Origin: Catellatospora bangladeshensis
Lineage (GTDB): Bacteria; Actinomycetota; Actinomycetes; Mycobacteriales; Micromonosporaceae
Length of the DNA: 64,000 nucleotides
Direction: 5' to 3'
Assembly (NCBI RefSeq): GCF_016862575.1
Contig: NZ_BONF01000030.1
Location: 62,001 to 126,000 of the forward strand
Below the pieces are notes generated by a model, which saw only the letters and a program-made list of their open reading frames with translations, was not told the origin of the DNA and made no database searches. Position numbers and translations under genes: made by a program. Shown piece after piece: positions 1 through 64,000 of this stretch. How positions within the stretch are numbered: the first letter of the stretch is position 1; each line of letters starts with the position of its first letter.

Positions 1-106
1 CGCCGCGCGCGGCGGTGAACGAGACGTCGCGCACCGCGTGCACGACCTTGCCCGCCCGGCCGAAGTCGCGGGACACGTTCTCGACCCTGACCAGCTCGTC
101 AGCCAC
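1..106 (-). CDS. ABC transporter ATP-binding protein, N-terminal fragment (cut by window edge)
   Basis: Only about 35 codons are present. Read on the minus strand from a GTG start at 106, the protein begins VADELVRVENVSRDFGR and continues VRDVSFTA, which is the usual first beta-strand and A-loop region of an ABC ATPase. The start overlaps the end of the upstream ATPase gene, so it is translationally coupled to the FtsX/MacB-type export operon to its right. The Walker motifs lie outside the window. Two ATPases with two permeases is common in actinobacterial FtsX-type operons. Function beyond 'second ATPase' is inference. Confidence 0.75.
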   Translation of the reverse strand, partial: MADELVRVENVSRDFGRAGKVVHAVRDVSFTAARG

Positions 107-1061
107 GGCGCACCTCCACACGGTCGGACTCCAGGGTGAGCTTCACCCGGTCCTTGAGCTCCAGTTCCTCCACGAACGCGCCGGGCAGCTGCATACGCCC
201 GGCCCGGTCGAGCACCGCGTACTCCTCGCTGACCAGCTCGGTGCCGCCGTCGGCGGTGGCCCGCGCGGTCCGGCGCACCTCCGAGGCCAGCCGGCCGTCG
301 CGGATCGCCACGGTACGCCGCACCTGCGTGGCCACGTTCGGGTCGTGGGTCACCACGACCACCGTCACGCCCAGCTCGGCGTTGATCGTCTGCAGCGCGC
401 CGAACACCTCGGCCGCGGTCGACTCGTCCAGCTCGCCGGTCGGCTCGTCGGCGAACAGCACCTCCGGGTCGTTGGCCACGGCCAGCGCCACCGCCACCCG
501 CTGCTGCTCGCCGCCGGACATCTGGTCCGGGCGGCGGTCCGCGCAGTAGCCGACGCCGACCATCTCCAGCAGCTCCGCCGCGCGCTCGCGGGCCCTGCGG
601 CCGGACCGGGTGCCGGCCAGCCGCATCGGGGTCACCACGTTCTCCAGCGCGGTCAGGTACGGCAGCAGGTTGCGGCCGGTCTGCTGCCAGACGAAGCCGA
701 CCATGTGCCGCCGGTACGACAGCCGCTTCTTCGCCGACATGGTGAGCAGGTCGTACTCGCCCACCCGGGCGATGCCCGCGGTCGGCACGTCGAGGCCGGA
801 CAGGATGTTCAGCAGGGTCGACTTGCCGGAGCCGGAGGCGCCGACGATGGCCAGCAGCTCGCCCCGGTCCACCACCAGATCGAGCCCCTGCAGCGCGACG
901 ACCTCGACGCCCTCGGTCTTGTAGATCCGCACCAGCCCGTCGCACACCAGGTGGCCGCGCAGCCGGTCGGCGCCGCCGGCCCGGTCCGCGGCCCGCTGCG
1001 CGGCACGGGCCTGCAGCGTGGCGAGGTCCGGCGGCGCGATGGTCTCGTCAGTGGTCGACAT
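99..1061 (-). CDS. FtsX/MacB-type ABC transporter ATPase with C-terminal AbrB-like tail
   Basis: 320 aa ATPase likely driving the neighbouring FtsX-like permeases. Walker A GASGSGKST lies near residue 75, the signature MSGGEQQR near 182, Walker B VLFADEPTGELD near 205 and the H-loop VTHD near 239. An N-terminal extension of about 40 residues precedes the nucleotide-binding core. After residue about 280 comes a tail (YAVLDRAGRMQLP followed by VEELELKDRVKL) that resembles a swapped-hairpin AbrB/SpoVT half. Such a domain normally dimerises or binds DNA, so it is unusual on a transporter ATPase. The ATG overlaps the permease stop (TGATG). The family (MacB/LolD/FtsE) is certain; the substrate is unknown. 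Confidence 0.93.
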   Translation of the reverse strand: MSTTDETIAPPDLATLQARAAQRAADRAGGADRLRGHLVCDGLVRIYKTEGVEVVALQGLDLVVDRGELLAIVGASGSGKSTLLNILSGLDVPTAGIARVGEYDLLTMSAKKRLSYRRHMVGFVWQQTGRNLLPYLTALENVVTPMRLAGTRSGRRARERAAELLEMVGVGYCADRRPDQMSGGEQQRVAVALAVANDPEVLFADEPTGELDESTAAEVFGALQTINAELGVTVVVVTHDPNVATQVRRTVAIRDGRLASEVRRTARATADGGTELVSEEYAVLDRAGRMQLPGAFVEELELKDRVKLTLESDRVEVRRG

Positions 1062-3715
1062 CAGCTCTCTCCCGCTTCGAAGGAACCGAGCCGGAGCACC
1101 TCACCGAGGCGCAGCCGGCGGTTGAACAGGGTTTCCACCGCGAGCGCGGTCAGCATTCCGATCAGCACCAGCGCCACCGCGGCGCCGGCCACCAGCGGGT
1201 CGAAGGCGACCCCGACCGTGATCCCGTCGGTGAACGTGTCGAGGCCCAGCGCCGGGGCGATGAGCCGCGGCATCGCCACGCCCACCACCGCGCCGGTCAG
1301 CACCGCCACGGTCACCACCGGCATCAGCTCCACCAGCAGCAGGCCCCGGCCCTGGCCTCGGGTCAGGCCCATGGTCCGCAGCCGGGACAGCACGGTGCCG
1401 CGGCCGCGGGCGCCGGAGACGACGGCGAAGCCGATCGCCAGCAGGGCCAGCAGCACGCCGGTGCCCGCGCCGATGGCGAACGCGAAGGTGATCACCGCGT
1501 TGACGCTGGTCTCGTCCAGCTCCGCGCGGGCGGAGTCCCAGGTCGTCACGAGCGTGACCGGCTCGTACGACTTCGCGCGGTAGCCGGTGCTCGCCCAGCG
1601 CTCCTGCCCGGCGTCGCCCGCCGCCCGCAGCGCCTGCGGGTCCGGGTCGCCCGCCAGCAGGTAGCCGCTGGGCAGCAGCGCCTGCCGGCTGTCCGCCGGG
1701 AACGCCTGCCAGGGCAGCACGATGAAGTTCGTCGCGCCGTTGGCGATCGGCGGGAACCCGTCGACCACCGCCGCCACCGAGAAGTCGTAGAACCGGCCCC
1801 GCAGCGTCACCATGCCCTTGCCGTCGCCGACCTGCTTCGCGGCGCCGGGCGAGAGCAGCGCCGGGATGACCGGGCTCTGGCCCGTCTCGGTGAACGCCGC
1901 GGGCGGGGTGAACTGGACCCCGGACTCGGCGAGCACCTTCGCGTAGGCCGGGCCGTCGAGCACCAGCGCGTACACCGTGCCCTTGCGCTGCTGGTCGACG
2001 GCCAGGTCACCGGCCGACTCGATCATGTAGGGGGCCACCGCGGTCACGCCGGGCACGGCGGCCAGCTCGGCGGCCGTCCGCTCGTCGAAGTAGTAGCCGT
2101 CGACCTTGACGTCGGCGGCCATCCGCAGGTCCGTGGCGCGGTCGCGGCCGGCGTCGATGGTGCCCGCGACGGCCACGCTGAACACCGCGGTGCTCACCGC
2201 GACGACCAGCACGGCCACCGGGCCGATCACGGCGCCCGCGGTGCGGCCCGCCCGGGACAGGCCCAGGAAGCCGACCGCTCCGCGGCCGCGTACGGCCAGC
2301 CGGCCCAGCCAGGCGACCACCGGCGGGATCACCCGCACCATGGCCACCGCCGCGCCCGCGGCCAGCAGCGCGGGCACCGCCGCCAGGTAGACGTCGACCT
2401 CGCCGGTCTCGCTCAGGCCGCGCTCGCGCAGCAGCCACACCCCGGCACCGGCCAGCACCAGCAGGCTCAGCTCAGCGGTGCGCCGCTTCAGGCCCACCCG
2501 GGTGCTCGCCACGTCGGCGCGCTCGCCCGAGAACGACGGGTCGCGCGACGTGCGCATGGTCATCACCGGCACGGCGCACACGGCCAGCGCGGTGAACGCG
2601 GCCAGCACCGGCCAGGTGTTCGCGGGCCGCCCCGGCACCGCCGCCCCGAGCAGCGCGCCGAGCACCGCGGCGGGCAGCACCAGCAGCGACTCCAGCAGCG
2701 TGTACGACCCGATGGTGAGGATCGCGCCGCCCCGGGCACGGAGCAGGGCGAACTCGGCCCGGCGCCGGCTGACCAGGACCCGGGCCGCCAGCACGACCAG
2801 CCCGGCGAGCGTGACCAGCGCGCCCAGCTGCACCACGGCGAGCAGCGCCTGCGCGGCGCGGGCCCGCTCGGCGAACCGGTCCAGCGCGGTGTCCAGGCCG
2901 GTCGTCAGCGACGACTCGATGCCCTGCCGCCGCGCGACGCTGGTCCCCTCCACCACGGCGGGCAGCACCGCCAGATCGAGCGTCGCCGCGTCGATGCGGT
3001 AGCGCCACTCGTAGGTGACCTGGACCTGCTTCGCCAGCCGGGTGACGCCCGTCTCGTCGGAGAAGACCACCGCGCGGTACGGGTCGCCGTCCTCGTTGGG
3101 CAGGTAGGCCCGCAGCGCGGTGGGCACCGGCTCCCAGAAGGTGCCGTTCTCGTCGTGCGGCGCGATGATGCCGACGACCTCCACCGGCACCGAGTCCTGG
3201 AACCGGAAGGTGCTGCCGACCCGCTGCTCCAGCTGCTCGGCGTTGTACTCGGTGAGCACCACCTCGACGGGGACGTCGGTGCCCGGCCTGGTCTGCGGCC
3301 ACCGGCCCGCGACCAGGTCGGCCTGCTCCTCCAGCCCGCTGCCGGTGCGGACGCTGAACAGCGGCGGGGTGCGCTCCGGCAGGCCGGTGCCGCGCACGAA
3401 GGAGTCCTCCGGCGACGTCGACGCCGCCCACCAGGACTGCTGGATGCGCTCGCGCAGGACCGGGTAGAGCAGGTCCCGCTGCTGGGTCAGCCGCCGGTCC
3501 GGGGCCCAGTTGGCGTTCGGCGCCTTCACTCCGCGGAACGTGAGGTCGCGGGAGGTGTAGCTGAGCGCGGAGACGTCGTTGCGCAGGCCCTCGTCGGTCA
3601 GCTGGTTCGCGATCCGCGGCGCGCCCAGCACGAGCAGGCCGGCCGCGAGCGTCAGCACGCCGAGCAGGGCCAGCGGCCCGGCTCCGGCCCGTACCCGGGC
3701 GATCCATCCCTTCAC
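1061..3715 (-). CDS. FtsX-like ABC transporter permease
   Basis: 884 aa membrane protein. It has an N-terminal membrane anchor (residues about 14-32) followed by a large extracytoplasmic domain. A cluster of membrane helices (about 285-480), a second extracellular domain and a C-terminal set of helices then follow, ending in the NRRLRLGEVLRLG tail typical of FtsX/MacB-type permeases. The start overlaps the stop of the upstream permease by 4 nt, and the stop overlaps the ATPase start, so the three genes form one transcript. The duplicated architecture suits large lipophilic substrates or lipoprotein/peptide export, but the substrate is not evident. Confidence 0.9.
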   Translation of the reverse strand: MKGWIARVRAGAGPLALLGVLTLAAGLLVLGAPRIANQLTDEGLRNDVSALSYTSRDLTFRGVKAPNANWAPDRRLTQQRDLLYPVLRERIQQSWWAASTSPEDSFVRGTGLPERTPPLFSVRTGSGLEEQADLVAGRWPQTRPGTDVPVEVVLTEYNAEQLEQRVGSTFRFQDSVPVEVVGIIAPHDENGTFWEPVPTALRAYLPNEDGDPYRAVVFSDETGVTRLAKQVQVTYEWRYRIDAATLDLAVLPAVVEGTSVARRQGIESSLTTGLDTALDRFAERARAAQALLAVVQLGALVTLAGLVVLAARVLVSRRRAEFALLRARGGAILTIGSYTLLESLLVLPAAVLGALLGAAVPGRPANTWPVLAAFTALAVCAVPVMTMRTSRDPSFSGERADVASTRVGLKRRTAELSLLVLAGAGVWLLRERGLSETGEVDVYLAAVPALLAAGAAVAMVRVIPPVVAWLGRLAVRGRGAVGFLGLSRAGRTAGAVIGPVAVLVVAVSTAVFSVAVAGTIDAGRDRATDLRMAADVKVDGYYFDERTAAELAAVPGVTAVAPYMIESAGDLAVDQQRKGTVYALVLDGPAYAKVLAESGVQFTPPAAFTETGQSPVIPALLSPGAAKQVGDGKGMVTLRGRFYDFSVAAVVDGFPPIANGATNFIVLPWQAFPADSRQALLPSGYLLAGDPDPQALRAAGDAGQERWASTGYRAKSYEPVTLVTTWDSARAELDETSVNAVITFAFAIGAGTGVLLALLAIGFAVVSGARGRGTVLSRLRTMGLTRGQGRGLLLVELMPVVTVAVLTGAVVGVAMPRLIAPALGLDTFTDGITVGVAFDPLVAGAAVALVLIGMLTALAVETLFNRRLRLGEVLRLGSFEAGES

Positions 3716-6700
3716 CGGTCAGCTCCGATCCGCAGCTGGGCGGCGGCCAGCCGCTGCCGCATCGTGGTCGCGACGAGCCCGGCCATCACCAGCGTGATGG
3801 CGAGCAGGACCGCGGCCGTGGCGAGCACGGGCGGCCAGTCCGTCGTGGTGAGCGCGGGCGGCACGGGGCGGCTCGCGCTCGGGGTGAGGATCACCAGCGG
3901 GCCGGTCGTCCGCGCGACGAGCATGCCCACCACCAGGCCGACGGCCACGCCGAGCCCGGCCAGGAACGCCTGCTCGATCATCAGGGCACGGGCCAGCAGG
4001 TTCGGTGTGGCGCCGAGGGTGTTGAGCACGGCCAGCTCGGCGACCCGCCGCCGGGCGGTGGCCCGTACGTCGACGGCGACGCCGACCAGGGCCAGCCCGA
4101 TCGCCCCCAGCGCCGCGATGAACAGCGCGATGCGGGCACCGGCGCCGAACGGGTCGTCCGCGGCGTGCAGGGCCAGCGCGTGCCGGTCGATCGTCAGCAG
4201 GTTGGGCAGCGGGCCGGCCGCGGCGGCGGCCTCGGCGTGCCGGTCCGGGTCGGTGCGCAGCCACCACTCGGTGATGATCGGGATCCGGGATCCCTCCCGC
4301 ACCAGGTGGCTGCCCAGCGACGGCATGTCGACCAGCAACGCGGCCGGCGCCAGCTCGCCGGGCAGGGCGACGGCCTCGCCGGTGACGTGCACCGTGGTGG
4401 TGACGCCCCACAGCGGGATGTCCAGCTTCGCGCCGACCTGGGTGTGCAGCGCGGCGAGCGCCTCGGGCGTGGCCAGCACCGGCACCTCCACCGAGCCGGA
4501 ATTGGCACGGAGGGTGAAGGAGGACGACACGTTGACGGCACCACCCGGGTCCATCATCTCGACGCGGGCGGTGTCGCCCGACGCGGTGATCTTCACCTCG
4601 CCGTGGCTGCCCGGCACGCCCCACTGGCCGCCGGGCAGCTCGAAGCGGAACGGGGTCGCGGCGCCCCCGGCGTCGACGGTGGCCAGCCCGCTGAGCTCGA
4701 ACGTGATGGGCAGGCCGAAGGGCATGTCCGGACCGTCCATCGTGACGCCGGTCAGCCGCAGCCCCGCCGTGTTCGGCACGGGCACGTCGAACGTGTACCC
4801 GTCGGCGTCGCTGCTCCCGGCCAGCGGCACCTGGTACACGGCGCCGTGCGGGTCGGTGAGCAGGAGCGAGGTGGCCTCGCGCGGGCGGGCGATGAAGTCC
4901 TCGCCGTGCGCGGTGATCCGGACCGACCCGCGCATCGCCCGCGTCCCGGCGGGCAGCTCCACGCCCGCGGCCAGCCGCCGCTCGGCGGCCATGGCCGCGG
5001 TCAGCGCGGGGGCGTCGCCCAGGTCGGACCGCAGCCGCAGCACGTCCCCGGCGGCGGCGGTGTCGAGCGCGAGCAGCGAGATCGGCGTCTCCTTCTCCCC
5101 CGAGGTGAGCGTGGTCCGCCAGGCGGGCAGCGCGCTCAGCACGCCGGGCAGTGCGTCGATCTGCTCCACCCGCTGCCGCGGGGCGGCCCAGGAGGTCTCG
5201 GTCAGGCGCAGGTCCGCCCCGGCGGTGTGGTCGGCCTGGTCCAGCTGCGACTGGCGGGCGGTCGCGGCCAGCGTCCAGGCCAGCGTGCTGACCGCGACGC
5301 TCAGCGCCAGCAGCAGCACCGGCCCGGCGTGCGGGCGGCGTCCGGCCTGCCATACGCCGAGCTGGGCGGCGAACCAGGACCTGCGGTCGACCTGGCGCTC
5401 CAGCAGCCGGGTCAGCGGCGGCAGCAGGCGCAGCGCGACGACCGCGCCGGCCAGCACGCCGAGCGGCCCGGCGGCGGCCAGCATCGGGTCGATGCCCAGC
5501 TCGCCGGCGACGCCCGACAGCGGGGAGTCGTACTGCCGCAGCTGGAACCAGGCGAGCACGGCGAAGCCGATGAGCGCGAGGTCCAGGCCGGCGCGCTGGG
5601 CCACGGCGGTGCGGCTGGGCCGGGAACGGGCGGCCAGGTCGGCCACGTAGGTGCCGCCGCCGCGCAGCGCGGGCAGCAGCATGGCCAGCACGCAGCCGAG
5701 CCCGGCGGCCACCGCGACGCCGACGGTGAGCGGGCTGATGCCGCCCTCCAGGCGCACCCCGATGGCCGCCAGCGCGGGCACCCGCTCGGCGAGGGTGAGC
5801 AGCGGCGCGACCAGCAGCGGGGCGAGCACGGCGCCCGGCGCGGCGATGAGCAGCGCCTCCCAGGCGGCGAGCCCGGCGAGCTGGCCGCGGGACGCGCCGC
5901 GGGCACGCAGCAGCGCGGTCTCCGCCCGGCGGCCCTCGGTGAGCAGCGCGGCCAGCAGGATCAGGGCGTACCCGCCGAGGATCGAGATGAGCAGCAGCGG
6001 CGTGAGCAGGTCGGAGCGGCCGACGAGGCTGGCCTGCTGGATGCGGTCGACCAGGCGCTCCAGGTGCGTCGAGGCCTGGCCGCCTTCGCCGTACCCCAGC
6101 TCCTTGGGCACCTCGCCCAGGGTGGCCACGGTGCCGCGGGCGGCGACGAGCTCGGACAGCAGTGCCCGGGACAGGTCCGGGGTGACCACCCAGCCGCTGT
6201 TGCCGAGGTAGGACCAGCCGTCGAAGAAGTCCTCGCGGTTGAGCACCAGCGGGCCGTACGTGTTGCGGCCCGGCTCGACGCCCTCGGCCATCTCCGGCAC
6301 GAGCAGCCAGTACGGGTCGTCGGCGGTCAGCGCCGCGAAGACGCCGACGACCTCGACCTCCTGGACCTGCTTGGTGATGCCGTTGGTCATCCGCACACGG
6401 GAGCCGGTCTTCAGGCCCAGCGCGTGCGCGGCGGCCTCGCCGACGACGGTCTGCGGCACCTGCGCGCCGGTCTGCGGCCAGCTGCCGGAGAGAAGCCGGG
6501 CGTGCGCGGCTAGGTCGTCCAGGAACATGACGCGGGCGTAGACGACGCCGTAGGAGTCGGCCACCGCGTCGCCGGTGTCGCCGTTGAAGCGCAGGCCGCT
6601 GGCGTACCCGGCGGCGGTGACGGAGAGGCGGGTGTCGCCGAACCGCTTGGCGAACGACTCGCGCAGCTTGGCGTCCGTGGCGGTCCACGACTCGGCGGAG

Positions 6701-6942
6701 AAGGATTTGCTGACGTCCTCCCCGGTGGAGACCCAGCCGCTGCCGCCCGTGCGCGAGGGCAGGCGGATCTGGATCGCCCGTTCGTCCGGCGGCGCCGCGG
6801 CGACGGCCGCCCGGCCGCCCGCCTCGATCACCGCGCCGCTGTAACTCGCCAGTGCCACCAGCAGCGTCGTCGAGATCAGCGCTGCCGCAGCCGCGGCTGT
6901 CAACAGGCCCTTCGCGCTGTAGGCCCGCCGACGTCCCAGCAT
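3712..6942 (-). CDS. FtsX-like ABC transporter permease, large
   Basis: 1076 aa, first transporter gene of the operon. One membrane helix lies near residues 15-35, followed by an extracytoplasmic domain. Helices with the A-L-L-R-A-R-G-A-S motif of FtsX permeases come near 345, then another long soluble domain and C-terminal helices with VAELAVLNTLGATP. I chose the ATG at 6942 (MLGRRRAYSAKG) because an AAGGAGG sits 4 nt upstream (6947-6953). A longer reading to 6969 lacks such a site. The TetR gene 90 nt upstream on the same strand is a natural candidate regulator. Confidence 0.9.
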   Translation of the reverse strand: MLGRRRAYSAKGLLTAAAAAALISTTLLVALASYSGAVIEAGGRAAVAAAPPDERAIQIRLPSRTGGSGWVSTGEDVSKSFSAESWTATDAKLRESFAKRFGDTRLSVTAAGYASGLRFNGDTGDAVADSYGVVYARVMFLDDLAAHARLLSGSWPQTGAQVPQTVVGEAAAHALGLKTGSRVRMTNGITKQVQEVEVVGVFAALTADDPYWLLVPEMAEGVEPGRNTYGPLVLNREDFFDGWSYLGNSGWVVTPDLSRALLSELVAARGTVATLGEVPKELGYGEGGQASTHLERLVDRIQQASLVGRSDLLTPLLLISILGGYALILLAALLTEGRRAETALLRARGASRGQLAGLAAWEALLIAAPGAVLAPLLVAPLLTLAERVPALAAIGVRLEGGISPLTVGVAVAAGLGCVLAMLLPALRGGGTYVADLAARSRPSRTAVAQRAGLDLALIGFAVLAWFQLRQYDSPLSGVAGELGIDPMLAAAGPLGVLAGAVVALRLLPPLTRLLERQVDRRSWFAAQLGVWQAGRRPHAGPVLLLALSVAVSTLAWTLAATARQSQLDQADHTAGADLRLTETSWAAPRQRVEQIDALPGVLSALPAWRTTLTSGEKETPISLLALDTAAAGDVLRLRSDLGDAPALTAAMAAERRLAAGVELPAGTRAMRGSVRITAHGEDFIARPREATSLLLTDPHGAVYQVPLAGSSDADGYTFDVPVPNTAGLRLTGVTMDGPDMPFGLPITFELSGLATVDAGGAATPFRFELPGGQWGVPGSHGEVKITASGDTARVEMMDPGGAVNVSSSFTLRANSGSVEVPVLATPEALAALHTQVGAKLDIPLWGVTTTVHVTGEAVALPGELAPAALLVDMPSLGSHLVREGSRIPIITEWWLRTDPDRHAEAAAAAGPLPNLLTIDRHALALHAADDPFGAGARIALFIAALGAIGLALVGVAVDVRATARRRVAELAVLNTLGATPNLLARALMIEQAFLAGLGVAVGLVVGMLVARTTGPLVILTPSASRPVPPALTTTDWPPVLATAAVLLAITLVMAGLVATTMRQRLAAAQLRIGADR

Positions 6943-6946
6943 GGCG

Positions 6947-6953
6947 CCTCCTT
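6947..6953 (-). promoter_or_regulatory. ribosome binding site deciding the permease start
   Basis: AAGGAGG on the minus strand, 4 nt from the ATG at 6942. It favours this start over the in-frame upstream codon at 6969. Confidence 0.75.
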
Positions 6954-7032
6954 GGCTCCCGATCACCAACCTCTGTAGGAGCAGTAAGGAGCCTTGACCG
7001 GTTCACACGCCGTGACGGCTGTTACCGGACCG

Positions 7033-7662
7033 TTATGGCTGGTGAGGCGGTTCGCCCCTTTCATCCGGTGGTAGGACCCCTGCGGTGAGCTGGGCAAAGG
7101 CGGAGCGGCGCTGGATCGCCAGGTCGCGCGTCTGCCCGGCGGCCCACGACCACAGCGCGCTGTCCCAGGCCGCCTGCGCCGCGCCCGCCACCAGCAGCGG
7201 GTACGGATGCGTCTCGGCCCTGCCGCAACGCCCGGCCACGAACACGCTCACCAGCCGCCGCAGCTCCTCGCTGAGGACCAGGTACGTGCTCAGCAGCGAC
7301 GGCTGCTCGCTGAGCAGGGCGAGCCGGGCGCGGAGCTGGTCCAGCTCGGCCTCGTCGGTGATGTCGGCCGCGTCCAGCACCGCGCGCACCGACTCCAGCG
7401 GGGGCTCGTCGGCGGGCCGCGCCTCCAGCGCGCCGCGCAGCTGGTCCACCCGCTCGTGCCCGATGTCGCCGAAGAGCACGTGCTGCTTGGAGGAGTAGTA
7501 GCGGAAGAAGGTGCGTACGGAGACGCCGGCCCCGGCGGCGATCTCCTCGACCGTGGTGTGCTCGTAGCCCCGGCGGGCGAACAGGGCGAGCGCCGCCTGC
7601 TCCAGCGCCGCTCGTGTGTGCTGTTTGTGCTGTTCCCGCCGGTTGATCACCCGTCCGGTCAT
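7033..7662 (-). CDS. TetR family transcriptional regulator
   Basis: 209 aa. The N-terminal helix-turn-helix (residues about 14-60, LALFARRGYEHTTVEEIAAG then VSVRTFFRYYSSK) is textbook TetR with the F-R-Y-Y-x-S-K end. The C-terminal ligand domain is acyl-type and not informative. It lies just upstream of, and on the same strand as, the FtsX transporter operon. It may therefore repress that operon and itself, a common arrangement for drug- or lipid-efflux systems. Ligand unknown. Confidence 0.9.
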   Translation of the reverse strand: MTGRVINRREQHKQHTRAALEQAALALFARRGYEHTTVEEIAAGAGVSVRTFFRYYSSKQHVLFGDIGHERVDQLRGALEARPADEPPLESVRAVLDAADITDEAELDQLRARLALLSEQPSLLSTYLVLSEELRRLVSVFVAGRCGRAETHPYPLLVAGAAQAAWDSALWSWAAGQTRDLAIQRRSAFAQLTAGVLPPDERGEPPHQP

Positions 7663-7756
7663 TCACTCATCCTCTAGGCGCGGGCTCGCACCGTCAAAGC
7701 GCGGTCCGCCGTCTGGAGGCGACGGGCATTGGTCGATATAGCAGCATTCAAGTTAT

Positions 7757-8332
7757 ATGCACCGCTACCGTCGGACCATGGTTGCCCATCGGTTGGTGCG
7801 GAACCTGGCCGGTGCCGTCGCGGTGCTGGCAACGCTGTTGACAGTGGTCTTCGGGCTGCCCGCCCTGAACCGGGCCGTGCCCACCGATCGCTCCCTCGCC
7901 GGCCCGCGCTACGACGTGGGGGCGGGTGTCACCGTCGCGCCGCCGCCGGGGGCCCGGGTCGACGCCAGCAAGACGCGGCCCGGCAGCGAGCGCGCCACAG
8001 TGATGTTCCTGGTGGGCGACGTGCGCTACCTCATCGTGGTGCAGCCGTTCGACGGGCCGATCGGGGAGGCGGCGGAGAAGCTGCGTACGAAGATCAAGGC
8101 GACGCAGGGTTACCAGGTCACCGGGAACGAGGGCGGCATCCGCACCACCGGCGGGCTGGCCGGGGTGGCCGGCGGCTACACCGCGCCGGGGCGCAGCGGC
8201 CGCTACGCCGTGTTCCTGGCCGGGGAGCACTCCATCGAGGTGACCGTCAGCGGCGCCCAGCTGGAGCTGCAACGCGAGCTGGCCGGGATCGACGGCTCGA
8301 TCAGCTCCATCACCTACGGCGGTGACCGGTGA
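7757..8332 (+). CDS. membrane-anchored protein of unknown function
   Basis: 191 aa with one N-terminal membrane helix (residues about 16-35) followed by an extracytoplasmic domain of about 150 residues that I do not recognise. It overlaps the PrsW-like protease gene by 4 nt (GTGA), so the two are co-translated, and this protein may be a partner or substrate of the protease. A possible promoter, TTGGTC (7729-7734) and TTATAT (7753-7758) with 18-nt spacing, overlaps the first ATG. If it is real, translation would start at the in-frame ATG at 7778 instead. Confidence 0.75.
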   Translation: MHRYRRTMVAHRLVRNLAGAVAVLATLLTVVFGLPALNRAVPTDRSLAGPRYDVGAGVTVAPPPGARVDASKTRPGSERATVMFLVGDVRYLIVVQPFDGPIGEAAEKLRTKIKATQGYQVTGNEGGIRTTGGLAGVAGGYTAPGRSGRYAVFLAGEHSIEVTVSGAQLELQRELAGIDGSISSITYGGDR

Positions 8333-9648
8333 CGGTGGCGGGGCGCTCCCGGCGCTGGCGCTTCTCGGTGCGCCCGACCCCGCGGGCGGCGCGCGCCCTC
8401 AAGTCGCTCCAGCTGCCCGCGTTCTGGCTGCTCGGCCTGATCCTGCTGGCGGGGATGGCCCGGCTGCTGGAGATCCTGCGCGCCGACCTGGCCCGCTTCC
8501 CGGTGGCGACCACCTCGGCGATCGTCCTGTTCGCCCTGTACGCCGTGCCGTTCTGGCTCTTCATCGCCTCCATGGACTTCCTGGAACGGGAGCCGCCGCT
8601 GCTCATGGCGACCGCGTTCGCCTGGGGCGGCGCGGTGGCCACCACCGCCGCCATCCCGGGCACCCAGGCGCTGCACGACCTGGTCGCCAAGCTGATCTCG
8701 CCCGCGTTCGCGGCGACCTGGGGCTCGGCCATCGCCGGGCCGACCGTCGAGGAGCTGCTCAAGGCGCTCGGCGTGGTGATGATCGTGCTGGTGGCCCGCA
8801 AGCAGATCAACAGCGTGCTGGACGGCATGGTGTACGGCGCCCTGATCGGGCTCGGCTACCAGGTGGTCGAGGACATCGTGTTCGCGGTGAACGCGGTGGC
8901 GCTGCGCGGGCAGGGCGACGGGGTCGGCCCGGTGGTGGCCACGTTCTTCCTGCGCGGCTTCCTGGCCGGGCTGTGGAGCCACACCCTGTTCACGGCGCTG
9001 GCCGGGGCGGGCATCGCCTGGTTCGTGGTGCGCACCGACAAGCCGCTGTGGTGGCGGCTCGGCGGCCTCGGCCTCGGGCTCGGCCTGGCCTGGCTCACCC
9101 ACTTCGTCTGGAACTCGCCGCTGTTCGCCGACGGCCTCGGCTCCGGCGCGGCCGGGGTGCTGCTCGGCATGCTCGGCAAGGGCCTGCCCGCGCTCGCCAT
9201 GGTGCTCGCCCTGCTCTGGGTCGCCCGGCACCGGGAGGCGCACTACTACGTGGCGCAGCTCGCCCGGCTGCAGGACCCGCGCATCGCCACCCCGGGCGAG
9301 CTGCAGATCATGGGCCACGGGCACCTGCGCGCCGACGCCCGGCGCTACGGGCGGGCCCGCTGCGGCCGCGCCGGGGAGCGGGCGGTGCGCGGCCTGCAGA
9401 CCGCCCAGGCCCGGCTGGCCGTCGAGCTGAGCCGGGTGGACCGCATCTTCCCCGGCGACGAGCTGCTCGTGCACTGCCGCGACGAGGTGCTCGCGCAGCG
9501 GCAGCGCCTGGTCGACCTCGGCCACCCCGAGGCGGTCGTCTCACCGATGCGCCCCGCCGTGCCCCGCGTCGTCGTCCTCGGCATCCTCTTCGCCGTCGCC
9601 CTCTTCCTCCTCATCTGGCAGGCCATCCGTACCATGAACGCCGCCTAG
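8329..9648 (+). CDS. PrsW-family intramembrane protease
   Basis: 439 aa, about eight predicted membrane helices in residues 30-300, then a soluble C-terminal region of about 110 residues and a final helix. Family motifs are visible: EELLK near residue 145, GLGYQVVED near 184 (family usually E-N/D), SHTLFTALAG near 223 and THFVWN near 258. These supply the Glu and His residues proposed to bind zinc. PrsW proteins cleave anti-sigma factors or other membrane proteins; the substrate here is unknown. The gene starts with GTG overlapping the upstream anchored protein. Confidence 0.88.
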   Translation: MTVAGRSRRWRFSVRPTPRAARALKSLQLPAFWLLGLILLAGMARLLEILRADLARFPVATTSAIVLFALYAVPFWLFIASMDFLEREPPLLMATAFAWGGAVATTAAIPGTQALHDLVAKLISPAFAATWGSAIAGPTVEELLKALGVVMIVLVARKQINSVLDGMVYGALIGLGYQVVEDIVFAVNAVALRGQGDGVGPVVATFFLRGFLAGLWSHTLFTALAGAGIAWFVVRTDKPLWWRLGGLGLGLGLAWLTHFVWNSPLFADGLGSGAAGVLLGMLGKGLPALAMVLALLWVARHREAHYYVAQLARLQDPRIATPGELQIMGHGHLRADARRYGRARCGRAGERAVRGLQTAQARLAVELSRVDRIFPGDELLVHCRDEVLAQRQRLVDLGHPEAVVSPMRPAVPRVVVLGILFAVALFLLIWQAIRTMNAA

Positions 9649-9662
9649 TCCCCGCTTGTGGG

Positions 9663-9722
9663 TGCAGTTTCGGGGAAACTGCGCTCATTCAGGCGGCGAT
9701 TGCTGCAGTTTCCCTGAAACTG
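9663..9722. repeat. GCAGTTTC palindrome pair, site 1
   Basis: Two copies of a short palindrome lie 21 bp apart in opposite orientation. One at 9663-9682 has centre CGGGG and one at 9704-9722 has centre CCCTG; both have GCAGTTT/AAACTG arms. Each copy can fold alone and the two can pair with each other. The same element recurs at 30841-30902 and 53032-53133, always between genes. It looks like a REP-like dispersed element, possibly acting as a transcription end for the PrsW gene. Confidence 0.8.
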
Positions 9723-9749
9723 TGGGCCTGCCCCGGACCCGGAAACGGC

Positions 9750-9781
9750 GAAGGGCCGCCCCCGGGTGGGGGCGGCCCTTC
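9750..9781. terminator. strong GC hairpin between convergent genes
   Basis: GAAGGGCCGCCCCC and its exact complement flank a 4-nt loop (14-bp stem). It lies between the end of the plus-strand protease and the end of the minus-strand calcium-loop peptide gene, so it can serve both as a terminator. Confidence 0.8.
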
Positions 9782-9792
9782 GGAGGGCGTCT

Positions 9793-10029
9793 TCAGTTGG
9801 GGGCGTGGCCGCCGTCGCCGTCGACCGTGATGTCCGGCGTGCCGTCCTGGTCGAGGTCGACCAGGGTGATGTCGACGTCGCCGTCGCCGTCGGTGTCGAA
9901 CTGGAACAGGTCCGCCTTGCCGTCGCCGTCGGTGTCCGCCACCCAGACGTCGGCCTTGCCGTCCTGGTTGGTGTCGCCCGTGATCAGGTCGCGGCGGTCG
10001 TCGCCGCGGGTCTCCACCGTCTCGCTCAT
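9793..10029 (-). CDS. small acidic protein with calcium-binding Asp-rich repeats
   Basis: 78 aa, strongly acidic. At least five tandem loops of the form D-T-N/D-G-D-G-x-A/D-D-x/V (residues about 18-72, e.g. DTNQDGKADVW, DTDGDGKADLF) match the calcium-binding loops of thrombospondin type-3/dockerin-like repeats. No signal peptide is seen. A clear AAGGAGT lies upstream of the ATG. Calcium binding is inferred from the motif, and the biological role is unknown. It stands alone between two terminator-like regions. Confidence 0.75.
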   Translation of the reverse strand: MSETVETRGDDRRDLITGDTNQDGKADVWVADTDGDGKADLFQFDTDGDGDVDITLVDLDQDGTPDITVDGDGGHAPN

Positions 10030-10065
10030 GACTACTCCTTCTCGGGGGACTTTCAGGGCACCACG

Positions 10066-11394
10066 TTAGTGGCGCAGGACAGCACCGGCCGTGGAGAGTG
10101 CCTTGACCATCTCGGCGGACTCGGAGTAGCCGATGACCAGCACGCCGTCCGGCTTGACGGAGACGATGTCGCCGGCGATCCGCTCCAGCTCCGCCTTGTC
10201 CTTCACGCTGCCGTCGTCGGTGATCTGGTAGATGTGCGTCTGCACGTCGATCTCGCTGAGGCCGGCCTTGACCAGCTCCTTCACGACGTCCTTGGCGAGG
10301 TTCGTGCCGTAGTTGCCGCTGTGCGCGACGATCGCGACCTTGCGGTCGCCGTCGCGCAGGATCACGTCGGCGATCGCCCGCGCCTGCAGGATGTCGGACG
10401 GGGCCGTACGGAAGTAGAGGCCCTTGTCGTCGGCGGTGGTCAGGCTCGCCGAGGTGTTGCACGGCGAGAACATGATCATGCCGTGCTTGACGGCCTCCGG
10501 CAGCGAGCCCAGGGCCACGCCGGACGCACCCGGGCCGATCAGGATGTGTACACCTTCGGACGCGTGCTTGGCGATCGTGGCCGTGGCGACCCGGGGGTCG
10601 GTGCCGTCGTTCCCGTCGACCCACTCGACGCCCTTGCCGAGCACGCCGCCGGCCTCGTTGATCTCCTTGACCGCCAGCTTCGCCGCGGCCAGCATCGGCG
10701 GCGCGGTGTACGCCAGCGCGCCCGTCTGCGGCAGCAGCCCGCCGAACTTCAGCGCGACGGCCGACTTGCCGTCCTTCACCGGGCGCGGCGGCTTCTTGCC
10801 GCTGGCGTTGAGCTCGTTGCCGGTGCCCAGGTACTCCGTCTTGCCGTTGTCGAGCTGGTTGGCCGAGCTGAAGTGCACGGTGCCGTAGCTGGTCGTCGAC
10901 GGCTCGCCGGCGTCGGTGAAGCCGTGCCGCACGGTGATGCCGCGGTACGCGATCGACTTGCCGGCCTGGGCCAGCGTCACGCAGGACTGGAAGGTCCGGC
11001 AGACGATCTCGCCCGAGGTCACGCCGTTGACGTACTGCGCGATCTTGGTCGGCTCGATGGTGCCGGCCTGCTGCGCCGCCAGCGCGCTGATCATCATCGC
11101 GTCGTAGGTCTCGGCCGCGAAGAGGTAGTCCTTCAGACCCGGCCACACGGCGTTCAGCCGGCTGGTGAAGGTCTGGTTCAGCTCGGTGAGCGGCAGCGTG
11201 CCCTTCATGCCGTCGAGCAGGCCCGCCTGCTCCTTGAACAGGGCGCCGAACTCGTTGGCCATGTTGCCGTCGGTGCCGTAGAGGTACGCACCCTGGTAGT
11301 TCGGGCTCTCCGGATCGTCCTGCGACGAACCGCAGGCAGCGAGCGTGAGCAGCGATACGCAGGCAGCGGCTATGACAGCTCGCGAGATACGCAT
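10066..11394 (-). CDS. branched-chain-amino-acid-type ABC substrate-binding lipoprotein
   Basis: 442 aa with a lipoprotein signal peptide ending in the lipobox LAAC (Cys near residue 21), then a type-1 periplasmic binding fold (LivJ-like). FGGLLPQTGALA and the PGASGVALGSLPEAVKHGMIMFSPCNTS region resemble ligand-binding 'receptor family' domains. I chose the ATG at 11394 because it starts the signal peptide and has GGAGG 8 nt upstream. No permease or ATPase gene is adjacent, so this receptor is an orphan here. The ligand may be an amino acid or amide. Confidence 0.87.
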   Translation of the reverse strand: MRISRAVIAAACVSLLTLAACGSSQDDPESPNYQGAYLYGTDGNMANEFGALFKEQAGLLDGMKGTLPLTELNQTFTSRLNAVWPGLKDYLFAAETYDAMMISALAAQQAGTIEPTKIAQYVNGVTSGEIVCRTFQSCVTLAQAGKSIAYRGITVRHGFTDAGEPSTTSYGTVHFSSANQLDNGKTEYLGTGNELNASGKKPPRPVKDGKSAVALKFGGLLPQTGALAYTAPPMLAAAKLAVKEINEAGGVLGKGVEWVDGNDGTDPRVATATIAKHASEGVHILIGPGASGVALGSLPEAVKHGMIMFSPCNTSASLTTADDKGLYFRTAPSDILQARAIADVILRDGDRKVAIVAHSGNYGTNLAKDVVKELVKAGLSEIDVQTHIYQITDDGSVKDKAELERIAGDIVSVKPDGVLVIGYSESAEMVKALSTAGAVLRH

Positions 11395-11522
11395 GAGGGT
11401 GCCTCCATGGCGACGGTCCAACGGGCACCTTAGCGTCATTGCCTGGATTGGGGGAGGGGCCATTACGCCCGATGGGTGTCGAGTGCTCCGGTACGGTTGC
11501 CGCCGCCCGATAGGCTCCCGTC

Positions 11523-11912
11523 GTGACCGTCGATCCAGACCACTCCTTCGAGGACGCCGCTCTCGTACTTGACCAGGCATTGGCCGGTGACGGCAGCGCG
11601 GTGGCCGGCACCCTCGACAAGGTGGTGCAGCGCGACGGCAGCACGGGTGCCTACAACGTCGCCTGGTGCCTGGCCGGGGAGCTGGCCGGGGACGGCGTGC
11701 GCGCCGGCGCCTGGGCGCTGGACTTCCCCGGCATCGAGGAGGCGGCGTACGACGCCCGCTGGGTGGCCCGGTTCGTGAGCGCGTACGTCAACCACGACGA
11801 GCCCACCGGCGAGGCGCTGATCGGGGCGGCGCTCGCCGACGGCCAGCTCAACCGCTGCCTGCTCACCCTGGCCGGCTCCACCGTCGCCACCAAACGCCGC
11901 CGCGAGGCCTGA
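11523..11912 (+). CDS. conserved-looking hypothetical protein
   Basis: 129 aa, mostly helical, no signal peptide or membrane helix. GTG start. It is transcribed away from the binding-lipoprotein gene, from which it is separated by 128 bp that must hold both promoters. I do not recognise a family. Good codon bias (third-position G/C) supports it as a real gene. Confidence 0.7.
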   Translation: MTVDPDHSFEDAALVLDQALAGDGSAVAGTLDKVVQRDGSTGAYNVAWCLAGELAGDGVRAGAWALDFPGIEEAAYDARWVARFVSAYVNHDEPTGEALIGAALADGQLNRCLLTLAGSTVATKRRREA

Positions 11913-11934
11913 CCCGCCGCGCCGCCGCTGGCCG

Positions 11935-11997
11935 TGATCGCCGTTTCGTGTCACAAAGTAGCGCCAGACCTCACCTTCTGACACGAAACAACGATCA
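11935..11997. repeat. 19-bp imperfect inverted repeat
   Basis: TGATCGCCGTTTCGTGTCA (11935-11953) and TGACACGAAACAACGATCA (11979-11997) are inverse complements with two mismatches around a 25-bp AT-richer spacer. It lies between two plus-strand genes. It could be a terminator or a MITE-like dispersed element. Confidence 0.75.
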
Positions 11998-12094
11998 TCC
12001 GGTGGGGCGGTACGGCGGCTCGGCCGATCTGCGACGCGGAGCTGGGGCGTTGGGCCGATTGCCGGGCCGTGCCGGATCGGCGGACCATCGCTGA

Positions 12095-12898
12095 ATGACG
12101 ATGTCCGAAGTGCCGGACGGGGATGCGGTGGGCCCGCTGCCGGCGCCGGCTGGGGATACCGGTGACCAGGATGCGGGCCGGCGGCCCCACACGTTCTGGT
12201 TCAGGCTGCTGGGGCTGACGCCCGACTCGCCCGACGACGAGCTGGTCGAGGACCTGGGCGGCATGCTCAAGGGCTATTACGTCATCGCCGCGGCCCTGAG
12301 CTGCTTCTTCGGTGACCGGCTCCTCGGCGGCATGCCGTCGAGCGACGACCAGGCCGCCTATGACGCCTGGATGAACGCGCACTGGCCGGCCATGCTGGCG
12401 ATCGTCGTGCTGCTGCCGCAGGTGCCCCTGGCCGCCGGGCTGGCGGTGCGCTGGCTCTACCTCCTGGTGAAGTGGGGCTACGGGCGCTGGTCGGAGCGGG
12501 CACGGCACCGGCGGGAGCGCGCGGCGGCGCGCCAGCTGCTGCTGACCGAACGCGTGAACGCGCTGCACCGCAAGGTCGGTGACACGCGCCAGACGCTGCG
12601 GGGCATGGCGCGCGAGACCGAGCAGGTGGCCGAGGAGCTGGAGACCTACCTGCAGCGCCGCCTGGCGTTCCTGGACGAGCTGACCACCGAGGTCCAGCAG
12701 CGCGAACAGCTGGCCCAGCTGACCGCGGCCCAGACGGCGGCCTTCGACCAGGCGCTGAAGCGGCAGTTCGGGCGGGAGCGCCGGTCCGGGTTCTGGCATC
12801 AGGTGGGGTTCGCGCTGCTGGCGTTCCTGCTCGGCTTCCTGACCAACTGGCTGTCCGATCCGCTGCTCGCGGTGATCAAGGCCTGGTACTCCCGGTGA
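12095..12898 (+). CDS. membrane protein with central coiled coil, unknown function
   Basis: 267 aa. Two membrane helices lie near residues 60-80 and 100-125, followed by a charged region. A long heptad-rich segment (about 150-225, with ELETYLQRRLAFLDELTTEV) predicts a coiled coil, and a C-terminal helix (about 238-255) completes the protein. It has no enzyme motif that I recognise. It stands alone between an inverted repeat and the tRNA cluster terminator. Confidence 0.72.
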   Translation: MTMSEVPDGDAVGPLPAPAGDTGDQDAGRRPHTFWFRLLGLTPDSPDDELVEDLGGMLKGYYVIAAALSCFFGDRLLGGMPSSDDQAAYDAWMNAHWPAMLAIVVLLPQVPLAAGLAVRWLYLLVKWGYGRWSERARHRRERAAARQLLLTERVNALHRKVGDTRQTLRGMARETEQVAEELETYLQRRLAFLDELTTEVQQREQLAQLTAAQTAAFDQALKRQFGRERRSGFWHQVGFALLAFLLGFLTNWLSDPLLAVIKAWYSR

Positions 12899-12916
12899 CG
12901 CCTGGGAGGGCATACA

Positions 12917-12951
12917 GAAAAGCCCCGACCTACGTTTCCGTAGTTCGGGGC
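12917..12951 (-). terminator. Rho-independent terminator of the tRNA cluster
   Basis: On the minus strand a GCCCCGAACTAC stem with a GGAAAC-type loop and the matching GTAGGTCGGGGC arm is followed by TTTTC. It lies 23 nt past the CCA end of tRNA-Phe. Confidence 0.85.
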
Positions 12952-12973
12952 GACAAAGCCCGGCGAAGAGCTT

Positions 12974-13050
12974 TGGTGGCCAGGGGCGGGGTCGAACCGC
13001 CGACCTTCCGATTTTCAGTCGGACGCTCGTACCAACTGAGCTACCTGGCC
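12974..13050 (-). tRNA. tRNA-Phe (GAA)
   Basis: Minus-strand cloverleaf with acceptor GGCCAGG pairing with CCTGGCC, discriminator A and an encoded CCA. The anticodon loop CTGAAAA has anticodon GAA, and the T-loop GTTCGAC is present. Last gene of the three-tRNA transcript. Confidence 0.97.
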
Positions 13051-13074
13051 GAAACCACCGGGGTGGTCGTGCAT

Positions 13075-13151
13075 TGGCGGTCCTGACGGGACTTGAACCC
13101 GCGACCTCCGCCTTGACAGGGCGGCGAGCACTCCGACTGCTCCACAGGACC
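13075..13151 (-). tRNA. tRNA-Asp (GTC)
   Basis: Acceptor GGTCCTG pairs with CAGGACC, discriminator G, encoded CCA. The anticodon loop TGTCAAG carries GTC, and the T-loop GGTTCAAGTCC is present. Confidence 0.97.
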
Positions 13152-13202
13152 TTGCTACTTGCTCTTCCTTGCTACCGGGAGACCTTATCAGGTCCCGGTC
13201 CG

Positions 13203-13275
13203 TGCCCCCAACGGGATTCGAACCCGTGCTACCGCCTTGAAAGGGCGGCGTCCTGGGCCGCTAGACGATGAGGGC
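13203..13275 (-). tRNA. tRNA-Glu (TTC)
   Basis: Acceptor GCCCTCA pairs with TGGGGGC (one G-T wobble). The anticodon loop TTTCAAG carries TTC, and the T-loop GGTTCGAATCC is present. Unlike its two neighbours the CCA end is not encoded (CGG follows). Glu-Asp-Phe order is common in actinobacteria. Confidence 0.96.
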
Positions 13276-13406
13276 GGCCGAACCATCATCCCACACAGCC
13301 GCGATAAAGCTTGCAGCTGCCTGTGATGGTGGCTGTTGCTCCCATCCGGCCCCGCCGGAGGCTCGGAAAGCATATGTGACCAGCACCCGTTCCGCCAAAT
13401 CGGGGG

Positions 13407-14261
13407 TCAGAGCGTGTCGGGCAGGCGGATGAGCCGGTACTTCCCGCGCAGGCCGGAGATGATGGTGGGCAGCGCGGCCAGGGTGTTCGCGCGGTCGCCG
13501 CCGGCGTCGTGGAGCAGCACCACGCCCCCGGCGCGGGTGTTCTTGACGACCCGGCTCGCGATGGTGGAGGCGGCCGGGCGCCGCCAGTCCTGCGGGTCGA
13601 CGGTCCAGTGCAGCGGGCTCATGCCGAGGCTGCGGCTCACCTTGACCGCGGCGGCGGTCCAGTTGCCGCCCGGGTGGCGGAAGTAGCGGATCGGGGCGCC
13701 CGGCACGGCGGCGTGGATGGCGTCGTTGGTGCGCTGCATGTTGGCCCTGATCGCGGCCTCGGACCAGGTGCCGAGCTTGAACTCGTGGTTCCAGCTGTGG
13801 TTGCAGAGGGTGTGGCCCTCGGCCACGATCCGCCGGACAAGCTGCGGGTACGCCTTGGCCTGGGTGCCTACCAGGCAGAAGGTTGCCTTCACGCCGCGCG
13901 CCTTGAGCGCGTCGAGCACCTTCGGGGTCCAGGTGGCGTGCGGCCCGTCGTCGAAGGTGAGCGCGACCCCGGCCGAGCCGGTGGTGCGCTGGAGGGTGTA
14001 CTTCGCCTTCTCCGGGGTGGGCTTGGTGGTGGGGGCCTTGGTCGGCGCCCGACTCGGCGTGGGGCTGGGCGCGGCCGGGCTGGGTGACGGGCTCGGTGAG
14101 GCGTCCAGCGAGGGCGTGGCCACGGCCGAGGCGCCGGGGGCGGCGCCTGCCGAGGCCGGACTCCAGGGCGCGGCGGCCGGTTTGCCGCCGCACGCCGCTG
14201 ACAGGGTCAGGGTGATTCCGGTCACCACGGCGGCCAGGCCGTGGACGCGTCGGTGCGCCAT
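13407..14261 (-). CDS. polysaccharide deacetylase lipoprotein (NodB domain)
   Basis: 284 aa. A lipoprotein signal ends in LSAAC, then a Ser/Pro/Thr-rich linker (about residues 25-85), then a carbohydrate-esterase-4 domain. Motifs in order: TFDDGPH near 104 (metal and base Asp), HSWNH near 154 (zinc His pair), YFRHPGGN near 196, WTVDPQDWRR near 220 and VVLLHDAGG near 248. It should remove N-acetyl groups from peptidoglycan or chitin-like sugars at the cell surface. It is monocistronic, between tRNA-Glu and idi. Confidence 0.92.
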   Translation of the reverse strand: MAHRRVHGLAAVVTGITLTLSAACGGKPAAAPWSPASAGAAPGASAVATPSLDASPSPSPSPAAPSPTPSRAPTKAPTTKPTPEKAKYTLQRTTGSAGVALTFDDGPHATWTPKVLDALKARGVKATFCLVGTQAKAYPQLVRRIVAEGHTLCNHSWNHEFKLGTWSEAAIRANMQRTNDAIHAAVPGAPIRYFRHPGGNWTAAAVKVSRSLGMSPLHWTVDPQDWRRPAASTIASRVVKNTRAGGVVLLHDAGGDRANTLAALPTIISGLRGKYRLIRLPDTL

Positions 14262-14381
14262 ACCCGCTCCCCAGATCGTGCTCCGCGATGCGAAGGGATC
14301 TCAGGGTGCCACAGGGGACGGCTGTGGCGGTATGGGGCGTGAGTCGCGTTCAGGACACGATTGAGATACGCGTCACAAGTC

Positions 14382-14933
14382 TCAGGAGAAGTCGCCTAGC
14401 GCGGGCACCGCGACGCCGGTGACTCCGGCCAGCCACGGCGCGAACTCGTCCGGCTGCTCGGCCAGGTGGCTCAGCAGGTCGGTGGGGTGCACCCAGCGCA
14501 GCGCGGCGACCTCGGCCGGGTCCGGGCGCGGCGGCTCGGCGTCGGCGTCCACGATGCCGAGCAGCACGTGGTCGTACTCGTCCTCGACGCGGCCGGTCGC
14601 CGGGTCCTCGGCGCGGTACGCGTACACGCCGATCTCGGTGAGCTCGACGCCGCGTACGCCGATCTCCTCGGCCAGCCGCCGGGCCGCGGCGGTGACCAGG
14701 TCCTCCCCCGGGCCGGGGTGGCCGCAGGCGGCATTGGCCCAGCGCAGCGCGAAGCGGGTCTTCACCGCGGCGCGCTGCTGCAGCAGCAGCCGCCCGCTGC
14801 TGTCGAGCAGGTGTACGGAGAACGCCCGGTGCCGCATCCCAGGGGCGCTGTGCGCCTGGGCGACGGTGGCCTTGCCGCAGGGGGCGCCGGCCGCGTCCAC
14901 CAGCTCGACCAGGTCCTCTTCCCGAGACCTCAT
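14382..14933 (-). CDS. idi: isopentenyl-diphosphate delta-isomerase, type I
   Basis: 183 aa NUDIX-fold enzyme converting IPP to DMAPP. HRAFSVHLLD near residue 35, the catalytic Cys in NAACGHP near 72, the NUDIX-like ARRLAEEIGV near 85 and EDEYDHVLLG near 118 (active-site Glu) are all present, and the length matches the family. Its ATG overlaps the stop of the upstream carotenoid-desaturase-like gene by 4 nt, so it most likely feeds isoprenoid units to carotenoid synthesis. Confidence 0.93.
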   Translation of the reverse strand: MRSREEDLVELVDAAGAPCGKATVAQAHSAPGMRHRAFSVHLLDSSGRLLLQQRAAVKTRFALRWANAACGHPGPGEDLVTAAARRLAEEIGVRGVELTEIGVYAYRAEDPATGRVEDEYDHVLLGIVDADAEPPRPDPAEVAALRWVHPTDLLSHLAEQPDEFAPWLAGVTGVAVPALGDFS

Positions 14934-16357
14934 GCGCGTGCTCCGACCACTCGACGTGCCGCCGCCCGGCCCGAGATCAGCACCATGGGTACGCCGACGC
15001 CGGGACGGGTGCCGGACCCTGTGAAGACAACATTACTCAGGGTTGGATGCAGGTTACCCGGCCGCAGCGGGCCGCTCTGCCGCAGCGTGTGCGCGCTGGC
15101 GAACGGGGTGCCGAAGGCCATACCCTGCCGCGCCCAGTCGTCCGGCGTAACCACATAGGACAGCGTGAGATCGGCGCCGAAGTCCAGGTAGCCGCGCGCC
15201 TCCAGGGTGGCCATCAGCTCCCCGGCGTAGCGGCGTCCCACCGGGCCGTCCCAGCGCACGGGGGCGGTACGCAGGTTGGGCACCGGGGCCACCACCTGAT
15301 ACGTCTGGCGTCCCGCGGGCGCGGCCGTGGGATCGGTCCGGCTCGGGTTGGTGACCAGGATCGACGGGTCGCTCATCAGCTCGCCGCGGTTGACCACCTC
15401 GTCGAAGGTCTGCCGCCAGGAGCGGCCGAAGTGCAGGTTGTGGTGCGCGATGCGCTGGTAGCCGCCCCGGTCGTCGCGGGTGCCCAGGTGCAGCACCACG
15501 CACGACGGCGACGGGGTGAGCCGCCGCAGCCGGGCCGGAGCCATGCCGGGCAGCAGGCTGTACGCGGCGGGCAGGTCCGGGTTGAGCACCACGGTGTCGG
15601 CGGTGAGCCGCTCGCCGTCGGCGGTGTGCACCGCCACCGCCCGGCCCGAGCGGGTCTCCACCGAGGTGACCTGCGTGTGGTAGCGGAAGGTCACGCCGTG
15701 CTTCTCGGCCGCCGCGGCCAGCGCCCGGGGCACCGCGTTCATGCCGCCGCGCGGATACCAGACCTCGCTGACCGTGTCCAGGTAGGACGCGGCGGCGTGG
15801 TCGCGGCCGGTGAACAGGTTGCGGAAGGAGAACAGCCGCTGGGTGCGCGGGTCGGCGAAGAAGTCGGTGAGCCGCCGCCGGGCGCCCTCGGTGGCCAGGG
15901 TGCGCCAGTGCCCGTGCGGGTCGCGCCGCTCGAACTGCTGCAACCGCCGCGCCCAGCGCTGGAAGCGCAGGTAGCCCGCGGCCTCCTTGCCGCCGCACAG
16001 CTTCGCGATGGCCGCGACCATGCGGTCGGTGTCGGCGTGCACGTCGAGCGTGGTGCCGTCGGGGAAGTGCGCGCGGTACGCCGGGTCGAGGCGGATCAGG
16101 TCGACCCAGTCGTGCAGGTGCTCGCCGACCGCCGCGAGCGGCTCGGCCAGCAGGTCCGGTGCGGTGATCATGGTCGGGCCGGTGTCGAACCGGTGCCCGT
16201 CCAGCTCCAGCACCCCGACCTGGCCGCCGGGCGCGCCGGAGCGCTCGATCACGGTCACCTCGCGGCCGGCCCCTGCGAGATGCAGCGCGCAGGAGAGTCC
16301 GCCGAGACCCGCTCCGACCACAATCACATGATTTGTCGGTCCCAGTACGGTTCGCAC
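14930..16357 (-). CDS. crtI: phytoene desaturase-like FAD oxidoreductase (CrtI family)
   Basis: 475 aa. An N-terminal FAD dinucleotide motif VIVVGAGLGGLSCALHLAGAG is followed by the RSGAPGGQ motif and, at the C-terminus, GVGVPMVLISGRAAARRV, as in CrtI/CrtN desaturases. It would desaturate a C30-C40 polyene precursor. I use the GTG at 16357; no good Shine-Dalgarno is visible and longer in-frame starts lack FAD-domain context. It is coupled to idi. No crtE or crtB is nearby, so the gene name is a family-level call and the exact substrate is open. Confidence 0.82.
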   Translation of the reverse strand: MRTVLGPTNHVIVVGAGLGGLSCALHLAGAGREVTVIERSGAPGGQVGVLELDGHRFDTGPTMITAPDLLAEPLAAVGEHLHDWVDLIRLDPAYRAHFPDGTTLDVHADTDRMVAAIAKLCGGKEAAGYLRFQRWARRLQQFERRDPHGHWRTLATEGARRRLTDFFADPRTQRLFSFRNLFTGRDHAAASYLDTVSEVWYPRGGMNAVPRALAAAAEKHGVTFRYHTQVTSVETRSGRAVAVHTADGERLTADTVVLNPDLPAAYSLLPGMAPARLRRLTPSPSCVVLHLGTRDDRGGYQRIAHHNLHFGRSWRQTFDEVVNRGELMSDPSILVTNPSRTDPTAAPAGRQTYQVVAPVPNLRTAPVRWDGPVGRRYAGELMATLEARGYLDFGADLTLSYVVTPDDWARQGMAFGTPFASAHTLRQSGPLRPGNLHPTLSNVVFTGSGTRPGVGVPMVLISGRAAARRVVGARA

Positions 16358-16517
16358 GGATTCATGGTGGCATGATCGTCGCCGTGTTCTGCCCGAATGG
16401 ACAGCGAGCCGCCCTGTTTGCCCGATATCTGACAACCCGCGGTGACCGCCCCCGGGCCGGTGCGAAACCGGGCTGAGCCCGGCGGCCCGAGGCGCGGGCA
16501 CCGCGCGTCGTCACAGG

Positions 16518-18785
16518 TCAGTGCAGGTCACCCACGATGATGCCGCGGCCGTTGGTGCCGACGTAGACGCGGCCGTGCACGCGCGGGTCGCCGGTGATGG
16601 CGGCCCCGGTCCAGGCCCACTGGTGCCGGTCGTCGTTCACCCGGATCCAGCGGCGGCCAGCGTCGTCCGAGCGGAACACGCCGCGTACGCCGCGCACCTT
16701 CGCACTGGAGAAGACGGCCGGGTAGGCGCGGCCCGGGGCGGCCTTGCCGAAGCCCACGTTGTCCGCCTCGTCCACGCCCCTGAGCTGTGTGAACGTGGCC
16801 CCGCCGTCGGTCGAGCGCCACATGCCGTACGCGAGGCCGGTCTTGCCGCCCGCGAGCCAGACGTCGCCCGCGAGGCCCGGCACCGCCTGGAAGCGCACGT
16901 CGCCCTCGGCCGGCAGCCCGGTCGCCGCGGCGGTGAAGGAGGCCCCGCCGTCGGTGCTGACATAGAACGTCCCGGCGGCGAAGGCGTACAGGGTGCGCGG
17001 GGCGGCCCGGTCCGACTCCACCCGCGCCCCGGCCGGCACGCCGCTGCTCGGGGTCCAGGTCGCGCCGCCGTCGGCGGAGTGGTGCACCGCCGCGCCGTCC
17101 GGCGACCAGACCACGTGCCCGCCGTCGGCGCTGACCGCGATCCGGCCGCCCCCGGTGATGCCGTCCGGCTGGGTGGCCGCGGGCGTCCAGGTGGCGCCGC
17201 CGTCGTACGAGATGCCGAAGCGGGTCCCGTTCGTCGGGTTGCCCACCCGTACCACCGTCGCCGGGACCAGCCCGGCGAAGTCCAGGCCGGTGGTGCTGCC
17301 GTGGGTCGGGTTGTCGAACATCAGGCCCGGGTCGGCGAAGTCGTGGTGCACGAAGCCGCCCACGTCGCCCACCGCCGAGATCAGGTGTGCGCCGACCGGC
17401 GGGCTGATCAGGTCCAGCACCGCGGTCTCCTCCAGGCCGCGGGCGCGGACCGCGATGTGCACGGTCCCGCCGGTGTCCCAGTCGGTCAGGTTGTCCGTGG
17501 CGTAGATCGTCGCGCCGGTGCCGTAGAGCAGGCGGCCGGAGTCGAACGGGTCGATCTCCAGCGACTCGGTCATCCAGCCCAGCTTGGGCGCCTCCTCCGG
17601 CAGCGGCGGCACGGCGTTCCAGGTGAGCCAGGGCGCGTCGGTGATGTCGAGGTCGTAGCGCTTGACCCGGTTCGGCCAGGCGCCCCAGTCCCAGGAGCGG
17701 GTCCAGGTCGCGCCGCCGTCGGTGGTGCGGAAGAAGACCACGTCCGGCCACCAGGCGATCTGCGTGGCCACCAGCAGCGTGCCCGGCCGCTGCCGGTCGA
17801 TGGTGAGGCCCGAGTAACCCCAGGAGCCGTTCTCCGGGGTGATGTCGGTCCAGGCGCCGGTGGCGGTGTCGAGCTTCCAGACCTTGCCGGAGCCGCCGTC
17901 GTACGGCCCGCCGGTGTCGCTGGTGGCCAGGTAGAGGAAGCCGCCCTCGTGGTCGAGCACGCCCTTGTGCGGCACGTGCCCGGTCGGCGCGCCCGGCACC
18001 GCGGCCCAGGTCGCGCCGCCGTCGGTGGAGCGGTAGAGCGGGTTGTCCTTGTCCGCCACGCCCACGTAGATCGTCTGCGTGCCCTTGCGGCGGCCGCCCG
18101 TACGCGGGTCGAACACCACCCACACCACGCCCTGCAGGTCGCTGGAGTAGCCGCTGGTGTCGTTCGGGTCGGCGCGGTAGGTGCCCGGGTTCGGGAACGC
18201 GGTGACCTGCGCCCAGCTCGCGCCGTGGTCGGTGCTGCGCCACAGCCCGTGGCCGCTGGGCGCGCCCAGATAGAGCACGCTGTTGCGGTGCGGGTCGATG
18301 GCCAGCCGCTCGCCCATGCCCCGGCCGGGCATGTTGCCGCCCAGCTTGAACGGCAGCTCGGTGACCTGCCAGGTGCGCCCCCGGTCGCGCGAGCGCAGCA
18401 CGGCCCCGGGGTTCGGGTCCCAGTCGTTGGTGTAGGTGCCCACCGCGGCGTAGACCCGGTCCGGGTCTCGGGCGTCGGTGGCGAGGCTGGCCACGCCGGA
18501 CCAGCCCCACCGTTCCCAGCCGATCCAGTCCAGCAGCGGGATCCACCGGCCGGTCGCCGGGTGCCAGCGGTACGCCCCGCCGATGTCGGTACGCGCGTAC
18601 ACCAGGCCCGGTTCGGACTGGTTGAAGACGATGCCGGGGACGAAGCCGCCCCCGACGATCTCGACGTTGCGCCAGCGGTAGCCCTGGCCTGCCGACGCTG
18701 GCGCGCCGAGCAGCCCCGAGGCGGCCACGCCCACGGCGCCGGCCGCGCCGAACAGCCCGCGCCGGGAGATACGTGCCTGGCTCAT
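16518..18785 (-). CDS. secreted GH74 xyloglucanase-like glycosidase
   Basis: 755 aa, starting MSQARISRRGLFGAAG with a twin-arginine signal peptide (cleavage near ASA, residue 32). The mature part is a GH74 double beta-propeller. YARTDIGGAY places a conserved Asp at residue 67 and GDVGGF supplies the second. Repeated Asp-box motifs (STDGGATW type) occur at least eight times. GH74 enzymes cleave xyloglucan. It lacks a carbohydrate-binding module, unlike its tandem paralog upstream. The ATG at 18785 has GAGAGGAA upstream. A hairpin separates it from the paralog. Confidence 0.9.
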   Translation of the reverse strand: MSQARISRRGLFGAAGAVGVAASGLLGAPASAGQGYRWRNVEIVGGGFVPGIVFNQSEPGLVYARTDIGGAYRWHPATGRWIPLLDWIGWERWGWSGVASLATDARDPDRVYAAVGTYTNDWDPNPGAVLRSRDRGRTWQVTELPFKLGGNMPGRGMGERLAIDPHRNSVLYLGAPSGHGLWRSTDHGASWAQVTAFPNPGTYRADPNDTSGYSSDLQGVVWVVFDPRTGGRRKGTQTIYVGVADKDNPLYRSTDGGATWAAVPGAPTGHVPHKGVLDHEGGFLYLATSDTGGPYDGGSGKVWKLDTATGAWTDITPENGSWGYSGLTIDRQRPGTLLVATQIAWWPDVVFFRTTDGGATWTRSWDWGAWPNRVKRYDLDITDAPWLTWNAVPPLPEEAPKLGWMTESLEIDPFDSGRLLYGTGATIYATDNLTDWDTGGTVHIAVRARGLEETAVLDLISPPVGAHLISAVGDVGGFVHHDFADPGLMFDNPTHGSTTGLDFAGLVPATVVRVGNPTNGTRFGISYDGGATWTPAATQPDGITGGGRIAVSADGGHVVWSPDGAAVHHSADGGATWTPSSGVPAGARVESDRAAPRTLYAFAAGTFYVSTDGGASFTAAATGLPAEGDVRFQAVPGLAGDVWLAGGKTGLAYGMWRSTDGGATFTQLRGVDEADNVGFGKAAPGRAYPAVFSSAKVRGVRGVFRSDDAGRRWIRVNDDRHQWAWTGAAITGDPRVHGRVYVGTNGRGIIVGDLH

Positions 18786-18806
18786 CTGCTTCCTCTCTGT
18801 ACGAGC

Positions 18807-18840
18807 GCGAGGCGCCCCTCCGCAGGGAGGGACGCCTCGC
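18807..18840. terminator. hairpin between the tandem GH74 genes
   Basis: GCGAGGCG and CGCCTCGC arms (18807-18814 and 18833-18840) enclose a second CCTCC/GGAGG pairing. It lies after the stop of the CBM2-bearing GH74 and before the start of the next, so each gene probably has its own transcript end. Confidence 0.7.
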
Positions 18841-18855
18841 GCCATCCGGGGGCGA

Positions 18856-21591
18856 TCACAGCGCGGTGCAGGACACCGGCGCCGGGATCGGGTTCGAGGT
18901 GTTGTTCCAGGAGGCGTTGAAGCCCGCCGTGGTGCTGGTGGCGGGCGCCAGCGCGCCGTTCCAGGCCTCGTTGACGACCTGGACCGCGGAGCCGGTCTGG
19001 GTGCGGATGCCGCCCCACATGTTGCTGATCACCTGGCCCGCGCCGTACGTGAAGCTGACCCGCCAGCCCGTCGTGGCGACGGTGCCGGTGCTGGTCACCT
19101 TGAGCTCGCCCTGGAAGCCGTTCGGCCACGACTGGACGATCCGGTACGTGGCCGTGCACGCCTTGCCGGCCTGCGAGGACGGGCTCGGCGAAGCCGACGG
19201 CGACGCGCTCGGGGAGGCCGAGGGCGACGCGCTGGGCGAGGCCGACGCGGACGGGGACGCCGACACCGAGGCGGACGGGCTCGGCGGCGGGCTCGACGGC
19301 GTCACGGTGCTGTCGCCGTAGAGGATGCCGCGGCCGTTGGTGCCCAGGTAGACGCGGCCGTACGTGCGCGGGTCACCGGTGATCGCGTCACCGGCGTTGC
19401 CCCACTGGCGCTGGTTGTCGTTGATGCGCACCCAGCTCGCCCCGGCGTCGTTGGAGCGGTACACGCCGCGCACGCCGTCGATGGTGGCCATGGTGTAGAC
19501 CGCCATGTTGGTGCGGCCGGGCGCCGCCTTGCCGAAGCCCACGCTCACGCCGCTCGCCGACGCGGCGAACTTGGTGAACGAGGTGCCGGAGTTGGTGGAG
19601 CGGTACAGGCCGGTGTCGCTCGCCAGCCAGATCTCACCCTCCACGCCGGGCATCGCCTTGAAACCCGAGATCACGCCCAGGCCGGTCGCGGCCGTGGAGA
19701 AGCTCTGGCCGCCGTTGGTGCTGACGTAGAACGTGTTGTCGTACGAGGCGTAGAACTTGTTGGCGTTGACCCGGTCCGACTCGACCTCGGCCGTGGCGGG
19801 CACGCCGCTCGCCTGGCTGAAGCCGCCGCCGAAGCTGGTGGCGTAGAAGACGCCGTTGGCCTCGGTGCTCCACACCACGCGGGTGCCGTTGGCGTTCAGC
19901 GCCACCGTGCCGCCCTGCGCGCCGCTCGGCGAGCTGCCCGACCACCAGTTCGCGCCGCCGTCGGAGGAGACGCCGATGTTGGTCTGGCCGTTGGCCGTAC
20001 GCGCGCCCTTGCCGACCCGGACCACGTAGCTCGGGTTCAGCTCGGCGAAGTCGATGCTGTTCGTGCTGCCGAAGTACGGCATGTCGAACATGTCCGGGAC
20101 CACGTCGAGGTTGGTGTGCCGGAAGCCGCCGATGTCGCCGACGCCCGAGATCAGCGGGGAGGTGCCGCTGGGCGGGCTGATCAGGTCGAGCACCGCGGTC
20201 TCCTCCAGGCCCTTGATGAACGGGCTCAGCGCGACCGTGCCGCCGGTGTCCAGCGCGGTGAGGTTGGTGGTGCCGTAGATGGTCGCGCCGGTGCCGAACA
20301 GCATGCGGTTGGAGTTGAAGGGGTCGATCTCCAGCGCCTCGGTCATCCAGCCCAGCTTCGGCGACTGCTCCGGGGCCGACTTCTGCTCGTTGAAGTCCAG
20401 CCACGGCACGCCGGTGATGTTCAGCGTGTAGCGGTTGGTCCGGTTCGGCCAGGCGTAGTCGTAGAACTGCCGCCAGGTCGCGCCGCCGTCGGTGCTGCGC
20501 CAGATGAACGTGTCCGGGTACCAGGAGCTGTAGCCGGTGACCATCAGCGTGTTCGGGTTCTGCTTGTCGATGGACAGGCCGGAGTAGCCGAACCAGTTGT
20601 TGTTGGTGTCCGTCGACGGCACGGGGCTGATCTGGGTCCAGGCGCCGGTGGACAGCTGCATCTTCCACACGTCGCCGTGGCCGCCGTCGTACGGGCCGCC
20701 CTTGTCGCTGGTGGTGATGTAGAGGTAGCCGCCCGCGATCTCGCCCTGGTGGGCGAGGAACCCGGTGGGCTGGCCCGCGACGCGCTCCCAGCTGGTGCCG
20801 CCGTTGAGGCTGCGGTACACCGTGTTCTGCAGGTCGGCGACGCCGACGTAGATCGCCTGGGTGGTGTTGCCCGCGGTGCCGGTCGACTTGTCGAACGCGA
20901 CCCACACCACGCCCTGGTTGAAGTTCAGGTAGTTGTTGGTGTCGGCGGCGTCCTGCACGTAGTTGCCGACGTTCGGGAAGTTGGTGACCTTGGCCCAGGT
21001 CACGCCCGAGTCGGTGCTGCGCCACAGGCCGTTGCCGGCCTCGGTGCCGAAGTAGAGGGTGCTGTTGCGGTTCGGGTCGATCGCCAGCCGCTCACCCATG
21101 CCGCGGCCGGGCATGTTGCCGCCGACCTTGAACGGCAGCTCGGTGACCGCCCAGGTGGCGCCCTTGTCGGAGGAGCGCAGGATGGCGCCGTTGTTGGGGT
21201 CCCAGCTGTTGAGGTACATGCCGACGGCGGCGTACACCTTGTTCGTCTGCACCGGGTCGGTCGCCATGCTCAGCACGCCGTTGTAACCCCACCTGTCCCA
21301 GCCGAACTGGTCCAGCAGCGGGATCCAGCTGCTGGTCGACTGGTTCCAGCGGTACGCGCCGCCGATGTCGGTCCGGGCGTAGATCAGGTTCTGCTCGGTC
21401 TGGTTGAAGATGATGCCGGGGACGAAGCCGCCGCCGTCGATCCGGACGTTCTTCCAGGTGTACGGCTCGGACGCGGCGGCGCTGGCCGGGGTGCCCCCGG
21501 CCAGCTGGGTGACCACCGCCAGCGCGCCTGCGGTCAGGGTCGCGGCGATGGTGCCGGCGAGGGTGCGGGTTCTTCGGGCTCGGGGTTGCAT
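18856..21591 (-). CDS. secreted GH74 xyloglucanase with C-terminal CBM2
   Basis: 911 aa. The Sec signal peptide ends near ASAAA (residue about 39). The GH74 catalytic domain covers about 40-750 (YARTDIGGAY and SGVGDIGGF carry the two conserved Asp, with many Asp-box repeats). A Pro/Ser/Ala linker of about 45 residues follows, then a family-2 cellulose-binding module (about 810-911, two Cys, SWPNGFQGELKV and NEAWNG). The enzyme would bind cellulose and cleave xyloglucan. Start at 21591 has GGAG 9 nt upstream. It closely parallels the downstream gene, indicating duplication with loss or gain of the CBM. Confidence 0.93.
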   Translation of the reverse strand: MQPRARRTRTLAGTIAATLTAGALAVVTQLAGGTPASAAASEPYTWKNVRIDGGGFVPGIIFNQTEQNLIYARTDIGGAYRWNQSTSSWIPLLDQFGWDRWGYNGVLSMATDPVQTNKVYAAVGMYLNSWDPNNGAILRSSDKGATWAVTELPFKVGGNMPGRGMGERLAIDPNRNSTLYFGTEAGNGLWRSTDSGVTWAKVTNFPNVGNYVQDAADTNNYLNFNQGVVWVAFDKSTGTAGNTTQAIYVGVADLQNTVYRSLNGGTSWERVAGQPTGFLAHQGEIAGGYLYITTSDKGGPYDGGHGDVWKMQLSTGAWTQISPVPSTDTNNNWFGYSGLSIDKQNPNTLMVTGYSSWYPDTFIWRSTDGGATWRQFYDYAWPNRTNRYTLNITGVPWLDFNEQKSAPEQSPKLGWMTEALEIDPFNSNRMLFGTGATIYGTTNLTALDTGGTVALSPFIKGLEETAVLDLISPPSGTSPLISGVGDIGGFRHTNLDVVPDMFDMPYFGSTNSIDFAELNPSYVVRVGKGARTANGQTNIGVSSDGGANWWSGSSPSGAQGGTVALNANGTRVVWSTEANGVFYATSFGGGFSQASGVPATAEVESDRVNANKFYASYDNTFYVSTNGGQSFSTAATGLGVISGFKAMPGVEGEIWLASDTGLYRSTNSGTSFTKFAASASGVSVGFGKAAPGRTNMAVYTMATIDGVRGVYRSNDAGASWVRINDNQRQWGNAGDAITGDPRTYGRVYLGTNGRGILYGDSTVTPSSPPPSPSASVSASPSASASPSASPSASPSASPSASPSPSSQAGKACTATYRIVQSWPNGFQGELKVTSTGTVATTGWRVSFTYGAGQVISNMWGGIRTQTGSAVQVVNEAWNGALAPATSTTAGFNASWNNTSNPIPAPVSCTAL

Positions 21592-21759
21592 CTGTGGCAC
21601 TCCAGTGGAGGACGGTGCCGCCAGGCGCACAGGAGACAGGGCGGGCCCAGGGCAGTGAGCAACCGCCGCCGTGCCTGTGTCACCGAGCGGCGACGGCACG
21701 TGCGTATGCGTTGCGCGGGACTGCCCTCGGCTGCGCGCGCCGGTCCCGTGGAGAGGTTC

Positions 21760-21783
21760 ACACGCTTCTTACAAGCGTGTCAA
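21760..21783 (-). promoter_or_regulatory. putative operator overlapping a promoter for the GH74 gene
   Basis: ACACGCTT (21760-21767) and AAGCGTGT (21773-21780) form an 8-bp inverted repeat with 5-nt spacer. It overlaps a minus-strand TTGACA (21778-21783) that would be the -35 box; the -10 is weak (TGAACC at 17 nt). A repressor here would control xyloglucanase expression. The cognate regulator is not identified. Confidence 0.5.
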
Positions 21784-21809
21784 TAGTTTGATGTGCCAAC
21801 GAACTAGCG

Positions 21810-21869
21810 TCCTATGTGACCGGCGGCGCGACCGCCGCCGGCGCCCGCGCGATCGTCGATCACATAGGA
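21810..21869. repeat. nested inverted repeat in a divergent intergenic region
   Basis: TCCTATGTGA (21810-21819) and TCACATAGGA (21860-21869) are perfect inverse complements enclosing a CGGCGG/CCGCCG hairpin (21821-21837). It lies between the GH74 gene and the small membrane protein gene. Could be a protein-binding site or a dispersed element. Confidence 0.55.
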
Positions 21870-21943
21870 GACATTGGTTAGGTGCAGGTTGCGCCGCCGT
21901 TGTAAGGTTCGCGCGCAACCCTCAACCCCTCCGGAGCCCGATC

Positions 21944-22489
21944 ATGAGTGAATACACCCCCCAGGTGAACCTGATCAGCCGGACCGGTGCCGGCGTGGTC
22001 GGCGGTGTCGCCGGCGGCCTGTTCCTGGCCCTGGCGCTGCAGATCACCGGTCACATCAAGCCGTACGCCCAGCTCGTCGGCGAGACCGACGCCTCCACCG
22101 CGTGGGTGATGGTGCTTGTCGTCGCCGGTGCGACCGGCGGCCTGTTCGGCGCGTTCGTCGGCAAGTTCATCCGCGGCCAGATCGTGCCCGCCGTGGGCAC
22201 CGGCCTGGTCTGGGGCATGGTGACCTGGGCCGTGCTGGCGATGCTGCTGCTGCCGACGTTCGGCGACGGCGGCGTGCTCAGCATCAAGGACGCGGGCGGC
22301 ATCTTCATCCTCGGCGTCTACGTCGCCTTCGGCGTCATCACGTCGATCGTGTACGCCATCGCCGGCCCGCGCCGCCGCCACTACTACCGCCGCCGCCGCG
22401 AGGTCGGCTTCGTGATGGCCATGCCGTCCATCCGCCGCCGTCGCCGCCGCCGCTCCGACGAGGACCTCGTCGAGGAGCTCGAAGACTGA
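21944..22489 (+). CDS. small integral membrane protein, unknown function
   Basis: 181 aa with four predicted membrane helices (about 16-33, 50-70, 80-103, 115-140), two of them Gly-rich (VVGGVAGGLF, GATGGLFGAF), and a cytoplasmic tail very rich in Arg then ending in acidic residues (SDEDLVEELED). ATG at 21944 has GGAG upstream. I do not recognise a function. It is monocistronic and is followed by a strong hairpin. Confidence 0.75.
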   Translation: MSEYTPQVNLISRTGAGVVGGVAGGLFLALALQITGHIKPYAQLVGETDASTAWVMVLVVAGATGGLFGAFVGKFIRGQIVPAVGTGLVWGMVTWAVLAMLLLPTFGDGGVLSIKDAGGIFILGVYVAFGVITSIVYAIAGPRRRHYYRRRREVGFVMAMPSIRRRRRRRSDEDLVEELED

Positions 22490-22496
22490 CCCGAAG

Positions 22497-22547
22497 TAAG
22501 GAAGGGCACCTTCTTATCGTTTTGCGTATAAGAAGGTGCCCTTCTTA
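22497..22547. terminator. long AT-containing hairpin (AAGAAGGGCACC repeat)
   Basis: The left arm 22497-22517 and right arm 22528-22547 (ATAAGAAGGTGCCCTTCTTA) pair over 20 bp with one bulged G around a 10-nt loop. Each arm is itself nearly palindromic. Position after a plus-strand gene and before the end of a minus-strand gene fits a bidirectional terminator. Related AAGAAGGG hairpins are, to my recollection, frequent in Micromonosporaceae. Confidence 0.75.
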
Positions 22548-22580
22548 ACGTCCGCCGGTGGTGCTCCGGCGGAACGCCGG

Positions 22581-22784
22581 TCAGAGGGTGCGCGCGATCT
22601 CGGCGAGCACGTCCGACGGGACCTCGACGACCGTCTCGTGGTCGGGGATGTCGAGCTGGCGCAGGGCGTCGGGATCGGTGACCCGCCAGCCCTGTACGAC
22701 GAAGGTGTCCCGGTCGGTGCGGTAGAGCGACGGGCAGTTGGTGTCGCCGGACAGCACCGTCTTGCGGATGAAGGTCAGCTGCAC
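22581..22784 (-). CDS. small conserved actinobacterial-type protein
   Basis: 67 aa, no signal or membrane segment. The pattern CPSLYRTDRDTFVVQGWRVTD followed by an acidic C-terminus resembles small proteins widely annotated as hypothetical in actinomycetes, often near regulators. It lies between a hairpin and a LuxR-type regulator. Function not known. Confidence 0.65.
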   Translation of the reverse strand: MQLTFIRKTVLSGDTNCPSLYRTDRDTFVVQGWRVTDPDALRQLDIPDHETVVEVPSDVLAEIARTL

Positions 22785-22830
22785 CCGGTCAGCTTAGCGA
22801 AGAAAAGGGACAAATAGCGCACACGGCGCG

Positions 22831-23814
22831 TCAGCCTCGCCGGACCGCCCACAACGCCGCCTCCGTGCGCGACGCCGAGCCGGTCTTGCGCAGCAGGTTC
22901 GACACGTGCACCGCCACCGTCCGGATGGAGATGTCCAGCTCGCGGGCCATCTGCTTGTTCGACATCCCGGCCGCGAGGCAGCCGAGGACCTCCTGCTCGC
23001 GCGCGGTCAGGTCGGCCGGCTCCGGCGTGGCGGCCGTCCGCAGGTGACCCGGCAGCGGCTCGCGCAGCAGGGCCGCCGCGTCCCGCCCGGCCGTCGCGGC
23101 CAGCAGCTCGACCAGCCAGTACGGGTTGCCCCCGGTGCGCTCCCGGACCGCCGCGGCGAGCTGCGCGGGCACGTCGCCGTGGACCTGGGCGATGATCCCG
23201 GCGATCTCGGCCGTGCCCAGCGGGGGCAGGTGCTGCCGGATCGCGCCGGGCGCGCCGGACAGCCGGGCCAGCGTGCGGGCCACCAGCTCCGGCGAGTCCG
23301 CCGAGTCGGGCAGCCGGCTGGTGACCAGCAGCAGCGCGGGCAGGCCGGGCGCGGTGGCCAGCTCGCCGATCAGGTTCAGGCTGGCCGGGTCGAGCGCGTG
23401 CAGATCCTCCACGACGAGCACCGCGGGACCGGTGCCGACCAGGGCACGGACCGTCCGCACAGCCAGCCGCAGCAGCGCCTCGGGCGCGTAGCGCTCGTTC
23501 GGCGCGTGCGGGTCCTGCGCCAGCCAGGCCAGACCCCCGGCGGGCACCGGCAGGTCGTGGGTGTCGCGGCCGCTGAGCACGGCGGCCAGCCAGTCGTACG
23601 GCGCGGGCGAGTGCAGCCGCGCCGCGCCGGACAGCACCACCGCCGGGGCCGGGGAGAAGGCCGCCACGGCGCTGGCCGCCAGCCTGGACTTGCCGATGCC
23701 GGCCGCGCCGGTGATGAGGACGACGTCGGGGCGGCCGCCGGAGCGCGGCCCGGACCAGCGGCGCAGCAGCTCCTGCCGCTCCGCCTCACGCCCCACCATC
23801 GCCACCGCGGTCAC
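22831..23814 (-). CDS. compact LuxR-family regulator with ATPase domain
   Basis: 327 aa. An N-terminal AAA-type domain has Walker A GAAGIGKSR near residue 36 and a Walker B-like VLVVEDLHALD near 130. A C-terminal LuxR helix-turn-helix follows (LTAREQEVLGCLAAGMSNKQMARELDISIRTVAVHVSNLLRKTG, about 265-308). LAL regulators of this design are usually 850-1000 aa, and here the large central TPR-like region is missing. GTG start at 23814, with an ATG at 23799 as the alternative. No obvious target operon adjoins it. Confidence 0.85.
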   Translation of the reverse strand: MTAVAMVGREAERQELLRRWSGPRSGGRPDVVLITGAAGIGKSRLAASAVAAFSPAPAVVLSGAARLHSPAPYDWLAAVLSGRDTHDLPVPAGGLAWLAQDPHAPNERYAPEALLRLAVRTVRALVGTGPAVLVVEDLHALDPASLNLIGELATAPGLPALLLVTSRLPDSADSPELVARTLARLSGAPGAIRQHLPPLGTAEIAGIIAQVHGDVPAQLAAAVRERTGGNPYWLVELLAATAGRDAAALLREPLPGHLRTAATPEPADLTAREQEVLGCLAAGMSNKQMARELDISIRTVAVHVSNLLRKTGSASRTEAALWAVRRG

Positions 23815-24037
23815 CGCTTCACCTTACGTACCAGGCGCACGGCGCGGCGCACGCCGGTGAGCGGCCGTGCGCCAGGCCACGGTGCACCACGCGGTCGGAG
23901 ATCCGTACCGTTTACCGGATCTGCTCGGCCGGTCCGCGCCTCTGATCAGCATCGGAGCGGCGGCCGACGCGCGGGCGGGGCAGGATACGTACAACTGCTT
24001 AAAGACAAACGGCGCTCTTATAGGCAGGCTATGGGGC

Positions 24038-24757
24038 ATGACCGTGATCCTGCACGCCGTCGCCCGCACCGACGCCGGCCTCGTCCGCGAGAACAACGAG
24101 GACTCGGCCTACGCGGGCAGGCGGTTCGTGGCGGTGGCCGACGGGGTCGGCGGCTCGCCGTCCGGCGAGGTGGCCAGCCAGATCGTGATCGAGTCGCTGT
24201 CCCCGCTGGAGCAGGATCCGGCCGAGAACGGCGCGGACGCGCTGCTGGCGACGCTCGCGGTGGCCAACGGCCGGATCCGCGCCGCGATCGACGCCGACCC
24301 GGCCAGCGACGGCATGGGCACCACGCTGACCGCGCTGCTGCTCGGAGCGGACCACGCCACGCTGCTGCACGTCGGCGATTCGCGGGCCTACCTGCTGCGG
24401 GAGGGGCGGCTCAGCCAGCTCACCGTCGACGACACCCTGGTCCAGGCGATGGTCGAGCGCGGGCTGCTCAGCCCCGAGGAGGCGCGCCAGCACCCGCACC
24501 GGTCGATCATCACGCAGGCGGTGCAGGGCCGGGAGTTCACGCCCACCGTGATGGCGCTGGTGCTGGCCCCCGGTGACCGGTTGCTGCTGTGCAGTGACGG
24601 CTTGTCCGACATCGTGGCGGATGAGGCGATCGCGGAGGCGATGGCCGCCCCGGTGGACCCCGGCGCATGCGCCGACCAGCTGATCAAGCGAGCGCTCACG
24701 GCCGGCGCGCCGGACAACGTGACGGTGGTCGTGGCCGACGTCACAGCCGAGGGTTAA
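24038..24757 (+). CDS. PP2C-type protein phosphatase
   Basis: 239 aa, nearly the bare PPM catalytic domain. Metal-binding and core motifs: RENNEDSAY near residue 16, VAVADGVGG near 31, MGTTLTALLL near 92, HVGDSRAYL near 110, LLLCSDGLSD near 183 and APDNVTVVVAD near 226. It would dephosphorylate Ser/Thr phosphoproteins, opposing Hanks-type kinases, although none is next to it. The ATG at 24038 fits the domain start. Confidence 0.92.
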   Translation: MTVILHAVARTDAGLVRENNEDSAYAGRRFVAVADGVGGSPSGEVASQIVIESLSPLEQDPAENGADALLATLAVANGRIRAAIDADPASDGMGTTLTALLLGADHATLLHVGDSRAYLLREGRLSQLTVDDTLVQAMVERGLLSPEEARQHPHRSIITQAVQGREFTPTVMALVLAPGDRLLLCSDGLSDIVADEAIAEAMAAPVDPGACADQLIKRALTAGAPDNVTVVVADVTAEG

Positions 24758-24805
24758 CTGAGCGCAGCCGCCCGCTGTCGTCCTGTGTTGTGGGACGGCG
24801 GGCGG

Positions 24806-24846
24806 TTGAACGTCGGTTGAACAGGCTCTCTAGCCGCTGCTAACAT
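24806..24846 (+). promoter_or_regulatory. putative promoter of the teichoic-acid-like operon
   Basis: TTGAAC (24817-24822) and TAACAT (24841-24846) are spaced 18 nt apart, about 130 nt upstream of the first operon start. A second TTGAAC (24806-24811) precedes it, giving a direct repeat CGGTTGAAC-type unit. The rest of the 217-bp gap shows nothing else. Confidence 0.5.
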
Positions 24847-24974
24847 TCCCGGGTCCGGTCCACCCCTCGCAGTCTGTACGGCCACACCCCAATTCCGCCG
24901 GTTCTCGGCGGGTCTCCGCGGGCCCGGGTGGCCCTGCCCGGCCGTCGGCTGCTCCACCGCTCGGAGCCTCACCA

Positions 24975-26450
24975 ATGATCGACGGGGATCGTCTGACCAC
25001 TGTCGCTGTCATCCTTGCGGGTGGGACCGGCGAGCGCATCGGCCTGAAGCTGCCCAAGCAGCTCATCAAGGTCGCCGGCAAGCCGGTGCTGCGGCACACG
25101 CTGGAGACGTTCGTCGCCACCGACCGCATCGCCGAGATCATCATCCTGATGACCCCGAACTTCGTCGAGGACGTCGAGAAGATCGTCGCCGACCTCGGCT
25201 CCGACAAGCCGATCACCGTGCTCGCCGGCGGTTCGACCCGCAGCGAGACCACCATGAAGGCCATCGCCGCGCTGGACGGCCGCGAGTGCAACATCCTGCT
25301 GCACGACGCGGTGCGCCCGCTGGTGGACCAGCGCATCATCGGCGACTGCGTGACCGCGCTGGCCCGGCACGAGGCGATCGACGTGGCCATCCCGTCGGCC
25401 GACACGATCATCGTGACGGAGCCGGCCGAGGGCGGCGAGATCATCAGCGACATCCCGGACCGGGCCAAGCTCCGCCGCGGCCAGACCCCGCAGGGCTTCC
25501 GGCTCTCGGTGCTGCGCCGGGCGTACGAGCTGGCCATGCAGGACCCGGACTTCAAGGCCACGGACGACTGCGGCGTGGTCCGGCGCTACCTGCCCGAGGT
25601 GCCGATCTACGTGGTGCACGGCAGCGAGCAGAACATGAAGATCACGCACCCGGTCGACATCTACCTGGCCGACCGGCTGTTCCAGCTCGGCTCCCACCTG
25701 GCGCCGGTGCAGGCGAGCCGGGAGGCGTACGAGGCGGGCATCGCCGGGCGCACCGCGGTGGTGCTGGGCGGCAGCTACGGCATCGGCGGCGCGACGGCGG
25801 ACCTGCTGGAGTCGTACGGTGCGAAGGTCTACCGGTTCAGCCGCAGCCTGACCGGAACGCACCTGGAGGACCCGGCGCACGTCAAGGCCGCGCTCGCGCA
25901 GGCGTACGCGGAGACGGGCCGGATCGACTTCATCGTGAACACGGCCGGTGTGCTGCACATCGGCAAGATCGACGAGGTGGACGAGTCGATCATCGACGAG
26001 ACGGTCCGGGTCAACTACCTCGGCCCCGTCGTGCTGGCCCGCGAGTCCCTGCGCTACCTGCGCGAGACCCAGGGCTCGCTGCTGTTCTACACGTCCAGCT
26101 CGTACACCCGCGGCCGCGCGGACTACTCGCTCTACTCCTCCACCAAGGCCGCGATCGTCAACCTGACGCAGGCGCTGGCCGACGAGTGGTCCGACCACGG
26201 CGTCCGGGTCAACTGCATCAACCCGGAGCGCACCCGCACCCCGATGCGCACCAAGGCCTTCGGCGACGAGCCCGAGAACTCGCTGCTCGACGCCGGCACC
26301 GTCGCGCACACCTCGGTCGACGTGCTGATCTCCGGGTGGACCGGCCACATCATCGACGTCCGGCAGGGCGAGCGCAGCGCAGGCCCGGTGGACCCGTACA
26401 CCTTCCTCGCCGAGGACATGGAAGCCCCCTCCGAGGGTTCCCGCTGGTAG
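24975..26450 (+). CDS. bifunctional ribitol-5-phosphate cytidylyltransferase / ribulose-5-phosphate reductase (Bcs1-like)
   Basis: 491 aa fusion. The N-terminal IspD/TarI-type cytidylyltransferase covers about 1-230: LAGGTGERIGLKLPKQ near 15, HDAVRP near 113, then the TPQGF region. The C-terminal short-chain dehydrogenase covers about 255-475: VVLGGSYGIGGATADL near 262 for NADPH, and YSSTK near 392 as the catalytic Tyr-Lys pair. The order matches Haemophilus Bcs1, which makes CDP-ribitol from ribulose-5-phosphate. It would supply CDP-ribitol to the polymerase gene that follows at 26539. First gene of the operon. Confidence 0.88.
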   Translation: MIDGDRLTTVAVILAGGTGERIGLKLPKQLIKVAGKPVLRHTLETFVATDRIAEIIILMTPNFVEDVEKIVADLGSDKPITVLAGGSTRSETTMKAIAALDGRECNILLHDAVRPLVDQRIIGDCVTALARHEAIDVAIPSADTIIVTEPAEGGEIISDIPDRAKLRRGQTPQGFRLSVLRRAYELAMQDPDFKATDDCGVVRRYLPEVPIYVVHGSEQNMKITHPVDIYLADRLFQLGSHLAPVQASREAYEAGIAGRTAVVLGGSYGIGGATADLLESYGAKVYRFSRSLTGTHLEDPAHVKAALAQAYAETGRIDFIVNTAGVLHIGKIDEVDESIIDETVRVNYLGPVVLARESLRYLRETQGSLLFYTSSSYTRGRADYSLYSSTKAAIVNLTQALADEWSDHGVRVNCINPERTRTPMRTKAFGDEPENSLLDAGTVAHTSVDVLISGWTGHIIDVRQGERSAGPVDPYTFLAEDMEAPSEGSRW

Positions 26451-26538
26451 TGAGCAGCGCCGTCCGGCCCGATCCGGACGGCGTACCGCCGTACCCGGTC
26501 ACCTCCCGCGCAGGCACAACCGCGAAAGGAAGCACTTG

Positions 26539-28278
26539 ATGGTCAGCGATGTCCGGCGCGTGCTCGGCTCGAACCTCCCCGGAATCGCCCTCACCGGCCT
26601 CATGCTCGTCTCGATCCCGCTCGCGCTGGCCACCGCCGCCGTGGGCTGGGCCGCGCTCACCGCACTGGTGGTGGCCGCGGGGCAGTTCGCCGAGTGGTAC
26701 ACCCGGCGCGACGAGTTCGACAAGCTGCACCGGGTGCTGGCGCGGGCCTCGTTCGACGTGCACCTGCGCAGCGCGCTGCGCACCGCGGCGATGCCGGTGC
26801 TGCTGCTGGGCCTGGCCGAGTCGGCCCCGCTGGTCATCGCGACCTGGTGCGCCTGGCTGCTGTGGCTGATGGTGTCCGCGATCGGCCTGCTCACCGCGGC
26901 CCGCGAGCTGAACCAGGCGGGTGCCGCCGCGCGCGGCCTCGGCGTCAAGGCGCTGGAGCCGCGGGTCGGCTCCGACCCGACCTCGGGCAACTGGCCGCAC
27001 ACCGCGGCGGTGCTGGTGCTCGCGGCGCTGGCGCAGTGGTCGGCCGAGGCGGCCTGGCTGGGCGCGGCCGGCATCACCGCGGTCTCCGCGGTCTACCTCT
27101 ACTCGCTGGCCCGGCGCATCCAGCGCACGCTGCGGCTGTCCGGCACCCGCCGGATGAAGGCGATCAACAAGGCGCTGCGCGAGTACCGTCCCGAGGTCGT
27201 GCTCTACGCGGGCGGCCAGGCCAGCACCGGTTACCAGAGCAACGTGTGGCTGCCGACGCTGGACGGGCTCGACCAGCGGGTGCTGGTGATCTTCCAGAAC
27301 CCGGCCCTGTGGAACGAGCTGAAGCCCAGCAAGACCCCGGTCATCTGCGTGCAGAAGGCCGCCGAGTACCTGACGCTCGACGTGTCCTCGGTGAAGCTGG
27401 TCATGTTCCCCGGCAACAACGGCAACAACATCAACCTGCTGCGCCTGCCGCACCTGCGCACCACCTTCATCGGCCACGGCGACAGCGACAAGCTGGCCAG
27501 CGTCAACCCCTTCACCAAGGTGTACGACGAGATCTGGGTCGCCGGGCAGGCGGGCCAGGACCGGTACGGCACCGCGGGGGTGCCCATCCCGGCCGACCAC
27601 TTCGTGCACGTGGGCCGGCCGCAGCTCACCCAGCTCGCGCGCAAGCTGGCCGCCGCGCCGCCCCGGCAGCGCACCGGCACGCCGACCGTGCTCTACGCGC
27701 CGACCTGGGAGGGCTGGACCACCGAGGAGCACCACACCTCGCTGGTGCGCTGCGGTGTCCAGATCGTCAAGGCGCTGCAGGCGGCGAAGCCCGGGGTGCG
27801 GATCATCTTCCGGCCGCACCCGCTGACCGGCACCCGCAGCGCGGCCGCCGCCGCGGCACTCAAGGCCGTGATCGACCTGCTGCCCGAGTCGGACATCTCC
27901 TACCCGGGCCAGGGCGAGCTGTACGACTGCTTCGCCGAGGCCGACCTGATGATCACCGACGTGTCCAGCGTGGTCTCGGACTTCCTGTTCACCGACAAGC
28001 CGTACTCGGTGGTCAACACCAGCGGGCTCAGCGACGAGGACTTCGTCGCGGAGAACCCGAGCATCTCCGCGTCGTACCTGATCGACGGCAACCTCAACGG
28101 CCTGGCCGCCGCCCTGGACGCCGCGCGCGCGGACGAGTTCGACGTGCTCGCCGAGAAGCGCCACGCGCTGCGCACCTACATCCTCGGGCCGACCGGTTCC
28201 GATGAGCCGTTCCAGAAGGCCGTCGACCAGGCCATCGCCCTCAACGACCTGAAAGAGAAGAAGCGAGTCACCGTATGA
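26539..28278 (+). CDS. CDP-glycerol/CDP-ribitol polyol-phosphotransferase (TagF/TarL-like)
   Basis: 579 aa. The N-terminal 200 residues hold several membrane helices. The C-terminal half is the TagF-like GT-B domain with GHGDSDK near 318, VLYAPTWEGW near 385, FRPHPLTG near 428 and MITDVSSVVSDFLF near 475 (Glu/Asp/His residues of the polyolphosphate transferase family). It should polymerise ribitol- or glycerol-phosphate onto a lipid-linked acceptor. ATG at 26539 follows AAAGGAAG. Coupled to the Bcs1-like gene upstream and overlapping the membrane protein gene downstream by 4 nt. Confidence 0.87.
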   Translation: MVSDVRRVLGSNLPGIALTGLMLVSIPLALATAAVGWAALTALVVAAGQFAEWYTRRDEFDKLHRVLARASFDVHLRSALRTAAMPVLLLGLAESAPLVIATWCAWLLWLMVSAIGLLTAARELNQAGAAARGLGVKALEPRVGSDPTSGNWPHTAAVLVLAALAQWSAEAAWLGAAGITAVSAVYLYSLARRIQRTLRLSGTRRMKAINKALREYRPEVVLYAGGQASTGYQSNVWLPTLDGLDQRVLVIFQNPALWNELKPSKTPVICVQKAAEYLTLDVSSVKLVMFPGNNGNNINLLRLPHLRTTFIGHGDSDKLASVNPFTKVYDEIWVAGQAGQDRYGTAGVPIPADHFVHVGRPQLTQLARKLAAAPPRQRTGTPTVLYAPTWEGWTTEEHHTSLVRCGVQIVKALQAAKPGVRIIFRPHPLTGTRSAAAAAALKAVIDLLPESDISYPGQGELYDCFAEADLMITDVSSVVSDFLFTDKPYSVVNTSGLSDEDFVAENPSISASYLIDGNLNGLAAALDAARADEFDVLAEKRHALRTYILGPTGSDEPFQKAVDQAIALNDLKEKKRVTV

Positions 28279-30308
28279 GAGAGCGCCTCGGGCGGCTCCT
28301 GGCGGGCGCACCGGTGGCCCTCACGGACGCGGCCGTCATCTCCTTCGCCGGGTGGACCGTGCTCTACCACCTCGGCTTCTTCGTCTCGGCCCGTCCGTCC
28401 ATCCTCTTCTACACGTGGCTGGTGCTGACCGTCGCCGGAACGGCGTTCAGCCTGCGCCGCCGGGCCGCGGCAGCCGCCGCGCCGGTGGCCGCGGACGCTC
28501 CGGCGGCCGAGCAGCCGAGCGAGACGGGCGCCGCCTCGCGCCGCCCGCTGCTGCTGAAGGTCGCCCTGCTCGCGGCCGCGGGCGCGGCGGTGCTGGTCGC
28601 GTACCTCACCTCCGGCTGGTCCTGGTGGCTGGCCATCGCGCTGGGCCTGGTCGCCTGCGCCGCCACGCTGACCGCGACCGGCTTCTCGCCCCGCCCGGCC
28701 GCGCCGAGCACCACCACCCCGCTGCAGGGCGCGCTGGTGCTGGTGGCCTCGCTGGGCATGGCGGCGATCGCGCTGGTGCTCAACCGCAACTCGCAGGACG
28801 ACGTCTTCTACGTCGGCAAGTCGGTGTGGATCGCCGAGCACGACCTGATCCCGCTGCGCGACTTCCTCTTCACCGACCAGGTGCTGCCGGGCCTGTCCTC
28901 GCAGCCGCCGATCTCGTCGTTCGAGGCGTTCGCCGGGGCCATCGGCGCGGCCACCGGCCTGCACGCCTCCTCGGCGACCTGGTTCGTGCTGCTGCCCGTT
29001 CTGGCGATCGTCGCGTCGCTGGCCCTGTGGCGGCTGGCCCACCGCTGGGCGCCGCGCCGCCCGCTGCTGGTGTTCGGCATCGGCCTGGCGTACCTGCTGC
29101 TGGTGGCGGGTGAGGACGCGGCCCTGGGCACGTTCCACCTCCGCCTCGCCGAGGGCAAGGGCATGTTCGTCTCGGCGATGATCCCGCTGGCCTGGGTGTA
29201 CCTCACCGACCTGGTGGAGCACCGGACGCGGCGCTCGCTGTGGCTGCTGGTCGCGCTGTCGATCGCCTCGGTGGGCCTGTCCACCGTCTCCGTCATGCTG
29301 CTGCCGGTGATGGCCGGCGCGGCCTGGGTGATCCTGCTGCTGATGCGCCGTCCCCGCGACGCGTTCGCGTCCGCGCTGGCGCTGACCGTCTACCCGGTCG
29401 CCGTCACGGTCGCGTTCCGGCTCTGGATGGGCGGCATGACCGAGGAGATGGCGACCCTCCAGTTCTACGACGCGCGGGGCACGCTGGCCCGTACGGTGCT
29501 GGTCGGGGTGATCGGGCTGATCAGCGCGTTCGCGCTGTGGGCCGGGGCGCTGTTCGTGCGCGACGGCGTGCCGCGGCTGCTCACCGCCGGCGCCGTCACC
29601 ACGCTGACCGTGCTGCTGATCCCGGGCGTCATCGAGACCATCCACGGCTTCACCGGCCTCGGCCCGGTGCTGTGGCGCCTGCCCTGGATCGTTCCCTTCC
29701 CGGTCCTGATCGGAATGTACGTCGCGCTGCCGTGGGAACGGTGGCTGCGGCTGGAGTCGCGGGGCGGCCTGGCGCCGCGGGCGATCCCGGTGGCGGTGGC
29801 CGCCGCGCTGGTCGGGGCGCTGGCGTTCGCGGGTACTCCGATGTGGAGCAGCAAGAGCCACGTCTTCGTCGACCGGGCCACCGCGCTGCGCATCCCGGTG
29901 CCCGCCTGGAAGATCCCGGTGGGCCGCAAGATCGCCGCGTTCTGGATCCGCGACCTGGACCGGCCCGCCGGATACCTGCTGGCGCCCAGCATCGTGATGC
30001 GCGCCATGCCGATGGTCACCAGCAGGGTCCCGGTGGTCATGGCCCGCGACGGCTACCTCATCGAGTACGGCTGGGAGAGCGAGTTCGCGCTGGACCGCCG
30101 CAAGCTGAGCGCGTGGGCCGACGGGAACTCCGACGCCTCGGCGGCCGACCTCACGGCGGCGATGAAGCGGGTCGGCGTGGGCACCGTCTGCGTCTGGGAC
30201 AGCAACGACAAGGCGATCGCGATGGCGCCGCAGCTGGGCCTGACCGAGCTGGCGTCCCGCCCCGACCCGAACGGCATGGTCTGCTACACGGCGAACCCCG
30301 CCGCCTGA
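28275..30308 (+). CDS. polytopic membrane protein, GT-C-like, teichoic-acid operon
   Basis: 677 aa with about 12-14 membrane helices and a C-terminal extracellular domain (about 545-677). Early in the protein an extracytoplasmic loop contains NRNSQDDVFYVGKS (near 175), with paired acidic residues of the kind used by GT-C glycosyltransferases. I infer a lipid-sugar-dependent glycosyltransferase that decorates the polyol-phosphate polymer, but no diagnostic signature proves it. It overlaps the polymerase gene and ends the operon at a strong hairpin. Confidence 0.72.
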   Translation: MRERLGRLLAGAPVALTDAAVISFAGWTVLYHLGFFVSARPSILFYTWLVLTVAGTAFSLRRRAAAAAAPVAADAPAAEQPSETGAASRRPLLLKVALLAAAGAAVLVAYLTSGWSWWLAIALGLVACAATLTATGFSPRPAAPSTTTPLQGALVLVASLGMAAIALVLNRNSQDDVFYVGKSVWIAEHDLIPLRDFLFTDQVLPGLSSQPPISSFEAFAGAIGAATGLHASSATWFVLLPVLAIVASLALWRLAHRWAPRRPLLVFGIGLAYLLLVAGEDAALGTFHLRLAEGKGMFVSAMIPLAWVYLTDLVEHRTRRSLWLLVALSIASVGLSTVSVMLLPVMAGAAWVILLLMRRPRDAFASALALTVYPVAVTVAFRLWMGGMTEEMATLQFYDARGTLARTVLVGVIGLISAFALWAGALFVRDGVPRLLTAGAVTTLTVLLIPGVIETIHGFTGLGPVLWRLPWIVPFPVLIGMYVALPWERWLRLESRGGLAPRAIPVAVAAALVGALAFAGTPMWSSKSHVFVDRATALRIPVPAWKIPVGRKIAAFWIRDLDRPAGYLLAPSIVMRAMPMVTSRVPVVMARDGYLIEYGWESEFALDRRKLSAWADGNSDASAADLTAAMKRVGVGTVCVWDSNDKAIAMAPQLGLTELASRPDPNGMVCYTANPAA

Positions 30309-30316
30309 ACAACGAC

Positions 30317-30377
30317 CCGCAGGGGCCGGACCGGGAAACGAGCAAGCCGCTCGCGGACCGTGGTCCGGCCCCTGCGG
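30317..30377 (+). terminator. 16-bp perfect hairpin ending the teichoic-acid-like operon
   Basis: CCGCAGGGGCCGGACC (30317-30332) pairs perfectly with 30362-30377. The 29-nt loop contains a further CGAGC/GCTCG hairpin. No T-run follows. It sits 9 nt past the operon stop and 46 nt before the next start, so it could end transcription or shield the mRNA 3' end. Confidence 0.7.
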
Positions 30378-30423
30378 CGTGCTGCGACACCTCCGGCCCG
30401 CCTCATCCGTCAGGGGGTACACG

Positions 30424-30801
30424 ATGAACATCCAGCTGATCCAGCCCCAGGAGCCCGCAGGGGTCTCCAGCTCGGTCCAGCTGGCGGGCCGGTGCACCGG
30501 GACGCCGCAGCCGTGGAGCGGGACGTTCAACATCGAGGGCACCGGGGCGTTCCAGGCCGGAGCGGCACGGATCTACGTCACGCTGGTCGCGGACGCGTAC
30601 ACGTACTACTTCCTGGAACGCGCGCCGCGGCTGGGCATGGAGCAGCCGACGGTGCTCGGCACGCCGGTGCGCCTGAACACCGAGGTCGCACCGTCCACCG
30701 CCACGGGCGGCGCCGTCGGGCCGCTCGGCACGCTGCGCCCCGGCGGTGTCCGCCAGCCGGGTGCCCCTGGATCGAGCCCCGGCCGCACCCGAACCGCATG
30801 A
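30424..30801 (+). CDS. truncated paralog of the two downstream secreted proteins (C-terminal part only)
   Basis: 125 aa, no signal peptide. CTGTPQPWSGTF followed by TLVADAYTYYFLERAPRLGM matches the C-terminal third of the two proteins at 31074 and 32241 (CTGSPEPW..., TDAYYLLGGADRFLDM; CTGAPAAW..., LDPYYFLSPGQP). An AGGGGG site precedes the ATG, so it may still be translated. Lacking a signal peptide and the N-terminal domain, it is either a decayed copy or a cytoplasmic remnant. Function unknown. Confidence 0.6.
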   Translation: MNIQLIQPQEPAGVSSSVQLAGRCTGTPQPWSGTFNIEGTGAFQAGAARIYVTLVADAYTYYFLERAPRLGMEQPTVLGTPVRLNTEVAPSTATGGAVGPLGTLRPGGVRQPGAPGSSPGRTRTA

Positions 30802-30840
30802 CCCGCTACCCGGCCGCCCCGAAAGCCTGACGAACCAGGG

Positions 30841-30902
30841 TGCGGTTTCGGGGAAACTGCACGAAAGCGCCGCCGAGATCCTGCAGTTTCCCCGAAACTG
30901 CA
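30841..30902. repeat. GCAGTTTC palindrome pair, site 2
   Basis: Two inverted copies, 30841-30861 (centre CGGGG) and 30882-30902 (centre CCCCG), lie 20 bp apart, with the same arms as at 9663 and 53032. Intergenic, after the truncated paralog gene. Confidence 0.82.
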
Positions 30903-31073
30903 CGCGGGCCGGATCCGTGTGTCACGCGGGTTCGGCTCTGCGTCGTACGTTGGGCCGATCGACGCCCGTCTCCCGGCTGATTGTCCGGGCAGCATGCTGG
31001 TCTTAGGCTGGCGCGGCCCACGCGCATGATCGCGTCTCATAGGGCTTCTTGATTTCTCCGACGGGGGAGAACG

Positions 31074-32135
31074 ATGCGCCTCAGGTTCCAGCGCGGCCTC
31101 GCCGGGCTCGCTGTCGTCGCCGCGATGACGGTGGTACCGGTCACGCCCGCACACGCCGACGATGCGCCCGTCGCCCGGCTCACCTTCTCCGGCGACGACC
31201 ACATCGCTCGTTACAGCGCCTACGCGTTCACCAGCACAACCGCCGGTATCAACATGGGCGTGCACCTCAACGACAACGGCGGCCGGATCTCGGTCTCGGT
31301 CTACGGCCCCAGCGAGGTGTGGCACAGCCCGCAGTCCGGCGTCACGACGGACAACTTCGACCTCATCCTCGCGGCCCCCTCGGGTGAGCAGCTGGCGGCC
31401 GGGACATATCAGGACGCCTACCGGTGGGGTATCGGGACGGGGAACCCGACGATGCAGTTCTCGGGCAACGGCCGCGGCTGCTCGGCGCTCATCGGCAGCT
31501 TCACCATTCACCAGCTGACCGTGGTGGACGGGGCCGTCAAGAAGCTCGACGCCACCTTCGAGCAGCACTGCGAGATGCGCACGGAGGCGGTCCGGGGCCG
31601 CTTGCTCGTCGGCGTCGACATGCCGCCGCTGACGGCCGAACGCCCGGTGCCGGAGGTGAGCGAGTCGGTGGCGCTGCAGAACTGGCTGCCCACCCGCTCC
31701 GTGCTGAAGATGCGGGCGCCGCAGCGGCGGGCCGTCGTGACCGGCACGGTCACCTGCTCCGGAGGCGGGACGTTCACCTACCGCGGGGCGATCGTGCAGG
31801 ACAGCTCGGCGTCGGGGACCTACAGCGGCACCGGCCCCTGCACCGGGTCGCCCGAGCCCTGGACCGCCCACGTCGTGAGCACCTCCGGCGTGCCGTTCCG
31901 CAGTGGCAGCGCCTCCGTCACGATCGAGGTCTTCGCGACCACGGACGCCTACTACCTGCTGGGCGGCGCGGACCGGTTCCTCGACATGCAGTACTGGGCC
32001 ACCATCGGGCAGCCGCAGGCCCTGACCGCCGGGCCCGCCGCGTCCCAGGACGGCCCGGCGCCCGCCGGCGCGCGTCCGGCCGGGGCCACCACCGGATCAC
32101 ACCTGCTCGTTCGTAAGCCCATCCGCCGTCACTGA
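31074..32135 (+). CDS. secreted protein of unknown function, paralog A
   Basis: 353 aa with a Sec signal peptide (MRLRFQRGLAGLAVVAAM, cleavage near AHA, residue 26). The mature protein seems to have two beta-rich halves. The first ends with GNGRGCSALIGSFTIHQL and ATFEQHCE, which recur in paralog B. The second contains TGTVTCSGGGTFTYRG and CTGSPEPW. Conserved Cys pairs suggest disulfides. The C-terminal 30 residues are Pro/Ala-rich and basic. GGGGGAG precedes the ATG. I do not recognise the family. Confidence 0.8.
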   Translation: MRLRFQRGLAGLAVVAAMTVVPVTPAHADDAPVARLTFSGDDHIARYSAYAFTSTTAGINMGVHLNDNGGRISVSVYGPSEVWHSPQSGVTTDNFDLILAAPSGEQLAAGTYQDAYRWGIGTGNPTMQFSGNGRGCSALIGSFTIHQLTVVDGAVKKLDATFEQHCEMRTEAVRGRLLVGVDMPPLTAERPVPEVSESVALQNWLPTRSVLKMRAPQRRAVVTGTVTCSGGGTFTYRGAIVQDSSASGTYSGTGPCTGSPEPWTAHVVSTSGVPFRSGSASVTIEVFATTDAYYLLGGADRFLDMQYWATIGQPQALTAGPAASQDGPAPAGARPAGATTGSHLLVRKPIRRH

Positions 32136-32240
32136 CGACGGACCGGCCCGGTCTCATCCGCCACCGGCCGCCGCCTGGAACAACCGCCGGGCGACGGACC
32201 GGGGCACCCTGCAACTCTCATCCAGCAAACGGGGAGCACC

Positions 32241-33320
32241 ATGCACACACTGCTCAAGCGCGGCCTCGCCGGGCTCGCCGCCGTCGCCGCGATGGCCGTC
32301 GTGCCCGCCGGGCCCGCCGGCGCGGAGGAGGCGCCCGTCGCGCGCCTCACCTTCTTCGGCGACGGCTACGTCGCCTCCGGCCAGTCGTACGCGTACACCA
32401 GCACCACCGCCGGGACCGCGATCGAGGTCACCTGGACCGGCCAGCGCGTCCACGTCGACGTCAGCGGCCACAGCGAGGTGCCGCGCACCGGAGAGCCGGG
32501 CCTGCCCGCCGAGTGGGACTCGTTCACGCTCGACCTGGCCGCGCCGCCCGGCCAGGACCTCGCCGTGGGCACCTACGCGGCCGCGGGCGAGTACCCGTTC
32601 AACGGCGCGCAGCCGGGCATCCGCCTCGGCGGCAACGGCCGCGGGTGCAGCGGGGGCGGCGGCTCCTTCGTCATCCACGAGCTGTCCGTGGCCGACGGCG
32701 TGCTCAAGCGCCTCAACGCCACCTTCGAGCAGCTCTGCAGCGCCTCCACCACCGAGCGAGGCCGCCTGCTGTACGGCGTCGCCGACATGCCGGCGCTGCC
32801 GGCCCTGGTCCGGCCGACGGTGACCGGGAACCCCGGCGTCTCGCTGGCGGCCTGGATGCCCACCCGCGCGGTGTCGAAGAACCGGCAGCCGCGGTACACC
32901 GTGACCGTGCGCGGCACGTTCACCTGCACCGTGCCCGGCACCTTCACCCTGGAGGGCGCCGTGGCGCAGAACCAGGAGTTCGGCTTCGCCCGCGGCACCT
33001 TCAAGGTGACGGGCGCCTGCACCGGGGCGCCCGCGGCGTGGTCGGCCGCGCTGCAGAGCACGGAGTGGACGCCGTTCGCGAGTGGGCCGGCGATGCTGGG
33101 CGGCACGGCCACGGTGACGGGGCACCTCGACCCGTACTACTTCCTGAGCCCCGGCCAGCCTTCGACCCTGTCGCAGAACGTGACCGTGGGCAAGGCGACG
33201 CTGATGAACGTCGCATCGCCCCGCACCGCGGCACCGAAGCCGGGCGCCGCCCCGATCCCGGCCCGCCCCGCCGCTGCGGCCACTGTGCCCGGCACGGCGA
33301 CGGTCCCGCGGCTGCGCTGA
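32241..33320 (+). CDS. secreted protein of unknown function, paralog B
   Basis: 359 aa with a Sec signal peptide (cleavage near AGA, residue 31). It aligns by eye with paralog A over its whole length: APVARLTFFGDGYVASGQSYAYTSTTAG, GNGRGCSGGGGSFVIHELSV, ATFEQLC, GTFTCTVPGTFTLEGAV and CTGAPAAW. The shared start of the signal peptide (KRGLAGLAAVAAMAVVPAGPA against QRGLAGLAVVAAM) shows recent duplication. The Pro/Ala-rich tail is variable. It lies 105 bp from paralog A. Role unknown, presumably extracellular. Confidence 0.8.
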   Translation: MHTLLKRGLAGLAAVAAMAVVPAGPAGAEEAPVARLTFFGDGYVASGQSYAYTSTTAGTAIEVTWTGQRVHVDVSGHSEVPRTGEPGLPAEWDSFTLDLAAPPGQDLAVGTYAAAGEYPFNGAQPGIRLGGNGRGCSGGGGSFVIHELSVADGVLKRLNATFEQLCSASTTERGRLLYGVADMPALPALVRPTVTGNPGVSLAAWMPTRAVSKNRQPRYTVTVRGTFTCTVPGTFTLEGAVAQNQEFGFARGTFKVTGACTGAPAAWSAALQSTEWTPFASGPAMLGGTATVTGHLDPYYFLSPGQPSTLSQNVTVGKATLMNVASPRTAAPKPGAAPIPARPAAAATVPGTATVPRLR

Positions 33321-33333
33321 GGGGACCGGCGAC

Positions 33334-33377
33334 CCGGCTGCTTCCCGGGCAACGGCAGCCGGCCGGTGTGACACCGG
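33334..33377 (+). terminator. double hairpin after secreted paralog B
   Basis: CCGGCTGC/GCAGCCGG (33334-33362) is followed immediately by CCGGTG/CACCGG with a 3-nt loop (33363-33377). The rest of the gap to 33762 is the leader of the protease gene. It includes further small palindromes (CTGCGATCGCAG, CCGGCCCGTAGGCCGG) but no riboswitch I recognise. Confidence 0.55.
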
Positions 33378-33762
33378 TTCGACTTTCGGTTGGGCCGTCC
33401 CTCGGCCGGACGGCTCAACCTGCGGATTCGCTCGGTGGCTGCACCCTCGCATACTGGACTTTTGTTTCTTCGCAACGCTTTCGTCTGACAAGTGTGGGGA
33501 ATCGGGGTCACAAGGCCGGTTCCCTGGGTTGACCGATCTTGTTAGGGTGTGCGAGCACTCGGGTGCAGCTCATGACCTCATGGCTGCGATCGCAGAAGAG
33601 AACCCGGCCCGTAGGCCGGACACGGGGATTCAGTCGATTCACCAAGCAGCGGTATCCCAGCCCCTCTTGCTGTTATCGATCATCGTCCAACTACTCGACC
33701 GCTCCGAGGCCGCGGCCGACGTCCGGCCGCGCGAAAAAACCTGGGGACGACGGGAGAAGTCA

Positions 33763-35664
33763 GTGTCAAACGAGGACAACCCTCGCTGGTCGAAGGGCCG
33801 CCGCGTCGCCGGCGCGCTCACCGGCCTGGTGCTGGGCGGGGCGGCCTTCCTGCTGCCCACGGGTGTCGCCAGCGCGGCGCCCGACGGCCTGCCGCCGCTG
33901 CCGGCCAACGCCAAGGACATCGCCCTCGAGCACAGCAGGATTCCGTCCGGGGCGCAGAAGGCCACCAAGCCGATGCCCGTGGCCGGAACGTACGGAGCGG
34001 CTTTCAGCGGCCGTGCCACGGTCAAGACCGGTGACTCGCGCATCATCGGCGGCGAGCTGGCGAACCCGGCCGACCACCCTGGCGTGGTCGCGGTCCGGTC
34101 CTACTTCGTCGCGTGGGACGAGGACGGCAACGCCGGGTGGTACTACAGCACCTGCACCGGCACCGTGCTCAGCTCCACCAAGGTGCTGACCGCCGCGCAC
34201 TGCAACGTGGACCTGCCTTTCGGCACCACGTTCGTCATCGCCGGTGTCGCCGACGCCCGTGAGGGCGTCGACTGGAGCGCGGGCCAGGTGGCCCGGGTCG
34301 GCAGCACCTGGACCGACCAGCGCTACAACTACAAGGCGCAGTACGACGCGTGGGTGGCGCACACGACGCCCCCGCCGCCGCTGCACGACGTGTCCGTGCT
34401 GACGCTGAAGGACGCGCTGAACAGCAAGTACACGCCGGTCACGCTGGCCGACCAGGGTGCGGCGGCTCCGGCCGACGGCACCGCGGCGACCATCGTCGGC
34501 TACGGCACGACCGACCCCGACGGTGACACCCCGGCCGGCATCCTCTACGCCGCCGAGGTCCCGGTCCAGCAGAACTCGGACTGCACCGCCACCTACGGGT
34601 CGATCTTCAACACGACCGCGATGATGTGCGCGGGCTCGCCGAACTCGTCGACCCCGGAGAACGGCGTCGACACCTGCCACGGTGACTCGGGTGGCCCGAT
34701 CTTCGTGGACGGCAAGCAGATCGGCGTCACGTCGTGGGGCTACGACCCGTGCGCCAGCACCTACGGCGTCTACGCCCGGGTGAGCAGCTACTCCGACGAC
34801 ATCAAGGCTGACGTCACGCGCAACGGCCTGGTGAACCTCGACTGGACCGGCGACGGCCACAGCGACTTCCTGGTCCGCTGCAAGACGACCGGCTGGGCCT
34901 GCGCGGCCTCCGGCCGGGTGGTCATGGTCAGCGGGTCGGGCCTGGGCACGGACGGGTTCGGCGGCATCAGCGGTTACGACTTCGGCTCGTTCGGTGGCGG
35001 CTGGAACATCTACACCAAGCTCATGCGGGTGACCAGCTGGAACAACGACAAGAAGCCGTCGATCATCGCGCGGGACGCCAACGGCGGCCTGTGGCAGTAC
35101 AAGATCGACGAGGATGCGACGGACAGCAACAACGCGCCGTTCTACCCGCGCATCAAGATCGGTTCCGGCTGGAACATGTTCAACGACATCATGGTCACCA
35201 ACAACTGGATGGGCGACGGCATGCCCAACCTGATGGGCCGCAAGCCCAACGGTGAGCTGTGGATCTACACCAGTGACGGCGCGGGCGGCTGGAAGAATCC
35301 TTCCGGCACCCGGATCGGCACCGGCTGGGGCATGTTCAACACCATCCTCACCCCCGGCTCGTGGCAGGGCGACGGCTTCCAGACCCTGCTGGGCCGCAAG
35401 CCCGACGGCCGGCTGTACATGTACAACAGCAACGGCTCCGGCGGCTGGCAGAACCCGTCCGGCACCCAGATCGGCTCGGGCTGGCAGATGTTCACCACCT
35501 TCATGTCGCCCGGCGACTGGAACGGTGACGACATGATCGACCTGATGGGCGTGAAGGCGGACGGCACTGTCCGGCTCTACACGACCAACGGCAAGGCCGG
35601 CTGGATCGACGGTGCGGGCAAGGTCATCGACACCGACTGGCAGATCTTCGACCGGGTCTTCTGA
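33763..35664 (+). CDS. secreted trypsin-like serine protease with C-terminal repeat domain
   Basis: 633 aa, GTG start with GGGAGAA upstream. The signal peptide ends near ASAA (residue about 37), a propeptide of about 55 residues follows, and mature trypsin starts near IIGGELANPADHPGV. The triad is seen: His in LTAAHC, Asp in LHDVSVLTLKD and Ser in DTCHGDSGGP. After residue 350 come about five repeats of the FG-GAP/VCBS-like type (GDGxxxLxGRKPxGELWxYxxxGxGGWxxPxGTxIGxGWxMF), which probably form a beta-propeller for binding carbohydrate or surfaces. Ends at a strong terminator. Confidence 0.93.
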   Translation: MSNEDNPRWSKGRRVAGALTGLVLGGAAFLLPTGVASAAPDGLPPLPANAKDIALEHSRIPSGAQKATKPMPVAGTYGAAFSGRATVKTGDSRIIGGELANPADHPGVVAVRSYFVAWDEDGNAGWYYSTCTGTVLSSTKVLTAAHCNVDLPFGTTFVIAGVADAREGVDWSAGQVARVGSTWTDQRYNYKAQYDAWVAHTTPPPPLHDVSVLTLKDALNSKYTPVTLADQGAAAPADGTAATIVGYGTTDPDGDTPAGILYAAEVPVQQNSDCTATYGSIFNTTAMMCAGSPNSSTPENGVDTCHGDSGGPIFVDGKQIGVTSWGYDPCASTYGVYARVSSYSDDIKADVTRNGLVNLDWTGDGHSDFLVRCKTTGWACAASGRVVMVSGSGLGTDGFGGISGYDFGSFGGGWNIYTKLMRVTSWNNDKKPSIIARDANGGLWQYKIDEDATDSNNAPFYPRIKIGSGWNMFNDIMVTNNWMGDGMPNLMGRKPNGELWIYTSDGAGGWKNPSGTRIGTGWGMFNTILTPGSWQGDGFQTLLGRKPDGRLYMYNSNGSGGWQNPSGTQIGSGWQMFTTFMSPGDWNGDDMIDLMGVKADGTVRLYTTNGKAGWIDGAGKVIDTDWQIFDRVF

Positions 35665-35695
35665 TCCGGCGGTTCCGCTGAGGTAGTGCACTGAG

Positions 35696-35725
35696 AAAGG
35701 CCCCGCGGGTGACCGCGGGGCCTTT
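35696..35725. terminator. bidirectional terminator
   Basis: AAAGGCCCCGCGG and CCGCGGGGCCTTT pair with a 4-nt loop. The A-run on one side and T-run on the other let it serve the protease gene (plus) and the halogenase-like operon (minus). Confidence 0.9.
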
Positions 35726-35738
35726 CCGTATCTCCTGT

Positions 35739-37415
35739 TCAGCTGCGCTCGGCCGCCGCGGTGACCCGTTCGGCCGCCGGAGCCACCGCCGGTGGGCGCC
35801 GCCGGCCCGTCACGTTCTCCCGGCGCAGCAGGCGCTGGAAGTCCTTCGGGGCGACGGTCATGACCCACAGCAGCATCGCGATGCGGCGGGTCGAGGTGAA
35901 CTTGTAGTAGCGCGCCGACGGTGCGGCGAACCGGTAGAGCGGCGGCACGAACCGGGAACGGGCGAGCCGCCGGAAGATCGCCTGCGCCGCTCCGGCCGGA
36001 GTGCGCACGCCGCGCCGCACGTCCTCGTACTGCGCGAAGAACCAGGCCAGCAACGGCACCAGCCCCTCCGGCGTACGGAACCACAGCGCCCCGTCGCCGA
36101 ACCGCTCGACGGGCGCCCAGGACCCCTCGGTCTCCGCGTCGGCGCAGGCGCGCTTCAGCGAGAGGTGCGCGAGGATCTGCCACAGCAGCCAGACCCGGCT
36201 GAACGCGTTGAACGACGCGAAGTCCGCGCCGGCGATCCGCGCCGACGCGAGCATCCGGTCGTTGTACGCGAGCAGCTTGTGCTGGAACCGGGCCACCCCC
36301 GCCAGCGCGTCGTCGGCCGGTTCGGCGCCGTCGAGCACTCGCAGCAGGGCCGCGGCCGTGGCGTGCACGACCTCGGCCGCCACCGAGATGTCCGAGGACA
36401 GGAAGTCCTCGACCACCCCGACGGCCCGGTCCACGGCGATCCACCGCGGGCCGTACGTGGCGTGCAGCGGCCGCCGCGAGGTGTTGGCCGCGGTCCACGG
36501 CCGGCTGGCCACCGCCCGCCGGAACTGCGCGGCCATGGTGGGGTAGCGGGCGACGACCGTCCGGAACAGCTCCTCCGGGTCGTTCGGCAGCACCGCCGCG
36601 CTGTCCCGGTCCACGCTGAGCGTCACCGCGCACACCGGGTTGATGCCCTCCGGGTGGTTGGCGAATGTGACCACCTGGACCCAGCCACCCGGGAACAGGT
36701 GGTGCACCGTGCCCGCCGACCACGGCGTGGCCTGCCGGTACGAGTTCAGCCGGGCCACCTCGCCCAGGTCCTCCACGCCGGTCATGTACGTGGTGAGCAC
36801 GCGTGAGCGCAGCGCCAGCTCCGTGTCGTCGCCCGCGTCGCCGGTCAGCGCGGTGCCGGAGGCGTCGACGAGGTAGCGGACGCTGACCTGGGTGCCGTTG
36901 GACAGGGTCAGCCGCACCCGGTCCAGCGTGGGCTCCGCGGCCGTGACGGTCGCGGCGGTGATGAGGTGGGCGCCGCGGCGGGCCGCGAGGTCGCACGCGT
37001 GCTCGTCCACCACGGGACGGTAGACGTGGCACTCGTTGTGCTCGCCGGGCACGTTGAACTGCACGGTGTGCTTCGGGTCGTGCACCCGGCCCGCCTGGTG
37101 GTGCAGGAAGGACAGGGAGCGCTTGACGCCACTGGCCGCCCGTACCGCGGGGGGCAGGTCGACGAAGTGGGCGAACGCTCCGATCTCGGGCACGTCGAAC
37201 CGCTCGGCCAGCAGCTCCAGCACGGCGGTGGTGTAGGGCACCGTCGTCTCGCCGGGGCGCGTGCCGGGCGTCTGCGGGCCGTCCACCAGCAGCACCCGCG
37301 CACCGTGACGGGCGAGGATGGTGGCCAGCCACCCGCCCGCCAGGTGCCGGCCGACGACGGCTACGTCGTAGTCGCCGTCCTGCCGCTGGTCGAAGGACTC
37401 ATCGAATCGGTCCAT
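35739..37415 (-). CDS. degenerate flavin-dependent halogenase-like protein
   Basis: 558 aa, third and last gene of a three-gene halogenase-like operon. It keeps the superfamily frame: GETTVP near residue 55, a Lys in GVKRSLSFLHHQ near 95, LVDASGTAL near 190 and GTVHHLFPGGW near 235. But the FAD motif reads VVGRHLAGGW instead of GxGxxG, the W-x-W of its sisters reads GWVQVV, and the FIDPLFSRG motif reads VVEDFLSSD. It is probably a non-canonical or inactive paralog, perhaps a partner protein. ATG preceded by GGAGGGAG. Confidence 0.8.
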   Translation of the reverse strand: MDRFDESFDQRQDGDYDVAVVGRHLAGGWLATILARHGARVLLVDGPQTPGTRPGETTVPYTTAVLELLAERFDVPEIGAFAHFVDLPPAVRAASGVKRSLSFLHHQAGRVHDPKHTVQFNVPGEHNECHVYRPVVDEHACDLAARRGAHLITAATVTAAEPTLDRVRLTLSNGTQVSVRYLVDASGTALTGDAGDDTELALRSRVLTTYMTGVEDLGEVARLNSYRQATPWSAGTVHHLFPGGWVQVVTFANHPEGINPVCAVTLSVDRDSAAVLPNDPEELFRTVVARYPTMAAQFRRAVASRPWTAANTSRRPLHATYGPRWIAVDRAVGVVEDFLSSDISVAAEVVHATAAALLRVLDGAEPADDALAGVARFQHKLLAYNDRMLASARIAGADFASFNAFSRVWLLWQILAHLSLKRACADAETEGSWAPVERFGDGALWFRTPEGLVPLLAWFFAQYEDVRRGVRTPAGAAQAIFRRLARSRFVPPLYRFAAPSARYYKFTSTRRIAMLLWVMTVAPKDFQRLLRRENVTGRRRPPAVAPAAERVTAAAERS

Positions 37416-37439
37416 ATCGGGCTCCCTCCATGGCCGCGG

Positions 37440-39107
37440 TCAGAAGATCCTGCGGCCCATGACGAACTCCTTGGCCGCCTCCCGCACGAAGCCGAGCATG
37501 ATCCGGCGCACCTCGGGCGGGGCCTCGGTCGCCGCCCACCACATGGTCTTGGCGAGCTTGAGCGGCGTCGGGTTGATGAACCGCAGGTTGCGGTCGTCCC
37601 AGCCGAAGTGCTTCGGGACGTACTTGGCCTCGCGCAGGTGCTTGTAGAGCTTGTCGGCGGCCTGCGGGCCGCTGATGGTCCCGGCCTCGAAGTCGTCGCA
37701 GTGCTTGACCATGGCGTCGAAGAGCTCGTTGTAGCCCTCGTGGTCCGACCAGTGCAGGCCGGGGTTCTTGACGTCCTCCAGCTCCAGCAGGTCCGCCTCG
37801 TCGCCGGACTTGCGCCACTTGCGGAAGGCCTCGTGGGCGCGGAAGGCGCCGGCGTTGGAGCCCCAGGCCCAGGTGCGGAACACCGCGGTCCACAGGTCGT
37901 AGTGCTCGAACGAGATGTACGCGGCGTTGACCAGCTTGTCGTTGCCGTCGAACAGGGCCTGCTGGCGCCGCTCGACCTCGCGGAAGCGCTCGGCGGAGAA
38001 GTCGCCGTCCTTGATCCCGGCGAGGATGCGCCAGGCCAGCACGTTGATGGTCTCGCAGGTGTTCGACAGGCCGCGGGAGAACAGCGGGTCGATGAACGCC
38101 GCCGCGTGGGCCAGCAGCACCCAGCGGTCGCCGACCGTCTGCCGGGACGAGTACTGCAGGCGGTCGGTGGCCACCCACTCGCGCACCGGCTTGGCGCCCT
38201 CCATCTGCCGCGCGATGTCCGGGAACTTGTTGATGTGGTAGTAGAAGTCCTCCTCGGGGGTCATCCCCTCCTGCCGCGGCCAGCGCCGCTCGTCCAGCGT
38301 CAGGCCGACGCTGCACAGCGGGTTCTTCGAGGACTTGTCGTTGTCGAACGCGATGATCCACAGCCAGCCGCGCTCGAACAGGTGGTGCACCGTGCCCTCG
38401 TACCACGGCACGGGCGGGGTGTCCTTCTTGTCCCGCTCGAACACGGCGTCGGTGTTGGGCATGTCGACGAAGTGGTTCCAGATCGCCCGCGAGTGGTGCT
38501 TGAACCGGCACGGCTCCTCACGCAGGCTGAACTTGTCCGCCAGCGGCGAGCGGTAGCCGCTCGCGTCGACCACGTACCGGCAGCGCACGGTCTCGCCCTG
38601 GTTGGAGGTGACGGTGGCGCCGTCGTCGTCGAAGTCGACGTCCACCACGTGGAAGTTCGTGTTCGCGTCGGCGCCGTACTTGATGGCCGCGTAGTACAGG
38701 TAGGCGTCGGTGTCCTGCCGGTACATGTGCGAGGTCTCGTGCAGCAGCTTCGGGAAGTTGAACATCGTCAGCTGGCCCGGGTCCTGCGGCTTGCCCTCCT
38801 GGTGGTTGAGGAAGCCGAAGTGGTTCTTCACGCCGTGCCAGGGCGAGATGATGTCCTGGCAGCCCGAGAAGGTGGACAGCGCGAGCAGTTCGGGCACGTC
38901 GTACCGGATGGCCATGGTGCGCAGCGAGACCAGCATGTTCGGGATGGTGGACTCGCCGATGGCGAACTTCGGGTGCGCCTTGGTGTCGACGATCATGACC
39001 TTCGCGCCCTGCCGGGCGAGGATCACCGCGAGCATCGACCCGGCGAACCCGGAGCCGAGAATCGCGACGTCATAGACGTTTTCGTGGGACTTTCCCTTGT
39101 CGGACAC
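37440..39107 (-). CDS. flavin-dependent halogenase-like protein, second copy
   Basis: 555 aa. The GTG start at 39107 follows AAAGGAGATCCC and the domain begins YDVAILGSGFAGSMLA (FAD GxGxxG). Other marks are GESTIP near residue 50, Lys in GVKNHFGFLNHQ near 95, VVDASGYRSPL near 170, GWLWIIAFDND near 245 (related to WxWxIP but lacking Pro) and FIDPLFSRGLSN near 342. It resembles proteins annotated tryptophan or carrier-bound-aminoacyl halogenases and would need FADH2 from a flavin reductase, none of which is seen here. Halogenation is inferred from family only. It lies 26 nt after the paralog. Confidence 0.83.
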   Translation of the reverse strand: MSDKGKSHENVYDVAILGSGFAGSMLAVILARQGAKVMIVDTKAHPKFAIGESTIPNMLVSLRTMAIRYDVPELLALSTFSGCQDIISPWHGVKNHFGFLNHQEGKPQDPGQLTMFNFPKLLHETSHMYRQDTDAYLYYAAIKYGADANTNFHVVDVDFDDDGATVTSNQGETVRCRYVVDASGYRSPLADKFSLREEPCRFKHHSRAIWNHFVDMPNTDAVFERDKKDTPPVPWYEGTVHHLFERGWLWIIAFDNDKSSKNPLCSVGLTLDERRWPRQEGMTPEEDFYYHINKFPDIARQMEGAKPVREWVATDRLQYSSRQTVGDRWVLLAHAAAFIDPLFSRGLSNTCETINVLAWRILAGIKDGDFSAERFREVERRQQALFDGNDKLVNAAYISFEHYDLWTAVFRTWAWGSNAGAFRAHEAFRKWRKSGDEADLLELEDVKNPGLHWSDHEGYNELFDAMVKHCDDFEAGTISGPQAADKLYKHLREAKYVPKHFGWDDRNLRFINPTPLKLAKTMWWAATEAPPEVRRIMLGFVREAAKEFVMGRRIF

Positions 39108-39133
39108 GGGATCTCCTTTCGGTGAGGGGTGGG

Positions 39134-40861
39134 TCACTTCGGCGTCGGGACCCGGAAGCGCTTGCCGAAGACCGTCGGGGCCAGCGCGTGCTTGAGCTCC
39201 TCGCCGAACTCGAACTCGCCCTTGTCGAACCGCTTCTTCATGAACAGGGTCAGGCCCTCGTAGGTGAGCTGCCCGATGTCGGCCGGGGCCTTCTTCTTGG
39301 CCCAGCGCAGCGTCTTGAGCACGCCGAAGAGCGACGCGTCGGTCCACTGGTTGTCCGGGTCCTCCAGGCCGAACGCGGGCGGCACGAAGTCCGCCGTCCG
39401 CAGCCGGCGCAGCAGCTCGTCCGCGGCGTCCTCGGCGCCGATGTCGCCGCGCTGGGCCGACTGCATGACCTCGTTGACGTCGCGCAGCAGCTGCAGGGCG
39501 TTCTCGTAGGGCTGGCCCTTGGCCACGACCTTGCCGCGCCACCAGGGGCTCTCCAGCGGCTTGAGCACCGACTCGTCGCGGGAGTCGACGAACTTGGCGT
39601 ACGCCCGGTTGATCTCGAAGGTGGCGATGATCTGGCCGAGTGACCAGATGCGGAACCACGCGTCCCAGAGCTTGAAGTTGCCGAAGGAGATGTACGCGTT
39701 CGCGCACAGGTCGTCGTTGAAGTCGAGCAGACCCTGCTCCAGGTCCTGCATGTGCTGGAAGCGCTCGGTCGACCAGTCGCCGTCCTTGATCGCGGACAGG
39801 ATCCGGTGGACCAGCGCGTTCATCGTCTCCATGGTGTTGGACAGGCCCCGCGAGAACAGCGGGTCGATGAAGCCGGCCGCGTGCGAGGTCAGGCACCACC
39901 GGTAGCCCACGGTCTGCCGCGAGGAGTACTGCAGCCGGTCGGTGCGGGTCCAGTCGCGGACCGCCTTGGCGTTGGCGAACTGCGGCGCGATGTCCGGGTA
40001 CTGCGCGATGAAGCGGCGGAACTCCTCCTCCGGGGTGCAGTCCGGCTTCGGGTGCTGCCGCGGGTCCAGCTGCAGGCCCACGCTGTACAGCGGGTTCGTC
40101 GCGCGGTGGTGGTTGTCGAAGGCGATGCCCCACATCCAGCCGCCGGGGAAGATGTGGTGCAGGGTGCCCTCGTGCCACGGGCTCGGGTGGTGGTAGCGGC
40201 TCTTGGGCGCCAGCTCGTCGTACGGCTTCACGCCGACCATGTGCGTGAACAGGGTGCGGCTGTGGTGGCGGAACCGGGTCGGGTCCTCGCGCAGGCCGAA
40301 CTTCTCGGCGAGCAGCGAGCGGTAGCCGGAGGCGTCGACCACGTACTGCGCGCGCACCTGCTTGCCGGTGTGGAACGTGGCGGTGACGCCGTCCTCGTCG
40401 AAGTCGAAGTCGGTCACCCGCGTCTGCTGCACGACCTTGGTGCCGTACTTCACGGCGACCAGGACCATCCAGTTGTCGACGTCCTGCCGGAAGAAGTGGT
40501 TCTCCGTGTGCGTGATCTTCGGGATGGGGAACATGTGGGTCTCGCGCGGGACCTGTCGCTCACCCGGCCGGTGGTAGACGAAGCCGAAGTTGCGCTTGAC
40601 CCCGACCTGGGTGGTGACCTTCGAGTAGGCGCCCTCGAAGGTGGCCAGGTACTTGATCTCCGGCACGTTGTAGCGCTCGGCGACGAGGCGCATCATCATC
40701 GACGTCGCCGGGATGGTGGACTCGCCGATCGACATGCGCGGGTGCGAGCCGGCGTCGACCAGCAGCACCCGTGCGCCGTTGCGGGACAGGCAGGCCGACG
40801 TCATCGATCCGGCCAGACCCGAGCCGACGACGATCACGTCGTATTCGTCCTTCGGATCCAT
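39134..40861 (-). CDS. flavin-dependent halogenase-like protein, first copy
   Basis: 575 aa, first gene of the operon. VIVVGSGLAGSMTSACL (FAD), GESTIP near 45, GVKRNFGFVYHRPGE with the candidate catalytic Lys near 87, VVDASGYRSLL near 168, GWMWGIAFDNH near 237 and AAGFIDPLFSRGLSN near 330 all match its sister at 37440. The usual GDAAGF reads SHAAGF here and AHAAAF in the sister, a sub-family trait. ATG at 40861 with AAAGGACC upstream; a longer reading upstream lacks domain content. Divergent from the adenylation gene, so co-regulated with the main operon. Confidence 0.83.
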   Translation of the reverse strand: MDPKDEYDVIVVGSGLAGSMTSACLSRNGARVLLVDAGSHPRMSIGESTIPATSMMMRLVAERYNVPEIKYLATFEGAYSKVTTQVGVKRNFGFVYHRPGERQVPRETHMFPIPKITHTENHFFRQDVDNWMVLVAVKYGTKVVQQTRVTDFDFDEDGVTATFHTGKQVRAQYVVDASGYRSLLAEKFGLREDPTRFRHHSRTLFTHMVGVKPYDELAPKSRYHHPSPWHEGTLHHIFPGGWMWGIAFDNHHRATNPLYSVGLQLDPRQHPKPDCTPEEEFRRFIAQYPDIAPQFANAKAVRDWTRTDRLQYSSRQTVGYRWCLTSHAAGFIDPLFSRGLSNTMETMNALVHRILSAIKDGDWSTERFQHMQDLEQGLLDFNDDLCANAYISFGNFKLWDAWFRIWSLGQIIATFEINRAYAKFVDSRDESVLKPLESPWWRGKVVAKGQPYENALQLLRDVNEVMQSAQRGDIGAEDAADELLRRLRTADFVPPAFGLEDPDNQWTDASLFGVLKTLRWAKKKAPADIGQLTYEGLTLFMKKRFDKGEFEFGEELKHALAPTVFGKRFRVPTPK

Positions 40862-40960
40862 CTTGGTCCTTTCGGGTGCGTCGCGTAGGGGTGGAGGAAG
40901 CCGAGGCGTCGGCCGGTCGCCCCCCATTTCGAGTTTTCGACATGTGTTGACTTCCTTCTT

Positions 40961-41036
40961 TGATGACTTTCCCTCTCCGTCCACAAGATGTCAATGCCTG
41001 ATGACTTGACGCGACACAGGGTCGTGGCTTTAACTG
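40961..41036. promoter_or_regulatory. divergent promoter region of the halogenase and NRPS/PKS operons
   Basis: The 260-bp gap is the most AT-rich stretch around. A minus-strand TTGACA (40989-40994) and a plus-strand TTGACG (41006-41011) lie back to back 11 bp apart. TAACTG (41031-41036) is a possible plus -10 (19-nt spacing). The direct repeat TGATGACTT occurs at 40961-40969 and 40999-41007, and CGAC/GTCG arms flank the plus spacer. It looks like one shared control region; the regulator is unknown. Confidence 0.5.
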
Positions 41037-41121
41037 CATCAGCCAAGGATTTCAACAAGCGAGGAACTCGTCCGACGATGAATCAGCGTCCGCGCTGGTC
41101 ACGAACCTGCTGGAGGATGTG

Positions 41122-42708
41122 ATGCTGGTACAACGCAACAAGGGCCGGGCTGCCCGCGGGCACCAGCCGCCACCCGCGGTCCCCGATCTCATCGAGACGT
41201 TCCAGCGGGTCGCGGCCCGTTACCCGGACCGGGTGGCGATCGCCTCACCGGATGGGGAACTGTCCTACGCCGAGCTGAGCCGTCGCGCCAACGCGGTCGC
41301 CGAACTGCTCGGCCCGTACCCGGGCGTGGTCTGCGTGCTGGCCACGCACGCGCCGGCCACCATGGTCGGCCTGCTGGGGACGCTGCTCGCCGGGGGCACC
41401 TACTGCCCGCTCGACCCGGGCTTCCCGGTCGCACGCCAGCTGGAGATGCTCGCCGCCGCACGGTCGAGCGCCGTGCTGGTCACCGCGGACGGGCAGCTCG
41501 CGCCGCCGGTGCCGCCGGGCGTCGAGGTGCTCGACATCCGGCACGAGCCGTCGGCCGCGGAGCCGCCGCGCCTGCCGGACGGCCCCGAGGAGCCCGCCTA
41601 CCTGCTGTTCACCTCCGGCTCCACCGGGATGCCGAAGCCGGTGACCACGCCGCGCGCCGCGATCACCGCCACGGTGACGTCGCTGCGCAACCTCTTCGAC
41701 CTCTCCCCGGAGGACCGGGTGCTCCAGTTCGCCTCGCTGAACTGGGACACCGCCTTCGAGGAGATCCTGCCCGCGCTGACCACCGGCGCCACGCTGGTGT
41801 TCGACCCCGACGCGCACTCCGGCTCCTTCCACCGCTTCCTGCGGATGCTGGAGCGGCAGCGGATCAGCGTCGTCGACCTGCCCACGGCGTACTGGCACGA
41901 GCTGGTCCTGCACCTGTCCGAGGACGAGGCGGCGCTGCCGGCGTCGGTGCGCACCGTGATCATCGGGGGCGAGGCGGTGAGCCCGGCCCGGCTGGCCGAC
42001 TGGAAGGGCCTGCGCACCGGGCACATCCGCCTGGTCAACACCTACGGCTGCACCGAGACCACGCTGATCACGCACGCCATCGACCTGCACGGGCCGCTCG
42101 CCGCGCCCGCCGACCCGCAGGACCCGGCCGTGCCCATCGGCCACCGGCTCCCGCACGTCGTCGAGCACGTCACCGACGAGGGCGAGCTGCTCATCGGCGG
42201 GCCCGCCATCGCCACCGGCTACCGGGGCATGGCGGACGCGACGCTGGTGAAGTTCGTCCGGCTCGACCTCGGCCCGGCCTCCGGCCGCTTCTTCCGCACC
42301 GGCGACCGGGTCCGCGCCCGCGACGACGGCGCGCTGATCCACGCCGGGCGCCTGGACGACGAGGTCAAGGTGCGCGGCATCCGGGTCAACCCGACCGAGG
42401 TCGAGGCGCAGCTGACCAGGTGCCCCGGCGTCGCCGCCGCGGCCGTGCTGGGCGTGACCACGCTCGGCCGGACCACCCTGGTCGCCTACATCGTCCCGCG
42501 TACGGAGACCGCAGACAGCGCGGAGTTCGTCGCGGGGGTGCGCGCCGACCTGGCCGCGCGGGTGCCCGGACACCTGGTGCCGGGCCGCATCATCGCCGTC
42601 CCCGAGCTCGTCCACACGGCCAGCGGCAAGGTCGACCGCCGCAGCTCGCACAGCCGCTACACGACCGCACTCGCCAGCACGACCGCGACCGACCTCGGAG
42701 GTCACTGA
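41122..42708 (+). CDS. stand-alone NRPS-type adenylation enzyme
   Basis: 528 aa; activates an amino acid as adenylate and loads the PCP encoded next. Core motifs: LLFTSGSTGMPKPV (A3), NTYGCTETTL (A5), ATGYRG (A6), FFRTGDRVR (A7), GRLDDEVKVRGIRVNPTEVE (A8) and SGKVDRR (A10, catalytic Lys). By-eye pocket residues (GrsA 235/236/239/278/299/301/322/330/331) read D,T,E,D,I,G,T,L,I. Two acidic residues suggest a basic side chain such as Lys or Orn, not Pro. Start at 41122 has GGAGG 5 nt upstream. Confidence 0.9.
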   Translation: MLVQRNKGRAARGHQPPPAVPDLIETFQRVAARYPDRVAIASPDGELSYAELSRRANAVAELLGPYPGVVCVLATHAPATMVGLLGTLLAGGTYCPLDPGFPVARQLEMLAAARSSAVLVTADGQLAPPVPPGVEVLDIRHEPSAAEPPRLPDGPEEPAYLLFTSGSTGMPKPVTTPRAAITATVTSLRNLFDLSPEDRVLQFASLNWDTAFEEILPALTTGATLVFDPDAHSGSFHRFLRMLERQRISVVDLPTAYWHELVLHLSEDEAALPASVRTVIIGGEAVSPARLADWKGLRTGHIRLVNTYGCTETTLITHAIDLHGPLAAPADPQDPAVPIGHRLPHVVEHVTDEGELLIGGPAIATGYRGMADATLVKFVRLDLGPASGRFFRTGDRVRARDDGALIHAGRLDDEVKVRGIRVNPTEVEAQLTRCPGVAAAAVLGVTTLGRTTLVAYIVPRTETADSAEFVAGVRADLAARVPGHLVPGRIIAVPELVHTASGKVDRRSSHSRYTTALASTTATDLGGH

Positions 42709-42929
42709 TGAACGCGCACGACATCGTCGACATCTTCCGCCGGATCCTGGAGACCAACGACATCGACGTCGACTCGGACTTCTTCCAGCTGGGTGGCGAC
42801 TCCCTGACCGCGACGCGCATCCTGAGCGCCGTGGCCCGGCGTACGGGCACCGAGCTGACGTTCGACGACTTCATGGCCGCCCCGACGCCGGGCAGCCTGT
42901 CCGAGAAGCTCGCGGTCGTGGCGGTATGA
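42708..42929 (+). CDS. peptidyl carrier protein
   Basis: 73 aa discrete PCP. The phosphopantetheine attachment site is LGGDSLTATRIL, with Ser near residue 30. Its ATG overlaps the stop of the adenylation gene (TGATG) and its end overlaps the amine-oxidase start (ATGA), so the three are made together. It carries the activated amino acid for on-carrier oxidation or halogenation. Confidence 0.93.
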   Translation: MNAHDIVDIFRRILETNDIDVDSDFFQLGGDSLTATRILSAVARRTGTELTFDDFMAAPTPGSLSEKLAVVAV

Positions 42930-44275
42930 ACGTCATCGTCGTCGGCGCCGGCCTGGCCGGCCTGACCGCGGCCACCGGCCTGTCCGCCGCCGGCGTGGAC
43001 GTCACCGTCCTCGAGGCGCGGGACCGGGTCGGCGGGCGCACCCACGGCATCGAGGTCGCACCCGGCCGGTGGGTCGACGCGGGGGCCGCCTACCTGGGCG
43101 TACGCCACACCGAGCTGATCTCGATGCTGACCGGTTTGGGCCTGCGCACCATGTCGACCGACATGGTGGGGGCGAGCCGGTTCGACATCGGCGGCGGGCT
43201 GCGCACCGTGGACGGCCGCTTCCCGCCCCTGAACGCCATCGCCCTGGGCGGCATGTTCGACGCCCTGGACGAGGTGACCCGGCTGGTCGACGTGGACGAG
43301 CCGTGGCGCACCCCCGGTGCGGACGTGCTCGACCGGCTCACCGTCGACAAGTGGGCCGCCGAGCAGATCGACCACCCGGACGCGGCGACCTTCCTGCCGC
43401 TGTTCCTCGGCGAGATGATGGCCGCCGACCCGGCCGCCGTCTCGGTCCTGCACATGGCCTTCTACCTGCGTTCCGGCGGCGGCCTGCGCTACCTGAACGC
43501 GTTCGAGGGCGGCGCGCAGGAGTCCCGCGTCGACGGCGGCGCGCACCAGATCAGCGAGCGGCTGGCCGCCCAGCTGCCGCACCCGGTCCGGCTCAACGAC
43601 CCGGTCACCGCGATCCACCACGACGACAACGGCGTCGTCGTGCACTCTGCGAGCGGCGTACACCGCGCCGACGCCGTGATCGTGGCGATCCCGCCGGAGC
43701 TGGCCGACCGGATCGAGTTCACCCCGCGCCTGCCGCACACCCGGACCAGCTCGCACACCGCGCGCGGCTCGGCCCTGAAGATCCAGCTCGTCTACCCCAC
43801 CCCCGCGTGGCGCGAGCACGGGCTGTCCGGCTGGTCCATCAGCGCGGACGGGCCGCTGCTGTCCACCGTGGACGACACGCCCGCCGGGGGCTCCCCCGGC
43901 GTGCTCACCGGCTTCGTCACCGGCGCCGAGGCGCACCGCTTCTCCGCCCTCTCCGCGGACGAGCAGCGCGCTGCGGCGATCGCGCAGGCGAAGCACGTCT
44001 TCCCCTTCCTGGGGGAGCCGGTCGAGTGCCACATCACCGACTGGCTGAACGACCCGTACAGCGTCGGCTGCTACGCCGCGCTGTTCGGCCCCGGCGACTG
44101 GACGCGGCACGGGCCCCGGCTCACCACCGCCTCCGGACGCGTGCACTGGGCCGGCACCGAGACGAGCACCGAGTACTTCGGGCTCATGGAAGGCGCCATC
44201 CGCTCCGGACAGCGGGTGGTGTCCGAGGTCCTCACGGCCCACGACTCACGGTCACTCGTCTCCGAGCCGACCTGA
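42926..44275 (+). CDS. FAD-dependent amine oxidase (MAO/phytoene-desaturase superfamily)
   Basis: 449 aa. Starts directly with VIVVGAGLAGLTAATGLSAAG (FAD) and EARDRVGGRTHG, the amine-oxidase signature. It continues with RYLNAFEGGAQESRVDGGAHQI (family substrate-domain motif) and ends with VHWAGTETSTEYFGLMEGAIRSG, the flavin-binding C-terminal motif. It is the size of monoamine and amino-acid oxidases. Placed right after the PCP gene, it may oxidise the carrier-bound aminoacyl group, a job done by acyl-CoA-dehydrogenase-like enzymes in pyrrole pathways. The substrate is inferred from position only. Confidence 0.88.
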   Translation: MNVIVVGAGLAGLTAATGLSAAGVDVTVLEARDRVGGRTHGIEVAPGRWVDAGAAYLGVRHTELISMLTGLGLRTMSTDMVGASRFDIGGGLRTVDGRFPPLNAIALGGMFDALDEVTRLVDVDEPWRTPGADVLDRLTVDKWAAEQIDHPDAATFLPLFLGEMMAADPAAVSVLHMAFYLRSGGGLRYLNAFEGGAQESRVDGGAHQISERLAAQLPHPVRLNDPVTAIHHDDNGVVVHSASGVHRADAVIVAIPPELADRIEFTPRLPHTRTSSHTARGSALKIQLVYPTPAWREHGLSGWSISADGPLLSTVDDTPAGGSPGVLTGFVTGAEAHRFSALSADEQRAAAIAQAKHVFPFLGEPVECHITDWLNDPYSVGCYAALFGPGDWTRHGPRLTTASGRVHWAGTETSTEYFGLMEGAIRSGQRVVSEVLTAHDSRSLVSEPT

Positions 44276-44329
44276 GCCAGCTCCATCCGCACCGAGTAGC
44301 ACACACCGCCAACAGAAGGAGTGATCACG

Positions 44330-44590
44330 ATGATCGCTGAGGTCCGCAAGACCGTCATCGACGGCCTGGCCCAGATGAACTACGACGTGAGCGACGTGAC
44401 CGGCGACACGGTGCTGGGCCCGGAGGGCCTGGACCTGGAGTCCCTGGCGATCGCCGAGCTGGCGATCCTGCTGGAGGACACCTACGGCTCGAAGTTCACC
44501 GAGGAGGAGATGTCGGGTTTCACCGGCCTCACCATCGACCAGATCGCGGGCGAGGTCACGGCCCGCACCGCCGTGGGCGCGAGCGCCTGA
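44330..44590 (+). CDS. acyl carrier protein
   Basis: 86 aa. The attachment motif reads GLDLESLAIAEL, so the usual DSL is ESL with the Ser kept (near residue 39). Acidic helix II (ELAILLEDTYG) is typical of ACPs that dock a ketosynthase. I chose the ATG at 44330 since AAGGAG lies about 9 nt upstream; a GTG at 44321 is too close to it. Partner of the KS that follows at 44673. Confidence 0.9.
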   Translation: MIAEVRKTVIDGLAQMNYDVSDVTGDTVLGPEGLDLESLAIAELAILLEDTYGSKFTEEEMSGFTGLTIDQIAGEVTARTAVGASA

Positions 44591-44615
44591 CCGGCAATTC
44601 CCTCCCCAAGTGCAC

Positions 44616-44642
44616 GGCCCGGCCGGCCGGACCGGCCGGGCC
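44616..44642 (+). other. perfect 11-bp hairpin between ACP and KS genes
   Basis: GGCCCGGCCGG and CCGGCCGGGCC with a 5-nt loop, no T-run. It may partly end transcription or stabilise the upstream mRNA, raising ACP over KS levels. Confidence 0.55.
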
Positions 44643-44672
44643 GCCCTCAAGTGACGAGGAGACCTGAGAGCG

Positions 44673-45926
44673 ATGCCCGCTTCAGCCGCACGAACCGCAA
44701 CGATCACCGGCATGGGCGTGTTCACGCCCGTCGGCCGCGACCTCGACCAGTTCTTCGACGCGCTGTGCGTCGGCCGCTCGGGCATCGTCAACCCGCCTGA
44801 GGGGCACCCGACCTTCGGCGCCGTCGACGCCGCCGCCATCGCCCCGCCCATCGAGGCGATCGAGGTGCTGCCGCCGCTGGCCGCCCGCGTCGTCGACCGC
44901 TTCCTGCTGATGGCCCTGGCCGCGGCCGACGACGCCATCCGCGACGCCAAGATCGAGATCGGCACCGACGTCGACCCGTACCGGGTGGGCGTGGTCGTGT
45001 CGACCGGCGTCGGCGGCATGTCCACCTACGAGCAGCAGTCCTTCGGCTGGCAGGCGCGCGGCGGCAACGCGGTGAGCCCGCTGCTCTACCCCGGCTTCCT
45101 GCCCAACATGGCCTCCGCCCGGATCGGTATCAAGTACGGCATCCGCGGCTTCAGCTCCAGCATCTCCACCGCCTGCGCCGCCGGCGCGCACGCCATCGCC
45201 GAGGCGCTGCGCCTCATCCGCGACGACGAGTGCGACGTGGTGATCTGCGGCGGGTCCGAGGCGCCGTTCGGCGGCACCGGCGTGGCCGCGTTCGGCAACG
45301 CGCGGGCGCTCGCCGCCGGCTGGGCCGACCCGGCCCACGCCAGCCGGCCCTTCGACACGCGCCGCAACGGCTTCGTGCTCGGCGAGGGCGCGGGCATCGT
45401 GGTGGTGGAGAGCGCCGAGTTCGCCCAGGCGCGTGGCGCGCGCCGCTACGCCGACCTGATCGGCTGGGGCGCCACCACCGACGCGTACCACCCGACCATG
45501 CCGCGGCCGGACGGCGAGGCCGCCGCCCAGGCCATGCGCAAGGCGCTGCGCAGCGCGGGCCTCGCGCCCGGCGACGTGAAGTACGTCAACGCGCACGGCA
45601 CCTCGACGAAGCTCGGCGACCAGGTCGAGTCGACGGCGATCCGCGCGGCCTTCGGCGACTCGCCCGCGGTCAGCTCGACCAAGGGCGTCACCGGGCACCT
45701 GCTCGGCGCCGCCGGGGCGATCGAATCGATCGCCACCGTGCTGGCCGTCGAGCGGGGCATGATGCCCGCCACCGCCAACCTCGAGGAACCCGACCCACTG
45801 TGCGATGTGGACCACGTCGTGAAGACTCGGATCGGACCGGTCGGCGCCGCCCTGTCCAACTCGTTCGCCTTCGGTGGCCACAACGTGAGCCTCGTCTTCG
45901 CCACCGCCGGCGCCACCGCCGGCTGA
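44673..45926 (+). CDS. beta-ketoacyl-ACP synthase, KAS II (FabF) type
   Basis: 417 aa single-domain ketosynthase. Cys in SISTACAAGAHA near residue 165, His in NAHGTSTKLGD near 307 and His in TGHLLGAAGAIE near 343 form the intact Cys-His-His site; the C-terminal NSFAFGGHN is present. No chain-length-factor partner is adjacent, so it is not a classical type II aromatic PKS pair. It should extend an ACP- or PCP-bound starter by at least one malonyl unit; no dedicated ketoreductase or acyltransferase is in the operon. GAGGAG upstream of the ATG. Confidence 0.93.
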   Translation: MPASAARTATITGMGVFTPVGRDLDQFFDALCVGRSGIVNPPEGHPTFGAVDAAAIAPPIEAIEVLPPLAARVVDRFLLMALAAADDAIRDAKIEIGTDVDPYRVGVVVSTGVGGMSTYEQQSFGWQARGGNAVSPLLYPGFLPNMASARIGIKYGIRGFSSSISTACAAGAHAIAEALRLIRDDECDVVICGGSEAPFGGTGVAAFGNARALAAGWADPAHASRPFDTRRNGFVLGEGAGIVVVESAEFAQARGARRYADLIGWGATTDAYHPTMPRPDGEAAAQAMRKALRSAGLAPGDVKYVNAHGTSTKLGDQVESTAIRAAFGDSPAVSSTKGVTGHLLGAAGAIESIATVLAVERGMMPATANLEEPDPLCDVDHVVKTRIGPVGAALSNSFAFGGHNVSLVFATAGATAG

Positions 45927-45953
45927 GCCGGCGCGTAACCCGCAGGAGTTGCC

Positions 45954-46883
45954 ATGGCAGTCAGTCCCGTCAGCAAGGCCACGCCCGCGCAGGCGGTGCA
46001 GCTGGTCGCGATCCGCTCGCTGTTCGCCGTCCTGGAGCGGACGGCGCCGGCGGTGGGCGGCCGGCTCGCCGAGCGCATCTGGTGCGCGATCCCGCGTAAG
46101 CACCCGGCCGGGGCGTGCCCGCCCGGCCGCCGCTTCGAGGTGGCCGGACCCACCGGCCGGATCGTCGCCGAGGAGTGGGGCGCCGGCGAGCAGACCGTCT
46201 ACCTGATGCACGGGTGGGGCGGCCGGCGCACCGACCTGGGCGACTTCGTCGCCCCGCTGGCGGACTCGGGATTCCGCGTCGTCGCACTCGACGCGCCCGG
46301 CCATGGCGACTCCGACCCGGGCCCGTTCGGCCCGGGGCGGGGCCTGCTCACCGACCTCATCGGCGCGCTGGGCGCGGTCGTCGCGGACTGCGGCCCGGCG
46401 TACGCCGTCATCGCGCACTCGCTCGGCGGCTGCGCCACCGGCGTGGCCGTCGCCGACGGCCTGGCCACCGAGCGGCTGGTCACCATCGGCGCGCCGAGCG
46501 AGCTGGAGCCGCACGTCGCGGTCTTCGCCCGCACCCTCGGCATGGGCCCGCGCTGCCTGGCCCGGTTCCGCACCGGGCTGGAGGGACGGCTCGGCCGCCC
46601 GATGACCGACTTCACGCTGCCCGACCGGTTCGCCGACCGCGCCCCCGAGACGCTCCCGGCGACCCTGCTGATCCACGACCACCAGGACAAGGAGGTGCCG
46701 TACACCGAGGCGCTGACGCTGCAGCGGGCCCTGCCCGACGTGCGGCTCATCGGCACCACCGGATACGGCCACCGCCGGATCCTCCGCCGCCCGGAGGTCG
46801 TCGCCCGGGTCCTGGACTTCCTCGCGGAGTCCCGGCAGCAGCAGCCGGCCGCCCCGGGCCGGCACGCCGACAGCGCACCCTAG
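45954..46883 (+). CDS. alpha/beta hydrolase
   Basis: 309 aa. YLMHGWGG (oxyanion region) near 85, nucleophile Ser in IAHSLGG near 160, Asp in LLIHDHQDKEVP near 244 and His in GYGHRRIL near 272 give a complete triad. An N-terminal extension of about 60 residues is unusual for a plain thioesterase. In this operon it may hydrolyse or transfer a carrier-bound acyl group, or proofread carriers. AGGAG precedes the ATG. Confidence 0.87.
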   Translation: MAVSPVSKATPAQAVQLVAIRSLFAVLERTAPAVGGRLAERIWCAIPRKHPAGACPPGRRFEVAGPTGRIVAEEWGAGEQTVYLMHGWGGRRTDLGDFVAPLADSGFRVVALDAPGHGDSDPGPFGPGRGLLTDLIGALGAVVADCGPAYAVIAHSLGGCATGVAVADGLATERLVTIGAPSELEPHVAVFARTLGMGPRCLARFRTGLEGRLGRPMTDFTLPDRFADRAPETLPATLLIHDHQDKEVPYTEALTLQRALPDVRLIGTTGYGHRRILRRPEVVARVLDFLAESRQQQPAAPGRHADSAP

Positions 46884-46892
46884 GGAGGATCA

Positions 46893-49190
46893 GTGTCCAC
46901 CGCACCCACGCCCGACTGGCTGCTGGAGAACGGCCACGTGCTGATCACCGGCGCCACGGGCTTCTTCGGGCAGGCGCTGCTGGAGCGCCTGCTCGCCGAC
47001 CATCCGACGACCCGGGTGACCGTCCTCATCCGGGGCCGCGGCGCCACCTCGGCCGCGAGCCGCCTGGCGGGCCTCACCCGCAAGCCGGTGTTCAGCGCGC
47101 TGCGCAAGCGCATCGGCACCCCCGGCATCGAGGAGCTGCTGCGCACCCGCGTCAGCGTGCTCGACGGCGACCTGACCTCGCCCCACCTGCGCCTGCCCGA
47201 CGACCTGACCGCGGTGCTGCACTGCGCCGGGTCGGTCTCCTTCGACCCGCCCATCGACGAGGCGTTCCGGATCAACGTGACCGGCGTGGTGAACCTCTAC
47301 GACGCCGTGTCCCGCCTGCCGGTGCAGCCGCACGTGGTGCACGTGTCCACGGCGTACGTCAACGGCGGCCGGTTCGGCCTGGTGCCGGAGGCGCCGCTGG
47401 AGCACGACGTCGACTGGCGGGCCGAGCTGGCCGCCGCGAACGCCGCACGCGACGAGGTGGAGCGCGAGTCACGCCGCCCCGAGGTGCTGGCCCGCCTGCT
47501 CAGCGAGGGCCGGGCCGCCGACGGCAAGGCCGGGCCGACCTGGGCCGCCGCCGCCGCGGAGCGCTCCCGGCTGGAGCTGGTCGACAAGCGCCTGGTCGAG
47601 GCGGGTCGGCAGCGGGCCAAGAGCCTGGGCTGGACCGACGTCTACACCTTCACCAAGGCGCTGGCCGAGCGCGTCGCCGAGGAGTACGCCCGTACCAAGG
47701 GCATGCGCATCTCGGTGTTCCGCCCCACCATCGTGCAGAGCGCGCTGCACCACCCGTTCCCGGGCTGGTTCGAGTCGTACAAGATGCTCGACCCGATCAT
47801 CCTGGCCTACGGCCGCGGCATCCTGCCCTTCCCGCCCGGCGTGCCGGACGCGCCGGTCGACGTCATCCCGATCGACTTCGTGGTCAACGCGATGCTCGCG
47901 GTCACCGCCAACCCGGTCGCGCCGGGCGAGACGGCGTACTTCCACGCCGGCTCGGGCTTCCGCAACCCGCTGAGCGCCCGCGACATGGATGAGCACCTGC
48001 GCGACTACTTCGGCCGCCACCCCATGCCGGACAAGGACAAGGGGCACATCACCGTGCCGTCCTTCCGGTTCGTGGGCACCGGCAAGCTCGACGGGCTGCT
48101 GCGCCACGGCGAGCGGCTGGTCTCGGCCGCGGAGCGCACGGTGATGCGGCTGCCGTCGTCGCCGCGCACCCGCGGCTGGATGACCAAGGTGCACACCGAG
48201 AAGACCCGGGTCGAGCAGCTGCGCAAGCTGTCCGATCTGTACAGCGTGTACAGCGCGGTCGAGACGATCTACACCGACGACCGGACCCTGGCCCTGCACC
48301 GGTCCATGCCGCCGGAGCACGCGGAGCGCTTCGGCTTCGACACCTCGGTGATCGACTGGACGCACTACATCCGCGAGGTGCACTGCCCCGCGATCACCGC
48401 GCTGCAGCGGCAGGCGGGCAACCGCCGCCCGCGCGCCGCCGGGCCGAAACCGCTGGTCCCCGGCGAGGGCATCGCGGCGGTGTTCGACCTGGAAGGCACG
48501 ATCGTCAAGTCCAACGTCATCGAGACGTACCTGTGGGCGCGGCTGGTGGACCGGGAGCGCGCGCAGTGGCCCGGCGAGCTGATCTCGCTGGCCGGGGCCA
48601 TGGTCGGCTACGCCAAGACCGACCGGCGCAGCCGCAGCGACTTCATCCGCGAGTTCATGCGCCGCTACGCCGGGGCGTCCGAGGCGGCCATGCGCCGCCT
48701 GGTCGACGAGCGGATGGGCGAGGCGCTGCTGCTGCGCGCGATGCCGGAGGCGGTCCGCCGGATCCGGGCGCACCGCGCGGCCGGCCACCGCACCATCCTG
48801 ATCACCGGCACCGCGTCGCTGTTCCTGACGCCGCTGGCCCCGCTGTTCGACGAGATCCAGGCCAGCCGGCTGCACGTGGGCGCCGACGGCGTGATCTCCG
48901 GCTACCTGGACACCCCGCCGCTGGTCGGCGAGGCGCGCGCGGCCTGGCTGCGCCGCTACGCCGGGCAGCACGGGCTGGACCTGTCCCGCTCGTACGCCTA
49001 CGGCGACAGCTACTCCGACCGCCCGCTGCTGGAGCTGGTCGGCAACCCGACCCCGGTCAACCCCGACCCGCGCCTGTACCGCCACGCGAAGAAGCAGCAC
49101 TGGCACATCGAGCAGTGGGGCGCGAACACGCACGGGGCGCTGGAGACGCTGGTGGAAACCGTCAACCGAGTCCCCGGTGGTGTCCGATGA
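46893..49190 (+). CDS. thioester reductase / HAD-IB phosphatase-like fusion
   Basis: 765 aa. The N-terminal extended SDR (about 1-440) of the male-sterility/thioester-reductase type has VLITGATGFFGQALLERLL near 12 for NAD(P)H and YTFTK near 250 as the Tyr-Lys catalytic pair. The C-terminal HAD domain (about 530-740) has VFDLEGTIVKSN as motif I, ILITGTASLF as motif II and GDSYSDRPLL as motif IV. Motif I is D-x-E rather than D-x-D, losing the usual acid/base Asp. The reductase would release a carrier-bound acyl chain as aldehyde or alcohol. GTG start, GGGAGG upstream. Confidence 0.87.
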   Translation: MSTAPTPDWLLENGHVLITGATGFFGQALLERLLADHPTTRVTVLIRGRGATSAASRLAGLTRKPVFSALRKRIGTPGIEELLRTRVSVLDGDLTSPHLRLPDDLTAVLHCAGSVSFDPPIDEAFRINVTGVVNLYDAVSRLPVQPHVVHVSTAYVNGGRFGLVPEAPLEHDVDWRAELAAANAARDEVERESRRPEVLARLLSEGRAADGKAGPTWAAAAAERSRLELVDKRLVEAGRQRAKSLGWTDVYTFTKALAERVAEEYARTKGMRISVFRPTIVQSALHHPFPGWFESYKMLDPIILAYGRGILPFPPGVPDAPVDVIPIDFVVNAMLAVTANPVAPGETAYFHAGSGFRNPLSARDMDEHLRDYFGRHPMPDKDKGHITVPSFRFVGTGKLDGLLRHGERLVSAAERTVMRLPSSPRTRGWMTKVHTEKTRVEQLRKLSDLYSVYSAVETIYTDDRTLALHRSMPPEHAERFGFDTSVIDWTHYIREVHCPAITALQRQAGNRRPRAAGPKPLVPGEGIAAVFDLEGTIVKSNVIETYLWARLVDRERAQWPGELISLAGAMVGYAKTDRRSRSDFIREFMRRYAGASEAAMRRLVDERMGEALLLRAMPEAVRRIRAHRAAGHRTILITGTASLFLTPLAPLFDEIQASRLHVGADGVISGYLDTPPLVGEARAAWLRRYAGQHGLDLSRSYAYGDSYSDRPLLELVGNPTPVNPDPRLYRHAKKQHWHIEQWGANTHGALETLVETVNRVPGGVR

Positions 49191-50410
49191 TGCTCGCCCT
49201 GCAGTACAAGAACTCGCCGGTCAAGTACCTGACCGCGCGCGGCGTCACCAGCACCCGGATCGGCTCCCGGTTCACCAGCGCGGTCGCCGGCAACCTGGCG
49301 CCGCTGCAGCTCACCCAGCTGCCGGTGCCGGACCTGCCGGGGCGGGGCTGGGTGCGGCTGCGCCCGCTGCTGTCCGGCATCTGCGGCTCCGACCTGGCCA
49401 TGCTCACCGGCCGGTCCTCGCCGTACCTGACGCCGCTGGTGTCCACGCCGTTCGTGCCCGGCCACGAGGTGGTCGCGGTGACCCTGGACGACGCGCCGGA
49501 CCTGCCCAAGGGCAGCCGGGTGGTGGTCGATCCGGTGCTGTCCTGCGCGGCGCGCGGGCTGCGGCTGTGCCCGGCGTGCGCCGAGGGACGGCAGTCCCGC
49601 TGCATCGCGGTCACCTCGGGCGGGCTCGCGCCCGGCCTGCAGACCGGCTACTGCGGGGACACCGGCGGCGGCTGGGGCAAGCAGATGGTGGCCCACCGCA
49701 GCCAGCTGCACGTCGTGCCCGAGGGCGTGCGCGACGAGCTGGCCGTGCTGGCCGAGCCGCTGGCCTGCGCGATCCACGCGGTGCGCCGGGTGGCGCTGCC
49801 CGCCGGGGCGACCGTGGTGGTGATCGGCGCGGGCACCGTCGGCCTGCTCACCATCCTGGCGCTGCGCGAGTACACCGAGGTGGGCGGCATCCACGTGGTG
49901 GCCAAGCACCGGCACCAGCAGGTGCGGGCCCGGCAGCTCGGCGCGACCGAGGTGATCGAGCCCGCCCGCGCGGCACGGGCCGTGCGCCGGCTCACCGGCG
50001 GCAGCCTGGAGAGCCCGGTGATGGGCGCGGAGTACCTGCTCGGCGGCGCGGACGTGACGTTCGAGTGCACGGGCGGGGGCGGCCTGGACACCGCGCTGCG
50101 GCTGACCCGGGCCGGGGGCACGGTGGTGCTCTCCGGGATGCCGTCGACCGGGGTGGACCTGACCCCGCTCTGGTTCCGCGAGCTGCACCTGGTCGGGGCG
50201 TACGCGACCGACTCCGGCGGGGTGCCCGAGGCCGACGGCGGCCGGCAGGGCGACTTCGACCGGGCGCTCGACCTGGTCGGCCGGGCTCCGCTGGACGGCT
50301 TCGTGGACGCGCGCTACCCCCTGACCCGCTGGCGGGAGGCGGTCGGCCACGCGGCCGACGCCGGACGCCTGGGCACCGTCAAGGTCGCCTTCGACCTGGC
50401 CGAGATCTGA
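49187..50410 (+). CDS. zinc-dependent alcohol dehydrogenase (MDR superfamily)
   Basis: 407 aa. GICGSD (catalytic-zinc Cys) near 67, GHEVVAV near 90, a Cys cluster (CAARGLRLCPACAEGRQSRC) around 120 for the structural zinc, and VVVIGAGTVGLLTILAL near 207 for NAD(P). An N-terminal extension of about 20 residues is present. It starts inside the stop of the reductase gene (ATGA). It likely interconverts the aldehyde or ketone from the reductase and its alcohol. Confidence 0.9.
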   Translation: MMLALQYKNSPVKYLTARGVTSTRIGSRFTSAVAGNLAPLQLTQLPVPDLPGRGWVRLRPLLSGICGSDLAMLTGRSSPYLTPLVSTPFVPGHEVVAVTLDDAPDLPKGSRVVVDPVLSCAARGLRLCPACAEGRQSRCIAVTSGGLAPGLQTGYCGDTGGGWGKQMVAHRSQLHVVPEGVRDELAVLAEPLACAIHAVRRVALPAGATVVVIGAGTVGLLTILALREYTEVGGIHVVAKHRHQQVRARQLGATEVIEPARAARAVRRLTGGSLESPVMGAEYLLGGADVTFECTGGGGLDTALRLTRAGGTVVLSGMPSTGVDLTPLWFRELHLVGAYATDSGGVPEADGGRQGDFDRALDLVGRAPLDGFVDARYPLTRWREAVGHAADAGRLGTVKVAFDLAEI

Positions 50411-50420
50411 GGAGACCGAG

Positions 50421-51998
50421 ATGAGCAGACCCGGATTCGTACTCGAAGTGGACGAGCGCACCCCCTCTCTCCTCGTGCACCAGGGCGAGGGCTTCCGGCT
50501 GGAGAAGTTCCCGCTGGGCACGCGCGTGATCTACCCGCCCGACTCGCTGCCGGGCATCCGCGACCTGGACGCGGCCATCCGGCACGCGCTGCTGAACCCG
50601 CACGGCACCCCGCCGCTGCCGGAGCTGCTGCGCCCGGACATGAGGCTGACCATCGTGTTCGACGACATCTCGCTGCCGCTGCCGCAGATGCGCCCGCCGG
50701 ACATCCGCGGCCGCATCATCGAGCACGTGCTGGAGCTCGCGGCGGCGGCCGGGGTCGACGACGTCGAGCTGCTCGCGGCCAACGCACTGCACCGGCGGAT
50801 GACCCCGGCCGAGCTGAAGCGGGCCGTCGGCGACCGGGTGTTCCGTGCCTTCTTCCCCAAGCACCTGCGCAACCACGACGCCGAGGACCCGGACGGCATG
50901 ACCCACCTGGGCCTGACCCGGCACGGCGAGGACGTCGAGATCAACAAGCGGGCGGCCGAGAGCGACCTGCTGGTGTACGTCAACATCACGCTCACCGCGA
51001 TGAGCGGCGGGCCGAAGTCGGTGGCGGTCGGGCTGGGCTCGTACAAGAGCCTGAAGCACCACCACAACGTGCACACGCTGCGGCACTCGACGTCGTTCAA
51101 CGACCCGCCGAACTCGGCGATGCACCACTCCTACCACCGCATGGCGAAGGTGGTGGAGGACCACGTCAAGGTCTTCACCATCGAGACCACGCTGAACGGC
51201 GACAACTTCCCCGAGGCGACGAAGTTCCTGCAGAAGCGCGAGTGGGAGTGGAACCTGCGCGACCAGGCGTCGCTGCTGGCCTTCAAGAAGGCCAACGAGA
51301 TGACGCCGCTGAAACTGCGCCGCGAGATCTGGCAGCGCAACGACGCGCCGTTCGGGGTGACCGGCATCCACGCCGGCGACCCGAAGGAGGTGCACCCGCT
51401 GACCCTGGCCAACGTGCACCGGCAGCAGCTGACCGAGATCGACGGGCAGGCCGACATCGGGGTGTGGGGGCTGCCGTTCCTGTGCCCGTACAACGTGAAC
51501 TCGATCATGAACCCGATCCTGGTGATGAGCCTGGGCCTGGGTTACTTCTTCAACCTGTACCGCAACAAGCCGATCGTGCGGCAGGGCGGGGTGGCGATCT
51601 TCTACCACCCGATGCAGAACGACTTCCACCAGATCCACCACCCGAGCTACATCGACTTCTTCGAGGAGGTGCTGACCCAGACCACGGACCAGCAGGCCAT
51701 CGAGTCGAAGTTCGAGAAGCAGTTCGCCGAGGACCCCTGGTACACCCACCTCTACCGCAACAGCTACGCCTACCACGGCGTGCACCCGCTCTACATGTGG
51801 TACTGGGGCGCGCACGCCATGGAGCACCTGGGCGACGTCATCTTCGTCGGCGCGGACCGCAAGGCCGCCGCGCGGATGGGCTTCCGCAGCGCGTCCACGC
51901 TGGCCGACGCGCTGGAGATGGCCAAGGACACGGTGGGCGGCAGCCCGTCGATCACCTACCAGCACACGCCGCCGGCCACGCTGGCCGACGTGCGGTGA
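50421..51998 (+). CDS. LarA-like nickel-pincer enzyme (variant)
   Basis: 525 aa, longer than the usual ~425 aa LarA. FDDISLPLPQ near residue 81 stands for the family's D-x-T-R-P. ANALHRRMTPAEL gives His124 (LarA H108). SGGPK gives Lys199 (LarA K184, cofactor tether) and KHHHN gives His215 (LarA H200, Ni ligand at matching +16 spacing). The position of catalytic H174 holds Asn/Ile (VNITLTA). So cofactor binding looks kept while the two-His racemase chemistry is changed. LarB, LarC and LarE genes for the cofactor lie 2-4 kb away. Substrate unknown, perhaps a hydroxyacyl intermediate. Confidence 0.83.
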   Translation: MSRPGFVLEVDERTPSLLVHQGEGFRLEKFPLGTRVIYPPDSLPGIRDLDAAIRHALLNPHGTPPLPELLRPDMRLTIVFDDISLPLPQMRPPDIRGRIIEHVLELAAAAGVDDVELLAANALHRRMTPAELKRAVGDRVFRAFFPKHLRNHDAEDPDGMTHLGLTRHGEDVEINKRAAESDLLVYVNITLTAMSGGPKSVAVGLGSYKSLKHHHNVHTLRHSTSFNDPPNSAMHHSYHRMAKVVEDHVKVFTIETTLNGDNFPEATKFLQKREWEWNLRDQASLLAFKKANEMTPLKLRREIWQRNDAPFGVTGIHAGDPKEVHPLTLANVHRQQLTEIDGQADIGVWGLPFLCPYNVNSIMNPILVMSLGLGYFFNLYRNKPIVRQGGVAIFYHPMQNDFHQIHHPSYIDFFEEVLTQTTDQQAIESKFEKQFAEDPWYTHLYRNSYAYHGVHPLYMWYWGAHAMEHLGDVIFVGADRKAAARMGFRSASTLADALEMAKDTVGGSPSITYQHTPPATLADVR

Positions 51999-52008
51999 GG
52001 GGGAGACG

Positions 52009-52926
52009 ATGAGCCTCAAGAGCGACTTCCGGGAGCTGGTGTCCGGGCGGGACTGGCGGGGGCGCTCGCGTACGCCGCGCTCGGCCGTGCAGTATCGCGA
52101 GCCCAGCCCCGGGCTGACCTTCCCGACGGCGTGGACGCGCAGCAAGCCCGCCCGCACCGTGCGGCGCGGCCTGCACAGCGGCGTGCTCAAGCCGCTGGTG
52201 TGGGCGCAGACCCGGCCCACCGTCGAGGGCACCGAGTACCTCGACGGGCTGACCGGCCCGGTGATCTTCGCGGCCAACCACGCCAGCCACCTGGACGCCC
52301 CGCTGATCCTCAACACGCTGCCCAAGCACTTCGCGGGCCGGGTCGCGGTCGGCGCCGCCGCCGACTACTTCTTCACCGCCCGCTGGCGTGCGGTGCTCAC
52401 CACGCTGGCGTTCAACGCGTTCCCGGTGGAGCGCTTCGGCGGCTCGTCGAAGCAGAAGCAGGCCAGCCTCGCCCCGGAGCTGCTCGACCGGGGCTGGAGC
52501 CTGCTGCTGTTCCCGGAGGCGAGCCGGTCGCAGGACGGCTGGATGTCGCCGTTCCGCATCGGCGCGGCGTTCCTGGCCTGGTCGCGCAAGGTGCCGGTGG
52601 TGCCGGTGGCCATGCGCGGCACGTACGCGGCGATGCCGCGCGGCGAGTGGGCGATCACCCGCGGCCGCCCGTCGCTGGTCGTCCGCTACGGCCGCCCGAT
52701 GTTGCCGCACGAGGGCGAGCCGGCCCGGGACTTCAACGTCCGCGTCGCCGACGCCGTCCACCGGCTCTGGGCCGAGGAGGACCTGGGCTGGTACCGCGCG
52801 CTGCGCGAATCCCACGCCGGGCGCATCGAACGCCCCGCCGGCCCCCAGGGCGCCCCCTGGCGCCGCCTCTGGGAGGCCACCCGCCCGCTCCGCTCCTCCT
52901 CCCGCCCGAACCGCATCTGGTCCTGA
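52009..52926 (+). CDS. PlsC-like acyltransferase (1-acylglycerol-3-phosphate type)
   Basis: 305 aa. NHASHLDAP near residue 88 is the H-x4-D catalytic motif I and LLFPEASRS near 167 the glycerophosphate-binding motif (usually FPEGTRS). VPVVPVAMRG follows. There are no clear membrane helices beyond a hydrophobic N-terminal stretch. It would esterify an alcohol with an acyl group, possibly the product of the reductase/dehydrogenase step instead of a phospholipid precursor. Last gene of the ten-gene operon, 10 nt after the LarA-like gene. Confidence 0.85.
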   Translation: MSLKSDFRELVSGRDWRGRSRTPRSAVQYREPSPGLTFPTAWTRSKPARTVRRGLHSGVLKPLVWAQTRPTVEGTEYLDGLTGPVIFAANHASHLDAPLILNTLPKHFAGRVAVGAAADYFFTARWRAVLTTLAFNAFPVERFGGSSKQKQASLAPELLDRGWSLLLFPEASRSQDGWMSPFRIGAAFLAWSRKVPVVPVAMRGTYAAMPRGEWAITRGRPSLVVRYGRPMLPHEGEPARDFNVRVADAVHRLWAEEDLGWYRALRESHAGRIERPAGPQGAPWRRLWEATRPLRSSSRPNRIWS

Positions 52927-52937
52927 CCCGCTTTCCG

Positions 52938-52981
52938 CGAAGCTCCCGCCCCGCTGTTCCGGCAGCGTGACGGGAGCTTCG
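52938..52981. terminator. hairpin ending the biosynthetic operon
   Basis: CGAAGCTCCCG (52938-52948) and CGGGAGCTTCG (52971-52981) enclose an inner CGCTG/CAGCG hairpin. The same CGAAGCTCCC stem recurs at 56653-56693. Confidence 0.65.
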
Positions 52982-53031
52982 ATCGTGGCGGGCGAGCGGG
53001 CGGGCGGGGCGTGCGGGCGCGGCGGGGGCCC

Positions 53032-53133
53032 GCAGTTTCCCCGAAACTGCAGCCTGCGGCCCCGACCGGCCTGCAGTTTCCCCGAAGCTGCAGCCTGCGA
53101 CCCCGACCGGGGTGCAGTTTCGGGGAATCTGCA
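53032..53133. repeat. GCAGTTTC palindrome cluster, site 3 (three copies)
   Basis: Copies at 53032-53051 and 53072-53092 (centre CCCCG, each followed by GCCTGCGGCCCCGACCGG or a one-base variant) form a 40-bp direct repeat. A third copy at 53113-53133 (centre CGGGG) is inverted. It lies between the convergent ends of the PlsC-like gene and larE. Confidence 0.82.
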
Positions 53134-53154
53134 GGCGACCGCCCGGGAGCGCGG

Positions 53155-53988
53155 TCAGGCGGCGACCGGGAGTTCGTTGAGGGAGCCGGAGCGGAAGGGG
53201 GTGACCTCGACGGGGAGGTCGCCGAAGCCGGATTCGCGGACCAGGTTGCGGACCTCGACGTCGCGCTCGATCCAGAAGAGGGCGTCCGCGTCGACCTCCA
53301 CCCGCACGGACTCGCCGAGGTCGCGTACCCGCAGGTCGCGGTTGCCCAGGCCGCTCAGGTGGCGGCGCAGCACGGCCTCGGCCCGCTCGACCCGGGCCAG
53401 CCGGGCGGGAGTGATGGTGATGCCGTACGCGATCCGGCTGGACAGGCACGCCGCGGCCGGCTTGTCCCAGGTGCGCAGGCCCCAGTGGCGGGCTACGGCG
53501 CGCACCTCGTCCTTGGTGATGCCGAGGTCGGCCAGCGGGGTGCGCGCGCCGCGCTCGCGGGCGGCGGCGATGCCCGGGCGGAACCGGTCGCCCAGGTCGG
53601 TGGCGTTGGTGCCGGTGGCGATCGTGGTGTAACCCTCGGCGGCCGCCGTCTCCAGGGCCGCCTCCAGCAGCGTGCTCTTGCAGAAGTAGCAGCGCTGTCT
53701 GCCGTTGGCCGCGTACTCCGGCAGGTCGAGCTCGCGGGTCGCCGGGGTGTGGTGGACCACGCCCAGCTCGGCGGCGATCCGGCGGATCTCGACCAGCTCG
53801 TCGCCGGGCAGTGACGCCGAGACGGCGGTGAGCAGCCCGACGCGGTCCGGGCCGAGGGCCCGCACGGCCGCCGCGGCGACGACCGTCGAGTCGATGCCGC
53901 CGGAGGCCGCGACCAGGGTCCGCCCGTATTCGGCGATCTCCTGGACGAGCAGGTAGGCGAGTTCCTCCTCGGTGCGAATTCCGTTCAT
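53155..53988 (-). CDS. larE: ATP-dependent sacrificial sulfur transferase LarE (nickel-pincer cofactor synthesis)
   Basis: 277 aa. PP-loop SGGIDS at 29-34 activates the substrate with ATP. RCYFCK gives Cys100 and Cys103, and ACLSSR gives Cys181, the position of the sacrificial Cys176 of the Lactobacillus enzyme. Three Cys would also suit the Fe-S-cluster type of LarE, which recycles sulfur; sequence alone cannot decide. It converts the carboxylates of the LarB product to thiocarboxylates. ATG at 53988 follows GGGAGA. Divergent from larB over 76 bp. Confidence 0.92.
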   Translation of the reverse strand: MNGIRTEEELAYLLVQEIAEYGRTLVAASGGIDSTVVAAAAVRALGPDRVGLLTAVSASLPGDELVEIRRIAAELGVVHHTPATRELDLPEYAANGRQRCYFCKSTLLEAALETAAAEGYTTIATGTNATDLGDRFRPGIAAARERGARTPLADLGITKDEVRAVARHWGLRTWDKPAAACLSSRIAYGITITPARLARVERAEAVLRRHLSGLGNRDLRVRDLGESVRVEVDADALFWIERDVEVRNLVRESGFGDLPVEVTPFRSGSLNELPVAA

Positions 53989-54029
53989 GCGAATCAGATC
54001 TCCCTTGCTGACGCATAGCCATGTATGGT

Positions 54030-54045
54030 TTGAGCATAAACTCAA
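54030..54045. promoter_or_regulatory. small palindrome in the larE-larB control region
   Basis: TTGAGCATAAACTCAA (TTGAG/CTCAA arms, 6-nt spacer) lies 20 nt before larB and 42 nt from the larE start, where it could bind a regulator of both. It is short, so chance is possible. Confidence 0.35.
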
Positions 54046-54064
54046 CAGACGAGGAAATCATCAG

Positions 54065-54733
54065 ATGAAGCTGGGTTATGCGACGCTTGACGTCGACCGC
54101 CGGGCCCGCACCGGTGACGCGGAGGTCGTCTTCGGACACGGCAAGACGCCTGAGCAGGTGGTCGGCGCGCTGCGCGGCCTGCACGCGGCCAATCCCGACG
54201 GACCGGTGCTCGCCACCCGGGTCGACGAAGCGGGTCGCGAGCACTGCCGCCGCAACCTGCCACGTGCCGTGATCGACGACATCGGACGGACGGTGGTGCT
54301 CGGCCCGCCGCGACCGGCGCGCGGCCGGGTCGCCGTGGTCAGCGCGGGCACCTGTGACCTGCCGGTGGTGCGCGAGTGCGCCACCACCATCGCCGTCTTC
54401 GGCTCCGCCGCCGACCAGATCGTCGATGTCGGGGTGGCTGGAATTCACCGCCTGTTCGACCAGCTCGACCGGATCAAGGCGGCCGACGTGGTCGTGGTCG
54501 TCGCCGGGATGGAGGCAGCGCTGCCGTCCGTGGTCGGCGGCCTGATCGGCACGCCGATCGTCGCGGTGCCGACCAGCGTCGGCTACGGCTGGCACCTGGA
54601 GGGCGTCACCGCCTGGCTGGCCATGGTGAACACCTGCGCGCCCGGGATCACCACGGTTAACGTGGACAACGGCTTCGGCGCCGGGGTGGCCGCCGCCCGG
54701 ATCGCGCGGGCGACCGCGAGGGCCGCCGGATGA
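54065..54733 (+). CDS. larB: LarB, NaAD carboxylase/hydrolase of nickel-pincer cofactor synthesis
   Basis: 222 aa, AIR-carboxylase (PurE)-like fold. The first step carboxylates the pyridinium ring of nicotinic acid adenine dinucleotide and releases AMP. Features: VFGHGKTPEQVVGAL near 22, AVVSAGTCDLPV near 87, VGVAGIHRLFDQLDRI near 125, VVVVAGMEAALPSVVGGL near 145 and PTSVGYGWHLEGVTAWLAMVNTCAPGITTVNVDNGFGAG near 170, all as in LarB. GAGGAAA precedes the ATG. Overlaps larC by 4 nt. Confidence 0.94.
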   Translation: MKLGYATLDVDRRARTGDAEVVFGHGKTPEQVVGALRGLHAANPDGPVLATRVDEAGREHCRRNLPRAVIDDIGRTVVLGPPRPARGRVAVVSAGTCDLPVVRECATTIAVFGSAADQIVDVGVAGIHRLFDQLDRIKAADVVVVVAGMEAALPSVVGGLIGTPIVAVPTSVGYGWHLEGVTAWLAMVNTCAPGITTVNVDNGFGAGVAAARIARATARAAG

Positions 54734-55968
54734 GGACACTGTGGATCGACCCGGGCCAGGGCTGCGCGGGCGACATGCTGCTCGCGGCGCTGCTGGACGC
54801 GGGCGCGTCGGTCGACGCGGTGCGCAAGGGGCTCGCCTCGCTGCGGGTGGAGCCGGTCACCGTGGACCCGGTGCAGGTGCGCCGGCACGGCCTGCGGGCG
54901 ACGTACGCCCAGGTCCAGGCGCCGGAGACGGAGACCGAGCGGCACCTGTCCGACGTGCTGGCCGTCATCGGCGGGGCCGAGCTGCCGCCCCCGGTGGCCG
55001 CCTTCGCCACCGCGGTCTTCCAGCGGCTGGGCGAGGCCGAGGCGCGGGTGCATGGCGTCGCGATCGAGCGGATCCACTTCCACGAGGTGGGCGCGCTCGA
55101 CGCGATCGCGGACATCGTGGGCTGCGGGCTGGCGTTGCACGACCTGGACCTGCTGGGCGACGGCGTGGTCCGGGTGGTCGGGCCGATCGCGCTGGGCTCG
55201 GGCACCGTACGCGCGGCGCACGGGCTGATCCCGGTGCCGGTGCCCGCGGTGCTGGAGCTGGTCGCGGCCGCGAAGGCGCCGGTGGCCGAGCACCCCGCCC
55301 GGATGGAGCTGTGCACGCCGACCGGGGCCGCCCTGCTGGCCGCCCTCGCCACCACCTGGGGTCCGCCGCCCGCGGGCACCCCGGTCGCGGTGGGCGTCGG
55401 CGCGGGCACCCGCGATCCGCAGACCCACCCCAACGTGGTCCGCATCGTGCTCGGCGACGCGGCGGAGGGGGCCGCGCAGGACGGCGGCTGGCTGGACGCG
55501 CGGCTGCACCGGGTCGACGCGACGGTCGACGACCTGGACCCCCGGGTCTGGCCCACCCTGCTGGACCACCTGCGCGCGGTGGGCGCGGCGGACGCCTGGT
55601 GCACCCCCGCGCTCGGCCACAAGGGCCGCCCGGCGCACGTGCTGAGCGTGCTCGTCGACGCCGACCGGCTGGACGCGCTGTGCCGGGCCGTCTTCGAGCA
55701 CACCACCACGCTCGGCGTGCGGGTCTCCCCGGTGGAGCGCCGCAGCCTGCGCCGCGACCAGGTGCGGGTGCGGGTGGGCGCGGCCGAGGTCGGGGTGAAG
55801 CGCGGCTTCCTGGACGGCCGGGTGGTCACCGCGCAGCCGGAGTACGACGACGTCGTCGCCGCGGCCCGCGCGAACGGGCTGCCGGTGACCCGGGTGCTGG
55901 CCGCGCTGCACGGCTTCGCGGCCGCTCAGGGCATCGACGGCCTTGACCAGGCACTGCGTCCGGAATAG
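54730..55968 (+). CDS. larC: LarC, nickel insertase of nickel-pincer cofactor synthesis
   Basis: 412 aa, one uninterrupted frame, whereas in Lactobacillus plantarum larC is read by frameshifting from two frames. WIDPGQGCAGDMLLAALLDAGA at the start, IHFHEVGALDAIADIVG near 117 (His-rich motif), LIPVPVPAVLEL near 165 and ELCTPTGAALLA near 195, with a C-terminal domain with EYDDVVAAARANGLP. It uses CTP to insert Ni into the dithio-pincer. Co-translated with larB. No nickel transporter gene is in the window. Confidence 0.94.
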   Translation: MRTLWIDPGQGCAGDMLLAALLDAGASVDAVRKGLASLRVEPVTVDPVQVRRHGLRATYAQVQAPETETERHLSDVLAVIGGAELPPPVAAFATAVFQRLGEAEARVHGVAIERIHFHEVGALDAIADIVGCGLALHDLDLLGDGVVRVVGPIALGSGTVRAAHGLIPVPVPAVLELVAAAKAPVAEHPARMELCTPTGAALLAALATTWGPPPAGTPVAVGVGAGTRDPQTHPNVVRIVLGDAAEGAAQDGGWLDARLHRVDATVDDLDPRVWPTLLDHLRAVGAADAWCTPALGHKGRPAHVLSVLVDADRLDALCRAVFEHTTTLGVRVSPVERRSLRRDQVRVRVGAAEVGVKRGFLDGRVVTAQPEYDDVVAAARANGLPVTRVLAALHGFAAAQGIDGLDQALRPE

Positions 55969-56024
55969 AATTCATCAAAAGAGGAGTTATTCCGTTCCGC
56001 GAACCCCCGGAGAGGGTGGATACC

Positions 56025-56171
56025 GTGCTCAAGCGGTTGGTCATCGGCGCGATCCTGGTCGGCGCCGTGTACACAGTGGTGCGCACGATCAGCGGCCGGC
56101 AGGAGGCCGCGGCGCCGCAGATCGAGGGCTGGCGCATCAAGGCGTTCGGGCCCGAGGGCGGTGGGCGATGA
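56025..56171 (+). CDS. small single-helix membrane protein
   Basis: 48 aa from a GTG at 56025 (GGAGAGGGTGG upstream). A hydrophobic stretch LVIGAILVGAVYTVV follows two basic residues, then a polar tail to FGPEGGGR. Its stop overlaps the MaoC-like start (ATGA), a strong sign that it is translated. Function unknown; perhaps an anchor or a coupling leader. Confidence 0.55.
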   Translation: MLKRLVIGAILVGAVYTVVRTISGRQEAAAPQIEGWRIKAFGPEGGGR

Positions 56172-56638
56172 GGGTCATCGAGGACGTGGCGACCCTGCCG
56201 GACACGATCGGCGAGGTCTGGGGCCCGACCGACTGGCAGACCGTCGACCAGGACCGGGTGACGTCCTTCGCCGACGTCACCAACGACCACCAGTGGATCC
56301 ACGTGGACACCGAGCGCGCCGCGGCGGACAGCCCGTTCGGCGGCACCATCGCGCACGGCGCGCTCACCCTGTCCCTGTGCACCGCGATGGTCGCCGACCT
56401 GGTGCGGGTGCGCAACGCCAAGAGCGTCATCAACCTGGGCTTCGACCGGGTCCGCTTCAGCGGCACCGTGCCCACCGGCTCGCGCCTGCGCGGCAGCGCC
56501 GAGGTGCGCGACGTGCGCCGCATCCCCGGTGGCTACCGGGTGGTGGCCCGCATGACGATGTCCTCGGACCGCAGCGTCCGCCCGGTCTGCGTGGCCGATC
56601 AGATCTTCGCGGTCTTCCCCGACGAGGCGGCCGCCTGA
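56168..56638 (+). CDS. MaoC/NodN-like hotdog dehydratase
   Basis: 156 aa hotdog protein. SFADVTNDHQWIHVD near 36 (Asp and His of the R-specific hydratase-2 motif), PFGGTIAHGALTLSL near 57 and NLGFDRVRFSGTVPTGSRLRG near 88 are the MaoC family marks. It would hydrate or dehydrate an enoyl/hydroxyacyl thioester. Coupled to the 48-aa membrane protein and ends at a perfect hairpin. It might serve the nearby KS/ACP pathway; this is inferred from proximity. Confidence 0.87.
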   Translation: MRVIEDVATLPDTIGEVWGPTDWQTVDQDRVTSFADVTNDHQWIHVDTERAAADSPFGGTIAHGALTLSLCTAMVADLVRVRNAKSVINLGFDRVRFSGTVPTGSRLRGSAEVRDVRRIPGGYRVVARMTMSSDRSVRPVCVADQIFAVFPDEAAA

Positions 56639-56652
56639 CCCGCGCGCTCGGC

Positions 56653-56693
56653 GTCGAAGCTCCCACCTCGCGGCACGAGGTGGGAGCTTCGAC
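56653..56693. terminator. 18-bp perfect hairpin after the MaoC-like gene
   Basis: GTCGAAGCTCCCACCTCG pairs perfectly with 56676-56693 around a 5-nt loop. Shares the CGAAGCTCCC stem with 52938-52981. Confidence 0.8.
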
Positions 56694-56754
56694 TATCAGG
56701 GCGACGAAGCGCGTGAATCGCGCATTCGCTCCACTTCGGACTCGATGTGGCACA

Positions 56755-56783
56755 GACTTGTTACACCCTCGCTGCGCTATGAT
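56755..56783 (+). promoter_or_regulatory. putative promoter of a TetR regulator
   Basis: TATGAT (56778-56783) is a strong -10. GACTTG (56755-56760) is a weak -35 at 17 nt. It rules out the in-frame ATG at 56779 as start of the regulator. Confidence 0.45.
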
Positions 56784-56826
56784 GACGGCGGTGTCATCGT
56801 TGACGACCGGGATGAGGGTGTGCCCC

Positions 56827-57438
56827 ATGGTTGCGCGAGTGCAGACGGTGGCAGACGCCGGCGAGACGGCTCCCGGGGGTGTGCGCCAGGCGATCCTGGA
56901 AATGGCCCGCCGCGAGATCGCCGAGCACGGCTGCAGCGGCGCCAGCGTACGCAGCATCGCCCGTGCCGCCGAGGTCGATCCGCGGCTGGTCCGCCACTAC
57001 TACGGATCCCGCGAGAACCTGCTCTGGAACGCGCTGTCCGGCGACCGCGACCCGCTGGAGCTGGCCGCGCGGCTGCTGCGGCAGAGCGCGTCCACCATCG
57101 GCCGCCGGGCCGCGGCGGCCGTGTTCGCGCCGTGGGAGGACCCGGCCACCGCCGACCTGCAGCGGGCGCGGATGGCCGCGTCCCTGGAGGGCACGGAGGC
57201 GGTGGGCCGGCTGGAGTCGGAGTTCCTCAGCCAGCTGTTCGGGACCATCGCGGCGAGCGTCAGCCCGGACCGGCCGCGGCTGCGCGCCGCGCTCGCGGCG
57301 ACCCACCTGACCGGGGTGACCGTCTGCCGCTACCTGGTCGGCGGCCCGCTGGCGGAGACGGACCTCGGCGAGCTGGTCCGGGGCACCGGGGCGGCGCTGC
57401 AGCGCCTGCTCACCGGGCCGCTGCCCGAGCAGGCCTAG
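56827..57438 (+). CDS. TetR family transcriptional regulator
   Basis: 203 aa. The helix-turn-helix near 20-65 (REIAEHGCSGASVRSIARAAEVDPRLVRHYYGSRENLL) is clear; the ligand domain carries the TetR_C pattern of actinobacterial TetR proteins with FAPWEDP. ATG at 56827 or 56812 are possible starts downstream of the predicted promoter. It converges on the next TetR gene and their stop codons overlap. The target may be the cluster or its own gene. Confidence 0.87.
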   Translation: MVARVQTVADAGETAPGGVRQAILEMARREIAEHGCSGASVRSIARAAEVDPRLVRHYYGSRENLLWNALSGDRDPLELAARLLRQSASTIGRRAAAAVFAPWEDPATADLQRARMAASLEGTEAVGRLESEFLSQLFGTIAASVSPDRPRLRAALAATHLTGVTVCRYLVGGPLAETDLGELVRGTGAALQRLLTGPLPEQA

Positions 57439-58046
57439 AGGCGGCCCACCAGCAGCCGCTGGAACACCTCGCCGAGCAGCACCGCGGCCTGCTGCGGGTC
57501 CAGCGACGCGACCGGCTCCAGCCGGTACACGTAGCGCACCGTGGCCAGGCCGACCAGCTGCGCGCCGACCAGCGCCGCGCGCCGCTCCACCGAGGCCACG
57601 CCGAGCTGCCGGATCACCGGCGCCAGCACGCCCTCGCCGAGCAGGTCCCGCACCGCGTCCGCGGCCAGCGCGGAGGTGTGCACCGAGCGCAGCACGCCGC
57701 GCAGGCAGTCGTTGACCTCTGGCTGCGCCCAGTGCCGCAGGAACGCCGCGACCAGCCGCTCACCGAGCTGCGCCCGGTCGCCGTCGATCTGGGCGGGCAG
57801 GTCGTCGCAGCGGAACGCCTGGCCGACGGCGGCCTCGAAGAGCCCGTCCTTGGTGAGGAAGAAGTGGTGGATCAGGGCGGTGTCCACACCCGCCGCGGTC
57901 GCGATGCCGCGCGTGGTGGTGCCCTGGTAGCCGTGTGTGCCGAACTCCCGCCGGGCGGCCGCCAGGACCGCCTGATAGCTGGAGACCGGGCCGGGGCGGC
58001 GTCCCGTCTGCTTCGGCGCCGGGCCCTCGCCCCGCTGCTCGGACAT
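57435..58046 (-). CDS. TetR family transcriptional regulator
   Basis: 203 aa. HTH near 24-70 (AARREFGTHGYQGTTTRGIATAAGVDTALIHHFFLTKDGLF). Its C-terminal half (FLRHWAQPEV...LRSVHTSALAADAVRDLL...GAQLVGLATVRYVYRLEPVASL) closely resembles the TetR at 60856, so the two are paralogs. ATG at 58046 has AGGAGGAG upstream. It is divergent from the methyltransferase-like gene across 67 bp and probably controls it. Confidence 0.9.
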   Translation of the reverse strand: MSEQRGEGPAPKQTGRRPGPVSSYQAVLAAARREFGTHGYQGTTTRGIATAAGVDTALIHHFFLTKDGLFEAAVGQAFRCDDLPAQIDGDRAQLGERLVAAFLRHWAQPEVNDCLRGVLRSVHTSALAADAVRDLLGEGVLAPVIRQLGVASVERRAALVGAQLVGLATVRYVYRLEPVASLDPQQAAVLLGEVFQRLLVGRL

Positions 58047-58078
58047 CGCTCCTCCTCGTCCGGTAGCTTCGACATCCA

Positions 58079-58106
58079 TTGACGCTTGAAGATCTCTATG
58101 TAGAAT
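58079..58106 (+). promoter_or_regulatory. promoter of the methyltransferase-like gene, probable leaderless transcript
   Basis: TTGACG (58079-58084) and TAGAAT (58101-58106) with 16-nt spacing. Transcription would begin near 58113, at the ATG at 58114, giving a leaderless mRNA, and the ATG at 58105 would lie inside the -10 box. Confidence 0.6.
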
Positions 58107-58113
58107 GATCCGA

Positions 58114-58638
58114 ATGCGGAAAGCGAAGGCGGTCCTCGGTAGCCTGGTGTTTCTCTGTGTCGCTCCGGGGACGGTGGTCGGTCTGCTGCCGTGGTGGATC
58201 AGCCACTGGCGACCGGGCCCGGCTGTGCCGGCTCAGGGCCTGCTCACCGCGGTGGGCTGGGTCCTCATCGTCGTCGGCGTGGCTACCCTACTGCACTCCT
58301 TCCTGCGCTTCATCGTCGAAGGGCTCGGCACGCCGGCCCCGGTCGCCGAGACCGAGCACCTGGTCGTCGGCGGGCTCTACCGCTTCGTCCGCAACCCGAT
58401 GTACGTCGCGGTGGACATGGCCATCCTGGGCCAGGCGGCCGTGCTGCGCAGCACCTCGCTGCTGGTCTACTGGGTCGTTGTGTCGCTGGGCCAGGCGGCG
58501 TTCGTGCACTTCTACGAGGAGCCCCGGCTGCTCGCGCGCTACGGCGAGTCGTACGCGGAGTACCGGCGCCAGGTGCCGGCCTGGTTCCCGCGGTGGGGCC
58601 GCCGCGAGCGGTCGGCGGCCGACGAGAGCGCGAGCTGA
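58114..58638 (+). CDS. membrane methyltransferase-like protein (ICMT/PEMT family)
   Basis: 174 aa with about four membrane helices. The family mark GLYRFVRNPMYVAVDM near 95 and the C-terminal HFYEEPRLLARYGESYAEYRRQVPAWFPRW near 130 match isoprenylcysteine carboxyl- and phospholipid-methyltransferases (SAM site RNP...EEP). Bacterial members often have unknown substrates. The ATG at 58114 fits the promoter. It is adjacent to and divergent from a TetR gene. Confidence 0.85.
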   Translation: MRKAKAVLGSLVFLCVAPGTVVGLLPWWISHWRPGPAVPAQGLLTAVGWVLIVVGVATLLHSFLRFIVEGLGTPAPVAETEHLVVGGLYRFVRNPMYVAVDMAILGQAAVLRSTSLLVYWVVVSLGQAAFVHFYEEPRLLARYGESYAEYRRQVPAWFPRWGRRERSAADESAS

Positions 58639-58640
58639 GC

Positions 58641-59111
58641 TCATAGCAGGTCGGTGGCGCACGAGGAGACCGGCCGCAGCCGGGCCAGCGGCAGCTCGGA
58701 ACGGGTGAACGCGGCGCGGGTGGTCACCGTCATCTCGGCCGGGGTGCCCTCGATCGTGATGGACAGCTCGCCGCGCGCGTCGTCCTCGCCGCCCGGCATG
58801 CCCCAGATGGTGACCGTGCGCTGCGAGACGCCCTCGGGCAGGTCGAAGCGCACCATCCGGACGTCCGGCCGGGTCCGGTCGCTGCGCCCGCCCAGCGTGG
58901 TCAGCTCCATGGACGCGTCGCCCTGCCCGCCCCCGCCGCCGGTCTGCACGTACGTGAGCACGCCGCCGGTGCCGAGGTAGGAGATCTGCAGGGTCAGCGC
59001 GTGCCATACGTGCTGCGCTCCCAGCGGGAGCATGCTCGCGGTGACGAGCAGGCCGTCGGGCTCGAAGTGGACGATGCTGGCTCCGTTGCAGGACAGGCGG
59101 ACCGCGTTCAT
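58641..59111 (-). CDS. hypothetical protein
   Basis: 156 aa, no signal or membrane helix; beta-rich with a Gly-rich loop (TGGGGGQGD) and a C-terminal Cys. I do not recognise it. Two palindromes in its upstream region (59128-59141 and 59165-59183) suggest specific control. It converges with the methyltransferase-like gene, ending 3 nt apart. Confidence 0.65.
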   Translation of the reverse strand: MNAVRLSCNGASIVHFEPDGLLVTASMLPLGAQHVWHALTLQISYLGTGGVLTYVQTGGGGGQGDASMELTTLGGRSDRTRPDVRMVRFDLPEGVSQRTVTIWGMPGGEDDARGELSITIEGTPAEMTVTTRAAFTRSELPLARLRPVSSCATDLL

Positions 59112-59127
59112 GGTTGAGGGGACCCTT

Positions 59128-59183
59128 CCATCGATCGATGGCCGTAGCTCGACCCGTTACACAGTAGGTCCATTTAAGACCTA
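59128..59183 (-). promoter_or_regulatory. two palindromic candidate operators
   Basis: CCATCGATCGATGG (59128-59141) is a perfect 14-bp palindrome. TAGGTC/GACCTA (59165-59170, 59178-59183) has a 7-nt AT-rich spacer. Both are 17-75 nt upstream of the start at 59111. The remaining gap to 59281 holds a bulged GGGAAGGCAC/GTGCCTCCC hairpin near 59231-59270. Confidence 0.5.
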
Positions 59184-59281
59184 CGCGGGATGTCCGATCG
59201 GCCAAAGAGCGGATATGCGACGGTCGCCGGGGAAGGCACCCATAGGGGGCAACCAGGAGTGCCTCCCCGGCGTACCGGGCC

Positions 59282-60730
59282 TCAGCCCTTGACTCCGGCC
59301 AGCTCCGGCGCGGGGGCCGTGCTCTGCTCGCCGGCGCCGTGCCCGTGACCATGCCCCTGGGGGCGCGAACGCGGGATGAAGATGGCCACCAGCAGGCCGA
59401 TCGCCAGGGCGACCGCGGCGACCTTGTGCGCCGCGACCAGGCCGTCGACGAACGACTGCGGGCTGCTGAAGCCGCCGTACTCGGCGAACATCACGCCCGC
59501 GACCGCCACGCCGAGCACCGTGCCGACCTGGCGCACCGCGTTGGTGACGCCGGAGGCGACACCGTCGAGGTTCGCCGGCGCGAAGTTGATCGCCAGCGCG
59601 GCCACGGCCGGCATGAACAGGCCCAGGCCGAAGCCGGCCAGGATGAACGGCGGCACCAGGTCGCCGTAGGGCAGGTCCGGCGTCGCGATGAGGCCGATCC
59701 AGCCGATGCCGGACGACAGCAGCGCGAGGCCGAGCACGACCAGCGGCTTGCCGCCGATCTTGTCGCTGAGCCGGCCCGACAGCGGGGCGGCGATCAGCGG
59801 CATCGCGGTCATCGGCAGGGTGCGCACCCCGGCCTCCAGCGGCGAGTACCCCATGATGGTCTGCAGGTACTGCGCGCCGAGGAAGACGGCCGCGAACGCG
59901 CCGAACGGCATGATCATGGCGATCACCGTGGTCAGCGTGAACCCGCGGCTGCGGAACAGGCTCGGCAGCACCATCGGCGCCGCCGCGTACCGCTCCCAGA
60001 CGGCGAAGGCGAGCACCAGCACGCCGCCGCCGATCAGGCCGGTCAGGATGGTCGGGTCGTCCCAGCCCAGCTCCGCGCCGCGGATGAGGCCGTACACCAC
60101 GCCGAACAGGCCGACCGTGATGAGCAGCGTGCCCAGCGGGTCGAGGCGGCCCGCGCCGCCCCGGCTCTCCCGCACCAGCGGCATGATCAGCAGCAGCAGC
60201 ACGCCGATCGGCACGTTGATCCAGAAGATCCACTGCCAGGACAGCGCCTCGGTGATGGAGCCGCCGACGACCGGGCCGAGCGCGATGCCCAGACCCACCA
60301 TCGCGCCCCACAGGCCGAACGCGTGCCCGCGCTTCTCCGCCGGCACGACGCTGGCCAGCAGCGTCATGGTCAGCGGCATGATGATCGCGGCGCCGAAGCC
60401 CTGCAGCGCGCGCGAGCCGGCCAGCGTGCCGAGGTTCGGCGCGGCGGCGGCGAGGGCGGAGGCCCCGGTGAAGATGACCAGGCCCAGCCCGAGCAGCAGG
60501 CGGCGGCCGAACCGGTCGCCCAGTGCCGCGCCGACCAGCAGGAACACGGCGAACGTCAGCGTGTACGAGTTGACGATCCATTCCAGGCCGGAGATGCCGA
60601 CGTTCAGGTGACGCTGCATCTCCGGGAGCGCGGTCGTCACCACCAGCGTGTCGACGGCCACCATGAAGACGCCGACGAGTGCCGCAACCCAGGTCCAGGC
60701 GGTACTGGGTTGCCTCCTTCCAGTTTCCAC
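59282..60730 (-). CDS. MFS drug-efflux transporter (DHA2, 14-helix type)
   Basis: 482 aa with about 14 membrane helices, typical of EmrB/QacA. FMVAVDTLVVTTALP near residue 22 (motif D1), LGDRFGRRLLL near 70 (motif A) and GLGIALGPVVGGSITEALSWQWIFWINVPIG near 150 (motif C). It exports small organic molecules by proton antiport. GTG start; GGGAG lies 8 nt upstream. The TetR gene upstream on the same strand very likely controls it. It could be the exporter or resistance pump for the cluster. Confidence 0.92.
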   Translation of the reverse strand: METGRRQPSTAWTWVAALVGVFMVAVDTLVVTTALPEMQRHLNVGISGLEWIVNSYTLTFAVFLLVGAALGDRFGRRLLLGLGLVIFTGASALAAAAPNLGTLAGSRALQGFGAAIIMPLTMTLLASVVPAEKRGHAFGLWGAMVGLGIALGPVVGGSITEALSWQWIFWINVPIGVLLLLIMPLVRESRGGAGRLDPLGTLLITVGLFGVVYGLIRGAELGWDDPTILTGLIGGGVLVLAFAVWERYAAAPMVLPSLFRSRGFTLTTVIAMIMPFGAFAAVFLGAQYLQTIMGYSPLEAGVRTLPMTAMPLIAAPLSGRLSDKIGGKPLVVLGLALLSSGIGWIGLIATPDLPYGDLVPPFILAGFGLGLFMPAVAALAINFAPANLDGVASGVTNAVRQVGTVLGVAVAGVMFAEYGGFSSPQSFVDGLVAAHKVAAVALAIGLLVAIFIPRSRPQGHGHGHGAGEQSTAPAPELAGVKG

Positions 60731-60855
60731 GTGACTACTCCCATCGGTCCGTGGCGATGGCTTCGACCGAAGTCATCGAGTGACGAAATCATCGTACGTT
60801 CAATTAGGCCGGTCGGTCCAGCGTGATCCATGCCAAAGGGTCGATATGGCGTGGC
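60731..60855 (-). promoter_or_regulatory. control region of the MFS gene
   Basis: The 125-bp gap contains CTTCGACCGAAG (60761-60772, CTTCG/CGAAG arms) and a direct repeat CGATGA on the minus strand, plus TTGAAC that could be a -35. These are candidate TetR sites. Confidence 0.4.
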
Positions 60856-61503
60856 TCACCCCGGTCTGCGCAGCCGGGCGACCGGTCCGGCCAGGTACAT
60901 CTCGGTCACCGGTCCCGCCGCGGCGGCCGCCCGCTCCACCGGCAGGCTCGCCAGCGGCTCGGAGCGCAGCACGTACCGGACGATCGCCAGGCCGATGAGC
61001 TGCGTGCCGATCAGCGCGGCGCGCTCGGCGGCCCGGTCCGCGCCCGCCCCGGCCAGCGCCGCCGTCAGGTGCTGGTCCAGGCAGTCCCGCATCAGCCCCG
61101 CCGCGACGGGGCTGGACGGCACCGAGCGCAGCACGGCCAGCAGGCGGGGCCGCACCTCCGGCAGCTCCCAGTGCGCGAGGAACAGCGCGACCAGGGACCC
61201 TCCCGCCCCCGCCAGCGGCTCGTGGAGCAGCTCGGCCAGGCCGGGCGGCACCGCCGCGCCGTCCACCGCGGCGGTGAACAGCCCCTCCTTCGACCGGTAG
61301 AAGTGGTGCACCAGGGCGGCGTCGACGTCGGCACGGGCCGCGATGCCCCGCACCGTCACCGAGTCCAGCCCGGACTCCGCGAACATGGCGAGCGCGGTGT
61401 CCAGGATGCGGTCGGCGGTGTGGTGCGCGCCGGGACGCCGGCCCGGCCGCCGCCAGCCCGGGGCGACCGGCAGGTCGGACACGGCCTGCCCCTGTGCGCT
61501 CAC
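60856..61503 (-). CDS. TetR family transcriptional regulator
   Basis: 215 aa, GTG start overlapping the stop of the RibF-like gene. HTH near 31-75 (TALAMFAESGLDSVTVRGIAARADVDAALVHHFYRSKEGLF). The C-terminal half resembles the TetR at 57435 (FLAHWELPEV..., GTQLIGLAIVRYVLRSEPLASL), pointing to duplication within the region. Likely represses the MFS gene downstream and possibly its own operon. Confidence 0.9.
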   Translation of the reverse strand: MSAQGQAVSDLPVAPGWRRPGRRPGAHHTADRILDTALAMFAESGLDSVTVRGIAARADVDAALVHHFYRSKEGLFTAAVDGAAVPPGLAELLHEPLAGAGGSLVALFLAHWELPEVRPRLLAVLRSVPSSPVAAGLMRDCLDQHLTAALAGAGADRAAERAALIGTQLIGLAIVRYVLRSEPLASLPVERAAAAAGPVTEMYLAGPVARLRRPG

Positions 61504-62381
61504 GGCAGGATCCCGGCCGGCCGCAGCGAGCCGGCCGCGGGCGCGGCGATGCGGGCCAGCAGGTCCAGCGCCACCTCGCCCGCCGCGGCCAGGCCCGCGC
61601 CCTCGTCGGATACCTCGACCTGCACCTCGCCGGGCTCGCCCGCGTCCGGCCGCACCAGGATCCGGGCGGGCAGCGCGACGTCGTCGAGGTGCAGCGTGCC
61701 GCGGTAGGTGCCGGGCGTGGGCAGCGCCGCGTACGGCGCCACCCGCACCGTGAACCGTCCCCGGCCCGCCGACGGGTGTCCGGCCCGGCCGGCCACCCCG
61801 GTCACCCGGTGCGGCCGGCCCAGCACCTCACGGGCGCCGGTCAGATCGCCGGCCGCGATCAGGCCGCGGGCCAGCGTCGAGGAGTACGCCGCACCGGCGT
61901 ACCCGCCGGCTGCCTGCAACTCCAGCACCTCGACCGAGAAGCCGTGGATGATGCCCATGGCCGCCAGGTCGTCGACCCCGCCCGCCGCGAAGCGGCCGAA
62001 CCGGAAGTCGGCCCCCTCCACGACGAGGCTCGCGTTCAGGCCGTCGACCAGCACCGACTGCACGAAGTCGCCCGGCGCCAGCGCCGCGAAGCGCTCCGTG
62101 AACGGCTGGGTGACCAGGTAGTCCACGCCCAGCCCGGCGATCAGGCGGGCCCGTTCCGCCGGGGTGGTGAGCTGCGCGGGCGCCTGGTCGGCACGGACCA
62201 CCGCGCGCGGGTGCCGGTCGAAGGTGTACACCACGACCGGCAGGCCCAGGCTGCGGCCGCGGGCCACGGCCAGGCGGAGCACCGCCTGGTGGCCGCGGTG
62301 CACGCCGTCGAACGAGCCGATCGTGACCACGCAGCCCGTCCAGCCCTCCGGCGGCCGCGCCGCCGACTGCCAGTGCTCCAT
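61500..62381 (-). CDS. RibF-like FAD synthetase, riboflavin-kinase domain degenerate
   Basis: 293 aa. The N-terminal FMN adenylyltransferase domain is intact: VTIGSFDGVHRGHQAVL near 18 (G-x-F-D-G-x-H-x-G-H), VEGADFRFGRFAAGG near 120, and a YSSTLARGLIAAGDL segment near 165 (S-S-T region). The C-terminal half lacks the riboflavin-kinase marks (no PTAN, no E-x-H-x-x-D-F), reading GRAGHPSAGRGR instead. It is probably a secondary FAD synthetase supplying FAD for the neighbouring flavoenzymes. Located between an FAD monooxygenase and a TetR gene in one operon. Confidence 0.8.
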   Translation of the reverse strand: MEHWQSAARPPEGWTGCVVTIGSFDGVHRGHQAVLRLAVARGRSLGLPVVVYTFDRHPRAVVRADQAPAQLTTPAERARLIAGLGVDYLVTQPFTERFAALAPGDFVQSVLVDGLNASLVVEGADFRFGRFAAGGVDDLAAMGIIHGFSVEVLELQAAGGYAGAAYSSTLARGLIAAGDLTGAREVLGRPHRVTGVAGRAGHPSAGRGRFTVRVAPYAALPTPGTYRGTLHLDDVALPARILVRPDAGEPGEVQVEVSDEGAGLAAAGEVALDLLARIAAPAAGSLRPAGILP

Positions 62382-62387
62382 GGCCGC

Positions 62388-63980
62388 TCACCGCTCCGGG
62401 ACGGTGATCGCGAGATCCGCTTCGAGCACCGCGGACGGCGCCTCCGCCGGGAAGTCGTGCGGCCAGCCCTCGGGCACCCGCCGCCCCGGGTACGGCGTGC
62501 CGCACCAGGTGGTGATCGCGGCGGCGGTCTCGGCCGCCCGGTCCTCGTCGTCCACGGTCGTCGTCGACCACGCCACGTGGCCGTCGGGCCGGATCAGCAC
62601 CGCGGTCGCCGCGCCCCAGGGGCCGGGCGCGACGAGGCGGCCCGCCACCGGCGTCACCAGCTCGCCCCAGTCGGCGGTGTCGGCCGGCTCGGTGCCGCGC
62701 AGTTCCAGGTGCACGAAGGTGCCGTTGCGCAGCAGCTCGTGCACCTGCACCGGGATGCCGCCGATGGTGTGCAGGGTCAGGCCCGGTGTCCGGGTGCCGG
62801 CCAGCGGGCCCTCCCCGGGCCCGTCGACGTAGCTGTTGCTCAGACCCGCGATGCGCGCGGCGACCGCCCGCTGCATCCGCGGGCTGCGCAGCACACCGCC
62901 GGTGACGAGCTGGCGCATGCCGCGCACCCGCGACGACGCGCTGGTGACCATCTGCGTGGCGCGCTCGGTCATCCGGATGGTGGCCGCCGCGACCGGCCGC
63001 CGCTCGACCTCGTACGAGTCCAGCAGGCCGGGCGGCGCCCAGCCGGCGATCTCGGCGGCCAGCTTCCAGCCCAGGTTGAACGCGTCGTGGATGCCGAGGT
63101 TCATGCCCTGGCCGCCGAGCGGCGAGTGCAGGTGCGCGGCGTCCCCGGCGATCAGCACCCGGCCCACCCGGTAGCGGTCGGCCAGCCGCTCGTGCACCTT
63201 GAACCGGGCCAGCCAGCGAGGCGAGTGCAGGCCCGCGTCGTAGCCGACGATGCGCGCGAACGTCTGCTGCAGCACCTCCATGGTCAGCGGCTCGTCGCTC
63301 CACGGCTGCGACCGGTCCAGGCAGGCCAGCCGGTACCACCCGTCGCCGTAGGCGATGCTGACGCCGACGGCGCCCGCGGCGGGCGTCAGCCGGACCTTCT
63401 CCAGCGGCGCCTTGGCCAGCCGCACGTCGGCCAGCATCGCCGCGTACTGGTGGGTGCTGCCGCCGAAGTCGATGCCGAGCTGCTCGCGCACCACGCTGTG
63501 CGAGCCGTCGCAGCCCACCAGGTACGCGCAGCGCTCCTGCCGCTGCACGCCGTCGGTGCGCAGGGTGACGGTCACCCCGGTCTCGTCCTGGGCGAACTCG
63601 ACCACCTCGGTGCGCCGGACGATCTCGACCCCCAGCTCGCGGGCGCGGGTCTCCAGGATCTCCTCGATCACGCTCTGCGGGATGACGTTGAGGTACGCGT
63701 ACCGCGACGGCAGCGCGGACAGCTCGACCGAGCCGCCGGTGCTCAGCGTGATCCGGTCGGCCGGGTTGCCGAACTCGGCGAAGGTCTCGGCCAGGCCCCG
63801 CGAGTCGAACAGCTCCATGCTGCCCGGGTAGAGGCCCATGGCCCGCGACTCCTTGGTGCGCCAGGCCCGCCGCTCGATCACACGCGTGGGCACCCCGGAC
63901 AGGGCCAGCTCGCACGCGAGCGTCAGGCCGACCGGTCCCGCGCCGACGATGATGACCTGCTGTGACAGTCCGTTGGACAT
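62388..63980 (-). CDS. FAD-dependent aromatic monooxygenase (group A, PheA/TfdB family)
   Basis: 530 aa. VIIVGAGPVGLTLACELALSG near 10 (GxGxxG), CDGSHSVVR near 159 (DG motif), GRVLIAGDAAHLHSPLGGQGMNLGIHDAFNLGWKLA near 283 (GD motif), and a thioredoxin-like C-terminal domain that often follows. Such enzymes hydroxylate aromatic rings or modify antibiotics in NAD(P)H-dependent reactions. GGAGGTCGAG precedes the ATG. First gene of the operon with the RibF-like and TetR genes; likely a tailoring or resistance enzyme. Confidence 0.9.
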   Translation of the reverse strand: MSNGLSQQVIIVGAGPVGLTLACELALSGVPTRVIERRAWRTKESRAMGLYPGSMELFDSRGLAETFAEFGNPADRITLSTGGSVELSALPSRYAYLNVIPQSVIEEILETRARELGVEIVRRTEVVEFAQDETGVTVTLRTDGVQRQERCAYLVGCDGSHSVVREQLGIDFGGSTHQYAAMLADVRLAKAPLEKVRLTPAAGAVGVSIAYGDGWYRLACLDRSQPWSDEPLTMEVLQQTFARIVGYDAGLHSPRWLARFKVHERLADRYRVGRVLIAGDAAHLHSPLGGQGMNLGIHDAFNLGWKLAAEIAGWAPPGLLDSYEVERRPVAAATIRMTERATQMVTSASSRVRGMRQLVTGGVLRSPRMQRAVAARIAGLSNSYVDGPGEGPLAGTRTPGLTLHTIGGIPVQVHELLRNGTFVHLELRGTEPADTADWGELVTPVAGRLVAPGPWGAATAVLIRPDGHVAWSTTTVDDEDRAAETAAAITTWCGTPYPGRRVPEGWPHDFPAEAPSAVLEADLAITVPER

Positions 63981-64000
63981 CTCGACCTCCGTAGCCGTTC

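Follow-up and report, generated by a model that had tools for sequence, protein, structure and literature searches.

A predicted nickel-pincer enzyme with altered LarA carboxylate contacts, encoded in an operon-like unit with lipid-type genes in Actinomycetota

According to our analysis, the gene at 50421..51998 (+) of the window, a stretch of 64,000 nucleotides from Catellatospora bangladeshensis, encodes a 525-aa nickel-pincer enzyme of the LarAH14 type, here called LarAH, which stands among genes for a fatty-acyl reductase, a Zn-dependent dehydrogenase, and a PlsC-type acyltransferase. The assignment draws on NF052592, Lar_N, a structure model, and a fold match. We give about even odds to the reading that LarAH is a nickel-pincer enzyme which transfers hydride at a secondary alcohol in a lipid intermediate lacking a free carboxylate.

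The reading frame opens with ATG and is genuine; in the range 41 to 60 kb its codon-position score of 191 is exceeded by that of the reductase alone (202). Its product matches the Pfam domain Lar_N with 134.5 bits and is a full-length member of the NCBIfam family NF052592 (LarAH14/15/16), where residues 6-525 align to profile positions 1-520 with 897.1 bits (cut-off, 740); the remaining listed LarA models of NCBIfam score at most 85 bits. It resembles in this the LarAH14 of Frankia, and the Frankia loci L091, L092, and L099 have the order reductase, dehydrogenase, LarAH. The family name, NPN-dependent hydroxyacid isomerase, fits less well, since Frankia LarAH14 was inactive in seven free 2-hydroxyacid assays, which used small acids (PMC7583248, Table 1). 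Unlike group 16, which is said to be without the catalytic and NPN-binding residues (PMC7583248), LarAH keeps them. The "LarAH15" of PMC11770544 is a Phytophthora gluconate epimerase and not group 15 of 2020.

There is little doubt in our prediction that LarAH depends on NPN. Both marks of an NPN enzyme, the tether lysine K199 and the Ni-ligand histidine H215, occur in 107 of 107 aligned members, and the genes for NPN synthesis are present in the same genome, at 53155-55968 of the window. They encode the sulfur insertase LarE (53155..53988, -; the longest reading frame starts from 54045), which matches TIGR00268 with 267 bits (cut-off, 150), the carboxylase LarB (54065..54733, +; longest reading frame from 53972), which matches NF033503 with 251.8 bits (cut-off, 175), and the Ni-inserting LarC (54730..55968, +), whose LarC1 and LarC2 parts match TIGR00299 (190 bits) and NF052512 (120 bits). 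Since the C. bangladeshensis genome has a single Lar_N gene, adjoining larE, larB, and larC, these presumably serve LarAH.

Upstream of LarAH, a gene at 46893..49190 (+) encodes, by Pfam and NCBIfam, a fatty-acyl reductase (NAD_binding_4 plus Sterile) fused to an HAD-IB phosphatase (FAR-HAD); its Sterile match of 32.9 bits is marginally below the cut-off of 35.4, and it matches the fatty acyl-CoA reductase 7eoz with an E value of 5e-46. It is followed at 49187..50410 (+) by a Zn-dependent medium-chain dehydrogenase (MDR) of the polyol/butanediol-dehydrogenase kind with the Zn-ligand motifs kept, and LarAH is followed at 52009..52926 (+) by a PlsC-type acyltransferase with HX4D and FPE motifs. 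FAR-HAD, MDR, LarAH, and PlsC thus form, in this order, an operon-like unit. This context, absent from an earlier note that was made from the letters of the window, points to lipids, and we consider it likely that LarAH works in a lipid pathway.

The unit was surveyed in Actinomycetota genomes, of which several lineages were positive. Among 80 named loci (the best 80 of at least 581 confirmed matches, with 63-81% identity), FAR-HAD and MDR were each found in 75 and PlsC in 76; all four genes were consecutive and on the same strand in 64, and the median gaps were -4 (71 pairs), 38 (75), and 10 (72) bases. Contig ends account for the five loci without FAR (L059, L063, L093, L102, and L109) and for the missing PlsC of L054, L057, and L111; the fourth locus without PlsC, L075, has 1.6 kb beyond LarAH. 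MDR is missing from five loci, of which L059 and L063 are cut by the contig and L083, L084, and L086 are true absences. In 26 further loci scoring above 700 bits, from other Actinomycetota, FAR was present in 24, MDR in 24, and PlsC in 19; L150 ends before FAR, and L124 is without MDR. The seven deep loci without PlsC make up family f18, six of them with plsY directly upstream of FAR. None of the 6 genomes has a second plsY above the family cut-off, so this one may be a housekeeping gene that adjoins by chance. LarAH and FAR lie apart in genome G065, and the module was not found in 14 lower-scoring relatives, where stray single matches reached at most 115 bits.

Leaving the lar genes aside, the next commonest neighbour cluster occurs in 19 of the 80 loci. 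One such cluster, c7, is a 292-aa protein beside or near the module in 19/80 loci (for example, L053:2678-3556), and this example, the one scanned, matched nothing in Pfam or NCBIfam at the thresholds applied. A link with sugar metabolism, as for LarA Sp and LarA Bw, was rejected on these counts, no cluster outside the module and the lar genes exceeding 19/80 loci; rare sugar genes are possible. The window also holds, at 41122-45926, genes for an adenylation enzyme, carrier proteins, an amine-oxidase-like flavoprotein, and a FabF-type ketosynthase (KAS). We place the KAS, ACP, and adenylation genes of this stretch (41122-45926) outside the module, given that KAS and ACP adjoin in 2/80 loci and an adenylation gene in one. 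The two loci with KAS and ACP next to the module are L040 and L041, and the adenylation enzyme of L041 is fused to a formyl-transferase domain. Farther off, two adjacent genes on the minus strand (37440-39107 and 39134-40861) encode FAD proteins of the tryptophan-halogenase type. An adenylation domain, a ketosynthase, and two carrier proteins lie beside them, and the whole may be a separate small biosynthetic cluster.

The three true absences of MDR belong to Streptomyces lavendofoliae (L083), S. altiplanensis (L084), and Streptomyces sp. DH37 (L086), where the order is larE-larB-larC-FAR-LarAH-PlsC, directly after the end of a type I PKS. The reductase half of FAR has lost TGxTGFxG and YxxxK in both L083 and L086, and the HAD motifs are retained; L084 has a broken reading, with gaps in place of the reductase motifs and only a late HAD motif visible. 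The end of the PKS in L086 comprises, by domain scan, DH, methyltransferase, ER, KR, and ACP domains, and the upstream PKS reading frames of L083 and L084 were judged by eye. A cyclopropane synthase and a P450 come after the unit in L086. LarAH in these three loci again adjoins acyl-chain synthesis, and MDR and the reductase appear dispensable for it, since the loci do without them. Counting also L124 and L075, which each miss a partner, the reductase, MDR, and PlsC steps would not always be needed.

LarAH and FAR-HAD are inherited together. With LarAH counted when over its cut-off and FAR-HAD at E values up to 1e-60, both occurred in 83 of 396 genomes of the phylum, LarAH alone in 3 (G216, G387, and G394), FAR alone in 10, five of which carry LarAH fragments, and neither in 300 (Fisher p 8e-70, a value without correction for shared ancestry). 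LarB was over its cut-off in 47 of the 49 LarAH-positive genomes examined (of 87 known), G263 and G294 being the two without, and within the 80 named loci larE, larB, and larC lie inside the locus in 43, 42, and 39 cases, with varying placement and orientation. In the genus of the window, LarAH was found in 2 of 11 genomes (G000 and G401), both with LarB over cut-off and a full-length FAR; LarB and FAR were not found in the nine LarAH-negative congeners, which gave only partial PurE-like or HAD-only matches. This distribution of the module reductase, LarAH, and larB over 2/11 genomes of the genus suggests transfer or loss. Spread by plasmids was considered and set aside after a search of a plasmid collection gave no match.

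For the active site, LarAH was numbered by profile alignment to LarA Sp (9q2u chain), and conservation was counted in 107 aligned members, 81 from the window and the named loci and 26 from the loci of other Actinomycetota. In terms of LarA Sp, H124 corresponds to H115, D82 to D73, K199 to K195 (the pincer tether), and H215 to H211 (the Ni ligand), so that the earlier note, which had recognised a LarA relative by H124, K199, and H215, had picked the right residues. H124 (50790..50792, +) is equivalent to the catalytic LarA H108, which contacts the 2-OH, and H215 (51063..51065, +) to LarA H200; each is present in 107/107. The full set of invariant residues (107/107) is D82, H124, R125, R126, N188, K199, H215, Y357, N358, R446, H452, and H455.

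The same note had pointed out that VNITLTA, at the place of the second catalytic histidine H174, contains no histidine, and the alignment bears this out, extending it to a deletion. The stretch from N188 to K199 (50982..51017, +), which comprises the H174 loop and the NPN-tether lysine, is predicted to lack four residues: LarA Sp 184-187 (GNPY, including Asn185 at the place of H174) have no equivalent in LarAH. The span measures 12 residues in 107/107 members, as against 16 in 8/8 two-His LarAs, all eight of which show the loop histidine and served as a positive control. The short loop is without histidine in 106/107 members, L118 having one at position 191. As far as aligned sequences can tell, no histidine stands at the place of H174, and the loss is a conserved family trait and not chance.

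The changes extend to the residues that hold the carboxylate in LarA. LarA Ip with bound D-lactate holds the carboxylate through Arg73, Gln295, Lys298, His107, and His173, and the 2-OH through His107 and Tyr294 (PMC11851776). In LarAH, the D-x-T-R-P motif becomes D82, I83, S84, L85 (50664..50675, +), with D72 of LarA kept and R75 replaced by L85, an alteration that had already been noticed; the position holds Leu in 86 members, Ile in 19, and Cys in 2 (n = 107). Y357, N358, V359, N360, and S361 (51489..51503, +) correspond to Y294, Q295, x, V297, and K298, the tyrosine being retained, the glutamine replaced by asparagine, and the lysine by serine, position 361 holding Ser in 102, Ala in 3, and Gly in 2 of the 107. 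Among the eight two-His control rows, the Arg75 equivalent is Arg in 8/8 and the K298 equivalent is Lys in 5, Gln in 2, and Ile in 1, so that the loss of K298 alone says little, the lysine not being universal in the controls. Judged by alignment, the carboxylate grip would be lost as a set, R75, K298, and Q295 being replaced and H174 deleted, and the site that holds the hydroxyl would be kept, H124 and Y357 being invariant; H124 (His107) normally serves both groups. This combined pattern says more than the lone missing histidine, and a substrate without a free carboxylate is our prediction, held with some confidence.

The structure model of LarAH, built on 55 sequences (pLDDT 91.4, pTM 0.91), has the LarA fold. 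Its best match is LarA Sp (9q3k; Z 39.5, rmsd 2.5 over 449), which is also top in Foldseek, followed by LarA Bw (Z 36.1), LarA Ip (31.4), and LarA Lp (5huq; 29.5). Like the nearest solved folds, the Asn-type LarA Sp (9q3k and 9q2u) and LarA Bw (9q3j), LarAH has one N-domain histidine, and it shares with LarA Sp the C-domain residues H401 and H398, retained as H455 and H452, and Y307, retained as Y357. LarA Sp and LarA Bw have Asn for H174, K76 for R75, and sugar-metabolism neighbours (PMC12611868), whereas LarAH has a deleted loop, L85 for R75, P356 for H306, a 49-residue insertion, and lipid neighbours; the mark of the Asn type, group 17 (Asn for H174), is absent from it, and it occupies a separate branch of the tree. 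With two-His LarA (5huq and 6c1w) and LarA Ip (9eia and 9eid) it has in common the fold and the equivalents of D72, H108, K184, H200, and Y294, and it differs from them in that the equivalents of H174, R75, K298, and Q295 are gone.

The insertion at residues 257-314 (51189..51362, +), aligned to LarA Sp 255-263, is the main source of the extra length remarked on before and carries an EWEW motif, of which E274 and W277 are each present in 107/107. The stretch 256-315 measures 59-61 residues in the core family; among the 14 relatives it has 52-56 residues in seven and 10-12 in seven. In a 51-row tree, which carries a long-branch warning and in which the order of the two-His rows among themselves is unsure, the 8 two-His rows are separated from the other 43 rows, LarAH among them, with 100/100 support, in line with a placement outside the ordinary racemases; the Asn type branches next after this split, the core forms a single clade (100/99), which groups at 97/94 with the other loop-deleted rows and with two rows without the NPN residues. 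The core was sampled at 25 rows; 11 of 30 loci gave no reading frame by the extraction rule, and of the 19 extracted, three wrong-frame reading frames and three duplicates were removed. The loop-deleted rows touch on two further groups. L133:9107-10702 and L134:9402-10934 represent another loop-deleted LarAH subfamily, with L133 at 527 bits, below the cut-off, and adjoin what by eye resembles a CaiB-type CoA-transferase. L142:9016-10800 and L143:8898-10562 are LarA-like proteins in which the usual NPN binding is probably not possible.

We propose that LarAH would share a pathway with the fatty-acyl reductase/HAD phosphatase, the Zn secondary-alcohol dehydrogenase, and the PlsC acyltransferase. 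NPN on K199, with H215 on the Ni, would accept hydride from the carbinol carbon, H124 would take the hydroxyl proton, and Y357 would hold the oxygen, giving a transient ketone; NPN would then return the hydride to the ketone, and the centre would be inverted if H455 protonates from the opposite side. The carbinol would most likely be inverted, or rearranged by some other hidden-redox route, with H455 of the C domain as second acid/base; between inversion and net redox, inversion has roughly an equal chance. H452 and H455 (51774..51785, +; equivalent to LarA Sp H398 and H401; 107/107) are the candidate replacement acid/base, and from its conservation H455 may be that residue; H401 of LarA Sp is among the residues near ligand density (PMC12611868). 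Candidate substrates would include long-chain 1,2-diols, 2-hydroxyacyl thioesters or esters, and acyl- or alkyl-glycerols (or their phosphates) that react at the C2-OH of the glycerol. The long-chain 1,2-diol is one candidate among several; the part of the Thermomicrobium roseum genome paper that we cite leaves open how long-chain 1,2-diols are made and is without the term "lactate racemase" (PMC2615216). Ether lipids were also considered, and no ether-lipid gene set of such a kind was found in the literature consulted, where the Ger, ElbD, and AGPS routes are described without LarA. Several observations weigh against this reading. The invariant basic residues R125, R126, R446, H452, and H455 could bind a carboxylate in another way; R75 of LarA contacts the NPN phosphate as well, and altered cofactor binding may be part of the reason for its loss; and some loci or genomes with LarAH are without FAR, MDR, PlsC, or LarB.

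The first of these observations leads to an alternative that we consider unlikely, namely, that LarAH is a racemase or epimerase of a free 2-hydroxyacid, unusual and maybe a long-chain 2-hydroxy fatty acid, with R446, H452, and H455 in place of the clamp and of the second histidine. The NCBIfam name, the invariance of these three residues, and the statement that known LarA substrates bear a carboxylic acid group (PMC11851776) speak for it, and a 2-hydroxy fatty acid would suit the lipid neighbours. However, R75 and the H174 loop are gone in 107/107, K298 has become Ser, Ala, or Gly, and the negative assays of Frankia LarAH14 go against it, although small acids were used (PMC7583248). Far less probable still is a LarAH without hydride transfer, serving to carry NPN or to support the lipid enzymes structurally. 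Several catalytic residues are lost, and the relatives L142 and L143 have neither the catalytic histidine nor the tether lysine nor the Ni histidine, as a protein retired from catalysis might; against this stand D82, H124, K199, H215, and Y357, retained in 107/107, and the co-inheritance with larB.

The earlier note had suggested one-sided chemistry, in which a single histidine allows net oxidation or reduction or, as proposed for LarA Sp and LarA Bw, a unidirectional inversion, and we give this reading a minor share of the probability. There is indeed one N-domain histidine in LarAH, a unidirectional racemase has been proposed for the Asn type, of which two structures were solved (PMC12611868), and Desguin 2020 suggested another hydride-mediated reaction for some LarAH groups without H174 and K298 (PMC7583248). 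Yet in a net redox reaction the hydride on NPN would have to be passed to a second substrate, of which there is no sign; the invariant H455 may supply the other proton, and for net redox the operon already has FAR and MDR, both apparently NAD(P)-dependent. The idea thus stands as possible, but it is not implied by the missing histidine, since the carboxylate grip, R75 and K298 included, appears to be lost together with H174 and H455 is invariant. A carrier-bound or otherwise masked hydroxyacid, also named in that note, is compatible with hydride transfer on a lipid secondary alcohol.

The missing second histidine itself is already in print (PMC12611868, PMC7583248, and NF052592), Gatreddi 2025 describing groups 14 and 15 as without H174 (PMC12611868). 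A description of the lipid operon and the combined loss of the clamp was not found in the literature consulted, of which Tables S1 and S3 of PMC7583248 may hold some of the neighbours or residues. We put forward, tentatively and at somewhat less than even odds, that LarAH represents a lipid branch of NPN enzymes whose substrates are secondary alcohols with no free carboxylate, within an undescribed Actinomycetota operon that makes a membrane or storage lipid. If this is true, the use of the nickel-pincer cofactor widens beyond carboxylic-acid substrates, the question posed by the single-histidine LarAH narrows to a short list of lipid substrates, and the module points to a lipid pathway, so far uncharacterised, in many actinobacteria.
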